Source: Giardia muris (lineage: Eukaryota; Fornicata; Diplomonadida; Hexamitidae). From it: a DNA stretch of 64,000 bases. Under the pieces are notes generated by a model, which saw nothing but the letters and a program-made list of their open reading frames with translations, did no database searches and was not told the DNA's origin. The translations under genes and the position numbers were made by a program. The DNA lies in contig CM016925.1 in the NCBI GenBank assembly GCA_006247105.1, positions 1,550,001-1,614,000 of the forward strand. The letters run 5' to 3'. Positions 1 through 64,000 of this stretch are shown here, piece by piece. How positions within the stretch are numbered: position 1 is the first letter of the stretch; the number at the start of each line of letters is the position of its first letter.

Positions 1-951
1 GTGCACCTCGGGGACGTTTCCGAGGGTGTTCTGAAGGGCGATTTGCCGTTGTGCGTTCTTCGCCTGAAGCGCGTGGACGTGCCCGAGCGTGCGCTTCGCA
101 TCGACGAGGCGCTGCGTCGACTCGGTGTATGTCTCATTGAAGTGACTATCACCCAGAGCAGGCCTACGAAGCGGGTCAGTGGTGAGGAGCTGATTGTTGT
201 ACACGCGCGGAGAATTCCAACTCCCAGGGCTTTGGCGAGCAGACACGCGATACTGAGAAACGAGCCCAGGAAGATACCTGCCACAAGGATCGCAACGGTT
301 CGCCCGCGCATAATCATCGGCTGACTCGGTGAAGGTCGTGGCCCCACGAGGGACACAATACCTATTCAGTGGTGCTCTAAGCCGACGGCCGACAGTAGAG
401 ACCGGTTGAGTAAGTGGGCGTGTAGCGTTGCAGACTCGGTACTTGGGAGCGACGAAAGGGAGGGTTGTCACGTCAGAATCGTTAGGGCGCGTCTCCTGTG
501 TCTGGAATGTATGCGAGCCGGTTCCAGCTGGATCCGTCATCTCGGGACAAAAGCTTGGGCCGTGTTCTTCTTGACATGGAGGTTTGCACCCATCTGAGGT
601 ATCGAATTCATAATCTGCACGAACCGGACGCGTGCCCCAAGCCGTTGCACTACGAGTTCCAGGGAGCTTGCACCCACAGGGGTGCGCACCGCGTGGGGGA
701 CAGCCGGTAGGAATACAGGGATATCCGTTCGCGATGGGGTCGATACGCTCCCACTCGGGGTCCTTCATGCGCCTTGCCATTCGTGTCTTCTCCCAAGCCA
801 TGAACTCCGCGAGATCCTCGCGGGTGATGTTATTGTTGGGTGGGCAATGACAACCATGCACGGCCCAGTTCGGGCACTCGCAGCACCGGCACGGGTTCGC
901 GGTTGTCACCCCTGTGAAGGACGCCGAGCTATGGACTCCGCGCCTATTCAT
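1..951 (-). CDS. Unknown cysteine-containing protein, 3' end beyond window
   Basis: Reverse-strand frame open from an ATG at 951-949 to the window edge (317 codons, no stop), so the C-terminus is missing. The start overlaps the stop of the upstream gene in an ATGAATAG arrangement (8 nt shared). The N-terminus is cysteine-rich (residues about 20-40 contain CRCCEC followed by CHCPP), then C-x-PTGCPP and CGC around residues 80-95, and scattered Pro/Arg/Asn-rich sequence with a final Gln/Leu-rich, probably helical segment. There is no signal peptide or membrane segment. I recognise no family. The motif style (short Cys-Pro clusters, 'Y-N-N-Q' segments) could fit a structural axonemal protein, but that is only a guess. 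Forward-strand ORFs here are shadows. Confidence 0.75.
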   Translation of the reverse strand, partial: MNRRGVHSSASFTGVTTANPCRCCECPNWAVHGCHCPPNNNITREDLAEFMAWEKTRMARRMKDPEWERIDPIANGYPCIPTGCPPRGAHPCGCKLPGTRSATAWGTRPVRADYEFDTSDGCKPPCQEEHGPSFCPEMTDPAGTGSHTFQTQETRPNDSDVTTLPFVAPKYRVCNATRPLTQPVSTVGRRLRAPLNRYCVPRGATTFTESADDYARANRCDPCGRYLPGLVSQYRVSARQSPGSWNSPRVYNNQLLTTDPLRRPALGDSHFNETYTESTQRLVDAKRTLGHVHALQAKNAQRQIALQNTLGNVPEVH

Positions 952-1537
952 TTTTTTCACGACCTTCCAAAGCAGTCACTCGCGCCTCCAGAGAGCGCAC
1001 GCGCTCGCACTGCTCTTCGAACCGGCGAGAGAGCGCAGCCAGTGCGTTTGTTGCGAGCCGGTTCCGGCCAGCTAGGCGCATTGCACGCTTCCGTTCCTGC
1101 CGCACGTCTGCGACAAGTTCTAGAAGTAAGGAGTGCTTCTCCTCTACCACCTTGGCCGCTCTTTTGACGATATCGTTGGCCTGCTTCTGGAGATCGTCCC
1201 GCGTCTCACGGACGATATCTTTCATCATCTCTTCTGCGTGGGTGATAGTAAGAATCCCAGGATTGCTGGGAGCGGAGGCCGGCTGACTTAGAGCGGATAG
1301 GGTCAGGTTGGACCTATCGGTAGGGGTGGGGCTAGGTTCTGCCAAGAGCGGGGTTGTTCTATCAAGTGTCTCCTTGATCAGGTTTCGCATGGGAGACTGA
1401 CCGTTTGTGTTGGAGCCGGTGCCCCACGACCGGCAGAGCTCCCGGACGCCCTTGAGGTGCTCGTGGAAGCGGGTCGCATACTGATCGGACGGTTGAGACT
1501 GAGGCGGAGTTGTTGTAAATGAAGTCTTCGAAGACAT
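944..1537 (-). CDS. Hypothetical coiled-coil protein (197 aa)
   Basis: ATG at 1537-1535 preceded by an A-run on the coding strand; stop TAG at 946-944. The first 90 residues are Ser/Thr/Pro-rich and probably disordered. Residues about 95-195 are strongly charged and helical (EEMMKDIVRETRDDLQKQ, then a heptad-like stretch ending in RSLEARVTALEGREK), which predicts a coiled coil. No catalytic motif is visible. It lies one base downstream of the cysteine-rich membrane protein gene and overlaps the next gene by 8 nt, so three genes are stacked head to tail with essentially no spacer. No function can be given. Confidence 0.7.
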   Translation of the reverse strand: MSSKTSFTTTPPQSQPSDQYATRFHEHLKGVRELCRSWGTGSNTNGQSPMRNLIKETLDRTTPLLAEPSPTPTDRSNLTLSALSQPASAPSNPGILTITHAEEMMKDIVRETRDDLQKQANDIVKRAAKVVEEKHSLLLELVADVRQERKRAMRLAGRNRLATNALAALSRRFEEQCERVRSLEARVTALEGREKNE

Positions 1538-1538
1538 T

Positions 1539-2720
1539 TTACTCGATCTGAATGCGCCGACGCTTCCGTCGCAGAACGAGAGGAACGGCGACTGCGACGG
1601 CCGTCGCCGCGGCGAGAGGGATCAGGACGGCGAGGACGATCCCCCAAACAGGCGTACTACACGCGATTCCGGAATACCCTTTATCGCACTTACATTTTAG
1701 ATTATCCTCACAAACCCCATGGCCATGGCACGTCACTCCGCTTACGCTTGGCTGGCACCGCCGGCTGATGCAGCCCTTTTGCGTCTCCTCATAGTTCTGT
1801 AAGCAATTGCAACCCCAGGTCTGTGATCCCGAGTCCAGACGGCAAGACCCCGCCCCAAGGCATGGTATCCCATGCTCGGTCGGAGCACAGCCGCTTGGTA
1901 TGCAGCCTCGTGGGGTCAACACAAACCCGTCGAGGCATTTGCACCCATACTTACCTCCTTCAAGAACGCAATCCCCACCGTTGAACGGCCCACAAATCCG
2001 TCCATCGTCCATGGGGAAACAGTTCCAGGAGATGCACCCCGTCTTCTGGTGGTTTGCTCGGATCCCGCGGAACCCCGGCCTACATAGGCATCTGTACTCC
2101 TCGTCCGGAAGCCCGAAGCACTGCCCTACGACGTTATTGGTCTGCAGGTCAATGCACATAAACTGATTATCGATATTCCCACAGGTGTCCGTTGCGCAGG
2201 CGATCTTGGCCTCCCCATTGTACTGGAGGGTGGTCTGGTAAAAGCCCGAGTCACAGGCGCAACTCTTCCCATTCGAAGCACAAGTCCCATGCCCCGAGCA
2301 CTCTTTAGAGTTGAGCATGCAAGCATTTGCCACGCACCGCCAGTCAACTGCAGTGTAACCTGAATTACATGTGGAACAGATCCCGACCGTTGTACCCGAT
2401 TGTGTTGTCGTGTTTTCAGCCACACGGTTCGAGTCCCAACAAGTACACTTACCACTCCATGTATTCGAACTCGCATCCCAAGTGGCGTTGCAGTCCCCCG
2501 CACCAGCGCAGACAAGGCTCACCCCATTCTTAGATGACAATGATACCTTGATCACGCAATCGGAAGCGACGCAGGCTCCGTATAAACAATCTAATCCTGA
2601 CACACAGTCGGCCTTGGAGGAGCATCTCTCTGAGAGGTTTGCCGTTCCGACAGACATGAATAACGATTGAGGGGGCGGTCGGGACGTTAGGACTACCACT
2701 AACAAGAACAACGGGATCAT
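1539..2720 (-). CDS. EGF-like cysteine-rich type I membrane protein (high-cysteine / tenascin-like family)
   Basis: 393 aa. The N-terminus is a signal peptide (MIPLFLLVVVLTS). The ectodomain carries repeated EGF-like cysteine modules, for example ECSGHGTCASNGKSCACDSG and CHGHGVCEDNLKCKCDKGYSG. It ends with one transmembrane helix (GIVLAVLIPLAAATAVAVAVP) and a short basic cytoplasmic tail (LRRKRRRIQIE). This layout matches Giardia high-cysteine membrane proteins / tenascin-like proteins and not a VSP: there is no CRGK tail and the modules are EGF-like rather than CxxC ladders. Likely surface or secretory-pathway located. A-run directly before the ATG; 12 bp separate it from the katanin gene. 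Confidence 0.8.
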   Translation of the reverse strand: MIPLFLLVVVLTSRPPPQSLFMSVGTANLSERCSSKADCVSGLDCLYGACVASDCVIKVSLSSKNGVSLVCAGAGDCNATWDASSNTWSGKCTCWDSNRVAENTTTQSGTTVGICSTCNSGYTAVDWRCVANACMLNSKECSGHGTCASNGKSCACDSGFYQTTLQYNGEAKIACATDTCGNIDNQFMCIDLQTNNVVGQCFGLPDEEYRCLCRPGFRGIRANHQKTGCISWNCFPMDDGRICGPFNGGDCVLEGGKYGCKCLDGFVLTPRGCIPSGCAPTEHGIPCLGAGSCRLDSGSQTWGCNCLQNYEETQKGCISRRCQPSVSGVTCHGHGVCEDNLKCKCDKGYSGIACSTPVWGIVLAVLIPLAAATAVAVAVPLVLRRKRRRIQIE

Positions 2721-2732
2721 TTTTTACGCCCC

Positions 2733-4601
2733 TTAGGATGACCCGTACTTCAGGCTCCACTCGGAATACTGCTTCAGAACACTCGGGTCGGCACTGGGTT
2801 TCGTAACTGCTAGCGCATGGCGGAGCTCCTCGGGCCCGACACTTAGATCGAGCAAGGTATCGTCTAGTACGACGTCAGATTCATCCACCGCCCGATCTTC
2901 CCCTTGAAAGACGGTTTCGAGATATTCCTCAATCGCCCGAGCATCGGTCTCATGCGGGTCGATGTCTTGAGCCTGATCTGTCGCAAATTCGTCCTCGAGC
3001 ATATCAAGGACGTGTCTAACCTTGATCATACAAGCCTCGGTGCAGACTATACGTAGGTCGGCGCCAGAATAGGCGGCTGTCTCAACGGCGAACTCCATGA
3101 GGTAAGCCAACCCAATGGTAGCAAGCTTTTGTTCAAGCGCCTCAAAGAGTTCTGTTGAAACCACTTCCTCCAGCCCGGAAGTCGCTTTCGTGATTAGCTC
3201 CTTATATTGCTCATAGGTTACCTCATTCTGTACGTCGGGTAAGGTTGAGAGGCGCTCTCCAAGGAATGAGCGTATCATCGCAACCCGACTGACAAGTCCT
3301 GGAAGCTCGACGAAAACCCTCTTCTCAAGGCGACGAAGCATGGCCCGGTCGATATCCCAAGGGAAGTTGGTGGCACATAGAACAAATATCTTGTGGTCCT
3401 CGTCGAGAGAGGTATGAAGACCATCGATCTGTTGTAACATCTCGGACTTCATCCGTCGGCTTGCTTCATGTTCTCCTTCGGAAGCGCGACTCGAAAGGAT
3501 GGAATCGACCTCGTCGAAGAATACGACTGCGCTCTCGTACTGCCGAGCCATTATAAAGAGACACCGGACCAGCTTCTCGCTTTCACCATGATACTTGCTG
3601 GTGAGGGTGGCACTAGAGACGCAAAAGAAGACGCTTCGGCTTTCAGTGGCAAGCGCCTTTGCTAAGCAAGTCTTTCCAGACCCAGGGCTTCCATATACGA
3701 GTAGACCCTTCCAGGAGAGGCTTCCAATGCCATCTCCACGGAGGAATAGTTGAGGGTATTTCCGAGGAAGAATTACTGCTTCTCTAAGAATCCTTTTGGC
3801 CCCTGTTAGACCAATGATATCCTTGAACCTTACCTGTGGTAATTCCGTCAAAATCTCCGCCTTAATGACTCCAAACAGAGCACCAAGACCATTATCCCCA
3901 AGAGACGAGTTTGACACCAGATTCAATCGTGGCCCATCACTCACGACCGGAACCGCCTTTTTAACGGGCTGGTAACCGACGTTGTAGACGTCCTCCTGGG
4001 TTGCCGTAGTACTCGGATTGGGGAGGGGTTGCGGTATGACGTTTCCTGTCTCCTCTGTCTCTTGATTCTTCTTAGTGTATGGGATCTTGACGCCATTGAT
4101 CATCAAGAACTCACCTTTCCCATCCTTGCTCATCGGTTTCTCTTTCTCCCTCTCCTTCTCTTTCTCCTTTTCTTTAGTGGGTTGATCTTGTTTCACCTTT
4201 CGAGCCGATGGAGCAATATCACGCGAGTTGGTCCTTTGACCATCATCCGTAGATGAGTTTGCGGTTGGCTTCGGAACTGGCCGTGGAGGAGCCTTCATTT
4301 GAGTATCTCCCGTCGACTTCCGCACAATCCTGACCTCCTTATCGAATTTGAAGGAGAAGTATTCCTGGAACTGCTGTACCACGTAGAGCAAGTCCATATT
4401 GTCACAGACTCGATACTTCGATAAGGAGATCCCCGTCTCCGCCTCGAGGTTTGCGAGGGCGGAGGTGTAGCCCTCGGCGCAGAGGAAGTCCAAGATCAGG
4501 ACGACCGCGTCACGCTTCCGGTCCTGCTGCTTGTTGAGATGAGTCTCGCGGGCGGCGGCGCTCGCTTTGATCTTTGCCAGGCTCGTCTCCTCCCTTTGCA
4601 T
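2733..4601 (-). CDS. KATNAL2: Katanin p60-like AAA ATPase with LisH domain (KATNAL2 type)
   Basis: 622 aa. A LisH-like helix pair lies at about residues 30-62 (DFLCAEGYTSALANLEAETG), then a Lys/Glu-rich linker (about 135-160). The AAA domain follows: Walker A GSPGSGKT at 304-311, Walker B FFDEVD at 361-366, and the katanin/spastin signature CATNFPWDIDRAMLRRLEKR around 409-428 with paired arginine fingers. The C-terminus fits the Vps4-type helix. The LisH domain points to KATNAL2 rather than canonical p60, which has a MIT domain. Expected role: ATP-driven microtubule severing in the flagellar and disc cytoskeleton. An extra acidic loop near residues 520-590 is unusual. Divergent from the flavodiiron gene across 95 bp. 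Confidence 0.88.
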   Translation of the reverse strand: MQREETSLAKIKASAAARETHLNKQQDRKRDAVVLILDFLCAEGYTSALANLEAETGISLSKYRVCDNMDLLYVVQQFQEYFSFKFDKEVRIVRKSTGDTQMKAPPRPVPKPTANSSTDDGQRTNSRDIAPSARKVKQDQPTKEKEKEKEREKEKPMSKDGKGEFLMINGVKIPYTKKNQETEETGNVIPQPLPNPSTTATQEDVYNVGYQPVKKAVPVVSDGPRLNLVSNSSLGDNGLGALFGVIKAEILTELPQVRFKDIIGLTGAKRILREAVILPRKYPQLFLRGDGIGSLSWKGLLVYGSPGSGKTCLAKALATESRSVFFCVSSATLTSKYHGESEKLVRCLFIMARQYESAVVFFDEVDSILSSRASEGEHEASRRMKSEMLQQIDGLHTSLDEDHKIFVLCATNFPWDIDRAMLRRLEKRVFVELPGLVSRVAMIRSFLGERLSTLPDVQNEVTYEQYKELITKATSGLEEVVSTELFEALEQKLATIGLAYLMEFAVETAAYSGADLRIVCTEACMIKVRHVLDMLEDEFATDQAQDIDPHETDARAIEEYLETVFQGEDRAVDESDVVLDDTLLDLSVGPEELRHALAVTKPSADPSVLKQYSEWSLKYGSS

Positions 4602-4696
4602 ATACTCCCAGTTCTTTTTTCCCGAGTCTCTATGGTATACTCCTCCCGATCAGATGGTTGAATTTGTGGTTCTAGTTCTCAAATGGACTGGAAAAA

Positions 4697-5950
4697 ATGT
4701 CCGAGGCATATATGCATAGGCAGCAGATGGCTCCAGGGATCTACTGGGTCGGGATCGTCGATTGGACGGTTCGTCTCTTCCATGGCTACCATACTGACGA
4801 GGGTAGCTCCTACAACGCATACTTTATCGATGACGAGTGTCCTACAGTAATTGATTCTGTCAAGCCTCCCTTTGCCGATGAGTGGCTCGAGCGTATAGCG
4901 GCTCACTGCCCCCTTGATAAGGTGAAGTACGTGGTCATGAACCATGCGGAAGGAGACCACGCGGGTTCCCTCAAGAACCACTACCAGAAGTTCACCAACG
5001 CAACCTTCGTCTGCCGTCAGAAGTGTAAGGAGCACCTCGAGCTTCTCTATGGGATGAAGGACGCCAAGTGGGAGATCGTTGACGAAAAGTCTACCCTATC
5101 GATTGGGAAGCGAACGCTCAAGTTCATTCCTGTTCCTCTTCTTCATTGGCCAGAGTCGACGTTCACCTATTGTCCGGAGGAGAAGGTTCTCTTCTCTAAC
5201 GACGGGTTTGGCCAGCATTATGCGACCTCGAATCGTTGGGCGGACGAGTGCGACATTCAGCACGTGATGCTCCTCTTCCGCGAATATACGGCGAATATCC
5301 TTGGGATGTTCGGCGCTCAGATGCGTGCCGCCCTTGACGCCGCCAGCAAGCTCGAGATCAAGTACATCCTCACTGCTCATGGTGTCAGCTGGCGCGGAGA
5401 TTCGATTGCTGTGGCCATCAAGGAGTATTCCGATTGGGCGCATAAGAGGCATTGCCGGAAGAAGGTCACGCTCGTCGTCGATAGCATGTATGGGACGACA
5501 CACCGTGCGGCCCTCGCGCTCATGGAGGGCGTCCAGAGCGTTGGCTGCGAGACCGTTCTCTTGGAGATGACGAGTTCTGATATCACTAAGGTCGCCTTGC
5601 ATACCTACGACTCGTCGGGCGTCGTCTTTGCGAGCCCGACGCTCAACAACACGTGCATGCCGACGATCTCCGCTGCCCTTAATTATGTGCGCGGCCTAAC
5701 GCTCATCCGTGGGAAGCCCGCGTATGCCCTTGGTGCGTATGGGTGGAGTAACCGCGCCGTCCCCGACATCTTCAAGGAGCTCGAGGAGGGCTGTAAGGCG
5801 GACGTCTATGACAAGAAGGGATTGACCTTCAAGTTCAATTATAACGACGAGATCCTTGCGGAAGCACATAGGCAAGGGGTTATCCTTGGGAAGAAGGCTA
5901 TTGAGTTCTATGAGAAGCAGTTCGAGTCAAAACAAGTGGAAGGAAAGTGA
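4697..5950 (+). CDS. Flavodiiron protein (A-type flavoprotein, O2 reductase)
   Basis: 417 aa, usual length for a two-domain FDP. The N-terminal beta-lactamase-like domain has the diiron ligands: NHAEGDHAGS (His82, Glu84, Asp86, His87), His150 in LLHWPEST, Asp169 in FSNDGFGQH and His228 in TAHGVSWR. The C-terminal flavodoxin domain has the FMN phosphate loop SMYGTTH at 263-269. The family reduces O2 to water (and in some members NO). In Giardia it is a cytosolic oxygen-scavenging enzyme and a recognised case of prokaryotic origin. The ATG follows an A-run (gaaaaaATG). A second in-frame Met at residue 6 is possible. Confidence 0.95.
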   Translation: MSEAYMHRQQMAPGIYWVGIVDWTVRLFHGYHTDEGSSYNAYFIDDECPTVIDSVKPPFADEWLERIAAHCPLDKVKYVVMNHAEGDHAGSLKNHYQKFTNATFVCRQKCKEHLELLYGMKDAKWEIVDEKSTLSIGKRTLKFIPVPLLHWPESTFTYCPEEKVLFSNDGFGQHYATSNRWADECDIQHVMLLFREYTANILGMFGAQMRAALDAASKLEIKYILTAHGVSWRGDSIAVAIKEYSDWAHKRHCRKKVTLVVDSMYGTTHRAALALMEGVQSVGCETVLLEMTSSDITKVALHTYDSSGVVFASPTLNNTCMPTISAALNYVRGLTLIRGKPAYALGAYGWSNRAVPDIFKELEEGCKADVYDKKGLTFKFNYNDEILAEAHRQGVILGKKAIEFYEKQFESKQVEGK

Positions 5951-5998
5951 GTGTGTGGTGTAAATCCTACGAGCTAGATCAAACAGACTACTGATTGG

Positions 5999-8611
5999 AT
6001 GCTTCGTGTTCTTGATTCATTGGCTCTCGCTCTATCCACAATACCATCCCATGATGAGGAGGAAACTGAACCTGTGGTATGGATACCGCGTCTAGAGGCC
6101 ACATATTCCTTCACCCCTGCGGTTACGCGACTGACACGTTTTGAGAAGACATTGTTCACGGAGACGAGTCGAGCGGTCGAACGTCTTTTGCAGAAGGAAC
6201 GGGAGTTGCGCGAGGAATACCCTAAAGATACCAATGATTACCCATTGATGGAGAACTCCTTTGGACTTCCTAAGGATGTCATCGCTGGGTTACCAATGAA
6301 GAACTTACTCTGTTGGCAACACGACCTATTACATAAGGCTGTCCCAGACACGGGAACTGAGATTTGCCATCGTCATATTCTTCTTTCTGCACCAACATCG
6401 GCCGGGAAGAGTCTTGTAGCACTCATCTTTATACTACGGTGCTTGGTTCTAGCAAAGAAGTCGGCCATAATGGCAGTCCCTTTTGTAGCGTTAGCAGATG
6501 AGCTTGTGATAAAGATGCAAGCAATGGCACCAACGGGATGCGGGGTGATTGGGATTACTGGGATGAAGCAACTCCCACGAATCACGGGGACACGTCCGAT
6601 GCTTTACATTTGCACATATGAGAAGGCCGTCCTTGTCTTTAGAAAGTTCATGCAAAAAGGCTTGTTATCACAACTGGGATTGTTAGTGTTCGACGAGATA
6701 CACTTGATTGGTGACGGGTCATCACGTTCCTGTAAGCTCGAGCTCTTTCTGAGCCAGTTGATCATTATTGAGAGGACACAGGCTGCGAACTATCGTATCA
6801 TCGGGATGTCTGCTACTCTATCGAATATTCAAGATCTTCAGAAGTGGTTAGGCTGTTTCTTATATGAATGTACCTTCAGACCTGTCACACTTCAGGAATA
6901 TGTCGTCCATAACGGGGAGTTGTATTCGATTGGTCCAGGAGAAGGTGAGAAGCCGAAGGTGACCTCGCAAGGACCAATATCCGTTAGATCTCCAAAGACG
7001 AACGAAGACCTTCGACTCCCTCCCTTATATGCAGTATCTCTTCTTGCACTCAAGCCGCTCATCATCTTCGTCACCACGAAGAACTCAACGGTCCAGGTGG
7101 CGACGGAGTTCGCAAGGATTATTGCGAAGCATTTCCCATCACCACCACAAGAAATTATTCAGAAGAGAGCAGACTTGCTTGGTGAGTTGAAATCCTTGGG
7201 GAATGAGTCATGGACGGCGTTGATAACTTCAGGGGTGATGTATCACAACTCCTCATTAGCCTCAATGGAACGTACGTTGATCGAGGATGCCTTTACGAAT
7301 GTTGTCATACATACGATCGTTGCTACAACCACCATCTCCGCTGGTGTTAACCTTCCAGCTCGGTCCGTCATCATCTCGTACCCATCCGTTGGAGACTTAA
7401 CTCTTACGGGGGCAAAGTATCGTCAAATGATTGGTAGGGCGGGAAGGATGGGATTGGCACAGACGGGACATTCATTCCTAGTATTAGAGAGGAAAAGGGA
7501 ACTTCAAGGGAAGCAAGGACAAGCTCTTCTGGATGAGCTTTCCAAAGAGGTACAACAGCTCCGTACTCTTCAGCCGACACTATCAAGTTTATCAAAGTCC
7601 GGAATCAATGCCGAGGTTATTCTTAACAGCTGCATCTATGACGTTTCTGTCAAAGCTTTTGTCGAGTCTACTTTGGCCTACGTTCAGGGTTTATTGAAGG
7701 TTGAGGACCTGACGGTTGCGTTAGAAACGCTCGAGAAGCTTAATCTTGTCACCTTCTCGGACAACGTCATACGTTTAACGCTTCAAGGCCGAGCATGCGT
7801 TGAGGCTGGAGTTGATATCTATAACTCGAAGCTGATCTCCCTGTATATTGACGACTTTGCGCGGAATGGCCTTCTAGTAGGCAACGACCTCCATCTATGC
7901 TGTACTCTCCTGCCCATTCATAACCTTTTACAGGAGAATACTGAAACCCTTCAAGGCCTCTGCAAGTTACCTGCAAACCTGAAAGAAACCTCGCTCATTA
8001 GACCGAAATACGAGCTTCTTTATGATCAATTGGTTCTCTTACCAGAAGAGTTAACAAAGCCTGTCCTGCAACGCTTCGACTTGACGCTTGGTCTCTTGGA
8101 GGAGAAGATGCTCAACTCAAATGGTCCATGCCCCATTGGCCTTCTCATAGTGTACAATGGGCTCCTAATATACACCTTCTTATTACGTGCCGAACAACCG
8201 GGCGCAAAGCTGGCTAATGTCTTCACAGGAATGCGATCCACCTTCGATGTCGATGGTGGTACTCTTGAAACCCTTCTTAAGACGGTTGTCCAACAGGGAA
8301 ACGCCATGGCTCAGTTTACCGATAGTCTTGGAAAGGTAACCATCTCTCAGGTTTATAAGACGGTATCCGAACGCCTTCGGCGTTTAGCACTCGATGACAT
8401 CACTGACCTCCTCATCATCCCAGGTGTCGCCGAGAAGAGGGCACGCGCCCTACGAGACGCCGGGTATCGAAATGTCGAACAGATCATAGAAGCCGGCCTC
8501 GAGAGACTGATGAAGACCGTCGACTTTGGTGGGATGACGGAGGCCGTTTGCACCATCATCTACAAGGGCGCCGAGCGGCTCTGGGACGCGTTGACTAAGG
8601 TTGGGCCTTGA
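5999..8611 (+). CDS. HELQ: HELQ/Hel308-type SF2 DNA helicase (Pol theta-like helicase)
   Basis: 870 aa Ski2-like superfamily 2 helicase. Motif I APTSAGKS at 131-138, motif II DEIH at 232-235, motif III GMSATLSN near 269, motif IVa/V TTISAGVNLPA and motif VI QMIGRAGRMG. After the RecA domains come a winged-helix/ratchet region and a C-terminal helix-hairpin-helix segment (LLIIPGVAEKRARALRDAGY). That order matches HELQ/Hel308 and the helicase half of DNA polymerase theta; there is no polymerase domain. Expected role: 3'-5' unwinding at stalled forks or resected ends. Same direction as the flavodiiron gene, 48 bp downstream. Confidence 0.88.
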   Translation: MLRVLDSLALALSTIPSHDEEETEPVVWIPRLEATYSFTPAVTRLTRFEKTLFTETSRAVERLLQKERELREEYPKDTNDYPLMENSFGLPKDVIAGLPMKNLLCWQHDLLHKAVPDTGTEICHRHILLSAPTSAGKSLVALIFILRCLVLAKKSAIMAVPFVALADELVIKMQAMAPTGCGVIGITGMKQLPRITGTRPMLYICTYEKAVLVFRKFMQKGLLSQLGLLVFDEIHLIGDGSSRSCKLELFLSQLIIIERTQAANYRIIGMSATLSNIQDLQKWLGCFLYECTFRPVTLQEYVVHNGELYSIGPGEGEKPKVTSQGPISVRSPKTNEDLRLPPLYAVSLLALKPLIIFVTTKNSTVQVATEFARIIAKHFPSPPQEIIQKRADLLGELKSLGNESWTALITSGVMYHNSSLASMERTLIEDAFTNVVIHTIVATTTISAGVNLPARSVIISYPSVGDLTLTGAKYRQMIGRAGRMGLAQTGHSFLVLERKRELQGKQGQALLDELSKEVQQLRTLQPTLSSLSKSGINAEVILNSCIYDVSVKAFVESTLAYVQGLLKVEDLTVALETLEKLNLVTFSDNVIRLTLQGRACVEAGVDIYNSKLISLYIDDFARNGLLVGNDLHLCCTLLPIHNLLQENTETLQGLCKLPANLKETSLIRPKYELLYDQLVLLPEELTKPVLQRFDLTLGLLEEKMLNSNGPCPIGLLIVYNGLLIYTFLLRAEQPGAKLANVFTGMRSTFDVDGGTLETLLKTVVQQGNAMAQFTDSLGKVTISQVYKTVSERLRRLALDDITDLLIIPGVAEKRARALRDAGYRNVEQIIEAGLERLMKTVDFGGMTEAVCTIIYKGAERLWDALTKVGP

Positions 8612-8637
8612 AAAATCAAAGAAATTCATCACCCGAC

Positions 8638-9342
8638 ATGTCCGAGCGTGAAGGATTCCTGGCCTCGATCACCCTCAACATCCGCGAGATCATGTACGAG
8701 ACGGGGACGATCCGGCAAGGAGACCTTGAGAACGAAATCCTTAAGAGGCTCGGCCTTTTCGAAGATCTGTCGAAACATGCCACCGTCAAGCGGCGGATCT
8801 ACGACGCCCTCTCGACGTTCATCGCCCTCGAGATTATCCGAAAGGAGGAGAAGACCCTTTACTGGGTTGGCTTTCCTCAGTGCGATGATACTGGGCCAAC
8901 ACCATCGGCAATGAACACAAGTGTCAATGATAGCGCAAAGTCCGTCTTTTCCGACGTTGGAGATGACGCGGAAAACCCGAACGATGACGCCTCGGACACG
9001 TCCGGCTGTCTAGAGACGACTACCGCCGATGACATTGTAGCACAACTCGGAGAGCTTGAAGAACAGATCCGAGGACTCCGAAGACAATCACTATACTACG
9101 ACTTCTTCAATGCTAGGCCGATTGGGGTGGAAGGACGGTCTGGAGAGGATGGTGGACAGACACAGTACGTCCCCTTACCCCTTTATGCGGTCGCTTGTCC
9201 CACTCAACAAGATATTCAGATTAGTACCAATGCGAGCCGGACGAAGATCTGCGTGCAATCCGCGACGAACAGCGTCACAGTCCTTAGAGACGATGGAATA
9301 GTTCACGCCTTTCTTGCCTCGTTAGAAGACACACATATCTAG
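8638..9342 (+). CDS. E2F/DP family transcription factor, DP-like
   Basis: 234 aa. A winged-helix DNA-binding domain ends in VKRRIYDALSTFIALEIIRK followed by EEKTLYWVGFP. This closely follows the DP recognition helix pattern (RRVYDALNVL...I.KE.K.I.WIG) rather than E2F. After an acidic Ser/Asp-rich linker, residues about 140-160 form a leucine-rich helix (DIVAQLGELEEQIRGLRRQ), equivalent to the DP dimerisation coiled coil, and then a beta-rich marked-box-like region. It would pair with an E2F protein to regulate cell-cycle genes. The frame extends upstream to a TTG overlapping the HELQ stop, but I prefer the ATG at 8638. Ends 30 bp from the convergent AP sigma gene. Confidence 0.8.
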   Translation: MSEREGFLASITLNIREIMYETGTIRQGDLENEILKRLGLFEDLSKHATVKRRIYDALSTFIALEIIRKEEKTLYWVGFPQCDDTGPTPSAMNTSVNDSAKSVFSDVGDDAENPNDDASDTSGCLETTTADDIVAQLGELEEQIRGLRRQSLYYDFFNARPIGVEGRSGEDGGQTQYVPLPLYAVACPTQQDIQISTNASRTKICVQSATNSVTVLRDDGIVHAFLASLEDTHI

Positions 9343-9372
9343 CCACATCAATGCATTACTGCTCGAATACTT

Positions 9373-9816
9373 TTACGCATGCCCCTCCGCGAGTTCCAAT
9401 TGGTCCTGGGCGCGTGCGGCCTTGATGATGGCATTCCTCGAGGTCTCATAGACATGCCCGCCAATCACGATCTCGTCGAGGAGGTAATTGGCGTGTTGGG
9501 AATTGAAGATGAGGTCCAATTCGCTAGCATCCTCGAAGTACCCGTCGAGGCAGTCGGCGAAGGCGTGGAGCATCTCGTAGACGAGGAGCTCGTTCTCCTC
9601 GGCGTCGATCGCGAAGATGAACGTGAGGGCGGCATACCTGCGGTAAACCAGCCTCCCGTAGCGCCAGTCGATCACGCCCTCCGGCTCCGGGTCGGCGAGC
9701 GCGAGGGAGACTGCCTCGTCGACAGGCCCGAGGCGGCGGTCCTCGGCGAAATGGGCGTACCAACGGAGGAGGCGGAGGCTTTTCTGCTCGTTCGCGATGA
9801 CCACGAAATCAATCAT
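9373..9816 (-). CDS. Clathrin adaptor complex small (sigma) subunit
   Basis: 147 aa, full length for an AP sigma subunit. The longin-fold landmarks are clear: a hydrophobic N-terminal strand (MIDFVVIANEQKSLRLLRWY), the family signature VYRRYAALTFIFAID with ENELLVYEMLHAFADCLDGYF, and SELDLIFNSQHANYLLDEIVIGG. AP-1 versus AP-2 cannot be settled: ETSRNAIIKA resembles both. It acts in vesicle coat assembly and cargo selection at the TGN/peripheral vacuoles. The ATG lies only 2 bp from the ATG of the divergent methyltransferase gene. Confidence 0.92.
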   Translation of the reverse strand: MIDFVVIANEQKSLRLLRWYAHFAEDRRLGPVDEAVSLALADPEPEGVIDWRYGRLVYRRYAALTFIFAIDAEENELLVYEMLHAFADCLDGYFEDASELDLIFNSQHANYLLDEIVIGGHVYETSRNAIIKAARAQDQLELAEGHA

Positions 9817-9818
9817 TT

Positions 9819-11795
9819 ATGGCAGAGTCGCCCGTGGTACAGATCGAGATGGCCCGGGCCGAACACCTCGATCCGCAGCTTTTCGGAGTCTACGACGGGT
9901 ACCGCGATCTGATCATTGCTCGTCTACGAGGCGACGAGCTCTCTTCCTTCTCCTCCGAGGAACTTCGAGGGTTCAGAGCCAAAGGATTCCGCACAATCAC
10001 GATCATGGGCCAGGAGATCCCGCATGAGTACGGTCATCTCAGGGCTTGGGTCGTTAAAGGAACTGAACTCACGTTAGACGATCTTGTTGTACCCCTTACT
10101 CCTAAGTGCGCAAACTTGCTTCGGATCGACCCGGAAACTCCCTACTTGGCTCCTCTCCTGATCCTAGGAACAAATGGCCCATCAGATAAGCTTCTGAAGA
10201 AGCTTCTCCTTCGTTCTCCCATCATTGGAGTGTGTACGGACCTGATGTCATCAAACGGTTTTAAACTTCATCTCAATATCCCCAAGGTGACTCTAGAAGA
10301 GTCGGATACACCTTTGGCGACGCCTCCGGCGGTTAGTGGCGAGCAGTTTCTAGCCTTCACCAAAGCTCCGGATTATGTTGAATACTTTTCCCGCTGGGTG
10401 GTTGAACGTTGCCCAGCAGTGGTACAAGACAAGAGACGTGACAAGCAGGCAGAGGTCTTGAATCTACTTCGAACTTTAACGTTACAGAAGCGTCAGGGCA
10501 AGTTACGCCATCTTAAGCGTTCTTTTGACGACTATGTATTACAGGAGCTATACAAATGCCTCTGGGCCAAAGATAGGAGGCCGAATCCACAGAAGGGTAG
10601 CCCACCCAACAGTCAGTCCCGGTGTATGCGCCGTGTCGCAGAGATCGTTAGTGCGATAGAGGTTGGTGAAGGGAATCAACCGATCACAGATGGGGCATTG
10701 CATTCCGGCCATGCTGCCCTGACCTATAAGCCGGAACGGATCTTGGACATTGGCTGCTCCGACGGTTACATCCTTGAGGCTTTGGCCTCGGTCTATGAGG
10801 TTTCGGCGGAGAATGCCGTTGGGATGGACATCCGCCCTCCAGATACTGAAGGGATAACGTTTGTCGAGAAGAGTGCCATCGATGAGCACGCTTTTGAGCC
10901 GGAGTCCTTCGATTTGATCCTGATACTCATGACTCTACACCACATTCCTCGTTGGAAGACCGTCCTACGGAACGCGGCAAAATGGCTTCGCAAGGGTGGG
11001 AGGATTTTCGTGCGTGAACATGACGCCGCCACTAATCTTGATCGTGTCCTTCTAGACCTACACGATAACGCCTTCAATGGCTGCGTCTGGGAGCGTCCGG
11101 AGCTGTCGTGGGAGAACTTCGTGGGTGTTGCACGTAGTTATTTCTTCGGTTCCGGGACGCTCCTAGTCGCCGCGGATCAGTGTGGACTTAAGTGCTTGAC
11201 GGTCAAGCGACTAGGTGGGCAGTATCGCGAGTGGAAGGCACATGGGATGCTCTATACGGCCCTTTTTACGCATATGACTAACGAGGAGGATTTAGAGAAG
11301 GCGATGACGACAAAGCAGGACGTTCAAACTTGTCTTGAAGGTTTCATTAACGCTTTCAATGTCCTGACCAATAAGAGGTTTCTTGAGGGTCCAGTCTATT
11401 ATACCCCATTAGTAGTTACGCAAGGGTTCAAAGGATTAACAGAGGCGATGCATCGAGTCCTTCCAAGCTTTGTCCAGACGGATTCGTTGAAGGAGACCAG
11501 TCTCGTCATCATTGAGGCGACGGATGAGCTGTTGAAGCTTGAGGAATGGTTTGAGAAGGTCATCGAGGCGATGGTTCCACATGTGGCTCTTGTTCGTCGT
11601 CGTGTGGGTTGGAAGGAGGATCCAGCACGAGAGACGATCCTTCGTATAGAAAAGAAGCTTAAGCAAGGCGGGTACGAGTTTCTTAATCGTTCGAACCTTA
11701 AGACGGAGGCTTTGGCCTGTTCCTTTTTTCAGACCATATCAAAGGGGAATGAACAGGGTAATCCGGAGTTACTTAAGCGAGCAGTAAAGAATTAG
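9819..11795 (+). CDS. Class I SAM-dependent methyltransferase with long N-terminal extension
   Basis: 658 aa. The methyltransferase core sits mid-protein: motif I ILDIGCSDGY at 308-317, an acidic residue closing strand 2 (GMDIRPP), and motif IV/post-I region SFDLILILMTLHHIPRW followed by LRKGGRIFVREHD. The first 300 residues and last 200 residues match no domain I know. The LHHIP and REHD motifs are typical of small-molecule, RNA-cap or lipid methyltransferases, so the substrate is unknown. The start codon is separated from the oppositely oriented AP sigma start by just two bases (CATTTATG). A 130-bp spacer with no obvious element follows before the next gene. Confidence 0.75.
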   Translation: MAESPVVQIEMARAEHLDPQLFGVYDGYRDLIIARLRGDELSSFSSEELRGFRAKGFRTITIMGQEIPHEYGHLRAWVVKGTELTLDDLVVPLTPKCANLLRIDPETPYLAPLLILGTNGPSDKLLKKLLLRSPIIGVCTDLMSSNGFKLHLNIPKVTLEESDTPLATPPAVSGEQFLAFTKAPDYVEYFSRWVVERCPAVVQDKRRDKQAEVLNLLRTLTLQKRQGKLRHLKRSFDDYVLQELYKCLWAKDRRPNPQKGSPPNSQSRCMRRVAEIVSAIEVGEGNQPITDGALHSGHAALTYKPERILDIGCSDGYILEALASVYEVSAENAVGMDIRPPDTEGITFVEKSAIDEHAFEPESFDLILILMTLHHIPRWKTVLRNAAKWLRKGGRIFVREHDAATNLDRVLLDLHDNAFNGCVWERPELSWENFVGVARSYFFGSGTLLVAADQCGLKCLTVKRLGGQYREWKAHGMLYTALFTHMTNEEDLEKAMTTKQDVQTCLEGFINAFNVLTNKRFLEGPVYYTPLVVTQGFKGLTEAMHRVLPSFVQTDSLKETSLVIIEATDELLKLEEWFEKVIEAMVPHVALVRRRVGWKEDPARETILRIEKKLKQGGYEFLNRSNLKTEALACSFFQTISKGNEQGNPELLKRAVKN

Positions 11796-11925
11796 GGGTA
11801 TCTCCTTCTTTCTCTCCTGTTTACAGTGGTTACTGGCTCTAAGTAGTGACAGAGGCTGAGATTGAGCTTATAACGATTAATTATCTGAAACAAGAGCATA
11901 TGTATGAAGGAAGAAAAAAGATAGC

Positions 11926-13023
11926 ATGCAATCACGAAATCTTGAGAACGAGTGTAACGTTGCGCCCTTAGAGACGTACATCCACATCCTTGCCGACATC
12001 TTCCTGACGGATAAGGAGTACGCTCTTTTCATGTTCGTGGTGATGACGACTGGCGATCTACAGACTCAAGGGGCACCGGATGCATATCACGCGTATAACT
12101 ATGAGAACCTTTTTTTGGAGCCGCATAAGAAGATTCAGAAGGAGAACTTGAACTCGGACCTGAACTTCAATAGTACTGAACTCTTTCAAATGGTTAGTCA
12201 TTTGATCGAAATCAAGTTTCTAACGCGTTTACGGCAACCGAATCAATTGGATCCAATGAGAATCACGGTCAATACTTCATTCTATTTCTCTCTCAAAGAG
12301 TTCTTACATGTGACGTACGTCGGTTTGAAGCAAGGGATTGAGGCCTTAGAACAGGAGCATAAGAAGTGTGAGCCACAAAAGAATGCTAAGTATGAATGCA
12401 ATACCTGTTCGAAGCCCTTTAGAACTGAGGATATCATCAGGTTCAATATCAGCCTCTCAGCCCCTTTGAATTGTCCAATTTGTCGTCATGGTTCATTGCA
12501 GAAGCTCAAACGGAACGATTCCGAACGGAACAAGTATCAGAAACAGGAGAAGATGTTAGCCGTCCTTAAGGAGATTAGTAAGCTGAGCAATCGATTGATA
12601 CAGAACTATAAGAATAACCCCAATAGTCTACACAACGAGCTGAAGAACATGCAACAGCAATATCGCGACCGCATTGCCAAAAGCATTCAAATGGGTTATG
12701 GGAACATCCATTGGACACGAAACCAAGGAAGATTAGTTGGTCAGAATGACAAGGACATTAGTGATAGTGATGAGAACGTGCAGGCCCTTTTACTGGTGGA
12801 AGGAGCAGGTGCTTTGGCACAACCGTATCGTCGTCGTCGCAAGAGACGTCATGGGATCATTAACTCCTCAATAGATGAGAAGTCAGTCTTCAAACATCGT
12901 CAGGGTTGCTTTTGGAGAAGTGAGAAGCTCGGTGGGATCTCATTGATTGGAGAATCGGCTCGTACCCCAGTTTGGTTTGCTGACGTCGTTAGACGTGCTA
13001 AGCTCATCCTTGATAAGAGATAA
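11926..13023 (+). CDS. TFIIE alpha-like transcription initiation factor (divergent)
   Basis: 365 aa. Residues about 14-125 are consistent with an extended winged helix ending in a strand-helix (TSFYFSLKEFLHVTYVGLKQ) that resembles the TFIIE-alpha YYFINYRTLVNVVKYKL segment. A charged helix and then a four-cysteine zinc ribbon follow: C158-x2-C161 (CNTC) and C183-x2-C186 (CPIC). A helical KLSNRLIQN region comes after. This winged helix-helix-Zn ribbon order is that of TFIIE alpha (Tfa1). The C-terminal 100 residues, with a basic RRRRKRRH patch, are not alignable. Assignment by domain order rather than strong identity. Possible alternative: another winged-helix zinc-ribbon protein. Confidence 0.55.
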   Translation: MQSRNLENECNVAPLETYIHILADIFLTDKEYALFMFVVMTTGDLQTQGAPDAYHAYNYENLFLEPHKKIQKENLNSDLNFNSTELFQMVSHLIEIKFLTRLRQPNQLDPMRITVNTSFYFSLKEFLHVTYVGLKQGIEALEQEHKKCEPQKNAKYECNTCSKPFRTEDIIRFNISLSAPLNCPICRHGSLQKLKRNDSERNKYQKQEKMLAVLKEISKLSNRLIQNYKNNPNSLHNELKNMQQQYRDRIAKSIQMGYGNIHWTRNQGRLVGQNDKDISDSDENVQALLLVEGAGALAQPYRRRRKRRHGIINSSIDEKSVFKHRQGCFWRSEKLGGISLIGESARTPVWFADVVRRAKLILDKR

Positions 13024-13053
13024 ATCCTTGAGATAAGAGTAAGCCCCTTTTCT

Positions 13054-13317
13054 TCACCTCCTTTTCATCATCTTCTCCTCAAGATTGAAGAATTCTTCAT
13101 CAGTAAGTGGGATTAAACCCCTTTCCTCGCGTTCTTGGTTGACAATTTGTAACATGGTCAATCGTTCCCCTACATGCTGTCTTGATGTTATTGGATGCAC
13201 CTTTGGGCCATATACCCTCTTTAGGATCGAAAGCCATAAGAGCATAGCGCCAGCGATCAGAAGCCACACCCCATAGTTCACCCAAGTCGGATCCGTCGGA
13301 AATAGTAAAGACAGCAT
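13054..13317 (-). CDS. Small single-pass membrane protein (87 aa)
   Basis: ATG at 13317-13315 (the frame extends one codon upstream to TTG). One hydrophobic helix at residues about 14-32 (YGVWLLIAGAMLLWLSILKRV) with a basic flank suggests the C-terminus faces the cytoplasm. The remainder is a hydrophilic helix rich in Glu/Arg (NQEREERGLIPLTDEEFFNLEEKMMKRR). No family recognised. Its stop is 30 bp from that of the convergent TFIIE-like gene, and it sits 31 bp upstream of where the MORN gene ends. The consistent membrane topology and lack of a better reading on the other strand support it as a gene. Confidence 0.6.
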   Translation of the reverse strand: MLSLLFPTDPTWVNYGVWLLIAGAMLLWLSILKRVYGPKVHPITSRQHVGERLTMLQIVNQEREERGLIPLTDEEFFNLEEKMMKRR

Positions 13318-13348
13318 CAAAGCGAGCCGATTTTACTAAGCAAAGCCC

Positions 13349-14227
13349 TTAACGAGGCTGTGGTTCCATCGTCGCAGTGGGAAGCCCACTTGGTACCCAC
13401 TTAAGTTTCAACGTCCTTAATGGTTCTAGCTTTGGGCATTCAAGCTTGATCGTCTTACGCTTACGCTTCGGTGGTAAGAGATTCTGTAGGTTCCGATCGG
13501 CGCCAGGTGCTTCCCCTTCAGGAACCTCTTCTTCCCCTTCCTCCGGGACGGATTTCTCAGGATCATTGGGATCAACCTCCTCCTCCTCTCCTTCTTGTGG
13601 CTCATCCTCGCCTCCTTCCTCATCGCCTTGTCCATCCTCCTCTAGCTCGTCGGCTTCCTTTGGTGGTGGGTTGATCTCTATGTAGCACCCCTCTTGCTTC
13701 CAACCATTGATCGTCCACGATCCCTTCCCAAAGGGCTGGTTAAGACGAAAAGCCCCCTCGTAGCGTGAGCCGTCGCGTAGAATCATCTCTCCAAACGTGA
13801 TCCGACCGTACTCGAAGGTCCCACGAACCTTCACGTCGCACGACTTGTAGTAGTATTCGCCTTGGCCATGAGGAAGACCACCGTGGAACTCCCCGGAGTA
13901 ATAGTCAAGGTTCGGGTAGGTGATGCGGCCCGTCCCCTCACGCCGGTCGTTCACCCAGTTCCCCTCATAGACAGTTCCGTTCGTGTAGGTCATCGTCCCG
14001 AACCCGTTGCGGCGGCCGTTCTTGTACTCGCCCTTATACTTCACCCCGAGGTACGCCCAACGATACGTCCCATGGCCATGACGAAGCCCCTTCTCATAGT
14101 CTCCGACATAGACGTCCTTGTTGGGGAAGATGCAACGGCCTCGGCCATGGCGCTCTCCGAGCTCGTTCCGTGGGCCCGTGTAAGTTCCGATGTTCAGGAT
14201 CGGCTGCTCGGATTCATCGTCCGACAT
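13349..14227 (-). CDS. RSPH1: MORN-repeat protein, radial spoke head RSPH1-like
   Basis: About 292 aa. N-terminal MORN repeats (GERHGRGRCIFPNKDVYVGDY, LRHGHGTYRW, RRNGFGTMTYTNGTVYEGNW, RREGTGRITYPNLDYYSGEF, LPHGQGEYYY) are followed by a long Glu/Asp tail and a basic C-terminus. The segment IGTYTGPRNELGERHGRGR mirrors RSPH1 almost position by position (IGEYEGGRNEAGERHGRGR), and RSPH1 also has an acidic tail. I therefore favour the start at MSDDESEQ (14227). A longer frame adds ten residues from an ATG at 14257. Expected role: radial spoke head of motile axonemes. Divergent from the next gene. Confidence 0.85.
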   Translation of the reverse strand: MSDDESEQPILNIGTYTGPRNELGERHGRGRCIFPNKDVYVGDYEKGLRHGHGTYRWAYLGVKYKGEYKNGRRNGFGTMTYTNGTVYEGNWVNDRREGTGRITYPNLDYYSGEFHGGLPHGQGEYYYKSCDVKVRGTFEYGRITFGEMILRDGSRYEGAFRLNQPFGKGSWTINGWKQEGCYIEINPPPKEADELEEDGQGDEEGGEDEPQEGEEEEVDPNDPEKSVPEEGEEEVPEGEAPGADRNLQNLLPPKRKRKTIKLECPKLEPLRTLKLKWVPSGLPTATMEPQPR

Positions 14228-14327
14228 CCTAGATTTTTCTCTTTTCAGATTCCTCATCTACGAGGCAAGGGTGAAGGGCTAGTGCCCCGATAGGCGCGAT
14301 GACAGGCGTCTGAGATGAGACCTTAAA

Positions 14328-16520
14328 ATGTCCACCCGGATTTTGAAGAGGCGGGCACCAGTCCCTGCCACATCACAAGAGCCGCGCCCCGATAGTCGGC
14401 CACAGGCAACGAGAGCTGGCTCCAGGAGTGGCTCCGTAAAGCCACACGCGGTCTCGGCGCCTCCTGCACGCCCTAATAGTGCCGCTCAACTAGTTCGGAG
14501 ACAGCCCAAGAAGGAACCGCAACCGCGCCCGGATTTCGTTACAGACCTCTCAAGCGGGTATGTATCAAACCACAGTCGTACGGGCTTGAGAGCTCCACAA
14601 CGTACAGAAGTTTCACATCGAGGGTTGACGACCAAGGAGCGTGCGGCTCTCGCGTCACGTTCTCGCTCAGTGGTACGGCCAGGGACGCAAGGGAGGTCGG
14701 ATGTGGCCAAGGAACAGGCCACACGGTTATTCCACCACCCAACTGAGGCCATGAAGGCGAGATATAGAAACGTACAGGAGGATGTTGATCCAAGCTCCAC
14801 CTCGACTGCTCAGGGACGCTCTGTCTCTGTAGACCGGTCGATTTCCCTCCTCGACACGTCGACGGAGTCGTCATCCATGCGCATTCGTAGTACGAAGAAG
14901 CATGATTTGGTGTCTTCAAGAGTACGTGACCAGCAGATTGTCGTAGGGCATATTGCTGACCTTCTTAGCCGAGGCCTTGCGGAAAAGGACCCAAGCGTCT
15001 TCTCGGATGAATCCTTTTCTGGGTATAACCTGGAAAAGAAACTTAGGTCTTCGAATAGCCGTGAAGAACGAGCTAAGGTTCTACGCCGTCATGCAGGGGA
15101 GAAAATTGCCGATATCGCGCACCTACGCAATGACGCCTCCTCCGCGAAGGTATATGCGCCCCCGAATTTCTCCGCAACAGGCCAGTTGAACTTGGAACCT
15201 CCCGAGTCGGATGCAGCCAATAAGCATATAGAGAGCGCCCTCCAGTTGCTCCATAACCCACCCCAGCCACGCACTCTTGAAAGGAATGTCCACGCAGTAC
15301 CACAGATGGTGATGCATGGAACCCAATCCGATACCCAACCAATACACTGCGCCAGTTGTGGGAAGCGAATGGATATCTATGCAACTAGAGGGCAAACGGT
15401 TACGGTGTACTGCAGCGAGTGCCAGACCGCACATAAGAGGCGACAAGAAGAAGCTTCGAAAACCCGGTTGGAGGTACCTCGTGCCTCTCCAAAGCAAGAG
15501 AGGTATGATAGTCCATCAATAGAGGAAACGGTGCTCGTCATTCAAGCGCCACCAAGTCCGGAACCAGGCTTGACAACCTTGCAATGCAATCTGTTGAACG
15601 ACGAGCCTATACAGCCTCCAACATTGACAGTCAAGGGGGGAACGGATGCGGATGCCTCTCAGTTCTATGGCCTTGATGGTGCCTTCGATATCAAGCCGCA
15701 AAAGGTCATAACGAAGCAACCAAAACCCGCCGCAAAACCTTCTTCCGAAACGACCACTCAGGTCGTGAAGATGGAGAGTTCCGCCGTTCATGAGCCAACT
15801 CTCCTGAAGGTTGAACGTGTGGAAGCCGTTCGCGTTCGTAAGACCGATTCGATTGCTACAGCCATTCCACTTAGTGATGGAATGCAATGCCAAACATGGG
15901 CACCAATGGTACCTCAGCCACAGACTCCGGAGAGCACCATCACTCTACTAAAATGTGTAGAGAACGCTGGTGCACAGAAGTGTAAGCATCATTCAAAACA
16001 TACTCCATCTCTTCCACAGATCAATCCTGAGACTGCACACATGTTCATCGAACGTGTGAAGTGTCCATGTTGCGACGAGATCATAGAGACTCGCCTCGTG
16101 GATGAGCGGCAAACGAAGAAAAGAAAGAAGCATAGGCATGAGAAATCTAGCACGAGTACAGAGGCTCTTCTACTCCTTAAGCAGCAGGAGATGTTTCTCG
16201 AGTTGATGAGTAAGAACAATAATGTGCAGAGATCGTCTCCGGAACCTGGGCCGCCGCAGAACAAAGAACGCCTCGCAGCCTTAGAGAAACTTGATGACAA
16301 GCTAGCTCGGATTCAGCTCTCCTCAGGAGCGTTGACTCTTGGTGCCAATTGTGCAGTGGCTACAGAGGGGCGGCCAGCGGATTTCGAGATACGCGGAACC
16401 GTGCAAGCCCCCGACCTAACTCAGAAGCAACAACCCCCGCACCCTTATGGCGTGGAGGATGTCTTCGGGTTAGACCTTGCATTAGATATCCGTGGGGGAG
16501 ATGCGTACTTGGACTTCTGA
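14328..16520 (+). CDS. Basic low-complexity protein with two Cys-pair motifs (730 aa)
   Basis: The first 130 residues are Arg/Ser/Pro-rich and disordered. Two possible zinc sites are visible: CASCGKRMDI...VYCSEC around residues 343-367 (CxxC-x16-CxxC, zinc-ribbon spacing) and VKCPCCDEIIETR near residue 580, preceded by a Cys/His cluster (CKHHSKH). A Lys/Arg run (KKRKKHRHEK) follows the second site. No catalytic domain and no recognised family. The ATG is preceded by ccttaaa. The next gene starts only 6 bp after the stop. Possibly a cytoskeletal or nucleic-acid-associated scaffold, but this is not supported by any specific motif. Confidence 0.7.
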   Translation: MSTRILKRRAPVPATSQEPRPDSRPQATRAGSRSGSVKPHAVSAPPARPNSAAQLVRRQPKKEPQPRPDFVTDLSSGYVSNHSRTGLRAPQRTEVSHRGLTTKERAALASRSRSVVRPGTQGRSDVAKEQATRLFHHPTEAMKARYRNVQEDVDPSSTSTAQGRSVSVDRSISLLDTSTESSSMRIRSTKKHDLVSSRVRDQQIVVGHIADLLSRGLAEKDPSVFSDESFSGYNLEKKLRSSNSREERAKVLRRHAGEKIADIAHLRNDASSAKVYAPPNFSATGQLNLEPPESDAANKHIESALQLLHNPPQPRTLERNVHAVPQMVMHGTQSDTQPIHCASCGKRMDIYATRGQTVTVYCSECQTAHKRRQEEASKTRLEVPRASPKQERYDSPSIEETVLVIQAPPSPEPGLTTLQCNLLNDEPIQPPTLTVKGGTDADASQFYGLDGAFDIKPQKVITKQPKPAAKPSSETTTQVVKMESSAVHEPTLLKVERVEAVRVRKTDSIATAIPLSDGMQCQTWAPMVPQPQTPESTITLLKCVENAGAQKCKHHSKHTPSLPQINPETAHMFIERVKCPCCDEIIETRLVDERQTKKRKKHRHEKSSTSTEALLLLKQQEMFLELMSKNNNVQRSSPEPGPPQNKERLAALEKLDDKLARIQLSSGALTLGANCAVATEGRPADFEIRGTVQAPDLTQKQQPPHPYGVEDVFGLDLALDIRGGDAYLDF

Positions 16521-16526
16521 TCGTAA

Positions 16527-17225
16527 ATGCTACCAAACTCTCGCATTGATAGACCAAACACCAGCGAATGGCAGGATATCTTCGACAAGAAGGCATTAGG
16601 AGTAACCCAAGGAGAACTATATGACCGTAGGCTTGAACTTGAAGCTCAGCAAGAAGAAGCTGCTCGGATCGATCAGCGACGCCAAGACCTCAAGAACCGT
16701 ATCCAGGATGAGTCTGAGAGCTCTATTGAGATGTCGAGTGATGATGAGGAGTTTCTAGAGCACTACAAGTCAAAGCTTCTAGCACGACATGCAGCGAATA
16801 TCAATCTTCATGCGCGTGGATTTCTCCACGAGATTGGTGCTCAACAATACAAGGAGGCCGTGGAAAAGGGTGAGTGTGTAATTCTACTTCACTCGGAAGG
16901 GGTTCGAGAGAGCTGTCGTACCAAGATGCTTCTATCTCAGCTGGCGCAGACGTATCAACGAGGGAGCACCCGCTTCTATTGTATCAAGGCGACAGATGCC
17001 TCGCCTGGCTATCCGGATGCAATGTGTCCGACGTTATTGGTGTATCATGAGGGAACTCCTACGACCACTCTTGTTGGAGCCGCACAATGTGGTGGGATGA
17101 ACGTTACCGTCACGGATCTACGAGGAATACTATCTTCCCATACATCCATTGAGGCTCCAGAAGAGCAAGAACGGGTTAGTGCATCTATCGATGTGATCAG
17201 AGCAAAGATGCGTGCTGATAAGTGA
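16527..17225 (+). CDS. Phosducin-like protein (PDCL3/PhLP2 type)
   Basis: 232 aa. An N-terminal helical region (TSEWQDIFDKKALG, then EEAARIDQRRQDLKNR) leads to the hallmark DEEFLEHYKSKLLA. A thioredoxin-fold domain at about 90-205 follows, with CVILLHSEGV, CIKATDASPGYPDAMCPTLLVYHEG and GGMNVTVTDLRGIL, matching PDCL2/PDCL3 (YPDKNLPTIFVYLEG, GGMNLT). These cytosolic proteins assist the CCT chaperonin in folding tubulin and actin. No CxxC redox site is expected or present. The TGA stop abuts the convergent gene's stop in a TGATCA palindrome. Confidence 0.88.
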   Translation: MLPNSRIDRPNTSEWQDIFDKKALGVTQGELYDRRLELEAQQEEAARIDQRRQDLKNRIQDESESSIEMSSDDEEFLEHYKSKLLARHAANINLHARGFLHEIGAQQYKEAVEKGECVILLHSEGVRESCRTKMLLSQLAQTYQRGSTRFYCIKATDASPGYPDAMCPTLLVYHEGTPTTTLVGAAQCGGMNVTVTDLRGILSSHTSIEAPEEQERVSASIDVIRAKMRADK

Positions 17226-17972
17226 TCAGATGAGTTCCATACATACTTCTTCATCAAGATCATCAATGGCCTCGACGAGGATACGGTGTGTGAGGTTCAC
17301 GACGTGTTCTGGGGCGACGATCATCTCTCGGATTAATGATTGCATTCGAGGCAACTCTAACTTGCTCACCATCGTTGGGTCTAAGAATTCAAGGACCTCT
17401 CTAGGGATGGAGGCGAATGGACGAAGAAGGGTGATGTGGGGACGTTTCTTTATCCCATGACCCTTATATGGGTGTTTTCGTTGATGCAGGACAAATGCCA
17501 CATCGGGGTCGATGGTATGAGAGGGATACTCGGCGGTGGGAAGTGCAGCAACAAGGCCTGGTCGCATATCACCAAGTATTGTCGAGTGAACGATGGACAT
17601 GGCGAGGGCCGTTGAGGAGCGGCAATCGATGAGAAGAGGGAGATTCTGTTCGGTCATGAGGGCGAAGGCCTTTCGAAGGCGAGGATAATATGAGTTGGAA
17701 GAGGTCCACTGGATTGGAAGTTGAACAATGATATCGCTAGGGTTCGAGACGTGATATGCTAGGATTGTCGTCAGTAATGAATGCATTACAGAAGTCTCCA
17801 ATGGGGAGGCGGGTAATAGGGCAAGAGAGATCCCCGGGATAAAGATTGAACATGCATCTAGAATACGAGTTATTCGGCGCACCGTATCATCCCACAAGCA
17901 GGCGCGACACCAGGTTAGTTGCCGATATGAAAGGAGACCATCCACCACCCTACAACGGGAGCATGCGGGCAT
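17226..17972 (-). CDS. CTU2/NCS2-like tRNA 2-thiolation protein (divergent)
   Basis: 248 aa from ATG 17972. It starts with a CxxC...CxxC zinc site (C4, C7, C22, C25; CSRC and CRAC), as in CTU2, which has CVKC and CRDC. A segment ending LLIDCRSSTALAMSIVHSTILGD resembles the CTU2 GDSCTRLAIKLMTNLALGRG region, and RPHITLLRPFASIPREVLEF resembles DVVVVRPMRDHTLKEVAFY. CTU2 partners CTU1 for s2U34 thiolation of tRNA in the cytosol. The protein is shorter than human CTU2, and the P-loop-like motif is degenerate, as in CTU2 generally. Upstream in-frame codons reach a TTG inside the neighbouring gene, but ATG is preferred. Assignment tentative. Confidence 0.5.
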   Translation of the reverse strand: MPACSRCRVVDGLLSYRQLTWCRACLWDDTVRRITRILDACSIFIPGISLALLPASPLETSVMHSLLTTILAYHVSNPSDIIVQLPIQWTSSNSYYPRLRKAFALMTEQNLPLLIDCRSSTALAMSIVHSTILGDMRPGLVAALPTAEYPSHTIDPDVAFVLHQRKHPYKGHGIKKRPHITLLRPFASIPREVLEFLDPTMVSKLELPRMQSLIREMIVAPEHVVNLTHRILVEAIDDLDEEVCMELI

Positions 17973-18016
17973 GTTCGGACGTGCTGGAAAGATAGTATTC
18001 GAGATTTCATTAATAA

Positions 18017-19234
18017 ATGGCAAAGGAATTGGCAAGAACGTTCCTCACGTCCCATGGACACACGAACGACACGACAGGGCTTTCGGCTTGCGAGCTCTTG
18101 GTACAATTGGGTGAAGCGAACCTTCCCTCAGAGGCTAAAGCATTTCAATTATGTGTGGTAGGTCAACTTTTATCGGAACTTCAGGAATATAAGGAAGCGC
18201 CTCAAGCGATCCCCGATCTCGAGTGGTTGATACGCGTGATTGGCGACTGTATTCGTGAAGGTTTGACACATGTAGCCGTTGATATCTGTAGCTTATTATT
18301 ATCTCTTCAAGCAACTCCGCATAGTTCTTTAATCACTCCTGGCATAGTCGCAGGCTGCGTCTCCGCCTTGAGTGGGGTGAAGGATCGAACCATGAGCTCA
18401 CACACGTTATTGAAGGCGTATCTTGAGTCTGCGGATAAGGGGATCTTCCATGCAGGCGTGAAGATAGCGCAGGAGGCATACAGCATTCAGAAGATGATTC
18501 AAGAGAATCACCCTCTGCTTAGTACAATTCAAGTAGGTTCACTTCGTCACCAAGCGGATTTGACCTCGTATTTGCACATTACAAGTGATGTAACAGCAAA
18601 CCTTCGACGCATTGATACGCTCGGTCGGTTCCACAACGGTTACACCTCTGCTTTACGGAAAACGTATCAACGTTTGATACAAGATATACTACAAGAGTCC
18701 GAAGGGAAGTTGAATGCAAACGAGCTTACGAAGAGTGTACACGAAAAGCTACTCAAGCACCTATTCGTCGGGATCATATCTCCTTTACAGCTCGAGTTCG
18801 TGTCAGATCTTTTGGCACTTCTCAGTCATCAATGTCGTACTGATGCATTATTTCATTATCTTCTAGATGTCGCGATTGAGCTCAAGGGATTGACCGAGAC
18901 CTATGGAAAGGTGGCCTGGCCATCTGCAGACCCTACTAACCTTGAGCTTACTATTCCTATGCAAACCTTTTGTCAGGAACAAGATGGGATCTTCGCCTCC
19001 CTATTGATGCGCTTGGCGGTCTGTGTCTACAAGATAGAGATCTTGATATGTCGTAGGAACACTTCAGTACGTTACAACCGTGTTTTCCAAACAGATCTCA
19101 CTCGAGCAATTAACGGCGCTCCTCTTGACCGAAATGAGCGTCTAAATACCTTGGCCTCGGGTAAAGACGCCTTACCGGCGCTGAGGCTTTACAAGGATCT
19201 TCGTCCAATGCAAAAGACCGTTTTACGGAAGTGA
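18017..19234 (+). CDS. Hypothetical alpha-helical protein (405 aa)
   Basis: ATG preceded by an AT-rich initiator (ttaataaATG). The protein is almost entirely predicted helix with leucine-rich amphipathic stretches (VVGQLLSELQEYKEA, DICSLLLSLQATPHSS, ELTKSVHEKLLKHLF, LLALLSHQCRTDALFHYLLDVAIEL), suggesting a helical-repeat or HEAT-like solenoid. No motif, signal peptide or membrane segment. Not recognised. The TGA stop directly abuts that of CFAP61 on the opposite strand within TGATCA. Divergent from the CTU2-like gene over 44 bp. Confidence 0.7.
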   Translation: MAKELARTFLTSHGHTNDTTGLSACELLVQLGEANLPSEAKAFQLCVVGQLLSELQEYKEAPQAIPDLEWLIRVIGDCIREGLTHVAVDICSLLLSLQATPHSSLITPGIVAGCVSALSGVKDRTMSSHTLLKAYLESADKGIFHAGVKIAQEAYSIQKMIQENHPLLSTIQVGSLRHQADLTSYLHITSDVTANLRRIDTLGRFHNGYTSALRKTYQRLIQDILQESEGKLNANELTKSVHEKLLKHLFVGIISPLQLEFVSDLLALLSHQCRTDALFHYLLDVAIELKGLTETYGKVAWPSADPTNLELTIPMQTFCQEQDGIFASLLMRLAVCVYKIEILICRRNTSVRYNRVFQTDLTRAINGAPLDRNERLNTLASGKDALPALRLYKDLRPMQKTVLRK

Positions 19235-22200
19235 TCACTTCTTAGGAAGAGTGATGGTTGAGGAGTCAAACTCAACCACGCCACGGGTTTGGACCTCTTG
19301 CCCAAGCTCGGGATAACGATCCTTGGCTTGCCTTACTAACTCCTTCACGATATCCATCACAATGTTCGTTACTCTAGTCCCATGTGCTGCACCGCTAAGC
19401 ACGCCACGACCAAAGTGCGGGTGTAAGGCCTCGACAGAGATGTCGGATACGGCTCCCGCGCCATCACCCACATACTCTCCAAGCGCTATCTTATCACGGA
19501 TATCGTTGAAGTCTGCAGACGTAAGAATATCACTAGTGATCTCGTTGATCGTTTCAAGGATGCGATCGGTCAGGAGATATTGAACCTGCGGCTTACAGAT
19601 GAAGTCTATGAGGTCAGGAACCTCTCCCCGTGACCATCGCCCATCAATATTATTCAAGAGGGCGCTTGGAAGGCCAATCACCTTGAAGACGACTTCCTTG
19701 ATGTCTGGATGCAAGGGTGCCTGGCTAAACACCGCAATGCTATCGACGACGCCAAGGGGATCAATCTCTAGGTGACACCACCGTTCTCCACTCTCGACTT
19801 GCCGCAGGTTTCCGGTTTCGATCACACGGAAATGGTGCTCAACGGTCAGCTCGGGGTCTCGAACGTCGCGAAGTGGTCTTGCGACACGAAAAACGTAGCC
19901 TCCTGGGACGCGGCAATTCAACACAAGTGCTTCTGTGAACTCAGGGACGAGTCCATCATCATCGATGACGTCGAAGTCGGAGAGACGCTTACTCAGGAGG
20001 CGATAGATCGCATACCGAGCAGACTCGGCGGGAGAGAAAAGGCTCCAATCCACGACGGGCTTGGCAGGGTCGGCTGTTAGGACGTGTGGTGCTATTGGAA
20101 TCTGAAGAGGGGTGATTCTATTCGGGTCGTCGCTCATCCGTTGCATCCGACGGAGGAGTGTTGCGCGACTCACCTTTCCAAGATTACATGCTGCATAGAC
20201 ACGAGGGTCCGATGTTTGTGCGTGAGAATTGACGATGAGGGTACGGTCAAAAACGAGATCCGAACGCATAAGTGCGCTTGCATAATGGAAAGGAACCCCG
20301 AAAGCCTCTGTAAGGAACACGGCACACACGTGGATATCGAGACAACCGATCTGAGGGCTTGGTTCCGCATTGTTGATCTGAAGACGTGCGATCGACCCAC
20401 CATTCCCAGTAACGATGCGCGTCATGGCACCGGCCGTAAGGATGATCGAGCTTGGAAGGTCATCGCCGTAAGTGTTCCCCATTTCCGCATCAGGGGCAAA
20501 CGTACCCGTGCTCCGTAACCCAAGGCGAAGCCCACAAAGGCTTGCTCCAAGGAAGAGCTTCTTGCGATACTTCTTCTTTCGTGCCAGAATCTTACGGCAG
20601 TGCTGGCTCAACTTCTGGACCCGCTTCCTTAGGACGGAGAAGAGCTCCGCCTTCTGTTCAACAGGGTCCATGACGTTAGGATCGAAGTCATTATCTCCAT
20701 CAGCAAGATACTTGATAAGAACACCTTTGGTATCTCCCATGAGAAGAGCATCGCAAACGTCATCCAAGACCTCCAGTTCCTCTGCAAAGTTCGGAATTCG
20801 ACTGTTTAAAACCATATCTGCCGCATCAAGGTCGTCAAGGGAATCCCGAACTTCCCTGATGGCGATGGCAAGTCTGTACTCGTTCATATTATCGGCGTTG
20901 TCCGCACTTTCCTCGTCGCTTTCCTCGTCCGACTCTGCCACGTCGTTGCTATACGCATCAGATTCATCCTCGTCCGAGTATTCATCGTCCTCCTCTTCTT
21001 CCTCGTCGTGAAGGCCCGGAATCTTCCCAAGCCCCTTACCTGACAGCCCATTGAGGGAGCACAAGACGTCGACGATCCGCACGTTCTTTAGGATGTTGAC
21101 ACCAAGGTTCCCGAGTTTCTCAAGGATATGAGCGTGTAAGTCCTTAGGGAACGCCTCGTCCCGCTTCGAGGCCGTCTGCGACGTCGACTTGTCCTGGAAG
21201 ATCTTTGTATCGCGCCCACGCGCTTGATTATGTTTGACGTTATCAACAGGCATCACTGAGTTCTTGCAGACAGAGTACTGCCCGTATCCCGGAGGGGCGA
21301 CCAGGCTATCAATCACGTTGTCGTTTTTGATGTCGAGCTGATCCGTTGTCTTGGTGGGATCCGCGGGTAGGAGTAAGAAGATGGAAGACGGTGCAACCCC
21401 GAAGTCCAGAAGACACTGAATGACGCTAAACGACTCAAAGGTGCTCCCAACAACGGCGACAGACGTGCGGGCAGCGTCAATAACGGTGGCCGTTGTGGTC
21501 GGCGCTGCGGTCTGCCCTTTCGTCCCACGCGGAGGTACAACCTGTGAGAGTGAGGGGAACAACTGCTCCCGCGCTTCATTCGTAATATCTGCTAGCTGCT
21601 TACAGATCAACGGAAGTTCAATCAACGCCTCCGGGGAAACGGTCTGGATTATTTGGGACGACTTCGCGTACGCAGATAGGAGGCGATAAGGACCTAACTG
21701 CGCGGTCGCTTTCTGCTCCTCCTCCGCTGCAGGCTGCTGCGGGTTGGTTGGTGGGGGACGTGTCGGAGACCCATCCTCGAGGCGCGCATTCGCAAGCCGG
21801 TTCTTCGCGGCCATCCTCTTCAGGATTGTCGCGCTATAGAGGAAGTTAACGCAAGTGCGCAGGTTCGCGGAGATGGTGCTATTATAGAGTGCCGAGAGCT
21901 GTCTCTTCGAGATTGGGGCGTTTTTCGTCAAATATCTGAAGAAGAGGCGGGCGTTGAGACGAGGCGCAAGAAGTCGTTCGTAGAAGTTACCTTCATCGAT
22001 GCAGAGGTCTGTCATGTGTTCAGTGATCAGACTTGCGAGGAGCTGAGAATGGTAACGCGGCTGGGCAATGACGTCCATGAGGGTCTGGTCCTTATAGCCG
22101 CGTGTATTAAAGGTATTTGCTTGGTTCTGAAGAAGGCCGATGTTCGTCCCACCTTGAGCCATTCCACCCAGCGGATCAACTATGCCGTAGGTGAACGACA

Positions 22201-24685
22201 CGGCGGAGTTTAGGTTGAAAGTGGGGACAAGGCGGAAGGACTCACCATCGTTCCCTTCGGGACACATGAAGATTATGTCGAAGCCGAACTCGGTCCCACT
22301 CGCGAGCTTGAGGGTACTTGTCTCCAGGGAGATCTCAACGATATCGCCAATACAAATATCGAAGAGGAGTGGTAGGATCCGGTCGCGATATCGTGGAAGA
22401 GACTCTCCATGATCGATATAAAGCTCATAGCTTGTGCCCTCCGTCTCTAGGGAGTAGGGGGTGATGATTCCTGGTGGAGGGGTGACAGCAACGACGTTTT
22501 TAAAGCGAGCTAGATAAGCACAGTCATGTAGGGCTATGAGGGCTGAAAGAAGGCCCATCCCACCTCCAATGATTAAAAGCCGGTCTGTAAACGTTACTGG
22601 AGGCTTGATGAGGAAGAGGGATGGCTCCGGATCATTGGCAATCTTGATGGGAGATGCAAAATGACTGATGTGATTGGATGGCAAGATGGCAAAAAGGCTG
22701 AAGTGAGGGGTCAGAACACGTATCGCAGAATTTAGCATATCTTCCTGATAATCCATTTCCATCTTTTCATTGAAGCGGGCTTCGTCAGCTAGACGCTCAG
22801 CAGACTTCTCTGCTTGCCCAGTTGGGATGGTCCCATTATAATGGCGGCGTACCGCGGGGCGTATGACGTGGGAATCCCGTTCGTCAGGGAGGATAACAAC
22901 GTTGGGAATATATGTTGAGAATCTTAGAATTTCTTTCTCGAAAGGAGTGAAAACCTCGGTCGCGTCACAGGTCTCAGAGACGAAGGAACCGTTAGCCGCA
23001 TCATAGACGGGCCGAATAACCTTTTGTAGGTCGTGATCAACCGAGAGAAGGAAACCATCCACTCCGGCCGTCTCTATGCACGTATTAAGGATCGCATCCT
23101 TGAACTGGAGGAACATGGGATCAATCCAGAAGGCCTTCAGATATGCAAAGCGGGAGAGATCACGATCGTAGTGCATCTTACACCAAGCACGTCCTCCAAG
23201 ACAAAGGGGAGGACCCCAAAGGCTTACACCTCCCGTAAGCTCCAAAGGTACCTCGCACGTCTGTTGTTCCCCCTGAAGCACACGATAATACTGATCGAGG
23301 TAGTCCGGATAGAGGGTTCCGTCGTCAACCCTGCCAACGTTAAGATCAACGACACACATGGCTATCGGAATCCGTGCGGTACCCACCGTATTGAAGACCA
23401 GAATGCTGCCAAAGGAGCAGCCCGGTTGAAGAGGCTCAAGGGACTGCTTCAGATCAAAGGGCTGATGGATCATTGGAGTGGTTCCACTCATACTAACACG
23501 AAGATAATCACGTGCCTCGTCAAGAAGAGAAGGGGTTCGCACGGGTACCGTCTCGACAGTACCAAGCCAGACATCACGATGGCAAATAAAAAGAGACTCA
23601 CGTGGTGACAAAGGAGAACGTGCATCGACAAGAGTAAAGAGTCGAAGCATTTGCATATCAGTGCAGGTCGCCGCCGAAGGCAAGGAGAGGATTAAGGCCT
23701 CAAGGTCCGGCCATTGTTCAAAAACCGCTCCAATTAGCTCACCACAACGGGATTCTGCGATGGGGAGCGTTGCCGTCGCCCGAATGAAGGCTAACGAGCT
23801 ATACGAGATATCGTTGAAGCGGTACTTCTCCAGACTATGTGACCTGGCCAAGTGGCTCATGACTCGTAGGTCCTCCTTCGATTGAGGGTTGCAACGCTCG
23901 ATGTAGCAGAAGGAGACGGGCCTCCGGATGGCGTTTGCGGCGTTTGCGATGTAATCGAGCGAGTAGCACTCGTAGTCCAATGCGACCAAGGAGAGCTTCT
24001 GCGTGGGTGCCTCCTTTGCGGACGTAATTAAGCTTGCGACGAAGAACTCTCCGAAGCGCTCCCTAATGGATGTGTTTTGGGACTCGAAGATGGCTACCAG
24101 ATCATCATGATCTTTCATTTCTGCTTGGCGAACCTCTAAGGGGGGAAGGACATCTGGTCGTGAGCAACAATGCACACGAGAGCAGTCAGGATTGATAGGC
24201 TCCGGGCCGGCGAGCTCCGGGAAGATCCTACGAATGGAATGTGGAAGTGAGTCATGTGGAGGTACTAAAAGCAGAAGGGTTTCATTATAAGGGTCAAAGC
24301 CGAAGTAGGTCTGGACAAGGACCGAGAGGGCGTCAACGTGCTCCCCAAGACAAGTAAGGAGCCGGACCCACTCTGTTAGAAACCTATTGGCATCGACACT
24401 ATAGTATTTCGAGACATACTCCGACCAAAGACGAGGTGCCAAGGTCCCGGGAGGGGAGGACGCCTGGACGTCGTCGGGGAGCTCGGGGAAGTATTGGGGC
24501 GTTGGGCCAACCATTAGGATACCACAAATCTCCCCATCAAGCTCTGCGACCGCGGCGTACGAACATTGGACGTGGAGCTCAGCCAGATCGAGGAGCGCGA
24601 AGATACGCCCGTAGACAGGGTCCGAGAGCAGGGTATCGCACGCCTCGTAATCGTCGGCGGCGAGATCACGAACGACGTATGGCAT
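19235..24685 (-). CDS. CFAP61: CFAP61-like axonemal protein with Rossmann fold
   Basis: 1816 aa. The N-terminus (MPYVVRDLAADDYEACDTLL) reads like the GNAT-related domain of CFAP61. A dinucleotide-binding GxGxxG-type motif LLIIGGGMGLLSAL lies near residues 700-715, and a second Rossmann-like segment (TSVAVVGSTFESFSVIQCLL) near 1085. The C-terminal part (GYVFRVARPLRDVRDPELTVE) is beta-rich. CFAP61 belongs to the calmodulin- and radial-spoke-associated complex at the base of radial spoke 3. The protein is longer than the human one (about 1,240 aa), with an acidic Asp/Glu/Ser insert around residues 1225-1275 (EEEEEDDEYSDEDESD) and a Pro/Gln-rich linker. An A-run precedes the ATG. Confidence 0.85.
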   Translation of the reverse strand: MPYVVRDLAADDYEACDTLLSDPVYGRIFALLDLAELHVQCSYAAVAELDGEICGILMVGPTPQYFPELPDDVQASSPPGTLAPRLWSEYVSKYYSVDANRFLTEWVRLLTCLGEHVDALSVLVQTYFGFDPYNETLLLLVPPHDSLPHSIRRIFPELAGPEPINPDCSRVHCCSRPDVLPPLEVRQAEMKDHDDLVAIFESQNTSIRERFGEFFVASLITSAKEAPTQKLSLVALDYECYSLDYIANAANAIRRPVSFCYIERCNPQSKEDLRVMSHLARSHSLEKYRFNDISYSSLAFIRATATLPIAESRCGELIGAVFEQWPDLEALILSLPSAATCTDMQMLRLFTLVDARSPLSPRESLFICHRDVWLGTVETVPVRTPSLLDEARDYLRVSMSGTTPMIHQPFDLKQSLEPLQPGCSFGSILVFNTVGTARIPIAMCVVDLNVGRVDDGTLYPDYLDQYYRVLQGEQQTCEVPLELTGGVSLWGPPLCLGGRAWCKMHYDRDLSRFAYLKAFWIDPMFLQFKDAILNTCIETAGVDGFLLSVDHDLQKVIRPVYDAANGSFVSETCDATEVFTPFEKEILRFSTYIPNVVILPDERDSHVIRPAVRRHYNGTIPTGQAEKSAERLADEARFNEKMEMDYQEDMLNSAIRVLTPHFSLFAILPSNHISHFASPIKIANDPEPSLFLIKPPVTFTDRLLIIGGGMGLLSALIALHDCAYLARFKNVVAVTPPPGIITPYSLETEGTSYELYIDHGESLPRYRDRILPLLFDICIGDIVEISLETSTLKLASGTEFGFDIIFMCPEGNDGESFRLVPTFNLNSAVSFTYGIVDPLGGMAQGGTNIGLLQNQANTFNTRGYKDQTLMDVIAQPRYHSQLLASLITEHMTDLCIDEGNFYERLLAPRLNARLFFRYLTKNAPISKRQLSALYNSTISANLRTCVNFLYSATILKRMAAKNRLANARLEDGSPTRPPPTNPQQPAAEEEQKATAQLGPYRLLSAYAKSSQIIQTVSPEALIELPLICKQLADITNEAREQLFPSLSQVVPPRGTKGQTAAPTTTATVIDAARTSVAVVGSTFESFSVIQCLLDFGVAPSSIFLLLPADPTKTTDQLDIKNDNVIDSLVAPPGYGQYSVCKNSVMPVDNVKHNQARGRDTKIFQDKSTSQTASKRDEAFPKDLHAHILEKLGNLGVNILKNVRIVDVLCSLNGLSGKGLGKIPGLHDEEEEEDDEYSDEDESDAYSNDVAESDEESDEESADNADNMNEYRLAIAIREVRDSLDDLDAADMVLNSRIPNFAEELEVLDDVCDALLMGDTKGVLIKYLADGDNDFDPNVMDPVEQKAELFSVLRKRVQKLSQHCRKILARKKKYRKKLFLGASLCGLRLGLRSTGTFAPDAEMGNTYGDDLPSSIILTAGAMTRIVTGNGGSIARLQINNAEPSPQIGCLDIHVCAVFLTEAFGVPFHYASALMRSDLVFDRTLIVNSHAQTSDPRVYAACNLGKVSRATLLRRMQRMSDDPNRITPLQIPIAPHVLTADPAKPVVDWSLFSPAESARYAIYRLLSKRLSDFDVIDDDGLVPEFTEALVLNCRVPGGYVFRVARPLRDVRDPELTVEHHFRVIETGNLRQVESGERWCHLEIDPLGVVDSIAVFSQAPLHPDIKEVVFKVIGLPSALLNNIDGRWSRGEVPDLIDFICKPQVQYLLTDRILETINEITSDILTSADFNDIRDKIALGEYVGDGAGAVSDISVEALHPHFGRGVLSGAAHGTRVTNIVMDIVKELVRQAKDRYPELGQEVQTRGVVEFDSSTITLPKK

Positions 24686-24715
24686 TTAAGATTTTAGGGC
24701 CTCCAGGAGAGTCAT

Positions 24716-24733
24716 GTCATCCTTGTGGATGAC
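24716..24733. promoter_or_regulatory. Hairpin in divergent CFAP61/unknown-gene intergenic region
   Basis: GTCATCC (24716-24722) and GGATGAC (24727-24733) are perfect inverted repeats with a 4-base spacer. A second, overlapping perfect pair is AGAGTCAT/ATGACTCT. It lies centrally in the 77-bp gap between two divergent starts, so it could bind a dimeric factor acting on both genes. Function is inferred from position only. Confidence 0.35.
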
Positions 24734-24762
24734 TCTGCTGTGTGCATTCCGCCGCTTTAAAG

Positions 24763-26076
24763 ATGTCTCTTTTCTCATTGGCCTTCGGTCACCAAAGCAA
24801 CTCGTTGTCTCTTGTCAGCCGACGGGTTGTCAACGCCGCGGCCGTTCTCTCCATCTACTCGGGAGAGCGGGCGGGGCTTACGCGGACGGATGCGACCGTT
24901 GCTGCCGTTGCGAGCGTCCTTCACGTCCCGGGGGTCGGGCCTGCTCAATACATGTTTCGAAGGTTGATCCAACCCTTCTTCAGCGAGAATACGCAGATCG
25001 AGGCGCTTGCAAAGGAGAACACCCAGGTCTTCATCCGCTATGCGTTGGTCAGCGAAAGGCCTGAGATCTATCCATTCACTCCGAAGGTCGTGGTCTTGAT
25101 CCTCCTAGGGTGTAGTGAGATGCTACTCCGGGAGTCCCTGACCACGGTTCCAACATACTTCACCATCCATGGGATCACACCCCTCAATATCCGCACCATA
25201 GTCCTGATGTACGGATTTATTGTTCAATCGACGGACATTGCCGACTTACCCTTTGAGGACTATTCCACATGCCTGGATGGGTGGCTAGATACGAGTCAAA
25301 TACGGAATCATCAAAACCTCCGTACTCAGCATTATCTTGCAACCATTGCGTTAGGGATCTCCGCGTTCTTATTGCTAGGCCATTCCAAACAGACAAGACT
25401 CTTGACAAGGTTGAATGCGAACCCATACCAGGAACTGGTCATATCCTTTAGGAGACATGGCTTTGTCTCAAGAGAGCGACAAGAAAATAGTCGATATGTG
25501 GTCTTTCTGGATGTTCTGGAGGCCTATTCTCAATGCTTGCCGAAGACTACCATCCAACGGGTGCTACTCCGTTTCTATACTGACTTATTAACTGGTATGC
25601 CTCTTTCGCTCATCGATCCATGTATCAGACCATATTTCTACAGGGACGACGGTATACCTCCTGGCCCTCTTGGTTCTCAGGTCTCAAGAATTGTTTCATT
25701 AGATCCCTACGAAGAAGAGCATCTCTCTCAAGAGGGAGAACGAGAACAACATTTGGCTTATCCAGCCCTCGTCGCGAGTAAGACCGACACAAACACGTTC
25801 ATACGCCTATGTGGGGATAAAGCCTTTTCACGAGAGTCTTGTGATCTTATCTCGAACGTTCTGAACATTATCTGCGTTCCAGGAATCAATGACGTACCAG
25901 AATTGATGGACGTGACCCTTCCTCTTGGAGCAGTTCTTGTACCAGCTGAATCTCAAGAAACATTACAGGGAGTTGTTAAGCACCATGTCTATCTCCCCTT
26001 CGATCAAGAACGCGTCGAGATCAAACCATTGACGGAGATTCTTGAACGTTTAGCACGTCTAGCTTCAACCCAGTAA
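24763..26076 (+). CDS. Hypothetical protein (437 aa)
   Basis: ATG at 24763 after tttaaag; a longer frame begins at GTG 24742 and is not favoured. The sequence is mixed helical, hydrophobic in places (KVVVLILLGCSEMLLRE, YLATIALGISAFLLLGHS) but without a convincing transmembrane pair, so it could be a soluble globular protein. No catalytic motif recognised. The stop codon is embedded in a match to the Giardia polyadenylation consensus. Convergent with the eS24 gene across 77 bp. Confidence 0.7.
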   Translation: MSLFSLAFGHQSNSLSLVSRRVVNAAAVLSIYSGERAGLTRTDATVAAVASVLHVPGVGPAQYMFRRLIQPFFSENTQIEALAKENTQVFIRYALVSERPEIYPFTPKVVVLILLGCSEMLLRESLTTVPTYFTIHGITPLNIRTIVLMYGFIVQSTDIADLPFEDYSTCLDGWLDTSQIRNHQNLRTQHYLATIALGISAFLLLGHSKQTRLLTRLNANPYQELVISFRRHGFVSRERQENSRYVVFLDVLEAYSQCLPKTTIQRVLLRFYTDLLTGMPLSLIDPCIRPYFYRDDGIPPGPLGSQVSRIVSLDPYEEEHLSQEGEREQHLAYPALVASKTDTNTFIRLCGDKAFSRESCDLISNVLNIICVPGINDVPELMDVTLPLGAVLVPAESQETLQGVVKHHVYLPFDQERVEIKPLTEILERLARLASTQ

Positions 26077-26078
26077 AT
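26072..26078 (+). terminator. Polyadenylation signal AGTAAAT overlapping stop
   Basis: AGTAAAT matches the known Giardia poly(A) consensus AGTRAAY and overlaps the TAA stop (26074-26076), implying a 3' UTR of only a few bases. Confidence 0.6.
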
Positions 26079-26153
26079 ACTCCTTCTTTCCCCCATCCTT
26101 CTTCATACAATAGAACAGAGAATGGAGACAAAGAAGAGCCCCTCGTTTACATT

Positions 26154-26552
26154 CTACTTCTTTGCACCGAGGACGACCGTCTCCTTCTCAGTCCCACGCT
26201 TCTTGGCGCGCCTCGTCTTCAGGTTCTTGTACTGTTTGCGCGAGACCGGCTTCGGTGGCTCCATCAGCTTCGCACGAATCATACGGAACTTCGGCTCGTA
26301 CCTCTTGAGGGCATCTGCGCTCTCATACGCGTGGCAAAAGCCCGTCGTGTAGCCGCCACCGAAGACGGTCTTGAACCCGAAGAGAATCAGGTTCTTATCG
26401 TCCTTCATCTTGAGCTCTCGGGCGATGCGGTCCTTGACCGCGTCCTTCGAGGCGTACGTGGTCCCGGGGTGGTAAATGTCGACAACACATTGCTGGCGCT
26501 GAAGGAGAGGGTTCTGCATGACCTGCCGAAGTCTTATCGTGATCTCAGGCAT
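26154..26552 (-). CDS. RPS24: Ribosomal protein eS24
   Basis: 132 aa, typical length. Diagnostic features: ITIRLRQVMQNPLLQRQQ near the start, VVDIYHPG, NLILFGFKTVFGGGYTTGFCHAYES, EPKFRMIRAKL and a basic Lys/Arg tail (SRKQYKNLKTRRAKKRG). All align with eukaryotic eS24 (FGFRTHFGGGKTTGF). Small-subunit component of the cytosolic ribosome. The ATG at 26552 is favoured; the open frame runs two codons further to GTG. The 140-bp gap to the divergent unknown gene is one of the longer spacers here and may hold the promoters of both. Confidence 0.96.
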   Translation of the reverse strand: MPEITIRLRQVMQNPLLQRQQCVVDIYHPGTTYASKDAVKDRIARELKMKDDKNLILFGFKTVFGGGYTTGFCHAYESADALKRYEPKFRMIRAKLMEPPKPVSRKQYKNLKTRRAKKRGTEKETVVLGAKK

Positions 26553-26692
26553 CCTCACTCGTGCCTCGAAAGAATTCGCGACATTTCAAATCAAATTGGT
26601 CTTCGCGGCCCTTTGTCTTACAGACAATCGTTCTTGGCTTGAGCCCTTCTATCTTCCCACATCGCACCTATTACAAGCCCTATTTGAGTGCA

Positions 26693-27991
26693 ATGAAAAT
26701 GATGAAGCAGATTCCAGTCTCGGTCCTATCGGACTTCCATGACTCCGGAGTCGAGATGCCAGAGCTTAGCGAGCCCATAAGCATCGCGACCTATCATCCA
26801 GATCCCTCGGCTCTTGAAGGGACAATTATGGGTATGCAAGCCCTTCGGCTTGATGAACGCTTGCTTACAGACTTCAATTGTGCCTTTCGTATCATGGTCA
26901 TTGCGCTTAACTCATTTAGTCAACCATTGGTCTATCCTGGAGGTCCTAGTAAGAAGCCTGCCATCATCATTCCACTTTCATCAACGAGTGCCTACGTCGG
27001 GTTTGCACGCCCAGAGGCGCTTACCATGATCTTTTCGACGTATAATGACCCAGTCCAGGCTGAGCTTCGGAAGCTTCTTGGGGAGGAATCATACGATAGC
27101 TTTGTTGAGGAGCTTTGCGCCTTTACAGAGGCGGGCTATGATGATAAGGCGTATCAGAAACCTCTTGAAGTGCTTACAGAACATATGAAGCGGCTTTTGC
27201 GAGTTCTCGGCGAGAAGATCGAGACGATTGAACAGACGATCGTTCCACGCTTATTGGAAGCTATACGTGCACTCAAGCGTCCTCTTTATACCTTCGAGAA
27301 GGTTGCACTTGACTTAGGGACGGCCGCAGCCTTACTACTTCCGTTTATCAACACTCTTGGGGTTTCACCAGGAAGCCCACTTCTCATCGCTCCAGATACA
27401 TTTGTTTGGCTTGGCCCTGGTGCCTATTGGCTTTTGACCCCATCTGACACAGAAGATTGGCCGACCCTATCTCCTTTTACAGTCTCCTTTGGCGATATGC
27501 TGAAACTATTGGATACTTGTCTTCCACTTTCACTCTATCTTCCACGTCACTATTGTTATAACAGAGGAGATGTCAGTGGAGAGCTTTGTTATTGCCGTTT
27601 AGACATGGACATCTACGAGTTTAGTACTGCCACTGGGAAGCAGGATTTCATTTCGGATGTAAGCTTATTTGATAGATATGAGTTAATCATCCGGACGGGC
27701 GAGAAGATTACGTACAAGTGCTTACTGGTCATCATCCCTGTTGGAATGCGTTCGTACACGGCATCCATGGGCGCCTTGAACTTTGTCGAGAAAAGCCCGG
27801 TTCTATTAACTCTTCTCTCGGGGATTTATAGCGTCTCGGATGTACGCGTAACTGCACCCGCGTACCAGCTACTTACGGAGTATAGAGAAGACGATACGCT
27901 CTCCGCCATCCCATTAGGCTTGTCCGTCATGGGTAACCTTAGTGGAATCCTGGTGACTCAGATTCAGGCCTACCGAGGTGAAGAACATTGA
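26693..27991 (+). CDS. Hypothetical protein (432 aa)
   Basis: ATG at 26693. The frame is open upstream to a GTG at 26561 next to the eS24 start; I prefer the first ATG. A second Met is two codons on. The body is globular, with notable stretches ALNSFSQPLVYPGGPSKKPA, FVWLGPGAYWLLTPSDTEDW and YKCLLVIIPVGMRSYT. No signal peptide, no clear domain, not recognised. The last 78 bp overlap the 3' end of the convergent ANK gene on the other strand. Confidence 0.65.
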   Translation: MKMMKQIPVSVLSDFHDSGVEMPELSEPISIATYHPDPSALEGTIMGMQALRLDERLLTDFNCAFRIMVIALNSFSQPLVYPGGPSKKPAIIIPLSSTSAYVGFARPEALTMIFSTYNDPVQAELRKLLGEESYDSFVEELCAFTEAGYDDKAYQKPLEVLTEHMKRLLRVLGEKIETIEQTIVPRLLEAIRALKRPLYTFEKVALDLGTAAALLLPFINTLGVSPGSPLLIAPDTFVWLGPGAYWLLTPSDTEDWPTLSPFTVSFGDMLKLLDTCLPLSLYLPRHYCYNRGDVSGELCYCRLDMDIYEFSTATGKQDFISDVSLFDRYELIIRTGEKITYKCLLVIIPVGMRSYTASMGALNFVEKSPVLLTLLSGIYSVSDVRVTAPAYQLLTEYREDDTLSAIPLGLSVMGNLSGILVTQIQAYRGEEH

Positions 27992-29434
27992 CATTATGTC
28001 GGCAATGTCGTCGACGTTCTTCCCAACGACCACCTTTTCGTCGTTCTCCCGTAGGAATGCAATCGTGTCAAGATAAAACCGAGTGAAGCGTTGCACTAAC
28101 TCCGTAAGCGTTGCCATAGAGTCTTCGGTATCGGCCCCCGAGCTCGCCAGACTTGTCGCGATAAGCTCGGCGCTATCCTCAACATATGCACCCAGTCTTT
28201 GCCGTTCATCTCGTAGGATAACAAGTGTGCTTTGCACCTCTCGAAGCCTTTGAACTAGGTCTTGGTTTTGTTCATACATTCGTCGAGAATATTCTTGAAG
28301 GCGAGTATTATCTAACGTCAGTCTTTCCACTTGTAGTTCCATTGAAGAGGTTGGTACATCTAATGCCTCCGTCATTGTCATGGAAGTGGTCAGGTTGATA
28401 GGGCTACCAATGGCCACGTCCACTACCGCCGAATCGGGTTCTCCAATACTACGCTCAGAAAAGGGGGCCTTCGTCTGAGAAAGTAGGGAGGCGATCGTTG
28501 GAGTCCCATATCTGAGTGCAATGTCTATGGGGCGCATACCTGCTGAGAGCTCATACACATATATGCAGCTTCGAACGATCTGGATATGAACCTCATATGG
28601 CACTAAGAGAAGAACGATATCCTCATGACCGATGAGGATGGCAATCATCAGAGCACAGATCCCACATGGATTGGTAAGGCATGCCTCGCTTGCTGCCAGA
28701 GTCTCGCAGATGTCGACAAGCCCTAGTTGAGCAGCAAGCATCAGCGCCGATAGCTGTTGTCCCGTAGGGGAAATAAGACAAAGATCCTTCGTCTGCTCAT
28801 TCAATGAATACGCGATGAAGTCCACATTCCCTTTTGTCACCGCATACATCAAGGCGGTAAACCCGGTGTCGTCAAAGATCCCAGCGCTTTGCTTCAATAC
28901 TTCTCGGTATTGAAGCTCGGGATGGAAAAGGCCTCGATGGGAGTGCATCGCAAGGTACATTAACGGTGTTCTCCCCACGGCGTCCTTACTAGACGCCGCA
29001 ATATCATCTAGACCCAGAAAGAGATCGAGGAACGATTGGGTCCAGCGAGAACAGTCGGCCTCATACTCATACAACAGGCGAACCATATCTGTGTGACCTT
29101 CTGTGGCAGCTACGATGAGAGCCGTCGTCCCGGGTGGATACGTTCCTTCCATAGTCAACAAACACTTTCCGGTGAGATCAGAGGCAAGGATCGCCGCAAT
29201 CTCGGTTTGGCCCATATAGGCTGCCTCCATTAGTGCCGTCCATCCAGAAGGCAATGTAAGAGATGCCTCGTACCCCATCAAGAAACGTGTGCACTCCACG
29301 CTCCCGCCGCGGACAACCCGAATGAGCGCGCTTCGCCCCCGCTCATCTACGCTTCCTAAGAACGCGCTAGAGAGCTGTCGCAGCACATCAAGCCGGCACT
29401 GCGTAGCGGCTGCGAACCACCTTTCGATACTCAT
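27914..29434 (-). CDS. Ankyrin-repeat protein with C-terminal coiled coil
   Basis: 506 aa from ATG 29434 (MSIERWFAAATQCRL, the usual opening of Giardia ANK proteins). Ankyrin repeats with the TALMEAAYMGQ / TALIVAATEGH / TALMYAVTKGN / SALMLAAQLGL pattern fill residues about 35-320. A coiled coil follows around 365-415 (MELQVERLTLDNTRLQEYSRR). No RING, kinase or membrane segment, so it belongs to the protein 21.1-like class of ANK-only proteins, probably cytoskeletal or scaffolding. A longer frame begins at GTG 29467. The 3' end overlaps the preceding gene; only 11 bp separate its start from the next divergent gene. Confidence 0.85.
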   Translation of the reverse strand: MSIERWFAAATQCRLDVLRQLSSAFLGSVDERGRSALIRVVRGGSVECTRFLMGYEASLTLPSGWTALMEAAYMGQTEIAAILASDLTGKCLLTMEGTYPPGTTALIVAATEGHTDMVRLLYEYEADCSRWTQSFLDLFLGLDDIAASSKDAVGRTPLMYLAMHSHRGLFHPELQYREVLKQSAGIFDDTGFTALMYAVTKGNVDFIAYSLNEQTKDLCLISPTGQQLSALMLAAQLGLVDICETLAASEACLTNPCGICALMIAILIGHEDIVLLLVPYEVHIQIVRSCIYVYELSAGMRPIDIALRYGTPTIASLLSQTKAPFSERSIGEPDSAVVDVAIGSPINLTTSMTMTEALDVPTSSMELQVERLTLDNTRLQEYSRRMYEQNQDLVQRLREVQSTLVILRDERQRLGAYVEDSAELIATSLASSGADTEDSMATLTELVQRFTRFYLDTIAFLRENDEKVVVGKNVDDIADIMSMFFTSVGLNLSHQDSTKVTHDGQA

Positions 29435-29445
29435 GCACTCAAAAA

Positions 29446-30495
29446 ATGGCCTGTCTGATCGACGCACACATCATCGCAAAGAACGACCGGAGGCTAGCGA
29501 CGGCTCGGCTCCGGGAGCTGGAGGCACAGAACGGTCATATGAGCCACACGGTGCAGCTCAGCCTCGCGGTCATCGGTGCTCGTTCCACCGGGAAGACAAC
29601 CTTAGCAGCGCTCCTTGCCGGCCTTCCGGCCATTCGCTTTTCTCCTAGCCAGGGAAGTTCCCATATCGTCACCTCATACGTCCCAGCGGGGTCGACCGTG
29701 GTGGTCAAGAGAATAGTACACGATATCCATTATGAGGATCAAACGTTCCTTCCAACGACGAGTGTCGTCTTCACACTTTCGCCATTGAACATCAACGCGT
29801 CCATCAAGCATGTTGAGGCCATCTGTGATCAAATATTGGAATATCAAGACGTCCTCTTTGTTTGTACAAAAGTTGACCAGGCGACAAACGACGAGTTTGT
29901 CCGGCTATTGCAACGGCTATCCCCGCTTGCGGCTGGGCTTCGAGCGAGGAAGGTGAGCTGTTCGATACGCACTCTAAACCTGTTAGACCTCGTCATCACC
30001 CCAAAGGTTCTTCATGAGTACTTGGACCTTCTTTATATGCGCGTTAGGTATACCCAGGCAAAGCAGACTCTGCTAGAGCTTGAGGAGCGCTTTCTGGAAG
30101 GCCAGGCGTCGTTCGCGTTAAATACCGCGACGACGCTTGTCGAATCGATAGAGGACCGGAAATTACAGGTGGTCCTTGAGGAAGACGAGCTAGCAGGTCT
30201 ATTAGATATAGCAAGCCCTTCTGGTGCTCGAAGACGTGAGGACCTTATGAGCCTCTACACACGCATCCTGAGCGCCCGGCAAGTAATTCTTGAGACACCT
30301 CCTGAAGCAGGAGTAGCCGAACAGCTTATAGAGAAGCATGAGGTTGAAGATAGACCATCAACATCTTCCGAAGTGCTTCTGACGGCCGAGCTTATGGGCC
30401 AGAAGGGAGCCGAGGTATACCTCTTCGGCGTCGAAGACCACGACGCATCCCCTTCTCCACGTGAGCTTAACGTTTCAAACAGTGAATCAAACTAA
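29446..30495 (+). CDS. P-loop GTPase-like protein
   Basis: 349 aa. Walker A/G1 GARSTGKT at 44-51 after a hydrophobic strand (LSLAVIG), and a G4-like TKVD at 141-144 following strand LFVC, which together indicate a small GTPase-type fold. G2 and G3 are not clear, and the C-terminal 150 residues are helical and acidic. There is no prenylation motif. Role unknown; a divergent Ras-like, septin-like or dynamin-like GTPase are all possible. The ATG directly follows an A-run (ctcaaaaaATG). Confidence 0.65.
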   Translation: MACLIDAHIIAKNDRRLATARLRELEAQNGHMSHTVQLSLAVIGARSTGKTTLAALLAGLPAIRFSPSQGSSHIVTSYVPAGSTVVVKRIVHDIHYEDQTFLPTTSVVFTLSPLNINASIKHVEAICDQILEYQDVLFVCTKVDQATNDEFVRLLQRLSPLAAGLRARKVSCSIRTLNLLDLVITPKVLHEYLDLLYMRVRYTQAKQTLLELEERFLEGQASFALNTATTLVESIEDRKLQVVLEEDELAGLLDIASPSGARRREDLMSLYTRILSARQVILETPPEAGVAEQLIEKHEVEDRPSTSSEVLLTAELMGQKGAEVYLFGVEDHDASPSPRELNVSNSESN

Positions 30496-30508
30496 ATCCC
30501 AAAAAAAT

Positions 30509-31810
30509 ATGAGTGGGGCATATACGGCTGCTGGAAGCTATCCCGACGCCTCCGACGCTCCGACCCCGTCCCGAGCCGACTACTTGCGAGTGGACATGAG
30601 CTACCACGAGAGGCTCGCACACCGCTTCTGGCGCGACGTCTTCTTCACGGGGACGGAGCTCGACTCGTATGAGACGATTTTCCAGAAGCCGTGGCTCTTC
30701 CCACACCTCGGGGAGGACCTTGATAAGGAGGGGGTGCTTTATCGGGACGCTGCCGCCGGGAGGACGGTGTATCTTTTCGGGACGACAGAGGTGAAGTCTG
30801 TTAATGGAGCGGTCGTTCTTGTCCCTGTTATCTTCGCGGTCAGCACCACGCTTCCCCTTCCGGACTGTGTCGGAATCAAGTCCGTGCAGATGGAAACACA
30901 GCAGAAGGAGCTGTTGGATGATATGCGCATGGGGTTCCGTACCGAGGTTATTGGAACCACTCAGGCCCAATCACAAAGCCGTACGCGTCGTGAGGTCGCG
31001 GTCAAATATCTTGTCCTTCATCGTCGTATGGGTAGTTCCCTCATGGATGCCCTTTCACCAGAACTCATGGCAAGGTACCAATATGCGAACCTTTACGTAT
31101 TTCGCCCAGAACATGCCCAAAGCGACCTGAAGGAGGTCAGCGAGCCCACGATCTTCACCGTCGCAGTCACCCTTGGGCAAAGAACCGTCAACGTTGGTTA
31201 CGATTCTGGAGATGATATCACGACCTCAGCGCAAAGAATAATCACTAACCACTTCAAGGGGGTCTCTTCCGGAAGCGCTTCCGACGTCGAGAAGGTCGTC
31301 ATGCAGATCGAGACCGCCAAGACCGCGGAGCTCACCCGTTATAGGCAGTGGCGTACCGAGACCCAAAAGAGCCTTGACGAGTGCACTGACGAGTACCGAC
31401 AAGGTCTGGCGGATATGAAGGTCATCAAATACTACCCATATGTCGATAACGAGGTCCTAGAATATCGCACGAACAAGCTGGTCAACCGTTTCTATGGGGA
31501 CGCGTCGGAGGTGAAGGGTGGCTCCTCGCCATACGAGACCAAGGAGGAGTTCGCGGCCCGTATCAAGACAATGCAGGAGCGCGAGGCAAAGCGCGAGGCT
31601 CGCGCACGCGAGGTTGAAAGGAAGAGACTGGAACGTCTGGAAAAGGCTCGTCAGGAACGTTTGACCAACCCTCCGAAGCGCCGACTCACACGTTCCGAAA
31701 GGATCCGTCTCCTAGAGGCGGAACTCGAGCCTCTCCAGAAGGAGAAGACCGCCAGGAAGCGCAGAACTGCCACAGCAAAGCCTATGAAGCGTGCTATGAA
31801 GTTAGTGTAA
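30509..31810 (+). CDS. Hypothetical protein with basic coiled-coil tail (433 aa)
   Basis: ATG at 30509 (cccaaaaaaatATG), 13 bp after the previous stop; the open frame also runs back to GTG 30461 inside the previous gene. Residues 1-260 look globular (HRFWRDVFFTGTELDSYETIF, RTVYLFGTTEVKS). From about 330 on, a highly charged helix (EREAKREARAREVERKRLERLEK) ends in a Lys/Arg-rich tail. It is transcribed in the same direction as the flanking P-loop and LRR genes with gaps of 10-13 bp. Flagellar or basal-body structural proteins often have such tails, but no family is recognised. Confidence 0.7.
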   Translation: MSGAYTAAGSYPDASDAPTPSRADYLRVDMSYHERLAHRFWRDVFFTGTELDSYETIFQKPWLFPHLGEDLDKEGVLYRDAAAGRTVYLFGTTEVKSVNGAVVLVPVIFAVSTTLPLPDCVGIKSVQMETQQKELLDDMRMGFRTEVIGTTQAQSQSRTRREVAVKYLVLHRRMGSSLMDALSPELMARYQYANLYVFRPEHAQSDLKEVSEPTIFTVAVTLGQRTVNVGYDSGDDITTSAQRIITNHFKGVSSGSASDVEKVVMQIETAKTAELTRYRQWRTETQKSLDECTDEYRQGLADMKVIKYYPYVDNEVLEYRTNKLVNRFYGDASEVKGGSSPYETKEEFAARIKTMQEREAKREARAREVERKRLERLEKARQERLTNPPKRRLTRSERIRLLEAELEPLQKEKTARKRRTATAKPMKRAMKLV

Positions 31811-31820
31811 ATTTGTGCCG

Positions 31821-34800
31821 ATGTCCGATGACTCCTGGGATTCGGATGAGCTAGATCCGGGGCTTCTGCTTGATCGGTACCTCGAGAAGCGCGCACAACG
31901 CACGCAGGAGATTGGGGAGCTCCTTCGCAAACATCGCGAGGAGAACCTCTTGACCTTGACAGCCGAGCTTAATAAGGTGACGTCTGAGGACTTGGAAGAT
32001 GATGAGGAGGCTGATGGGTTGATTTCGAAAGTCGAAACCAAAGATCACTTGAAGTCTCCTTCAGATCGAAGTACTTCTGAAATCGAACCTCCAATAGTCC
32101 CCACATTTGCATATACTCTTCCCGTATACGAGGAAGTAGAAGATCCCACTCCTACAAGGGCGGTTATAGACTCGGCCCTTGATCTAGAACTACGGGTGCA
32201 ATCGAACATCCCAATCTATATTCAGAAGCTCAGTTCTCTCTTAACGTTCAGCGAGGAATTGGAAGCCTCAGCTGCGAAGAAGGAGGGTAGTTCGCAATAT
32301 AAGACTCTTCAAAAGGATCTTAGTAGTACAGTCCTAAGCCTTTTGCGTACTAGAATCTCAAATGTCATCCCCACCATTGCTTCTGCCCGGCCATTACAGG
32401 TCACCATGAATTGGAATGAGAAGATACCAAAGGAGATCTTTGCAGAAAGGGTGATTGCTTCACACCAAAAACGACTAATGGCCTGGAATAGTACTGCAAT
32501 TATACAACAGGAAAGCTTGGAATACTATGAGAAGAGGTTGAAGAGTGTACATACACAGCGTTATAATGAATATCAACTGGTTCTTACTAATATGCAGAAG
32601 TCCCAGTTTGAAGATGGAGAAGTACATTCATATCTTACTGAATGCCCTTCTTCGATAGAATTATCTCCTTCAAATATTGAGGACCAGCTCAAAAGATCTT
32701 TCTCCAATGATCAATACGTTGGTTCTCTTAGTATCACCGGTCCCTTAAGGATCGAATGTCTAACGGAGGTTTCTAAATTACTTGAACGAATAGCTGAGCA
32801 GAGAACGCTCCTGTATCTTCACCTTAAGGACATTCAACAGAAGCAACTCCAAAGTCCCCTTAGTCACTTGATATCGCAATCCCCCTTGATAAGCGTATCA
32901 TTACAAGCATGTGGTCTCATCGATATGGACCTAGAAACCTTTGGGTTGAATAGGTCTTTAACGCTTCTTTCTTTGGATCTCTCACAGAACGAACTTACAA
33001 GACTTCGAGGTACTCAATTACCCGTTAATCTGGTTGAACTCGATATCTCATCTAATAGTATCACTGAATTACAGCTAGAAGGCTTGCCTCGCCTTCAAAC
33101 GGTTAAGGCTAATAATAATAGATTAGTTTCTGTTCCCTCTATTACTAGCACTCCACTATTGACAACATTATATTTTAATAACAACAATATCCAAGAACTA
33201 GACTTAGGTAGCATGGGTTCAGCACCAAACCTTCTTATGCTTTATGTTATGCAAAATGGACTTCACAGAATCTTCTCCTCTATCCCAGTTGTCGTCTTCG
33301 ACTCCCTAGAAATGTTAATGCTGGAAGGTAACCCTTTAGATGAACTCCACTTAGATTCCGTTTGGTGTCCTCGCCTCCAAGCAATTCGGACTTCTATCGT
33401 CTCCACCTCTCACTTGTTTAATTCCTTTGTCAGTTGCTCGCATAACTTTCCATCTTTGCGGTCATTAGCCTCAAGCGCCCCGGATGCGACTCTGCTTGAC
33501 GCAGAGAAGCTCCTTGCTCTTTCCTCGCTTTTCCCTTCATTGTCACAGTTGGGACAGCAGCAGATAACGCCCAAGCCGGTGCAGGATCGTCTATACCTTT
33601 ATGATCGTGCCCATAACAGCGTCTGTGCCAATCCACATGCCGTTTACCTTCGGAATAACATCTGCACCATATTCAATAGGCGGCTGGACAAGCTGCAGCA
33701 ATTGAACTGCCAAGGTATACGAGCGACTCGTTCATCCGCCCTTTCCATCGCACTTCGAGGCGTTAAAAGACCTAAAGCCGGGGTGACTCCGCTTCAATGC
33801 ATAAGACATCTATTTAGCAAGCTCTCAGGCCAGGTATCAACCGTTGGGATGGATCCTGGGGATACTGCACAAATGCTTGCATACATCTTCCAGGTCGTAT
33901 CTGGAGCTCCTGAAAGCGTACCACCTACACTTCATCTGTCTAATCCCCTGATTCTAACGCTCACAAGGTTAAGTAGTATGTTAAGGCGTTCGAATGAGGT
34001 CCTATGTCTGGCTCCTCGTGACACACCCTGTGCAATTATATGCAACCCGTCGTTCGTAGCGCGAAGTGCAGAGTTTTACAGACAAAACCGCATCGGAATT
34101 CTTCTTAAACGATTGCTTTTGCGGCGTAGACTCTATGCTGTGTTCGAGACCGTCATGGTATCACTATCTGTTGTACAATCGGCAGCAAAGGCTCGCGCCC
34201 TAGTGGGGATGCATAGAAGAGCTTCTGAAGAACAGGAGCGACAAAGGCGGCTAAGTGATGCCATTGGTATGGTGACTCTCGCTGTACGGTCTCGACGGGA
34301 ACAGTATCAATACATGCAAGAACGTGCTCGGAAGAAGGAAGAGCTATTGAAGCTTGAAGATGCCATAGCACAAGCCTCCAAGAACGTCAGGGCTCTCTTC
34401 GCGAAGAGAACCGTCTTCAGTGTCGTTCGCTCCGTCAGTATTATTCAGAAGCACATGCGAGATGGTGCTGCGCGGCGAAAAGCCTCATTGGAAAGAACAC
34501 GTGCTCGGGTCACAGACTTTCTCAATCAGCATGCATTTGATGATGACGACTCTCTCCTCCTCGACCTTGAGCTGGACTGGGTCAATAAGGAGTCGAAGGA
34601 GCTTGACGACTTTGACCTCACAGAAATCCATAAGCTTCTCGCAACACAGCTTCCGAAACAAGCCACCCCTACAATCCCCATGACCAAGCTCCCAGGAAGT
34701 AGGGACAAAAGGCCTACTCATACGATGCCAATGGGTGTACCGGTCAAGACAACTCCACAGGTTCTTCCAAACATTACGAATTCTTGTACACCCACGGCAG

Positions 34801-35054
34801 CCACGAACGTACCGACAACCGATAACTCTCAAGTGTTAGATGCCTCACAGTCGTCTCAGAGTGTCACACAGTCCAAGCTTTCGCCAAGTAAGCTCCTCGA
34901 GTGCGCGAAAAGGGATGGGTGGAATTTTCAGCAGGAGAAGACGGCACGCGCTTACATGCAGTTCAAGATGCGGCATACGAAACTTCAGAAGGGAACCAAG
35001 CAGAAGACGGCGACTGAGCGGTACAACGACTTTGTACGGCGGAAAAGAGGCTAA
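31821..35054 (+). CDS. Leucine-rich-repeat protein with IQ-like motif (1077 aa)
   Basis: ATG at 31821. The frame opens two codons earlier at GTG. Acidic N-terminus; helical region to about 350; then leucine-rich repeats at about 375-510 (LTLLSLDLSQNELTRLRG, NLVELDISSNSITELQLEG, RLQTVKANNNRLVSVPS, LLTTLYFNNNNIQELDLG). A long helical C-terminal half carries a possible IQ/calmodulin site (SVVRSVSIIQKHMRDGAARRK) near 870. This composition resembles LRR-IQ proteins of cilia and basal bodies. Its stop is one base from that of the giant WD-repeat gene on the other strand. Confidence 0.75.
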   Translation: MSDDSWDSDELDPGLLLDRYLEKRAQRTQEIGELLRKHREENLLTLTAELNKVTSEDLEDDEEADGLISKVETKDHLKSPSDRSTSEIEPPIVPTFAYTLPVYEEVEDPTPTRAVIDSALDLELRVQSNIPIYIQKLSSLLTFSEELEASAAKKEGSSQYKTLQKDLSSTVLSLLRTRISNVIPTIASARPLQVTMNWNEKIPKEIFAERVIASHQKRLMAWNSTAIIQQESLEYYEKRLKSVHTQRYNEYQLVLTNMQKSQFEDGEVHSYLTECPSSIELSPSNIEDQLKRSFSNDQYVGSLSITGPLRIECLTEVSKLLERIAEQRTLLYLHLKDIQQKQLQSPLSHLISQSPLISVSLQACGLIDMDLETFGLNRSLTLLSLDLSQNELTRLRGTQLPVNLVELDISSNSITELQLEGLPRLQTVKANNNRLVSVPSITSTPLLTTLYFNNNNIQELDLGSMGSAPNLLMLYVMQNGLHRIFSSIPVVVFDSLEMLMLEGNPLDELHLDSVWCPRLQAIRTSIVSTSHLFNSFVSCSHNFPSLRSLASSAPDATLLDAEKLLALSSLFPSLSQLGQQQITPKPVQDRLYLYDRAHNSVCANPHAVYLRNNICTIFNRRLDKLQQLNCQGIRATRSSALSIALRGVKRPKAGVTPLQCIRHLFSKLSGQVSTVGMDPGDTAQMLAYIFQVVSGAPESVPPTLHLSNPLILTLTRLSSMLRRSNEVLCLAPRDTPCAIICNPSFVARSAEFYRQNRIGILLKRLLLRRRLYAVFETVMVSLSVVQSAAKARALVGMHRRASEEQERQRRLSDAIGMVTLAVRSRREQYQYMQERARKKEELLKLEDAIAQASKNVRALFAKRTVFSVVRSVSIIQKHMRDGAARRKASLERTRARVTDFLNQHAFDDDDSLLLDLELDWVNKESKELDDFDLTEIHKLLATQLPKQATPTIPMTKLPGSRDKRPTHTMPMGVPVKTTPQVLPNITNSCTPTAATNVPTTDNSQVLDASQSSQSVTQSKLSPSKLLECAKRDGWNFQQEKTARAYMQFKMRHTKLQKGTKQKTATERYNDFVRRKRG

Positions 35055-35055
35055 A

Positions 35056-38000
35056 CTATCTATTCTTCTTGAGAGCGGGTTCTGTTTCGTCTAGTTCCAC
35101 TCTCAATAACCGCTCAAGCGTGGAAACTTCCTCGGGTGAAAGCTTGGCAAGTTTCCCAAAGGCCTTCTGCAAGGTGTCGACAACGTTTTCGCAGAACTCA
35201 AGACAGTCGTTGGCAAATTTCGTATCGCCGTTGCAAGTTACTAGGTTCCCAGGGATGATACGTAGGTCATTCACGAGCATCAGTAAGGAGCGATAATGGC
35301 CGAAGCACACGCGTTGGAGGATAAGATTGATCCACACTGGTTGTGGGATTTGCTGGGCGAAGACCTTCCCTAAACGTACGGGAGAACTCATAACCTGACT
35401 CATAACAGATTGTGTCTTGCTCTTTCCGACCGCCCTTTCTAAGGCATGGACGACAATAGCTAGAAGCCGCATCCGTGAGTAGATGGACAACCCAAAGAAA
35501 CCAGCTAGAGGATCCGTCATTTCAGTCGCATATTGCCGTAGGTTTCTATCCTTTTCGAGATGAGGTGCGGAATCATAGCTAAGGGAACACGTCAAATGCC
35601 CACATCCTTCCTCTTGGTCAAGTTTAAGGGCGACATTGAGGCCAAATAGATCATATATGATCTGTGGCTCATTTGCAATGAGACAATTCTCCAACAAAAG
35701 GGGTGACTCGACCTCAAGGTCGTCGACGAGTTCAACGACGGTAGCCGTGACCAGGTCTGGTGGAATAAAGGTTATCCGTCCTTTTGCGTCAATGAGCTCG
35801 CTTAGCCGTCCCTTCAATTGCGAGAGATGGCCTTGGGCACTCTTCCGAAGATGACGCCGATGTGAGGTCCGAAGAACTGGTTCGGTCTTTGCCCATTCAT
35901 TCCTCTCACTAAGAAACCACGTGGCAATCGCCGTTGCGATGTCGATGTTGAGATTGCTCGTTGCGAGACGTAGAAACGGCTCATAATTTGTTCCCAGCGC
36001 CGTCCTGAGTGCGGCCGGGCTGGGGTGCATATCGGCTTCTCCAAAGGTGGCTAGGACGTGCTCTTGACAGAGACGTGTAAGCTTCAGAAAGGGATCGGCC
36101 TGCGTATCCAGAATCTGCAGCACTACGAGATACATCGTCTTGAAGGCTGCTGGGATCACATAGCCCCAGAAAGAGTGAGTGCGTGGGAATGGGTCGTCCA
36201 TTGGAACGTCTGGTATCCAATTTTTCTTCATCTTCCGACCAAAGATGATTCGTTGAACCTCGCTTCCGAAGTGAGATTGCATCCTACTCAGGATGGCAGA
36301 GGTATCTTGGAGTGTCGGGCCTTTGACGACTATCTTTTTGGGAGGAGGAGAAGGTGTAGCGAATGAACTAGTATAGGAGCTATATGAACCAGATGATACT
36401 TGAGAACCAGAACTATACTCGCTCTCGGTTTCCTCACCTTCTTCCTCGTCTACCCCTTCATCCTCCTCTTGTATCAACTTTGCGACTCCATTTTGACCGA
36501 GGCTATACTTCCCAGGTTGTCGTTGTACTTCCGTACTCCTCTCTAAGAGGGCTTCATCCCAAAGGGATCGGTCCTGAAAGGTTAGTACTGATGCGGTATG
36601 ATCACGAAACTGACTAAGACCCTTCTGCGTGAAGCATGTCGGCTTGATCACCCCCAACTCTCTATAAACCTCCTGCTCGAGTAAGAGAAGCGTCTGGGAC
36701 GGATCTTCAAGATGGGCCTGTTCCGTAAACTCACCCACGGGTGGTTGAGAGGAATACCCATAAAGATAGGGCTCTGGGTTAGAAGAAGCGTTTAAATCAT
36801 AGTTCCACTTGAGCAAGCCATCCAGGATGGCTCGGACGGGGAAGAGTCCCATCAGTGAATGGATAATGCATTGATCGAGGGAGCGGGGGAGAGCCAAATG
36901 GAAGGAGCGAGATAAGGGAAGGATGGTCAAGGAAAGGGGTGGGCCAACGTCAAGTGAGTAATGGCCTTTCGTTCGGGAGTCTTCCAAAAGCGGGAATAGC
37001 AATGGATAATCATGCGTGAGAATGGGAGAGAGGTTGGCAGGCGTGATAGTGACGAGATCAACGTCCAAAAGCATGACGTTATCGTCGACATCGTGACGAC
37101 AGGCGGAACATAGCTTCTGATACCGTGGATAAACGATCTTGACGGCTGCAAAGAAGGGTGGATCATCGAGTCGGTGCTGTATCAGGTCAATAACACGCGT
37201 CAACGATTTTCTCTCCCCTGGAACTATGGTAACAAGAAATTTAAGTGACGAGTATAGTTCTTGTGGGAAGACAAGAACCGCATCTCCGGGATGGAGAAGC
37301 GTATGCACCGTCGTCTCTAGCTGGGTATGCGGCCTCTCCGCCAATAAGACTCGTCGATACTCGTAGTTCCGGGCCCTGATCTCCCGTATCTGCGTGGCTG
37401 CTAGCCGCCTAGCAAATTGCTTCGACCCACGAATATCCGGTGCCATCGAAAGATGTTCCGATGCTGGCTTCTCCTCCGTTTCGCTACTCTTCGAAGTGTT
37501 CTCATTGCTCCCTACCCGCTGCGAAAGCTCAAGTGAGCCATCCGACTCGGTGCCACTTGAGGTGAAACTAAATGTCGACGCCGTAGTGTTATCCGTACTC
37601 TCAGTGCTATAACTATCTTCGCTGCTTTCCTCCGCTATCTGGGCCGCTATGTGCGCGATTATCTCATCCGTATCATTCGTAGACGATGAGTGGAAGGAAA
37701 CCTGCTCAAGATTGACAGCTCCATCAAGTCTTGCAGTGGAATTGTCCTGTATGTTCGGAACCGTAACCAATACTTGGCGATTCGTATCAAGAAGCTCTGA
37801 AGCCAGTTCAATCTTGTCTCGTGGCCGAATGTCCTTGTTGGTCGTAACATTCTCGAGAAGTGAAAAGGCACCAGACGCTCGGTCGATATAGAACGCATCA
37901 CTGAGCTGTGAATAGATCAATGCATTCGTGTGTGCATCCATGGGACTAATGACTCCATGAGGGAGTCCATCGGCTTCAATAGTATACGACTGATACAAGT

Positions 38001-40633
38001 CACGATAAAATTCACCATAAATACAGCGTTGGCGACGACTGAATATGGTGATACGCTGGTCGAGTGTAGCTTCGTCAAGATTATCATCCGAGTAGACAGA
38101 ATTCAAGGCAGAACATATATGCAATGGGTTTGTGCCGCTGATGAGTGCGCGAATGAGGTCATAGGCCGCCATGCTCCGGTATAAAGCGTTTGGGTTTGCG
38201 AAGGTCGGGATAATGTGCGTGATAATCACCTCGGAAACTCCAATCCGACGGAGGGCCCAATGAAGGGCGAAACGTAGACAGGAATCGAGAAACCCAACGA
38301 GAGAGAGACTGACGATGCTCTGGCCCTGGTCCTTGAGATTCGGGATTCGGGTTGCATCGGAAAGGGAGGATACAACGATTGTCTTGTTTGGAACGAGAAC
38401 GATTTCAAGGAGAACCTTATACATCGATGCAAGTGGAAGGTAGCTCGTAGGGTCGGCCAAATAGAGCTCAGTTAGAGATAAGTCGACGATGGCATGCTTA
38501 TTCCTATGCGGAACTGGGGTAAGGAAGCTTGTGGACGCTGTTGGAGGCCGAAAGCGAGCATCTGTGAGAGCGGGAAGTTCAATGGACAGAAATTGTTCCT
38601 GGGGCTGTGGATCGTGCACCTTGGAGGTGATCCCAGTCAGCATTATTTGTCCCATTGCGTTGGAGACAAAGATACTCATCGTCTTGATGTCAAGGCGGAT
38701 ATCACTGAAGCTCAAGCTTGTGGGGGTCATGGAACAGCATGGCATATGGACGCCCATTAAGTACTGATAGGTGAAGGGCGCAAGGAAGTAAAGGATAAGG
38801 TCGGAAAGTCCGAGGGTGACTGGTAGCTCATCCCCATTAGCATGATGTACACGAAGGAAACCCAACTCCGTTGACAGCGTATCACTGACGATCCACACGT
38901 AGGGTAAAAGCTGGCCATTGAGCTTGTAGTTGAGAGGACTAATATCTAATGCACTGATAGCAATTCCGGAACCTGTTCCGGAAAGGACTGCCCTTGCTCG
39001 AGGATTGATCTTTCGATGTACGAAGCTTCCCTCTATCCCTGAGGGAATTGACTGCTTCCTGATCGCCACCTCATCCTGCTCAAATATATCCTCTAACTGG
39101 GCATAGAGCGGATTCTCACTTATAGTTCGGAGCACGGAGATATCAAACAGTAGGAGATAATTCTTATTATAACGAGAGCTACGGCAAGAAGCTTGGCAAG
39201 CAATAGCATTGCTGTCCGGGGAGAAAGTCACTGTTGTACAGATCCAATACGAAGCGGCAGCCTCACAATTCGACGCCACAGACATATTCATGAACGAAAG
39301 AAACCATGGATCAAGGCCTCCTAGAGCCTTGAACGGTTGCATACCGAACACCCGAGACGCCATGGTGAAGATGCGCGTTACAGGGGCCATAGAGCTTGCA
39401 TCCTCGTCCTTAATACTAGTAGTCCCATCCTTTGAACTACCACTTAAAAGATCGTCCTGATCCGGCATGGCTTCTGTGCGGGCTGCCGCCCACGCTTGTC
39501 GAATGGTCGTCATATTGTACACAATGACACACGATAGGTTTTGGAACGCTAGTGCGATGTACTGCCCATCAAGAGAATACTGGACAAAACGTGGAATGAT
39601 TCTCTCCCCCGCCAATGCCCACTCTGTTTGAGGCGCCTCGACTTGCACGGTGAAGAGGAGGGAGTTAGGAAGTTCTCCATACACAGCATCTTGTCCCATA
39701 GGCGAAATATATCTCCAAGGGTCAGGAGGGCTAGACAGCTGTGTCAGGTCAAGCAACGTCAGGAAGGGGAGCTCATCGAAAATCCAGACGAAAGCTAACT
39801 CAGTCGTTGCACTGTTGCACGTCGCCCAGACGATATGACTGAACTCGGAGAAGTGAAGGATGTGGAAGAGTGCGCACGAATCCCCTGTCTCGATGTTAAG
39901 GAGGAAGAGTGACTGTCGTTCCACGATGATAGCGTACGGGGACCCTTGAGAGACACAAATCTTCTCAAGAGATAGGTTATGTGCTGAAAACTGGCCTCGA
40001 ATGGTAAACGTCAAGGCGAGGGATGAGAGGTAGAGCTGCATGGACCTAGGAATTTCCGTTGGGAGCCGCCAGACTACTACGGAATCACTCCACAAGGTGA
40101 CAATGTACTTATCATTTAAGACTACAACGTCAATGATCCGATTACTATGGGAAATGTGGCTCACAAGAAAGCCGATCAACTGAAACTGGGCATTTCCGGT
40201 GTACCAGAGCTTAACGGCACCGTCATCTGACGCACTGACTAGGTAACCACTTCGAAAGACTCGCAAGGCGGTGAAGCCTTCGTCATATATCTGATGTCCT
40301 TGCACGATCGCTTGGCGTCGAAAGACAGTCTCGAGAGCCAATTCAACAGAATCTTCTGCTAAAGGTAAGCATACCCGATATTGTGTGGCCGGACGCGTCA
40401 GGAGCATTTGGCTGGCAAGCATACCTATCCGGAACGACAGCCGTGCGTTCTGGGCTGTGAGGGCGTTGAGTAGCTGTAGCTGCGTGTTAGAGACGATATG
40501 AACATACGGTTGAATAGGAGTTAACGTTGAGGCTGTCCCATCCACGAACCAGCTGTAGGACCTCCAAGACCTGCCGATACGTGGCCCCCTGCTCGCGAAG
40601 CGCGGCAAGGAGGACTGCCACAATGCTATCCAT
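35056..40633 (-). CDS. Giant WD-repeat protein with predicted 28-nt intron near the start
   Basis: About 1849 aa when spliced. Exon 1 is 40633-40508 (42 codons, ATG directly after an A-run), the intron is 40507-40480, exon 2 is 40479-35056. Unspliced, the long frame has no ATG for its first 67 codons, whereas the ATG frame stops within the intron; splicing joins both frames exactly. The N-terminal half has WD-type blades (FTALRVFRSGYLVSASDDGAVKLW, IVTLWSDSVVVWRL). Then follow a Ser/Thr/Glu-rich low-complexity stretch, a helical region and an acidic Ser-rich linker. Large WD proteins of this size are often axonemal (for example CFAP43/44, WDR97-like), but I cannot assign one. Its stop abuts the LRR gene's stop. 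Confidence 0.75.
40480..40507 (-). other. Predicted cis-spliced spliceosomal intron, 28 nt
   Basis: On the coding strand the intron begins GTATGTT, identical to the known Giardia 5' splice consensus, and ends CTAACACGCAG, one base from the fused branch-point/3' splice consensus CTRACACACAG. Its length (28, i.e. 1 modulo 3) is exactly what is needed to join the ATG-initiated frame to the 1,807-codon downstream frame. Confidence 0.82.
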
Positions 40634-40659
40634 TTTTTGCTCTTCCCATCATGGTATCA

Positions 40660-40678
40660 GGGCTGACGCCTTCAGCCC
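40660..40678 (+). other. Hairpin in 243-bp intergenic region
   Basis: GGGCTGA (40660-40666) and TCAGCCC (40672-40678) form a perfect 7-bp stem with a 5-nt loop in the gap between the WD-repeat start and the PSMA4 stop (40634-40876). No tRNA, no C/D snoRNA boxes in a convincing layout and no Giardia ncRNA 3' motif were found. A 66-codon forward ORF (40695-40895) also crosses here and is not supported. Confidence 0.25.
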
Positions 40679-40876
40679 AGAAATATGCCAATAGATGACG
40701 TATCCACGAGGTGCATCCCTTGCAGAAGAAGGACGCCTGAAAGCCCCGCAAAGAATTACTGCACGAACAGGCTTGGAATATCTTATTTTTCCAGCATCAA
40801 CTGTCTTTAAGGAACAAGGGTCATACAGGAGGTGTTTTACATGCCCGCCACAGGCCGTTCGCTCGAGAGAAGCTCT

Positions 40877-41605
40877 TTACGCGAGCGTCTCATAGATCGC
40901 ATCGATCTCAGCGGCAGTGGCATACGTTGCAGTAACCTTGGTCTTGTTGGAAAGAGTAAGGGTCAGAACCTCAATCTTCTCCGATGAGACCTTCGCGATG
41001 TATGTTGTCTTGACTAGCGCGGAGATGGCGTACTTCTTCGCCTCATCAATTGTGACACGCTGTGCGTTGCTAGTGATATACTGCTTCATCGCCGAGGCAA
41101 TTTCCGGAGCAGAGCCCCCAATGCTCGTTGCCACCCAGGCTGCGTAGTTCCCACTCGGATCGGTCTGATATAACTGGAAGCCGAGACGTTGATCCCAGCC
41201 CCCAAATAGGAACGAGACGCCGAAGGGGCGAAGTCCTCCATGGTGCGTGTAGTTCTGCTTGTAGTCTGAGATATAACGAACGAGCGTCTCAACAGGGATC
41301 AACTCATCATAGGTCGCTAGCCACCTTTGACTGTAAGTGCGGGCCTCGTCGATAAGAAGATTAGCATCCGACGTCAGCCCCGAGACTGCGCAGACGATGT
41401 GGTCGTCAATTCGGTACATCTTCTCGCTCGTTCTCTGATCGCTAAGCTTCGATACTAGTTTCTTTTGAGCAGCAAACACGACGCCATCCTCCGCAAGGAT
41501 GGCAAGGCATGGAGCGGCCGCCGTCACCGCCTTGATCGCGTACTCGACCTGCATGAGACGGCCATCCTGGGAGAACAAGGTCGTACGAGAATCATAACGA
41601 GACAT
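40877..41605 (-). CDS. PSMA4: 20S proteasome alpha subunit, PSMA4 (alpha-3) type
   Basis: 242 aa. The alpha-subunit N-terminal signature YDSRTTLFSQDGRLMQVEYA is present, then GVVFAAQKKLVSK, GLTSDANLLIDEAR, and RPFGVSFLFGGWDQRLGFQLYQTDPSGNYAAWVATSIG. MSRYDSRTT and the LYQ(S/T)DPSGNY motif are those of PSMA4. Alpha subunits form the outer rings and gate and are not proteolytic. The Lys/Glu-rich C-terminal tail of the human protein is absent. An A-run precedes the ATG, and the ANK-RING gene ends 8 bp upstream. Confidence 0.95.
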   Translation of the reverse strand: MSRYDSRTTLFSQDGRLMQVEYAIKAVTAAAPCLAILAEDGVVFAAQKKLVSKLSDQRTSEKMYRIDDHIVCAVSGLTSDANLLIDEARTYSQRWLATYDELIPVETLVRYISDYKQNYTHHGGLRPFGVSFLFGGWDQRLGFQLYQTDPSGNYAAWVATSIGGSAPEIASAMKQYITSNAQRVTIDEAKKYAISALVKTTYIAKVSSEKIEVLTLTLSNKTKVTATYATAAEIDAIYETLA

Positions 41606-41613
41606 TTTTTACT

Positions 41614-43296
41614 TCAGCTGACAACCTGCAAGTTGACCCTCAGGGTACCGTGGATCGGCGTACGGCACAGAGGGCACTGACGCCCTATGAGACTCTCCGC
41701 ACACTCTTGACAAACGCACAGGTGGCTACAAGGGTCAAAGATGATAGAGCGACTCTGCGCGAGGCAAACCACACACAATCGCAACTGTATTAGATCGGAC
41801 TCCTGCATAACGGCCTGAAGAGAAGCAAATAGGTTCGTCTCCAGGAGCTCAAGTTCGTCCTTCGTGTATCCAGCAAAGTTATGCATGATCGGGACGATTC
41901 GGAGCTTACTATTAAGCAATGCGGTACGGCTCTCAATGGCATGGAGGTCGCTAGTAAGAGCTTCAAGCCTTTGATCGATATTCCTTCCTTCTCTATTCAA
42001 ATCATCGATCCTCCTCTTCAAGACCTCGGTATGGAGCCTTTTTGCTGTCAGAGAGTCCTGAGCCTGCTTAATCTGCTCCTCTAGCATCTCTAGACTTTGC
42101 TGTGTCGAAGTCTGAAGAGACTTCTCGATTCGAGTAGTCAACTCATCGATATCCCTGGGTATTCCCTTTGAAACGTTCGGAATAACACATCTTGTCCGCT
42201 TAAAGGACGTGTGGGGGTGGGGTGGCTGTACTTCCGAAGCCTTGGAGGCGTTCTCAAGAGAGATATTACCAGTAGTGTTTCTTACCTCCTTGTTCTGCTG
42301 AATGGTAGCAATATGATAACGTAGAAGTGTAAGGAAACGTCGCCGATTCCCCTTCTGTTGGCGAGTTCCGGCTGAGGAAAGAGCAATGTCAAGTACAGAC
42401 TCTCCTGCTAAATTCAAGAGTTGAGCCTCCGGAAGTAGCATTCTCGCAACATTCACGTGTCCAGAATGCACCGCATAACTGAGGGCCGTCCAGCCGCGTT
42501 TGTCTTGGCGATTTAATCCTGACGAGATGAGATGTGTGACAAGTTTGAGTCTCCCTAGCTCTGCAGCGTACATCAGCGCCGTTTTCCCATCGGAATCGCA
42601 ATGGTGCCCACATGAAGCTAGATGTTCCACCTCAGCCAACCGATCTGTGTAGATGTAGAAGCGAAGAAGGGCAAACTCTTTTGTTGGAGAAAAGGCTCGA
42701 ATCGGTGCATATTCATCGGCATCTTCTTTGAGAAGATAATTATAGATATGGTCATGGCCGTTTTGAATGTGCATCCTTGTACTAGGGTCAATCGCATCGA
42801 ACTTAGCATACCAATCTGCACCTCGGCCGGCGTTGTCCCGAAGTCCTCGCTCATATGGAAGAAGCGCCTCGACAATAGGCTGATACCCATATCGAGCGGC
42901 ATGCATAAGGGCAGAACATTTGAATAACCCATCTTGTCTACCAGCCTCTGGCAACAAAAGCTCAACACACTGAAGGTTCCCTGTGGTCACCGCAATCATT
43001 AGGGCTGTAGTACCATTATTCGTACTAATACCTGCTTCGGCTCTCAAAAGTAGTGCGACGCAGTCTGTAAACCCGAACTTTGCAGAGAGCATGAGTGCTG
43101 TCATTCCCCCACTTCGCTGCATACATGCCTCTCGCTCTAGAAGGGCTTGCACACACTCTGTATGGCCATATCGTGCGGCGTGCATGAGAGCCGTTTCCTC
43201 ATATCCAGTTCCCTCCCCAGCTGCTGATAGGTTCGCATGAAGCTTTGTAATGTCACCTACTTGGGCGGCCTCAACCAGGGCTGAATAGCATGCCAT
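41614..43296 (-). CDS. Ankyrin-repeat protein with coiled coil and C-terminal RING finger
   Basis: 560 aa. N-terminal ankyrin repeats (TALMHAARYGHTECVQALLERE, TALMLSAKFGFTDCVALLL, TALMIAVTTGNLQCVELLL, and a second group from about 230, TALMYAAELGRLKLV), a coiled coil around 395-490 (EQIKQAQDSLTAKRLHTEVL), and a RING at about 508-545: CVVC...CSHLCVCQEC...CPLC, the H-x3-C-x2-C spacing of the IAP/MDM2 subtype. Likely a cytosolic E3 ubiquitin ligase whose ANK domain picks targets; activity is inferred. Its start faces the left inverted-repeat arm 152 bp away, and transcription runs away from the island. Confidence 0.9.
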   Translation of the reverse strand: MACYSALVEAAQVGDITKLHANLSAAGEGTGYEETALMHAARYGHTECVQALLEREACMQRSGGMTALMLSAKFGFTDCVALLLRAEAGISTNNGTTALMIAVTTGNLQCVELLLPEAGRQDGLFKCSALMHAARYGYQPIVEALLPYERGLRDNAGRGADWYAKFDAIDPSTRMHIQNGHDHIYNYLLKEDADEYAPIRAFSPTKEFALLRFYIYTDRLAEVEHLASCGHHCDSDGKTALMYAAELGRLKLVTHLISSGLNRQDKRGWTALSYAVHSGHVNVARMLLPEAQLLNLAGESVLDIALSSAGTRQQKGNRRRFLTLLRYHIATIQQNKEVRNTTGNISLENASKASEVQPPHPHTSFKRTRCVIPNVSKGIPRDIDELTTRIEKSLQTSTQQSLEMLEEQIKQAQDSLTAKRLHTEVLKRRIDDLNREGRNIDQRLEALTSDLHAIESRTALLNSKLRIVPIMHNFAGYTKDELELLETNLFASLQAVMQESDLIQLRLCVVCLAQSRSIIFDPCSHLCVCQECAESLIGRQCPLCRTPIHGTLRVNLQVVS

Positions 43297-43447
43297 ACCA
43301 CCCTTTTTATTGCTAGTTCCTTCGTTTCAGTAAATTCTTTATCTTTTCACATTGCAAATCCATAACCACGACTCTATAGTGAAGATGGGCAAAGCACGTG
43401 CAAGTACACTTGTCTCCCTTCCACGACGAAAATAAACTCCTGATCTC

Positions 43448-44666
43448 TTCCCAAAAGAGGGAGGAGTGAGAGGCATGAGGAAGCGGGGCTGGACTTTCCC
43501 AGGTGTGGTCCTTGCCTCGTCGGACCGCCAGCTCTATAGGTGGAGTTGGGACACAACCCAGTCAGTCTTCCGATATAATGCTTGAGGCGAGAGCTCCTGT
43601 CTGACAAATAGCATTCTCGACAGTGTGGGCCAACAGGAACAACCTCATATGGATAATCCTCTTCCCATTGGCAATTTGTATTCTCCAATCCCACCTTCTC
43701 CTATATACCATGAAGGCCATCTGCCTCTTAGAAGAGATATCGCTGGATCCGATATTAGCTTACTGTCTCTTAGTCTGACCCTCCAACAAACCTAGGGCCA
43801 TGGAGCAGGGCGAAGACTACTTCCCCTTCAACTTCTAGTATAGAATAGGCACCTCCTATCTGATGACTGATACCCATAAGAGTATTAACATCCCTATACC
43901 TTCAGATCCACAACAGTCTCAGGCATCAATGTGGAGGCATAGTTATTCTTCGACATTGAGACGGACTTTGTAGTACGCTCGCATGTGTATTCCATCCTAT
44001 CTTTTGATCTTCCCTTGTGCCTATCTTTACTATTATAAGGTTCTTGGGAGATAACTGCTGCTTACCATAACTACCATAGTTCATTGCCGCATTCCACATA
44101 CCCTCAAGCATATGAAATGTATCTACGATCACGATAGCCCTGCATTAAAGCACTTAGATGGGTTCTGTGACTTCCTCCTTTCATAACTTATATGAAATAA
44201 CGGTCCAAGCTTCTAAAAGATGGCTGGGCGAACAGAGCTTTCTGGACAAGAAGCAAACCTATCTCTACTTGAGGCTCTGAGAAGTGTATAGAGGATCAGG
44301 ACACCGATGGAAATTCTATCTATTCTAGGATAGAGTCATTCTAGAGAATATTTGACTCCGAGAGTTGAACTATTATATCTGGTTCGTTATTAGAAGCATC
44401 TGCGTCCGATCGGCCCCTCCCCGAGCAGCTGGTGGGCTCAGGCCGGGGAGCTGTGTGGTTATCCCGTTCTCCTGATGTGTCCAGGAACAACCAGGACGGA
44501 CCAGGATGTCCTGGAGAGCAGGCCCGAACCATGAGCATCGATCTGGCCCTCAACCTGTCAAGGAACGACACACAGCCCTTTCGGAGGGCCCCGGTGGGAC
44601 GCACGTCTGACGCCGTTCCTCGTCGGCTGGAAGCCGGAGGGAGCCACGACCACTCGGAAGGACTCC
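43448..44666 (+). repeat. Left arm of 1,219-bp perfect inverted repeat
   Basis: Reverse complement of 53502-54720; paired coordinates always sum to 98168, so there are no indels. All lines of both arms were compared by eye and no mismatch was found. The match ends abruptly at both limits. The outer two thirds are AT-rich and without convincing coding potential; the inner 330 bp are GC-rich like the island. Short ORFs inside are present in both arms but have no recognisable domains and start mostly with non-ATG codons. No transposase gene is visible. Confidence 0.97.
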
Positions 44667-46060
44667 TGCCTGCGGCCCCGAGCGGAGCATAACTGCCGGG
44701 ATCTGTTCCTCACGACCTGAAACCGCCCCGGGCGTGGCTAATCTCCTCTCGATGACCGGTGTACGATACCCCGGAGGTAAGGACAGTCGAGCAGTCCCTT
44801 GGGCCCGGGGTTGCACGAGGAAGTCCTCCATAAGCGACCTCTTGACCTCCCCTGTTTCTCCCTCCTCGTCTTTGTAGTCACAGAGAGGGTAGAAGGTCTG
44901 CATGGCCTGGGGCCGAGCCATCGGGGAGTAGAAGGACGCTTCTGACTTCTCAGTACGCAGAGGAGGCTGCAGGAACCGACCACCAAAGAGCCCGCAAGTC
45001 GTAGGCCAGGCCGGCCCCGGAGGATCGTGTCGACTGGGCGCTTCTTGTTGGACTGCATGGCCGCCCAATGGGACTTCCTGGGCGTCTTCGGAACCCCCCT
45101 GCCCCTCGGTTCTCTGTGGTCCAGGACGTCCTGCTGGCCCCCACGATCCGAGCTGGGATGACCGCTGACCTCAGAGGCGTGGGATGTCTGGACGGAAGCA
45201 CAGCGTTGAGGAAACCTTCGACCGGTCTCCTTTCGGACTGGGAGACGAGCAACGGGGCAACTACGGGGTCTTCCGGGCCGGCTGGAAGCGATGAAGTCTG
45301 TCCTTCAGAGTGGAGTCAGTGGCATACGAGCCCTCTAACGTCCCAGACCATCAGCCCCGAAGACGAGGACCGAGCCTTCGTCTGAGCATCGTCGTCGGTC
45401 CAGTCCTGACCGAGTACGCCAAGGACACTGCCTCCCTGTGCAGTCCCCAGGCGGATCGATGCCCAGGACGTTCCCCCACCAGAGGCGTCTTGAGGCATGC
45501 GAGACTGCTCAGGACTTCCGGATGCTGCGAGTCCCCTGTCAGGGATCGGCACGCCATCTCAACTATCAGCCGTGCTCCTCGTCCACCGGCGTGGTCCTGG
45601 ACTGGTCCACGTAGCACTCGCACAAGTGGAGCCGGGACAACCGGGGTGCTGGTAGAGTTGTCCAGTGCCAAGAGATGCGATCACACGCTCCCCGTCGAAG
45701 CGGACCCCCGGGCCCTGTCATGGTCGGGCTTGTCCCTGAGGGCAGACGACCACATGAGGTCATGAACCTGCCTGCAGAACGGCCTCTCCCCTCAACTCAA
45801 AGGCGTCCGATGTCCTCCAGATCCATGGGGGGAGTGAGTCCAGGACGGGGGATGGGCTTTCGGACTATTCCCAAGTCGGATCTGCCCCGTCCTGCGGGAT
45901 GTCCCTTCCCCCTTGACAATACCGTGACCCCTCTGGACGACCTCGAATGCCTCTTCCCACGGCCCGCTCTCGACTCCTTCCCACATCCCGACAGTCCTTC
46001 TGAGCCCTCTGTCTGGTACCAGCACACCCCGGAACCCCGCTTCGACCCTCTGCCGGTAGA
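44667..46060. other. GC-rich stretch without a convincing gene
   Basis: 1.4 kb upstream of the VSP. ORFs of 90-170 codons overlap on both strands, as expected from high GC content, but none has a recognisable domain or a good start. The largest, reverse-strand 44550-45068, begins at TTG and runs into the repeat arm. It may be decayed coding sequence or a VSP upstream spacer. Confidence 0.5.
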
Positions 46061-47848
46061 ATGTTCGTTTCACTCCTGCTCGTGGTGAATGCCGTCCTCG
46101 CTGCCCAAGTAAGGGCCTCTCTTCCCGGCGACAACGAGCTCCGAAAAGTCAGGAGCGACACTTGTTCCATCGACAACTGCAAGACGTGCAACTCTGCTGA
46201 CAGCACGAAGTGCGACACCTGCAATGACGGCTTCCTTCCCAAGGAAGACAAAACCGCCTGCTACACCTGCGCCGCCTGCACCAACTGTGCCACGGCGAGT
46301 TCTGACAACACCTGCGCCTCCTGCAAGACTGGATATGACACTCCAGCCAGTAAATGCAACACCTGCGCCTCGGGCTACAAACCCGACAGCTCGACCTCCA
46401 TGACCCAGTGCTTCGAGTGCACGAGTTGCGACCACTGCACCGAGGCGAGCCAGGCCAACACCTGCAAGACGTGCGCAACTGGATACGCTGTTGGGACCGG
46501 GAAGTGCGACGCCTGCGCTTCGGGCTTCCTTCCGAAAGCTGACGGGACCTGCGTCTCCTGCACCGACACCACCAAGTGTTCTAACTGTGTCCAGGCGAGT
46601 GATGTTGACACCTGCTCAGGTTGTGCGGACGAGTACTTCCTCGACACCACATGTAAGAAGTGCAGCGCGGGTTGTAAGACGTGCTCCGATGCCAACACCT
46701 GCTCCAAGTGCCTTGATGGATACAAGCTTGACAACAGTGCCTGCACTGCTTGCACCGTCACCAATTGCAAGACGTGTGACACCGACGTCAGCACATGCAC
46801 CGCCTGCAAGGAGGGCTTCGGCCTTACTGGGACAGCCACCAAGGCCTGCACCGCCTGTGGGATCGATGGCTGTGGGACTTGTGACGACGACGTGACGAAG
46901 TGCACAAAGTGCAAGACCGGCCTCACATCCCTCGGCACCCCCATCTCGGCCTGCCTCGACCTCCAGGACCCCGAGTGCCAGCAGGCCGAGAAGGTCGGGT
47001 CGAACGACGTCTGCGTCCAGTGCTCCCAGACCCACGCCCCCGTCGACGGGAAGTGCGTCCCGATCTCCTCGGCTGTCTGCACCACCCCCTCCACCTGCAC
47101 GTCCTGCAAGAACGGCTTCATGCTGTACTCCGGGGGCTGCTACTCGACCCGGAAGGCCGCGGACCTCGGGATCTGCGCCCAGAGCCGCCAGAGCCTCGTC
47201 GGGGATGCGCTCGTCTGTGGTGAGTGCTCTGCCGGGTTCGTCCCAATCGACGGGTCCTGCCGTCCTGTCTCGGGGTCTGTGAGGACGAACATCAACACGA
47301 TCTGCTTCGATGACGCGACTGGGACGACGGCCGCCAACAAGGACTCGAGGAGCTGCAAGGCGTGCAGGAACGGGTATTTCCTCTTCAACGGAGGCTGCTA
47401 CCCAACAACCGGGGACTCTGTCGGGGCGTCCATCTGCACCAATGTCGACAACAACGGGAAGTGCACTGCCGCCCCGACCGGCGCCCCCCTCATCCTCAAC
47501 AGCGACGGGACCTTCAGCCCCTGCCCCACCGGGTGCGGGATGTGCCAGAAGGACGCGACGAGCGGGGACGTCACCTGCTCCTCCTGCGGCCTGGGGTACT
47601 ACAACTCGGCCTCTAGTGGCACCACCTGCACGGCCTGCCCCAGTGGGTGCACCTCCTGTCCAAATGGGAAGTGCACCCTCTGCTGGGACGGCTCCACTCC
47701 CACCAACGATGTCTGCCCCTCTCCCCCCTCCTCCAGTTCTTCGGGGCTCTCTGGGGGTGCCATTGCGGGGATCGTCATCGCCGTCCTTCTGGTCCTGGGA
47801 GGTCTCGGGGGCTTCCTCGGTTGGTGGTTCGGATGCAGGGGGAAGTGA
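46061..47848 (+). CDS. Variant-specific surface protein (VSP)
   Basis: 595 aa. N-terminal signal peptide (MFVSLLLVVNAVLAAQ), then a ladder of CxxC motifs through the whole ectodomain (CKTCNSADSTKCDTC, CASC, CNTC, CKKC), with Giardia-type GGCY motifs (GGCYSTRKA, NGGCYPTT). A Ser-rich spacer precedes the conserved C-terminus: membrane helix GGAIAGIVIAVLLVLGGLGG then WWFGCRGK and stop. G. intestinalis VSPs end CRGKA; here the final Ala is absent. The sequence around the ATG (gaATGTT) fits the VSP initiator PyAATGTT except at the pyrimidine. Trophozoite coat protein subject to antigenic variation. It reads through without a break. Confidence 0.93.
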   Translation: MFVSLLLVVNAVLAAQVRASLPGDNELRKVRSDTCSIDNCKTCNSADSTKCDTCNDGFLPKEDKTACYTCAACTNCATASSDNTCASCKTGYDTPASKCNTCASGYKPDSSTSMTQCFECTSCDHCTEASQANTCKTCATGYAVGTGKCDACASGFLPKADGTCVSCTDTTKCSNCVQASDVDTCSGCADEYFLDTTCKKCSAGCKTCSDANTCSKCLDGYKLDNSACTACTVTNCKTCDTDVSTCTACKEGFGLTGTATKACTACGIDGCGTCDDDVTKCTKCKTGLTSLGTPISACLDLQDPECQQAEKVGSNDVCVQCSQTHAPVDGKCVPISSAVCTTPSTCTSCKNGFMLYSGGCYSTRKAADLGICAQSRQSLVGDALVCGECSAGFVPIDGSCRPVSGSVRTNINTICFDDATGTTAANKDSRSCKACRNGYFLFNGGCYPTTGDSVGASICTNVDNNGKCTAAPTGAPLILNSDGTFSPCPTGCGMCQKDATSGDVTCSSCGLGYYNSASSGTTCTACPSGCTSCPNGKCTLCWDGSTPTNDVCPSPPSSSSSGLSGGAIAGIVIAVLLVLGGLGGFLGWWFGCRGK

Positions 47849-47854
47849 GTGAAT
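47848..47854 (+). terminator. Polyadenylation signal AGTGAAT at VSP stop
   Basis: AGTGAAT matches the Giardia consensus AGTRAAY and shares its first A with the TGA stop (47846-47848), as is typical of VSP genes. Confidence 0.75.
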
Positions 47855-47942
47855 GGTGAAGGGGAGACCTGGAGCGAGAGGTGACATCGAGCTCATTATA
47901 GACCTCCAGCTCATCTGGATGGACGGAGAGGGGGTCGTATGG

Positions 47943-48981
47943 CTACACATCCGGCCACTCAGGATACTCGACGACAAGGGCCTCGTCGGCCTTCCCCCGG
48001 CAGTACGGACAGCAGTGCTCGATCCGGTCCGCACAGACGACGAGGTGCCGGCAGGGAAGGATGACCGCGTCCTTCTGGCGTGAGAGGCAGACGACGCACC
48101 CGTCAACCATCTCGTCCTCGCAGAGGACGTCGTCCAGTGCTCCGGGCTCGCAGAAGAGTGCCGACCAGACCATCTCTCCGAGCTCCAGGGCCTCCGACTG
48201 CTCGATCGGGGACAGGAGGGCCAGGACGTGGTGCGGGCTGAGCATCTCCAGCCTCTCCCGTACCTTCCGCACGACCGCCTCCTCCAGGGCATCTGCAACT
48301 GCTCGATACGTCCTTGAAGAGTGAGTCAGACTGCTCCCGAACAAGCTCTCGGATCCCCTCGATGTGCATTCTTCCGTCCCCTTCGTGGACTGCCGCCTCG
48401 TCCGCCAGGAGTCTTGCACACTCGACCCGGCCCTCCTGGAGTGCAAGCAGAAGGGCCGTCTCCTTCCGGTTGTTGAACAGCCCCCCCTCGAGTGGAAGGA
48501 GCAGGAGGACAGATGCGGGGCGTCCATGAGAGGCGGCCATCATCAGGGCTGCATCCCATGAGCCTCGATGCCCACGTGTAGTGTTCCTGACTCCCCCGAC
48601 GTCCCCTGTTGTGACGGACTCCAAGGACGTCGGTAGCTCCCTGGAGGGGGGTGGGTCTGTCCCTTCTTGAGGAGCCTCCTGTCCCCGACCACCATTCCCG
48701 TGCCCCTCGGAGTCCTCCACTCCTCGCTCGTGGGGAGGAGGGCAGCTGTGCGGCCACACCGTGCAGTCCAGCCACCTTCTTCCTCTCCCCGACCTCATCG
48801 AGATCGTCCTTCCCTCTCGATGTCTCCACCAAAGGAGTGAGGGATGTTTCCGAGCCCCAGCCCCCTCCCCTCCGGTCACAGAGGCCGACCCGTCATCTCG
48901 CATCCCCTCGACAACAGAGGGGCGTCCATATCGGTGCGCCCGTCCCCGGGAAGCCAGTGGGCCCCTCCCTCCGTCTGGCAC
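47943..48981 (-). pseudogene. Frameshifted ankyrin-RING pseudogene
   Basis: Two reverse-strand frames complement each other. The upstream frame carries ankyrin-like sequence at about 48570-48320 (DAALMMAASHGRPASVLLLL, TALLLALQEGRVECARLLA). The other continues from about 48310 with a helical region and a RING (CVVCLSRQKDAVILPCRHLVVC) to a stop at 47943. The switch falls near 48310, where the ANK frame runs into unrelated sequence. The RING also lacks the sixth ligand: where intact family members have C-x2-C, an arginine stands (CADR). The 5' part of the upstream frame is not ANK-like, so the start is lost or unrecognisable. A relative of the two intact ANK-RING genes flanking the island, convergent with the VSP. 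Confidence 0.6.
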
Positions 48982-49231
48982 GACTCTCGTCAGAGGCCCT
49001 TCGTTCTCGAGAGGGGAACGGGCCCGATCATCACCAGGGGGTTGGGGGGCTATAAGGAGAGACTGATGACCAGTGGGAGCTCATCCAGGGACGAGAGCAC
49101 CCCGAGGAGAGCTGTGGGCCTCCCGTCCTCAAGACAGGTCGTTGGTAGTGGTTAGATGCCCAGAGTGTCGGATGGGCGGGGAGGGGGAGCTTCAGTGGAA
49201 GGCTGGTGAAGGGGATGTCTGATTCTCAAAA

Positions 49232-51937
49232 ATGTCCCTTACAGACTTGATGGAGGCGGCCATGGATGGCGATCTCGAGGGCGTGAAAAGGAACCTCAAG
49301 GATGTTGGGAAGAAGGGTGGAAATGGATGGACGGCCCTGATGGTGGCTGCAAACGAGGGCCACGCCAATTGCATTCCCCTCCTTAAGGAGGAGATCGGGA
49401 TACAGAGCAACGACGGGTGGACTGCACTGATGCTGGCCGCCTTCAATGGCCACATAGACTGTGCCCGACTCCTCCTCTCTGAAGCGGGGAAGCAGACGAC
49501 AGAGGAATGGGATGACTTTCCCCCCAGAACGACCGCTCTCATGATGGCAGCTATCTGGAACCACCCCGATATCGTTGAACTCCTTCTCCCTTATGAGCAA
49601 GGAATAGAGGATTCCAAAGGACACACTGCTCAATGGCATGCAAACAACAGTTCAGAGAGAGGAGACTTCACCCGTGTCCGCAAGCTCCTCGAGAATGAGG
49701 GGACAGAACGACTCCCCCCGCCACATAACCCCGGTGAAGTGCCTGGGCTCCGGGATCGTGTCAACGAACTCACCACTGAGAACGATTCCCTCAAGAATGA
49801 CCTCTCCTCCTCCAAGAATACATACAATGAGACGGAGAGGAAGCTATCTCATATGGAAAAGGACCTCGAGGAACTGAAAGCAGTCAATACGAGCTTACGG
49901 GCCGGCATCGATGAAAGAGATGGACATATTCGGATATTGGAAGACACCCTGAGAGAGAGTGAGCAACTACAACGGCGGCTCGCCAACACCGAAGAAGATC
50001 GTAGACTCGCCCGCAATGAGGCCAGCGAGGCCCGTGCACGTGCTGAGCAGCTTCAAAGGGAAAATGCTGAACGACAAAACGTCTTGGATGCAACCAAAAG
50101 GGAGTTGGAGAATAGCAGACGACAACTGCGAGAGACGGGGGAGGAACGAAGCAGGGTGGCAACCCAGCTCTCCCAGTCTGAGGAGTGTTGTCGTGGCCTC
50201 ATTAATGAAGTGACTGGGCTTCAGAAGCAAGTCGAGGAAGGGAAGAATGAGCAGAAGAAGAATGCCGCCCTTATCGACAGTCTCAAAGCCCAGCTCTCCA
50301 AAACCAAAGAAGAGAAGAACGCCCTCCACAAACAGTTCGAGGACAGAGAACGACGGGACAGGACTCAGATCGATCAGCTAACTGCAGAAGTCGAGTCTCT
50401 CAAGAAAGACCTCTCCTCCTCCAAGAATGCACACAATGAAACAAAGCAGGAGCTATCCCAGCCGAATCAGGAAAACTCCTCCCTCAAACAGCAGCTCCAA
50501 AAGGCCAACGAAGAGACAAAGAAGTATCGGGAAACGTATGAGACCTTGAATTGGAGAGCACAGGAAGCCGAGAAGAGCCTTGCCGAGGCGAGGGGAGAGA
50601 TCACTTCCCTCAAAGCCCAGCTCTTCAAGACCAACGAATCCCTCAAGAGAGCACTCGCAGACCAGAAGGCCAAGAACCTCGCCCTCGAGAAGGAGGTTAC
50701 CCAATTGAGGACCGAGAGCCATGACATGAAAGACCTTCGGAGACGCCTCGAGGAGGTGGAGGAGGAGAAGAGGATCCTTCTCCAGAACCTCGCTGCTGTC
50801 GGGGGCAGGCTTCCCCCTGCACGGGAGGCCAGCTCTCTCATCTCATCCGCCATCAGAGGAGACCTCAACACACTCCGAAGGCACCTCGACCAGGCGGGAC
50901 AGAAGGACTCCTCAGGCATGACGGCCCTGATGCACGCCGCCTCCCGAGGCCAGACCGAGGTCGTCCGCCTCCTCCGGCCCCTCGAGGCCCGCCTTCAGGA
51001 CGGGAGGGGATGGACGGCCCTGATGCATGCAGTGGGGAGAGGACACGAGGAGTGCATCGGCCTCCTCCTTCTGGAGAGGGACCTGAAGGACGGGGAGGGC
51101 AGGACGGCAGCCGAGCACGCAGAAGGCGAGAAGATGCGACAGGTGCTCATGCACCAACCCACGCTTCCAGTGCTTCCAGAGAGCCTCTCGGGGTATCACC
51201 TGACCGCTGCACTTGGAAAAGGGGCCTTTGGGGATGTCTATGCAGGCCATGGAAATGGCCGGAACGTGGCAGTCAAGGTTGTTAGCCTTGGAAGACACAA
51301 TGATGAGGAACGGAGACTGCTTCGCAGAGAGGCGGAGATACTCCTCTCCCTCGACCATCCGAACATCCTCCGGTGCCTTGAGACAGGAGAGGACAGCCTC
51401 GAGGACCTCTTTGTGCTCGTGACGGATTTCTGTTGTGGAGACCTCCGTAGGGAGATGAAGGAACGGAAGAAGACAGGACGTTCCTACACCAATCAGGAAG
51501 TATGGAAGATGGTTCGAGAGGTGGCCGCCGCCCTCGCATACCTCCACGAGAAGAGACTTGTCCACAGGGATCTGAAGCCTGATAACGTCTTCCTCTCTTC
51601 CGATGGGAGGTGCGTCCTTGGGGATTTTGGGCTAGCAAAGGTACTCGGGGACTCTTCTCGAATGAATACACGTACAGGGACAGATTTATACATGGCCCCC
51701 GAAATCCACCAAGGGAAGAGGTATGACAATTCCGTCGACGTCTGGGCCCTGGGAGTAGTGGCGCATGAGTTATGCACTGGTGAGCTCCCGTTCTTCACAG
51801 TGCCCGCGATTCTTGAGAGAGGCCCTCCAGCCATCGAGAACAGGGATGGAGGGCTCGTTACCCTCATCTTCCGGATGCTCTCGAAGGACCCTAAAGACCG
51901 TCCGACAGCACGGGAGGTCCTCGAGAAAGCCTCTTGA
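49232..51937 (+). CDS. Ankyrin / coiled-coil / NEK-like protein kinase
   Basis: 901 aa. ANK repeats at about 1-140 (TALMVAANEGHANCIPLL, TALMLAAFNGHIDCARLLL), a long coiled coil at about 175-520, a second ANK block at about 540-640, and a complete protein kinase domain at about 650-900. Catalytic elements are intact: glycine loop GKGAFGDVY, VAIK lysine in VAVKVV, catalytic loop HRDLKPDN, DFG, and APE in YMAPEIH. Best described as the NEK-related kinases that are greatly expanded in Giardia, though the ANK-before-kinase order is unusual; most Giardia NEK-ANK proteins have the kinase first. The ATG follows ctcaaaa. Likely targets and location unknown. Confidence 0.88.
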   Translation: MSLTDLMEAAMDGDLEGVKRNLKDVGKKGGNGWTALMVAANEGHANCIPLLKEEIGIQSNDGWTALMLAAFNGHIDCARLLLSEAGKQTTEEWDDFPPRTTALMMAAIWNHPDIVELLLPYEQGIEDSKGHTAQWHANNSSERGDFTRVRKLLENEGTERLPPPHNPGEVPGLRDRVNELTTENDSLKNDLSSSKNTYNETERKLSHMEKDLEELKAVNTSLRAGIDERDGHIRILEDTLRESEQLQRRLANTEEDRRLARNEASEARARAEQLQRENAERQNVLDATKRELENSRRQLRETGEERSRVATQLSQSEECCRGLINEVTGLQKQVEEGKNEQKKNAALIDSLKAQLSKTKEEKNALHKQFEDRERRDRTQIDQLTAEVESLKKDLSSSKNAHNETKQELSQPNQENSSLKQQLQKANEETKKYRETYETLNWRAQEAEKSLAEARGEITSLKAQLFKTNESLKRALADQKAKNLALEKEVTQLRTESHDMKDLRRRLEEVEEEKRILLQNLAAVGGRLPPAREASSLISSAIRGDLNTLRRHLDQAGQKDSSGMTALMHAASRGQTEVVRLLRPLEARLQDGRGWTALMHAVGRGHEECIGLLLLERDLKDGEGRTAAEHAEGEKMRQVLMHQPTLPVLPESLSGYHLTAALGKGAFGDVYAGHGNGRNVAVKVVSLGRHNDEERRLLRREAEILLSLDHPNILRCLETGEDSLEDLFVLVTDFCCGDLRREMKERKKTGRSYTNQEVWKMVREVAAALAYLHEKRLVHRDLKPDNVFLSSDGRCVLGDFGLAKVLGDSSRMNTRTGTDLYMAPEIHQGKRYDNSVDVWALGVVAHELCTGELPFFTVPAILERGPPAIENRDGGLVTLIFRMLSKDPKDRPTAREVLEKAS

Positions 51938-53330
51938 CCTTCCTCCCGAACTGGGGCCCCTCACTATCACGGGACTCGTCGGGAACGACAAGACCGGGAT
52001 CGTCTACACGGCGTGCAACCGGAGCCATCGGAACTGCCTCCTGAGGGTCGTCCGGTACTCCAGCCTTCCCGAGAAGACACGACACGCCATCGGAGAAGAG
52101 GTGAGGATCCTCCCGAGTCTTCGTCACGAGAACGTGCTCTCCTGCCTCGGAGTGGTGGACGACCCCCCTCAGCAGACGGCGTACTTCGTCTTCCCCTGGC
52201 ACCCCAAAGTACTCCTAGAGGAGATACGAGACCGCAGGGAGGCAGGCAGGTCCTTTGGGACTGACGAGCTCTGGAAGTGCATCCGTCAGATCGCGAACGG
52301 GATGCAGCACCTCCACGAGCACGACTGGTTCTGCAGGGGTCTCTCACCCGCAAGCATCTACCTCTCGAAGGACGGGAAGTGTGTCCTCGCACCATTCGAG
52401 CTCGCCCAGCCACTGGACGCTCCTCTCTACCTGGCTCCCGAGATCCAACGGGGGTCTCCGCACGATCATGCCGCTGACGTCTGGACGCTCGGAGCCATCG
52501 TCTACGAGATGTATGCTGGAGTGCCTCCATTCAAGAGCGTTGATGAGATCTCATCCGGAACCGTCCCCCGCATCGGAGGGAAGCCTGGAAGTCTCGTCGA
52601 CCTCGTTGCCAGGATGCTCTCATCGTCTCCCAAGAGCCGTCCTTCGATTCAGGAGTGCCTGAGGTCGGTGTCACGGGGATCCGATCCCCATCCTCCAAGG
52701 AGGAGTGAGGACCGCTTTATGGAGGCTCTCCGCTCTCGGGGCCGTGGAGCTTACGAGGAGGCCATGTCACTCTTCGAGGACGGTCTCGAACTGTCTCCCG
52801 GACAGGAGGCCGAGGCCTGCAGACTCGCCATTGCGAATGGATGGTCGAGGATGGCGGAGCAGTTCAAGGAAGCATACCGTCCCGAAGAAGGGAGAACGAC
52901 GATGCTCATGTGTGCGGCGATGGACCGGAACCTCGACCTACTCAGAAGGTATGTCCACGAACGCAGAAGGCAGGACGAGAACGGCTGGACGGCCCTGATG
53001 TTTGCGGCTCAAGCGGGCCATCTCGAATGTGCCCGAATTCTCCTCCCCGAGGCGTGGATACGGACAACACGACCCGCCTCGGATCTCACTGAGAAAGGGA
53101 CGGCCATGATGCTCGCAGCGCAGGCTGGACACGCAGACATCGTCGAACTTCTCTGGCCATATGAATGCTGTGGAAAGGACGCGAATGACCACAACGCCTA
53201 TTGGTATGCTCAGAAGGCAGCGAAGAACGGGGAACGGATCCGCGAAATCCTCGACCTCGAGGGCCAAGGGAAGGTTCGACGTCGTGAGAATATACCAGCA
53301 ATTGAAGAGATCCTAGGTCGAAAGGAATAG
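51765..53330 (+). CDS. Catalytically dead NEK-like pseudokinase with ankyrin repeats
   Basis: 521 aa if started at the first ATG. Residues about 66-320 are kinase-like (ENVLSCLGVVDDPPQQTAYF, YLAPEIQRG, DVWTLGAIVYEM), but the key residues are lost: HRD-x-K-x-x-N is replaced by CRGLSPAS, DFG by PFE, and the VAIK lysine by arginine (LLRVV). ANK repeats follow (TALMFAAQAGHLECARILLPE, TAMMLAAQAGHADIVELL). The first 57 codons overlap the upstream active kinase in another frame and there look like shadow sequence, so the true start is uncertain: ATG at 51765 or 51846, or read-through after a frameshift linking both genes. The domain order kinase-ANK is the usual one. Confidence 0.7.
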   Translation: MSYALVSSRSSQCPRFLREALQPSRTGMEGSLPSSSGCSRRTLKTVRQHGRSSRKPLDLPPELGPLTITGLVGNDKTGIVYTACNRSHRNCLLRVVRYSSLPEKTRHAIGEEVRILPSLRHENVLSCLGVVDDPPQQTAYFVFPWHPKVLLEEIRDRREAGRSFGTDELWKCIRQIANGMQHLHEHDWFCRGLSPASIYLSKDGKCVLAPFELAQPLDAPLYLAPEIQRGSPHDHAADVWTLGAIVYEMYAGVPPFKSVDEISSGTVPRIGGKPGSLVDLVARMLSSSPKSRPSIQECLRSVSRGSDPHPPRRSEDRFMEALRSRGRGAYEEAMSLFEDGLELSPGQEAEACRLAIANGWSRMAEQFKEAYRPEEGRTTMLMCAAMDRNLDLLRRYVHERRRQDENGWTALMFAAQAGHLECARILLPEAWIRTTRPASDLTEKGTAMMLAAQAGHADIVELLWPYECCGKDANDHNAYWYAQKAAKNGERIREILDLEGQGKVRRRENIPAIEEILGRKE

Positions 53331-53501
53331 GACCTCGCCAGTCTATCGTGGGGACGTGAGCGGTGACTACTGGTGACTAGCCACGTTAGTGTTACAGCGA
53401 CCACCCCCGTACCCTCACGAGGGACTGCATCTCCGGGCCATACGATCACCAGTCCGTGGTGAGAGCTGAGGAATAGTCCACATCACGCATGGCAGACAGA
53501 G

Positions 53502-54720
53502 GGAGTCCTTCCGAGTGGTCGTGGCTCCCTCCGGCTTCCAGCCGACGAGGAACGGCGTCAGACGTGCGTCCCACCGGGGCCCTCCGAAAGGGCTGTGTGT
53601 CGTTCCTTGACAGGTTGAGGGCCAGATCGATGCTCATGGTTCGGGCCTGCTCTCCAGGACATCCTGGTCCGTCCTGGTTGTTCCTGGACACATCAGGAGA
53701 ACGGGATAACCACACAGCTCCCCGGCCTGAGCCCACCAGCTGCTCGGGGAGGGGCCGATCGGACGCAGATGCTTCTAATAACGAACCAGATATAATAGTT
53801 CAACTCTCGGAGTCAAATATTCTCTAGAATGACTCTATCCTAGAATAGATAGAATTTCCATCGGTGTCCTGATCCTCTATACACTTCTCAGAGCCTCAAG
53901 TAGAGATAGGTTTGCTTCTTGTCCAGAAAGCTCTGTTCGCCCAGCCATCTTTTAGAAGCTTGGACCGTTATTTCATATAAGTTATGAAAGGAGGAAGTCA
54001 CAGAACCCATCTAAGTGCTTTAATGCAGGGCTATCGTGATCGTAGATACATTTCATATGCTTGAGGGTATGTGGAATGCGGCAATGAACTATGGTAGTTA
54101 TGGTAAGCAGCAGTTATCTCCCAAGAACCTTATAATAGTAAAGATAGGCACAAGGGAAGATCAAAAGATAGGATGGAATACACATGCGAGCGTACTACAA
54201 AGTCCGTCTCAATGTCGAAGAATAACTATGCCTCCACATTGATGCCTGAGACTGTTGTGGATCTGAAGGTATAGGGATGTTAATACTCTTATGGGTATCA
54301 GTCATCAGATAGGAGGTGCCTATTCTATACTAGAAGTTGAAGGGGAAGTAGTCTTCGCCCTGCTCCATGGCCCTAGGTTTGTTGGAGGGTCAGACTAAGA
54401 GACAGTAAGCTAATATCGGATCCAGCGATATCTCTTCTAAGAGGCAGATGGCCTTCATGGTATATAGGAGAAGGTGGGATTGGAGAATACAAATTGCCAA
54501 TGGGAAGAGGATTATCCATATGAGGTTGTTCCTGTTGGCCCACACTGTCGAGAATGCTATTTGTCAGACAGGAGCTCTCGCCTCAAGCATTATATCGGAA
54601 GACTGACTGGGTTGTGTCCCAACTCCACCTATAGAGCTGGCGGTCCGACGAGGCAAGGACCACACCTGGGAAAGTCCAGCCCCGCTTCCTCATGCCTCTC
54701 ACTCCTCCCTCTTTTGGGAA
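53502..54720 (-). repeat. Right arm of 1,219-bp perfect inverted repeat
   Basis: Exact reverse complement of 43448-44666. Outside the arm at 54721 the sequence diverges at once from the left flank; inside at 53501 likewise. Between the pseudokinase stop (53330) and the arm, 171 bp hold nothing recognisable. The right ANK-RING gene begins 73 bp beyond the arm. Confidence 0.97.
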
Positions 54721-54793
54721 AGGTTACAATGAGAGGAACCATATAGTCTTTGGTGAATATTACTTTATCATTTAATACTAGACTTGGAGGAAA

Positions 54794-57484
54794 ATGCTCA
54801 TGGAGTTGACGAATCTGATGTTGGCGGCTCAAAAGAATGACGTCCAGGGCGTAAAACAGTGCCTAAATGAGTGCGGAAAGCTATATGACGATATGACGGC
54901 CCTTATGATGGCGATCGAGAAAGGGAACACTGAATGCGTCGCACTCTTGGAACAACACGAGCGGAACGTATTCAACAGCTGTGGCGTCACACCTCTCATT
55001 GTTGCACTTCATTTCGAGCAATTCGCTTGTGTCGAGATCTTTCGTGATCAGTGGGAGATTGCAACCCAGAAGCAATGGAAGTCTCTATTCCCCGGGACTA
55101 CAGCACAAATGATGGCCAAGAAGGCGGCCAGTCCCAACATAAGGGCATTGTCATTTTCAGGGTTAACGACCTCTTGTCAAGATCCTGTACGAGCTGGGGT
55201 ACAAGCAAGTAGGAATGGGAGCGTAATGCCTCAGGAGGAGAGAACTACGAGTTCGACCTTTAATAGGAAAGATCATGAGGTCCTTTGCCAGAACTATCTC
55301 AAGGCGGCTCAAACTGGCAACTATCGGTTCATCCGAGAGAACAGTATGTTTATTACGGCTTTGGATGAGAAAAAGCGTACCGCGCTCATCCTTGCAACGA
55401 AGGAGGGGCATCTGGACTGTATCAGGTTTCTAGCATCTTCGTTGAGTGGGAAGGTCGATGCAGAAGGGAATGCGGCCATATTTTACGCGTTGAAGAATAA
55501 GAATCATGAAGCAATAAAGGTTCTTGCTCAGAAGGAGCATCAGGTTATTAGCGCATGCGGCCTAACGCCTCTTATGGAGGCCGTCTTATTGGGAGACCTC
55601 GACGCAGTCAAGATCATGAGTCCCCACATGGCTAAGGGTGTCACAAAGAAGCCTTTGGCCCTGGATGGGCCCATAACTCCGCTACCTGAGGCATCAACAG
55701 CACTCATGCTAGCTATTTGTTGCAACCAGACGGAGATTGCGTTGCACCTAGCCCCCTTGGAGGTCGGAAAGAAGAATAACAGGGGTTATACGGCCCTGAT
55801 GTATGCGGCAATCGTCGGTAATGTGAGACTCGCTCAGGAACTATCCAAAGAGCTAAAAACGATCAATAGGGAGCAGGAAACGGCCTTTTCACTAGCTCTA
55901 CGCCACAATAACCATGGTTGTCTCCCTTACCTTAAGGGGGAGGGCTACCTTCTCCTGAAGGAGAAAAAGACTGTCATTCAGCAGCTCATTGCTGAGAACA
56001 AGATGTCCATTGCCAAGGACGCCTTAACTGCAATAGGGCCGACACCCTTAGCCGCTGCAATTGACCTCAAGGAGGATGCGTGTGTTCGGTCCCTTCTTCT
56101 GCAAGAAAAGAGAATTACGGAGAAGCAATTCGCGAACATGGGGATCACGAACCTCATGTTGGCTCAGATGGTAAGGGAGCCCAAGGCCATACATTACTTT
56201 AGTACAGAAGCGGGCCGGGTTGATCGGAATGGAAGCACCGCACTGATGCGTGCCGTGCATGAAAACGATAGGGATGGTGTCCAATGCTTGCTTCAATACG
56301 AGGGAGGACTAACGGGGTCCAGAGGGCTCACGGCCCTCATGGTCGCTGCAATGAGTGGATCTGAACAGCTAATCCCGCTTTTACTGGAAAAGGAATGTGG
56401 GCTTACCGATATTTCGGGGTGCACTGCACTTATGTATGCGATCATCCACAACAGAAAGGACTGTGCGAAGTATTTTCATCAGGAGATAGGAAAGGTGACT
56501 ACTTCTCCGATCAACGTGATCTTCGAGAACGAAACGATCGTGCTTTCAAAAGGCGTTAGCGCTCTCATGTTGGCTGTCATTTATAAGGTTAATGACGTTA
56601 TACCTAGCCTGGCACCTGGCGAAGCGGCTCTCAAGGACGAGAACAATCAGACCGCGTACGATTACTCTGTTACATATAAAAACGGCCCTGCCATGGCAAT
56701 CCTTGCGAACTCCTCTCCACGCCCCAAGGAACAAGGGTCTGGGTCTAAACATACATGTACAGACCTTGGTTCTCCTACCAAGCGCTCTGTTAAATTCTCA
56801 GATCAAGAGACTCCTATTCCGGAAGCTACCTTGAAGCCCCTTGGGAACAATTCTCTGAAGTCTAAAAGAAAGCCTTCTAGTATTCCTGGAAACGTGAAGT
56901 CTTCACTGCCTTCCGAAGTTGCGGAAAGTGTAACTTCTGAGCCTGCATCTAAGAAGGATATCATGGACATTCTCACGTCCTTAAATGCTAACTTCGTACG
57001 GTTATTCGATCAGTTGGACACCTATGGTATTAAGGGTACACCAAAGAAAGATCTCCCCGTGAAAGAGTGTGAGATTCCAACACTCGAAAACAAGCTCTCA
57101 GAGCTATCAGCTAACCACAAAGCTACCCTTGAAGAACTCAAGTCAACTCAATCCAAGGTGCAGACTCTGACTGTGGAGAGAGATACTTTGCATCAAGAAC
57201 TATCCGTGTTCCAAGGCACAGCCCCACTCAATAAGTATTCGTACCCGGATGTGATTGCTCTCAATCAGACACTGCTGGCGGCCATCGGAAACGTTAATAT
57301 GCACCTGGCACGCAGAGACGTCCTCTTGTGTGTAGTCTGCAACAAGAACCCACGCACCCTATTGTTGAAGCCATGTACGCACTTCTGTATCTGTGATACC
57401 TGCCGCGACGCCCGGACCACGGCTACGTGTCCGATATGCGAGATGCCATTCACGAGCTGCATATCTGGGCACCTTGAACTGTAA
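54794..57484 (+). CDS. Large ankyrin-repeat protein with C-terminal RING finger
   Basis: 896 aa. Ankyrin repeats extend over about residues 1-630, in two or more blocks separated by degenerate repeats (TALMYAAIVGNVRLAQELS, TALMRAVHENDRDGVQCLL, TALMVAAMSGSEQLIPLLL). A Ser/Lys-rich linker, a coiled coil around 755-800 (KLSELSANHKATLEELKSTQ) and a RING at about 846-885: CVVC...CTHFCICDTC...CPIC, the same IAP/MDM2-like spacing as the left flanking gene. Probably an E3 ligase; inferred. ATG after gaggaaa. It reads away from the right repeat arm, mirroring 41614-43296. Confidence 0.9.
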   Translation: MLMELTNLMLAAQKNDVQGVKQCLNECGKLYDDMTALMMAIEKGNTECVALLEQHERNVFNSCGVTPLIVALHFEQFACVEIFRDQWEIATQKQWKSLFPGTTAQMMAKKAASPNIRALSFSGLTTSCQDPVRAGVQASRNGSVMPQEERTTSSTFNRKDHEVLCQNYLKAAQTGNYRFIRENSMFITALDEKKRTALILATKEGHLDCIRFLASSLSGKVDAEGNAAIFYALKNKNHEAIKVLAQKEHQVISACGLTPLMEAVLLGDLDAVKIMSPHMAKGVTKKPLALDGPITPLPEASTALMLAICCNQTEIALHLAPLEVGKKNNRGYTALMYAAIVGNVRLAQELSKELKTINREQETAFSLALRHNNHGCLPYLKGEGYLLLKEKKTVIQQLIAENKMSIAKDALTAIGPTPLAAAIDLKEDACVRSLLLQEKRITEKQFANMGITNLMLAQMVREPKAIHYFSTEAGRVDRNGSTALMRAVHENDRDGVQCLLQYEGGLTGSRGLTALMVAAMSGSEQLIPLLLEKECGLTDISGCTALMYAIIHNRKDCAKYFHQEIGKVTTSPINVIFENETIVLSKGVSALMLAVIYKVNDVIPSLAPGEAALKDENNQTAYDYSVTYKNGPAMAILANSSPRPKEQGSGSKHTCTDLGSPTKRSVKFSDQETPIPEATLKPLGNNSLKSKRKPSSIPGNVKSSLPSEVAESVTSEPASKKDIMDILTSLNANFVRLFDQLDTYGIKGTPKKDLPVKECEIPTLENKLSELSANHKATLEELKSTQSKVQTLTVERDTLHQELSVFQGTAPLNKYSYPDVIALNQTLLAAIGNVNMHLARRDVLLCVVCNKNPRTLLLKPCTHFCICDTCRDARTTATCPICEMPFTSCISGHLEL

Positions 57485-57862
57485 CCAAGTAGACAGACAC
57501 AGTCACTGAGGTATGGTAATACACGGCCCAGAGAGGTATCAACTCACTCATTGTATACTAGCCCGTCTTAACTTAAGGATACGTCTACGTATGTCACGGT
57601 TCTTATGGATCAGAAAGTCAAACATGCTTTCCAAGGTAAAAGAGAACTGTCCTACGCCTCCCTTCGAATGGGGTTAACAATTTGCCCTACTACGTGGGCG
57701 GAGGTTCTTGATAAATTCTTCTAATGATCATTTGAATATGTTTAAAGAAGGAAACATCGACCAAGGGTTAGGGGTAAGGCCATGGGCTCGGACCGAGCAC
57801 AGATATACTTCAGTGCGTAAGCAGTGAGTGGCAGCATCGATAAGGAGGCTACTTGAGGCCCA
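57485..57862. other. Intergenic region, nothing recognised
   Basis: 378 bp between two forward ANK genes, moderately AT-rich. No ORF of interest, tRNA or repeat seen. A GTATGT occurs at about 57587 without a partner 3' splice motif. A short palindrome GCTCGG-A-CCGAGC lies near 57790. Confidence 0.5.
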
Positions 57863-59428
57863 ATGCTGAAGTCCAAGCCATCAAAAAAAACCGAGAATAC
57901 ATCCAAAAATTCCTGCGGGATGCGAACGACGCGTGAATGGTTTAACGCGATCAACTCCGGGGACCGGGCGGCCGTCCGCGCCAACGTTCGTGAATTCGCG
58001 GGGTCTAAGGACGAGAACGGCGAGACGGGGCTAATGCGCGCGATCCGGCGGTCAGATCTGGATACGGCCCTTCTCCTCGTTGAGCAGGAGAATTCCATGA
58101 CCAACTTCGATGGGTACACAGCGATCATGATCGCGGCGCTTAGAAACGATGGGGAGGCGTGCCGCATGCTCGCACCGTTCGAAATCGATTCAACCCTACC
58201 AGATGGTCGCACCCCCCTGATGCTGGCGGCCGCCATTGGGGGGACCGCGGCACTGCGAGTGCTTCTCCCCCACAATCGCTTTCTGTACGATGAGAATGGG
58301 AAGACCGCCCTTTGCTATGCTGCCGAAAACGGGCACCTTGCGGCCGTCCGCCTCCTGATCGAAAGCAATGGGCCGCGCCTTTGTAGCGATGCGAAGGTGG
58401 CGCTTGTCATGGCCGCTATGAACAAGCATAGCGCCGTCGTTGATTATCTGTCCGACCACCAGAGTCAGTACGCCCCTGATGGAGACACGACAACTAGCGT
58501 CGCCGTCACGCACTCCGAGACGAAGAAAAGTATCATTAACGACCTTGAGGATCTGAAAAGCCTGGTCAAGCTCTACAAGGATGAGTCGAAGGCGAAGGAC
58601 CAAGCCCTCGAGAACTACGAGTCGCTGGTGGCAGAGACTGGGCTAACGGACATGCGTAGTGCAGGGGCGTATTCTCCGAGCCAGTCATTAATGCAGAGCC
58701 TTCCGGCCACCGAGGGACGCGACCGGCTCGAAGATGGTGCACGGTTCCACCAGTCTCCACTAACTCAAAAGGACCTGGTGACGACCTCTCAGTTCCTTGG
58801 GAGTACCGCTCCGACGACAAGGGTGGAGTCGACCATCCCTGTTCCTGTCGCGACGACCACTGCCATTGTGGCAGGCCCGAACGTCAATCAGAACACGGAT
58901 CTAATGCTAGCTGCGCAGAAAGGTGATACCAAGCGTGTGAAGGCGTTAATGGGACGTGAAGCGGGGCTTCAGAACGGGAAAGGGTATACTGCGTTGATGT
59001 TTGCAGCCCAGATGGGGCATACGGACGTTGTCCGTCTCCTTGCCGATAAGGAGGCAGGACTGACTGACAAGGATGGCTACAGCGCGCTGATGACTGCGGC
59101 ATATAACGGGTATGCCGATATCGCGCGGCTTCTCGTGGATCGCGAGGGGGGTATACGTATGCGCGACGGCTGGACAGCCCTTATGTGCGCTGCCAACCAT
59201 GGGTATTACGACGTTGTGAAGGCCGTCATGGCGAAGGAGGGAGGGATGCAGACGGATCGGGGCCAAACCGCAATGATGCTCGCAGCCCAACGCGGATATC
59301 TTGACATTGTCCGCGCACTCATCCCAAGGGAGGCGAAGAAGGTCGACGCTCGCGGGCGAACCGCCTCAAAGATTGCCTCAGACTACAGTTACTTCGAGAT
59401 CGTTAAGCTCTTGAAGGCCTTTGAGTAA
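57863..59428 (+). CDS. Ankyrin-repeat protein (two ANK blocks)
   Basis: 521 aa from ATG 57863. An alternative start at 57920 (MRTTREWFNAINSGD) matches the usual opening of Giardia ANK proteins and may be the real one. The first ANK block covers about 20-210 and is degenerate in places (TGLMRAIRRSDLDTALLL, TALCYAAENGHLAAVRLLI). A linker with a short coiled coil (NDLEDLKSLVKLYKDESKAK) follows, then a Ser/Thr/Pro-rich stretch, and a second block of regular 31-residue repeats at about 345-521 (TALMFAAQMGHTDVVRLLADK, SALMTAAYNGYADIARLLV, TALMCAANHGYYDVVKAVM). No RING or kinase. Confidence 0.85.
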   Translation: MLKSKPSKKTENTSKNSCGMRTTREWFNAINSGDRAAVRANVREFAGSKDENGETGLMRAIRRSDLDTALLLVEQENSMTNFDGYTAIMIAALRNDGEACRMLAPFEIDSTLPDGRTPLMLAAAIGGTAALRVLLPHNRFLYDENGKTALCYAAENGHLAAVRLLIESNGPRLCSDAKVALVMAAMNKHSAVVDYLSDHQSQYAPDGDTTTSVAVTHSETKKSIINDLEDLKSLVKLYKDESKAKDQALENYESLVAETGLTDMRSAGAYSPSQSLMQSLPATEGRDRLEDGARFHQSPLTQKDLVTTSQFLGSTAPTTRVESTIPVPVATTTAIVAGPNVNQNTDLMLAAQKGDTKRVKALMGREAGLQNGKGYTALMFAAQMGHTDVVRLLADKEAGLTDKDGYSALMTAAYNGYADIARLLVDREGGIRMRDGWTALMCAANHGYYDVVKAVMAKEGGMQTDRGQTAMMLAAQRGYLDIVRALIPREAKKVDARGRTASKIASDYSYFEIVKLLKAFE

Positions 59429-59431
59429 AAT

Positions 59432-61771
59432 TCACACCGACTTCCCCCGTGTGGCATAGCTCATGATCTGCGATTCGTATTTTCCCACACGCGCTTGCGC
59501 CCCCGCCAATTCCTCTTGGAGATATGCGATATGCTCTGTTAGGCGTACATTCTTCTCGCGTTCCAGCCGTAACTCTCGCAAAAGATGCTTGTTAGAGTTA
59601 AGGAATGTGCGTACGAACGATGGGATCTGCGGGCTTGCCACATACTTCTCATAGACTGCTTCAAACGACTCATCCGAAGCGTGATTGGCTAATATCTCTT
59701 CAAGGACATCTTCATTACACGCCGAGCCTTGGAGAGACCCCCCACTCCCGGCCAGCCGTTCCAACTCGTCACGCACGCTTTGAAGCTCTGCCTGGAGCTG
59801 CGCCTTCTCGGAATCCTGCCGATGAAGACTATATTGAATCGCAGCTGTGTCAAGGTCCTGTTGAAGCTCGGCATTCTGCCGTACAAGAACGCCAATCTGC
59901 TTTCGTGTCTCCTCGAGCTCGCTTCGCACCTCGAGTAGCTCCGTATAGCCCTCGGCAGCCCGGATCTCCGAGGTACTGATGTTATCCTGGAGCTCATCAC
60001 GTTGTCGTCGAAGCTGTTCGACCTGTGTCGTTAGCCCATCTCTTTGCTGCCGCACCTCTGTACACTCCTGTGCCAGTCTATCAGCCCTGTCTTTGAAACT
60101 TGCCAATCGTTCCAGTAGGACATCCTTATCTCTGGCCTCCTGTTGAAGTTCTCCACGCATTGCTGAGACCGTCTCTAGGAGCTTTGCGTTATCGTCGGAA
60201 TATTGATTGAGAAGAAGTTTGGTGGCTCGCAGCTCATCATATATTCTTCGAGCGACTGCATCCAACTCTCCTACACTGGCTCGTTCGGTGGGAAGAGGTG
60301 TAGGGTCAGATACTGTAATACGAGCGCTTACTAATTGGTCGAGGGCAGCTTTGAGCCGTGGAGAATCACCACGCGCAGCTAATGGGAGAGAGGATTCCGG
60401 CTGTACACCAGACTCTGCAATTGGCGTAAAGAAGACCCTACTCGTGGCGGTCTTAAGTCTATCGATGATGCTATATGCTTGAGGTGACTCGACCTCGGGG
60501 TTGATGGAAGCCATACGAGGGGCTTCAGTCAAGCTTGGGATTGGAGACTGAGGAGGATCAAGTTCAACCTCACTTCGATGAAGTGCCGAACCAAGGGTAT
60601 TGACAGTGGGAAGAGGACGATCTGGAGGAGGCTTCACGCGTAGAGGAGAGGAGTTCGTATAATCTGGAAGTGTTGTTTCTAGAAGCCCTGACTTCTGTGA
60701 ACAGTCATCATGTGCGCTTCTGGTGAGGTGGAAAACCATAGGCTTGTCTATCGATTGTTCGGTAGTGAAAGATACGTACTTCTTGAGCTCGTTTGCGATC
60801 TCCATTGACCCCATCTGCAAGGCCATATTATATGCATTCATCCCTGAATGGAATGGAGAGAAGTCTGTCACCAAGGTCAAATCATGCTCGTGCTTCCCCA
60901 AGAGCCGGACCACGTCAAGGTTCTTGTTGAGGGTTGCGTACATGAGCGCACAGAAGCCCTTCCCAGTGACCAGACGAGACTCTTCACCGAGAAGTAGGGA
61001 ACAGATATCCACGTACCCCCGCTCGGCCGCGATCATCAATGCGGTTTTCCCTTCTGGAGAAACAGCCTTTCTTTTCACCTCATTATGCATGTACTTAAGG
61101 ATGAGCTCAACGGCAAGGGTATTATGGGCCTCGGTCGCATAGATCAAAGCCGTCTTCCCATAATAATCATCGTAGCCATCCTGAAGCGGCCCAAGTTCCC
61201 GAATGACGGCCTCCAACCGTTCCGCGGCCCTCGCATCCGGAGGATGCATCACAGCGTACATCAGCGGAGTTCTATTGTAAACATCCAACCCTTGGGCGAA
61301 GTCGCCAGCCAGGATATCCACCATCGTACTATCCACGAGGAAGGCATTGAGGAAGAGTGGGTTCCAGGTGCTAGCCTCGACCTCGGGGAGATAAGAGTAA
61401 GTCGCCTGGACCACCTCGACATAGCCTTTGGTCGCGGCCACCAACAGGGCCGTCGTTCCGACCCTATAGTAGTTCGTTGGGCGACGCGTCCTAAGTCCAT
61501 TCTCAAGGGGTAATAAGTACTGGACGGCGCCCAGTCGGTTCTGCTCAGCGGCGGCCATTAGGGCGGTCCAGCCGGTCCGGGTGGTGAGTCGTGCCTCCCG
61601 ACTCCCCAGGAGCTGTACCAGCCGGATATGCCCATTGGCAGCAGCATACATCAAGGCACTATAGTATGGATAACTCTCGTCGAAGGTTCCCTGAAACTCA
61701 GAGAGATGTTGAGTAATGTATTCGAGATTATCATCCCGAGCGGCCTGGTACCACATAGCCGTCGGTTGCAT
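59432..61771 (-). CDS. Ankyrin-repeat protein with long C-terminal coiled coil
   Basis: 779 aa, ATG after an A-run (acaaaaATG). ANK repeats at about 1-310 (SALMYAAANGHIRLVQLLGS, TALMAAAEQNRLGAVQYLL, TALMIAAERGYVDICSLLL). A Pro/Ser-rich linker to about 480 is followed by extended heptads at 490-670 and again near the end (LRRQRDELQDNISTSEIRA, LRELRLEREKNVRLTEHIAYL). No RING or kinase. The coiled coil suggests dimerisation or cytoskeletal attachment. The stop lies 3 bp from the stop of the preceding forward ANK gene; the next reverse ANK gene ends 6 bp upstream of its start. Confidence 0.87.
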   Translation of the reverse strand: MQPTAMWYQAARDDNLEYITQHLSEFQGTFDESYPYYSALMYAAANGHIRLVQLLGSREARLTTRTGWTALMAAAEQNRLGAVQYLLPLENGLRTRRPTNYYRVGTTALLVAATKGYVEVVQATYSYLPEVEASTWNPLFLNAFLVDSTMVDILAGDFAQGLDVYNRTPLMYAVMHPPDARAAERLEAVIRELGPLQDGYDDYYGKTALIYATEAHNTLAVELILKYMHNEVKRKAVSPEGKTALMIAAERGYVDICSLLLGEESRLVTGKGFCALMYATLNKNLDVVRLLGKHEHDLTLVTDFSPFHSGMNAYNMALQMGSMEIANELKKYVSFTTEQSIDKPMVFHLTRSAHDDCSQKSGLLETTLPDYTNSSPLRVKPPPDRPLPTVNTLGSALHRSEVELDPPQSPIPSLTEAPRMASINPEVESPQAYSIIDRLKTATSRVFFTPIAESGVQPESSLPLAARGDSPRLKAALDQLVSARITVSDPTPLPTERASVGELDAVARRIYDELRATKLLLNQYSDDNAKLLETVSAMRGELQQEARDKDVLLERLASFKDRADRLAQECTEVRQQRDGLTTQVEQLRRQRDELQDNISTSEIRAAEGYTELLEVRSELEETRKQIGVLVRQNAELQQDLDTAAIQYSLHRQDSEKAQLQAELQSVRDELERLAGSGGSLQGSACNEDVLEEILANHASDESFEAVYEKYVASPQIPSFVRTFLNSNKHLLRELRLEREKNVRLTEHIAYLQEELAGAQARVGKYESQIMSYATRGKSV

Positions 61772-61777
61772 TTTTGT

Positions 61778-62647
61778 TTACGAGGAACCAACAAGGATAT
61801 CTACACAGGTGGTCTGGTGGTGGGCGTGTGCAGCATCCAGCGCCATCTGACGCCCATCGACGCCGTCAAGCTCTGACTCGTAGTCTAAGAGGAGTCGGAC
61901 GACCTCGACGTGGCCTCCTCGGGCGGCAAGTGACATAGCCGTTTCTCCTTTATTATTCTGGCATCGCGCCTCATCAAGTAGAAGGATCACACAGTCCACA
62001 TGCCCCATCCAGGCGGCCCACATGAGCGCGGTCCAGCCATCCTGAGTCGTCAAGGACCGTTCATATAGCAACAGACTCACACACTCCGCATGCCCAGCTT
62101 GCGCCGCACTCATCAAGGCGGTCCAGCCACGCTCACACTGAATGCAAGTCTCGATCAGTAGCTCTCGAACGGCGGCCGGATAGCCAAGGAGGGCAGCTCG
62201 ACGAAGAGCTGTGTATCCTTGATACAAAAAGCATGCCTGATCCAAATGTCGACGTATTGCGTCGATGTCATTCAAGTGGACGGCACGCATGAGCTCCCTC
62301 TCGCTTCCAAAAGACCCACGTGGCGTCCTACCCTTTGATTCGCAAGTCAAACCCGCTGGAACTTCCAAGATGTGGTCCACCAGAAACTTCAATACTGTCG
62401 AGTTCCTTGTATCTATCGCCAACTCGAAGGCACCCTTCCCATCCTTTCGTCGACAAGGAAGCTCCGGAAGCAGAAACCGAATACAATCAGTATGCTGTCC
62501 TCGTATTGCGAGCATGAGCGCCGTCTCCCCGTCTTCCATCTGACGCCCCAGCTCCCCAATGAAGCGCTCAACATTGGACGCATCTCCTCGCGCCGCCGCG
62601 TCCATCAAAACCGTCCGCCCACTAAAACCAGATGAAAACTTGTCCAT
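61778..62647 (-). CDS. Ankyrin-repeat protein (289 aa, ANK only)
   Basis: ATG at 62647 preceded by gtaaa; the frame runs to a GTG at 62695 but that would enter the topoisomerase gene. The whole protein consists of ankyrin repeats, the best near the C-terminus (TALMSAAQAGHAECVSLLLYE, TALMWAAWMGHVDCVILLLDE, TAMSLAARGGHVEVVRLLLD), with weaker ones in the first half. No other domain. Only 6 bp separate its start from the divergent TOP3 start. Confidence 0.87.
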   Translation of the reverse strand: MDKFSSGFSGRTVLMDAAARGDASNVERFIGELGRQMEDGETALMLAIRGQHTDCIRFLLPELPCRRKDGKGAFELAIDTRNSTVLKFLVDHILEVPAGLTCESKGRTPRGSFGSERELMRAVHLNDIDAIRRHLDQACFLYQGYTALRRAALLGYPAAVRELLIETCIQCERGWTALMSAAQAGHAECVSLLLYERSLTTQDGWTALMWAAWMGHVDCVILLLDEARCQNNKGETAMSLAARGGHVEVVRLLLDYESELDGVDGRQMALDAAHAHHQTTCVDILVGSS

Positions 62648-62653
62648 TTTACT

Positions 62654-64000
62654 ATGTCGGTATCTCCCTTGGCCCTCTGTATCGCCGAGAAGCACGCGGT
62701 GGCGCGAGAGCTTGCAAGGCTCCTAGACCCCGAGCACACGAATGCTGGTGGGACAGGGGGCTACCATGTCTATCGCGTCAGTCGCACCCTTTCGGGAGGG
62801 GGAAAGGAGGATACTCTCATCTCGCACACTATTGGGCACGAGACAGAGCTAGTGCTTCCACCGGAGTACGATTGGGGCCGTTGCTCTCCAGAGGACCTTT
62901 TCACCGCGCCAGTAGTCTTTAAGCATGATGTTCAGTTCATACGGGCAGTCGTTCAGCCATATCTACGACAGATCACGACCATCTACCTCATGGCCGACGC
63001 CGATAGGGAAGGCGAGAATATTTCCTATGATGTCATTGAGGCTTTTGCATTACACCTAACCAAGGATGTGATCCTTGATGTTTGCCCTGCTCGGCTTCCG
63101 GTTCTGCGGCCGAGCACGGAGAAGGTACGCTCCCGGATTCTTGCAGCAGACGTGTCACTTGACACGCAACGAAAGCACGTGATCCGTGTTCTCAGAGTGC
63201 GCTTTTCTGCCCTCAATGGCAAGGCGATTGAGCAGGCGTTCAGAGACGCCGGACCTCTGGATATGAACGTTGTCAATGCCGTCGACCTTCGACGCATCAT
63301 AGATCTCCGCATTGGTTATTCTATCACTCGTCTACAGACGCAGAAGCTTCGAGGATCCTTTGAGGCAGTCGCCAAACGCTCTATCACATCAGGGCGGTTG
63401 ACCTCGCACCCCATTTCTTATGGCCCGTGTCAAATACCTACTTTGGGTCTAGTACATAACAACGACTTGTTGACCCTCGAGCTCTTCAAGCAGCCAGCAC
63501 TAAAACTGGAGCTATGCGGGGTTCCTATTCTTAAAGAGCGACGCGCCCTAGGGATTTTCAGCAAGCAGTATTCCGATAGCAACCAGAAGGAGCAACGCTT
63601 CGTGCTTAAAAAACAAGGGCGTACCCCCGAGGTGTCGCTTCTTGATAGCCTTCCACAGATTAAGAAAACCTTGGATTCCCTTAACGCTACGAAGAACATA
63701 ATCACGATTTCATGCGTCAAAAGCTTATCACGTACGGTGAGACGCCCATGCCCCATGGCGACCATAGACCTACAACGCCAGCTAGCCCGGCAATACAACT
63801 CCTTGGAAGTCATGCATGCGGCCGAAGAACTGTACACGCGTGGCTTTATTAGCTATCCGAGGACTGAGACACGACGCTATCCAAGTGAGTATTCGCTTTC
63901 TTGGTTCCGATCTCTTCTAGAGAAACTTCAACGCGAATATCTGGCGGCGTTTTCAAGCAATGATGAGCTCATCACCCAAAGAATGACATCATTATGCAGT
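62654..64000 (+). CDS. TOP3: DNA topoisomerase III (type IA), 5' part
   Basis: 449 codons to the window edge, no stop, C-terminus missing. The Toprim domain has the acidic cluster MADADREGENI. The cleavage domain shows ISYGPCQIPTLGLV and the catalytic tyrosine motif RGFISYPRTETRRYP, all hallmarks of eukaryotic TOP3. The start MSVSPLALCIAEKHAVARELARLL matches the beginning of the Toprim fold (cf. VLNVAEKNDAAK). It decatenates and relaxes negatively supercoiled DNA and normally partners a RecQ helicase to dissolve recombination intermediates. Start ATG is 6 bp from the divergent ANK gene's. Confidence 0.93.
   Translation, partial: MSVSPLALCIAEKHAVARELARLLDPEHTNAGGTGGYHVYRVSRTLSGGGKEDTLISHTIGHETELVLPPEYDWGRCSPEDLFTAPVVFKHDVQFIRAVVQPYLRQITTIYLMADADREGENISYDVIEAFALHLTKDVILDVCPARLPVLRPSTEKVRSRILAADVSLDTQRKHVIRVLRVRFSALNGKAIEQAFRDAGPLDMNVVNAVDLRRIIDLRIGYSITRLQTQKLRGSFEAVAKRSITSGRLTSHPISYGPCQIPTLGLVHNNDLLTLELFKQPALKLELCGVPILKERRALGIFSKQYSDSNQKEQRFVLKKQGRTPEVSLLDSLPQIKKTLDSLNATKNIITISCVKSLSRTVRRPCPMATIDLQRQLARQYNSLEVMHAAEELYTRGFISYPRTETRRYPSEYSLSWFRSLLEKLQREYLAAFSSNDELITQRMTSLCS

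Follow-up and report, generated by a model that had tools for sequence, protein, structure and literature searches.

Genes and inverted arms at the locus

The window, a 64-kb stretch of Giardia muris DNA (C1:1550001-1614000, in a genome of 9.74 Mb and 52 contigs), carries a VSP gene and two kinase/ankyrin ORFs between a pair of long inverted arms. Rightward of the left arm come conserved VSP upstream DNA (44667-46060, plus strand, 94-97% alike to other VSP loci), the VSP gene (46061-47848, plus strand, 595 aa), two pseudogene-like ankyrin/RING ORFs of 194 and 266 aa in different frames (47943-48903, minus strand), an ankyrin/kinase (NEK-like) ORF of 901 aa with HRDLKPDN and DFG motifs (49232-51937, plus strand) and a kinase/ankyrin ORF of 521 aa without HRD and DFG motifs (51765-53330, plus strand). 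An ankyrin/RING gene flanks each arm on the outside: to the left at 41614-43296 on the minus strand, its start codon 151 bp off the arm, and to the right at 54794-57484 on the plus strand, its start codon 73 bp off the arm. The VSP ORF matches PF03302 (Pfam, E 2e-32) and shows the traits of a Giardia VSP of that family, namely GGCY at 358 and 444, a GCRGK end (the G. muris form), 33 CXXC motifs, and a signal peptide and membrane segment as judged by eye; it is 98% identical (582/596) to a VSP pair at C1:835-845 kb. The 901-aa and 521-aa ORFs overlap by 173 bp (51765-51937) in different frames, and the 901-aa one holds, in its coiled-coil region, a 69-nt direct repeat, 83% identical (49783-49851 and 50392-50460).

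The left arm (43448-44666) is the exact reverse complement of the right arm (53502-54720) along all 1219 bp (0/1219 differences), and 8835 nt lie between the two. The arms were the sole inverted pair of at least 60 nt that our repeat scan found in the 64-kb window; with the arms set aside, the longest perfect disjoint inverted repeat was 16 bp, and ten mononucleotide shuffles gave 14-19 bp. The base beyond the arm is mismatched at the outer and inner ends alike, and no ORF of at least 150 aa in the window's ORF list overlaps either arm. Rfam had no match within 40000-58000, and ARAGORN predicted no gene within 40000-60000. A preliminary description of this DNA had claimed perfect 1,219-bp inverted repeats, mostly non-coding and with abruptly ending identity, around a VSP/kinase island, and every part of that anatomy is borne out, the spacer holding one VSP ORF and two ankyrin/kinase ORFs.

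A composite arm around a chimeric island

A whole-genome search with the arm, which the preliminary description had proposed, divided it in two. The outer 955 bp (43448-44402, plus strand, and 53766-54720, minus strand), identical on the two sides and containing no long ORF, matched the genome solely at the two window arms, and short-word blastn found no other match in the stretches examined. The inner 264 bp (44403-44666, plus strand, and inverted at 53502-53765, minus strand) belong to a dispersed element that matched 19 times over 13 loci, both counts being lower bounds. Compared by eye, 17 other copies of the element continue upstream into mutually similar sequence, and the window locus alone breaks away, near 44402/44403, both arms doing so at one and the same base; the simplest account of this shared departure would be that one junction was copied to the opposite side.

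The element is common to VSP blocks, where it lies at the upstream edge, and to kinase/ankyrin blocks, where it lies at the downstream edge, and it thus offers a shared recombination substrate to two unrelated gene blocks. Both meet in the window island, which is chimeric: 44403-48551 tracks VSP loci (96% to locus C1_835), and 50618-53765 tracks kinase/ankyrin loci (93% to C4_838, and 97% to C4_211 from 51901). At all five kinase-class loci (5/5), homology to the VSP side stops at 44664-44666, within 2 bp of the inner end of the arm. Since each block bears the element at its edge, and the two elements lie in opposite orientation in the window island, the inner part of the arm requires no separate event; what remains to explain is the identical outer 955 bp.

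We put at about 60% the probability that the arms are an inverted duplication produced by homologous recombination between opposite 264-bp elements bounding the VSP-kinase island. The composite arm, together with an inner end that falls where the VSP and kinase/ankyrin blocks stop resembling each other, makes it probable that the inverted element primed the recombination which seeded the duplication. With two element copies in opposite orientation at the bounds of the island as the starting point, repair would have begun in the element on one side and copied it, together with the 955 bp of single-copy DNA next to it, across to the other side, by gene conversion or break-induced replication; end joining may have set the outer end of the arm. 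Arm-to-arm copying, as at the inverted repeats of other VSP and kinase loci, would then have made, or would still maintain, the identity of the arms, and a crossover may occasionally flip the 8.8-kb island, the VSP retaining 2.6 kb of identical upstream DNA.

A DNA transposon, or another mobile unit with long terminal inverted repeats, would also flank its cargo with inverted ends, and the 264-bp element is indeed dispersed. At the window locus, however, we found no target-site duplication, no copies with the same ends, and no transposase in the Pfam scan of eight ORFs; nor does a mobile unit agree with outer arm sequence that has no other genome match, or with the absence of known mobile-element classes from this genome, as given in the available part of PMC7641422. 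We consider a mobile unit scarcely credible here.

As to which side supplied the element under element-primed recombination, the sequences weakly suggest the VSP side as donor. Seven sites separate the arm element from all five kinase-class copies, and at five of the seven the arm base is present among the seven VSP-class copies; the arm element also groups with the VSP-class copy at C4_956 (support 0.87). The direction is held at this strength because the class-majority sites of the arm element are mixed (6/10 VSP-like, 4/10 kinase-like) and because the jump in divergence at 53502 is general to kinase-class loci. Some VSP-class copies lie farther away from the arm element, at up to 26 differences, than the kinase-class copies do at 16-20. 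The jump itself, seen against C4_211, C4_34 and C3_150 and absent over the whole block against C4_838 and C2_330, was considered as a mark of conversion and rejected, as it is equally present in ten comparisons among kinase-class loci.

Inverted arms at other VSP and kinase islands

We searched this one assembly for further loci by homology to the window, rather than by a whole-genome scan, and placed the arm ends elsewhere with exact 24-base seeds along a single axis, leaving weakly similar extensions uncounted. Nine further loci have inverted arms, of 1.0-11.4 kb; with the window locus this makes ten, each at a VSP island or a kinase island. Of the 13 element-bearing loci, 8, the window locus among them, have arms of 1 kb or more: C4_956 (11,435 bp), C1_835 (11,141 bp), C1_1962 (9056 bp), C5_727 (6872 bp), C2_592 (5771 bp), C4_211 (3028 bp), the window (1219 bp) and C2_330 (1027 bp). 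Two extra loci are C1_2373 (6571 bp) and C2:1188-1198 kb (at least 2774 bp), the latter predicted from nothing but equal match scores in opposite orientation, and its arms proved identical over the comparable 2774 bp. Where a locus has two copies of the element (6/6 cases), the copies are inverted and lie within arms of this kind. Long near-perfect arms were absent at the other five of the 13 element-bearing loci, in 10-20 kb examined at each: there were no inverted arms at C5_1012 (20 kb) or at C4_838, C3_150 and C4_34 (10 kb each), and at C1_2766 an inverted repeat is present but diverged.

Identical inverted vsp pairs are already published. Adam et al. 2010 (PMC2996952) report 14 in G. lamblia WB, in which similarity breaks off abruptly 139-729 bp beyond the genes, and in G. 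muris, the same genome as the window, the available part of Xu et al. 2020 (PMC7641422) describes identical pairs, head-to-head or tail-to-tail: seven VSP pairs plus one cluster of four copies, the intervening genes being of the kinase, ankyrin and zinc-finger kinds. The kinase and ankyrin families are suggested there as recombination anchoring points. Our computed spacing fits six of the eight rows of their Table 3, five directly (C1_835, C1_1962, C1_2373, C2_592 and C4_956) and the sixth, C5_727, on condition that the start codon lies 47 codons further in, and the listed identical pairs sit in arms at 6 of the ten loci. At C2_330 and C4_211 we found no VSP-like ORF of 200 aa, and among the surveyed loci, with C2:1188-1198 kb covered in part, only the window locus has a lone VSP in the spacer. 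The VSP pair at C1_835 (C1:837211-839001 and C1:841027-842817) is identical except at residue 595, the ends reading GCRRK and GCRGK because arm identity stops within the last codons.

The window feature, a perfect inverted repeat, is a variant of a known Giardia arrangement. Like the G. lamblia WB pairs, as far as they are described in PMC2996952, it has identical inverted copies at a VSP locus and abrupt ends to the matching flanks; there, however, the VSP itself is duplicated, whereas the window has a single VSP ORF in the spacer, in place of two opposite ones, and non-coding arms. Other G. muris arms differ from the WB pairs in reaching up to 11.4 kb and including kinase genes. The available main text of PMC7641422 treats gene pairs and makes no mention of arms beyond the VSPs, pairless arms, clustering of differences or a single-VSP locus, and neither there nor in that of PMC2996952 is there a statement of arm-to-arm conversion or of multi-kb arms at VSP loci. 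Relative to the portion of the Giardia literature that we found, the multi-kb arms and the lone spacer VSP are new.

Aligned arm sequence from the ten loci amounts to 58,894 bases, in which we counted 48 substitutions and not one indel, and at six loci the arms do not differ at all; homologous VSP blocks at different loci differ by 2.3-5.0% (eight comparisons). The substitutions are clustered, with none of 2000 permutations reaching the observed value at C1_835, C4_956 and C1_2373, and 46/2000 at C5_727. Paralogue data are available for 42 of the differing sites: at 26, both alleles are present at other loci; at the remaining 16, which include five of the six at C5_727, one allele is absent elsewhere. 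Arms more than 99.9% alike against diverged paralogous loci are the pattern of Y-type palindromes, and they were found here, with 100% at the window locus. With substitutions so few and so clustered, and no indels, arm-to-arm gene conversion over the ten loci is likely. If short tracts were brought in from paralogues and the arms were then corrected against each other, the shared alleles would be explained better than by independent recent duplications, homoplasy being possible at such sites. Taken by itself, the window locus (0/1219, which bounds arm divergence there at about 0.25% by the rule of three, 95%) is compatible with a single recent event and with repeated homogenisation alike.

A single recent inverted duplication, with no continued exchange between the arms, is a tentative alternative to which we give a real but minor share of belief. 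Identity over 1219 bp and abrupt ends demand nothing more than youth, and duplication and transposition were proposed by Adam et al. for the identical G. lamblia pairs (PMC2996952, available part). Yet this account requires all ten loci to be young although their homologous VSP blocks have diverged, and it sits poorly with clustered differences at four loci, many of them common to paralogues. The preliminary description had left the choice between very recent duplication and ongoing homogenisation; that pair of readings is supported, and the ten-locus pattern favours homogenisation.

We regard it as highly improbable that the second arm is an assembly artefact, produced by collapsing a haplotype or putting one in the wrong place, or that polishing equalised the arms. 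The DNA did come from pooled cysts and there is one PacBio/HGAP assembly; against this, the arm is short relative to PacBio reads, the two arms have different flanks, both outer and inner, the same type of structure recurs at ten loci, and across the whole genome polishing altered no more than 8 deletions, 46 insertions and 16 SNPs (source of assembly details: PMC7641422, available part). Moreover an inverted vsp1267 pair had been reported prior to the genome project, as cited in PMC2996952.

Orientation of the island and related systems

If the island flipped, the VSP would carry along its own 1394 bp of upstream DNA (44667-46060) and would meet an identical 1219-bp arm, so that, whichever way the island lies, the first 2613 bp upstream of the VSP do not change and no near-promoter switch results. 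The anatomy excludes a switch within these 2613 bp, the scope of the statement being the DNA next to the VSP. Inversion of the 8.8-kb island, put forward in the preliminary description as giving an antigen locus with two orientations, is possible, and would be dispensable for explaining the arms; the assembly shows a single orientation. That inversions are the commonest class of structural variant within G. intestinalis isolates (162/392, 746/1860 and 234/483; PMC7048089, available part) makes flipping plausible. The spacers of C1_2373 (C1:2376780-2379929) and C4_956 (C4:962550-965598) match at 97% over 2.7 kb, and the assembly places them in opposite orientations; flipping cannot be read from this pair, since their outer flanks share no homology and the orientations are thus not comparable.

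A true inversion cassette, in which frequent crossover between the arms flips the island and orientation affects VSP expression, appears improbable to us. Perfect inverted homology of 1.2 kb can recombine, and some of the G. intestinalis variants are VSP-enriched (PMC7048089, available part). On the other hand, a flip alters no promoter or reading frame within the 2613 bp upstream, the eight ORFs scanned with Pfam include no dedicated recombinase, and inversion in a human Y palindrome is rare relative to conversion (PMC3723533, available part). For G. muris, no universal promoter motif apart from A-rich starts is given in the available part of PMC7641422. The preliminary description knew of no described VSP inversion cassette in Giardia, and our literature searches on inversion and long palindromes at VSP loci agree: they returned reports of inverted pairs (PMC2996952, PMC7641422; available parts) and structural variants, and no inversion cassette.

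Judged from the arms, the mirror repeats would resemble the product of copying between arms more than an on/off flip switch. Bacterial phase-variation inverters combine short sites for a recombinase dedicated to them with a switch of promoter or coding sequence. The window locus shares with them a potentially flippable segment between inverted repeats, but their recombinase, sites and switch were not found there. Human Y palindrome P6 also has inverted arms more than 99.9% alike, which undergo frequent conversion; there, a genealogy allowed conversion events and rare inversions to be counted, whereas for G. muris there is one assembly (Hallast et al. 2013, PMC3723533, available part).

Arm-to-arm conversion, if true, would answer the identical inverted vsp pairs that Adam et al. 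called 'interesting but cryptic' (PMC2996952, available part): mutual correction of the duplicates would keep them identical. Such conversion would also amount to Y-palindrome-like concerted evolution at the antigen loci of a binucleate parasite, would predict alleles common within an island and differing between isolates, and would account for VSP and kinase islands as rearrangement points of the G. muris genome. A wider proposal is more speculative, and we think it rather unlikely as a whole: that many intact G. muris antigen sites are kept in multi-kb palindromes exchanging arm to arm, that changes in a VSP copy are thereby spread or erased, that islands flip occasionally, and that the orientation of the window island varies between cells or between the two nuclei.

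The diverged inverted repeat at C1:2761356-2772810 lies amid ORFs resembling VSPs, some 50-60 kb short of the end of the contig, and is perhaps an old palindrome in which homogenisation has ceased. Candidate further inverted repeats, marked by equal or near-equal kinase scores in opposite orientation, lie at C2:1831-1836 kb, C5:528-560 kb and C2:642-663 kb.
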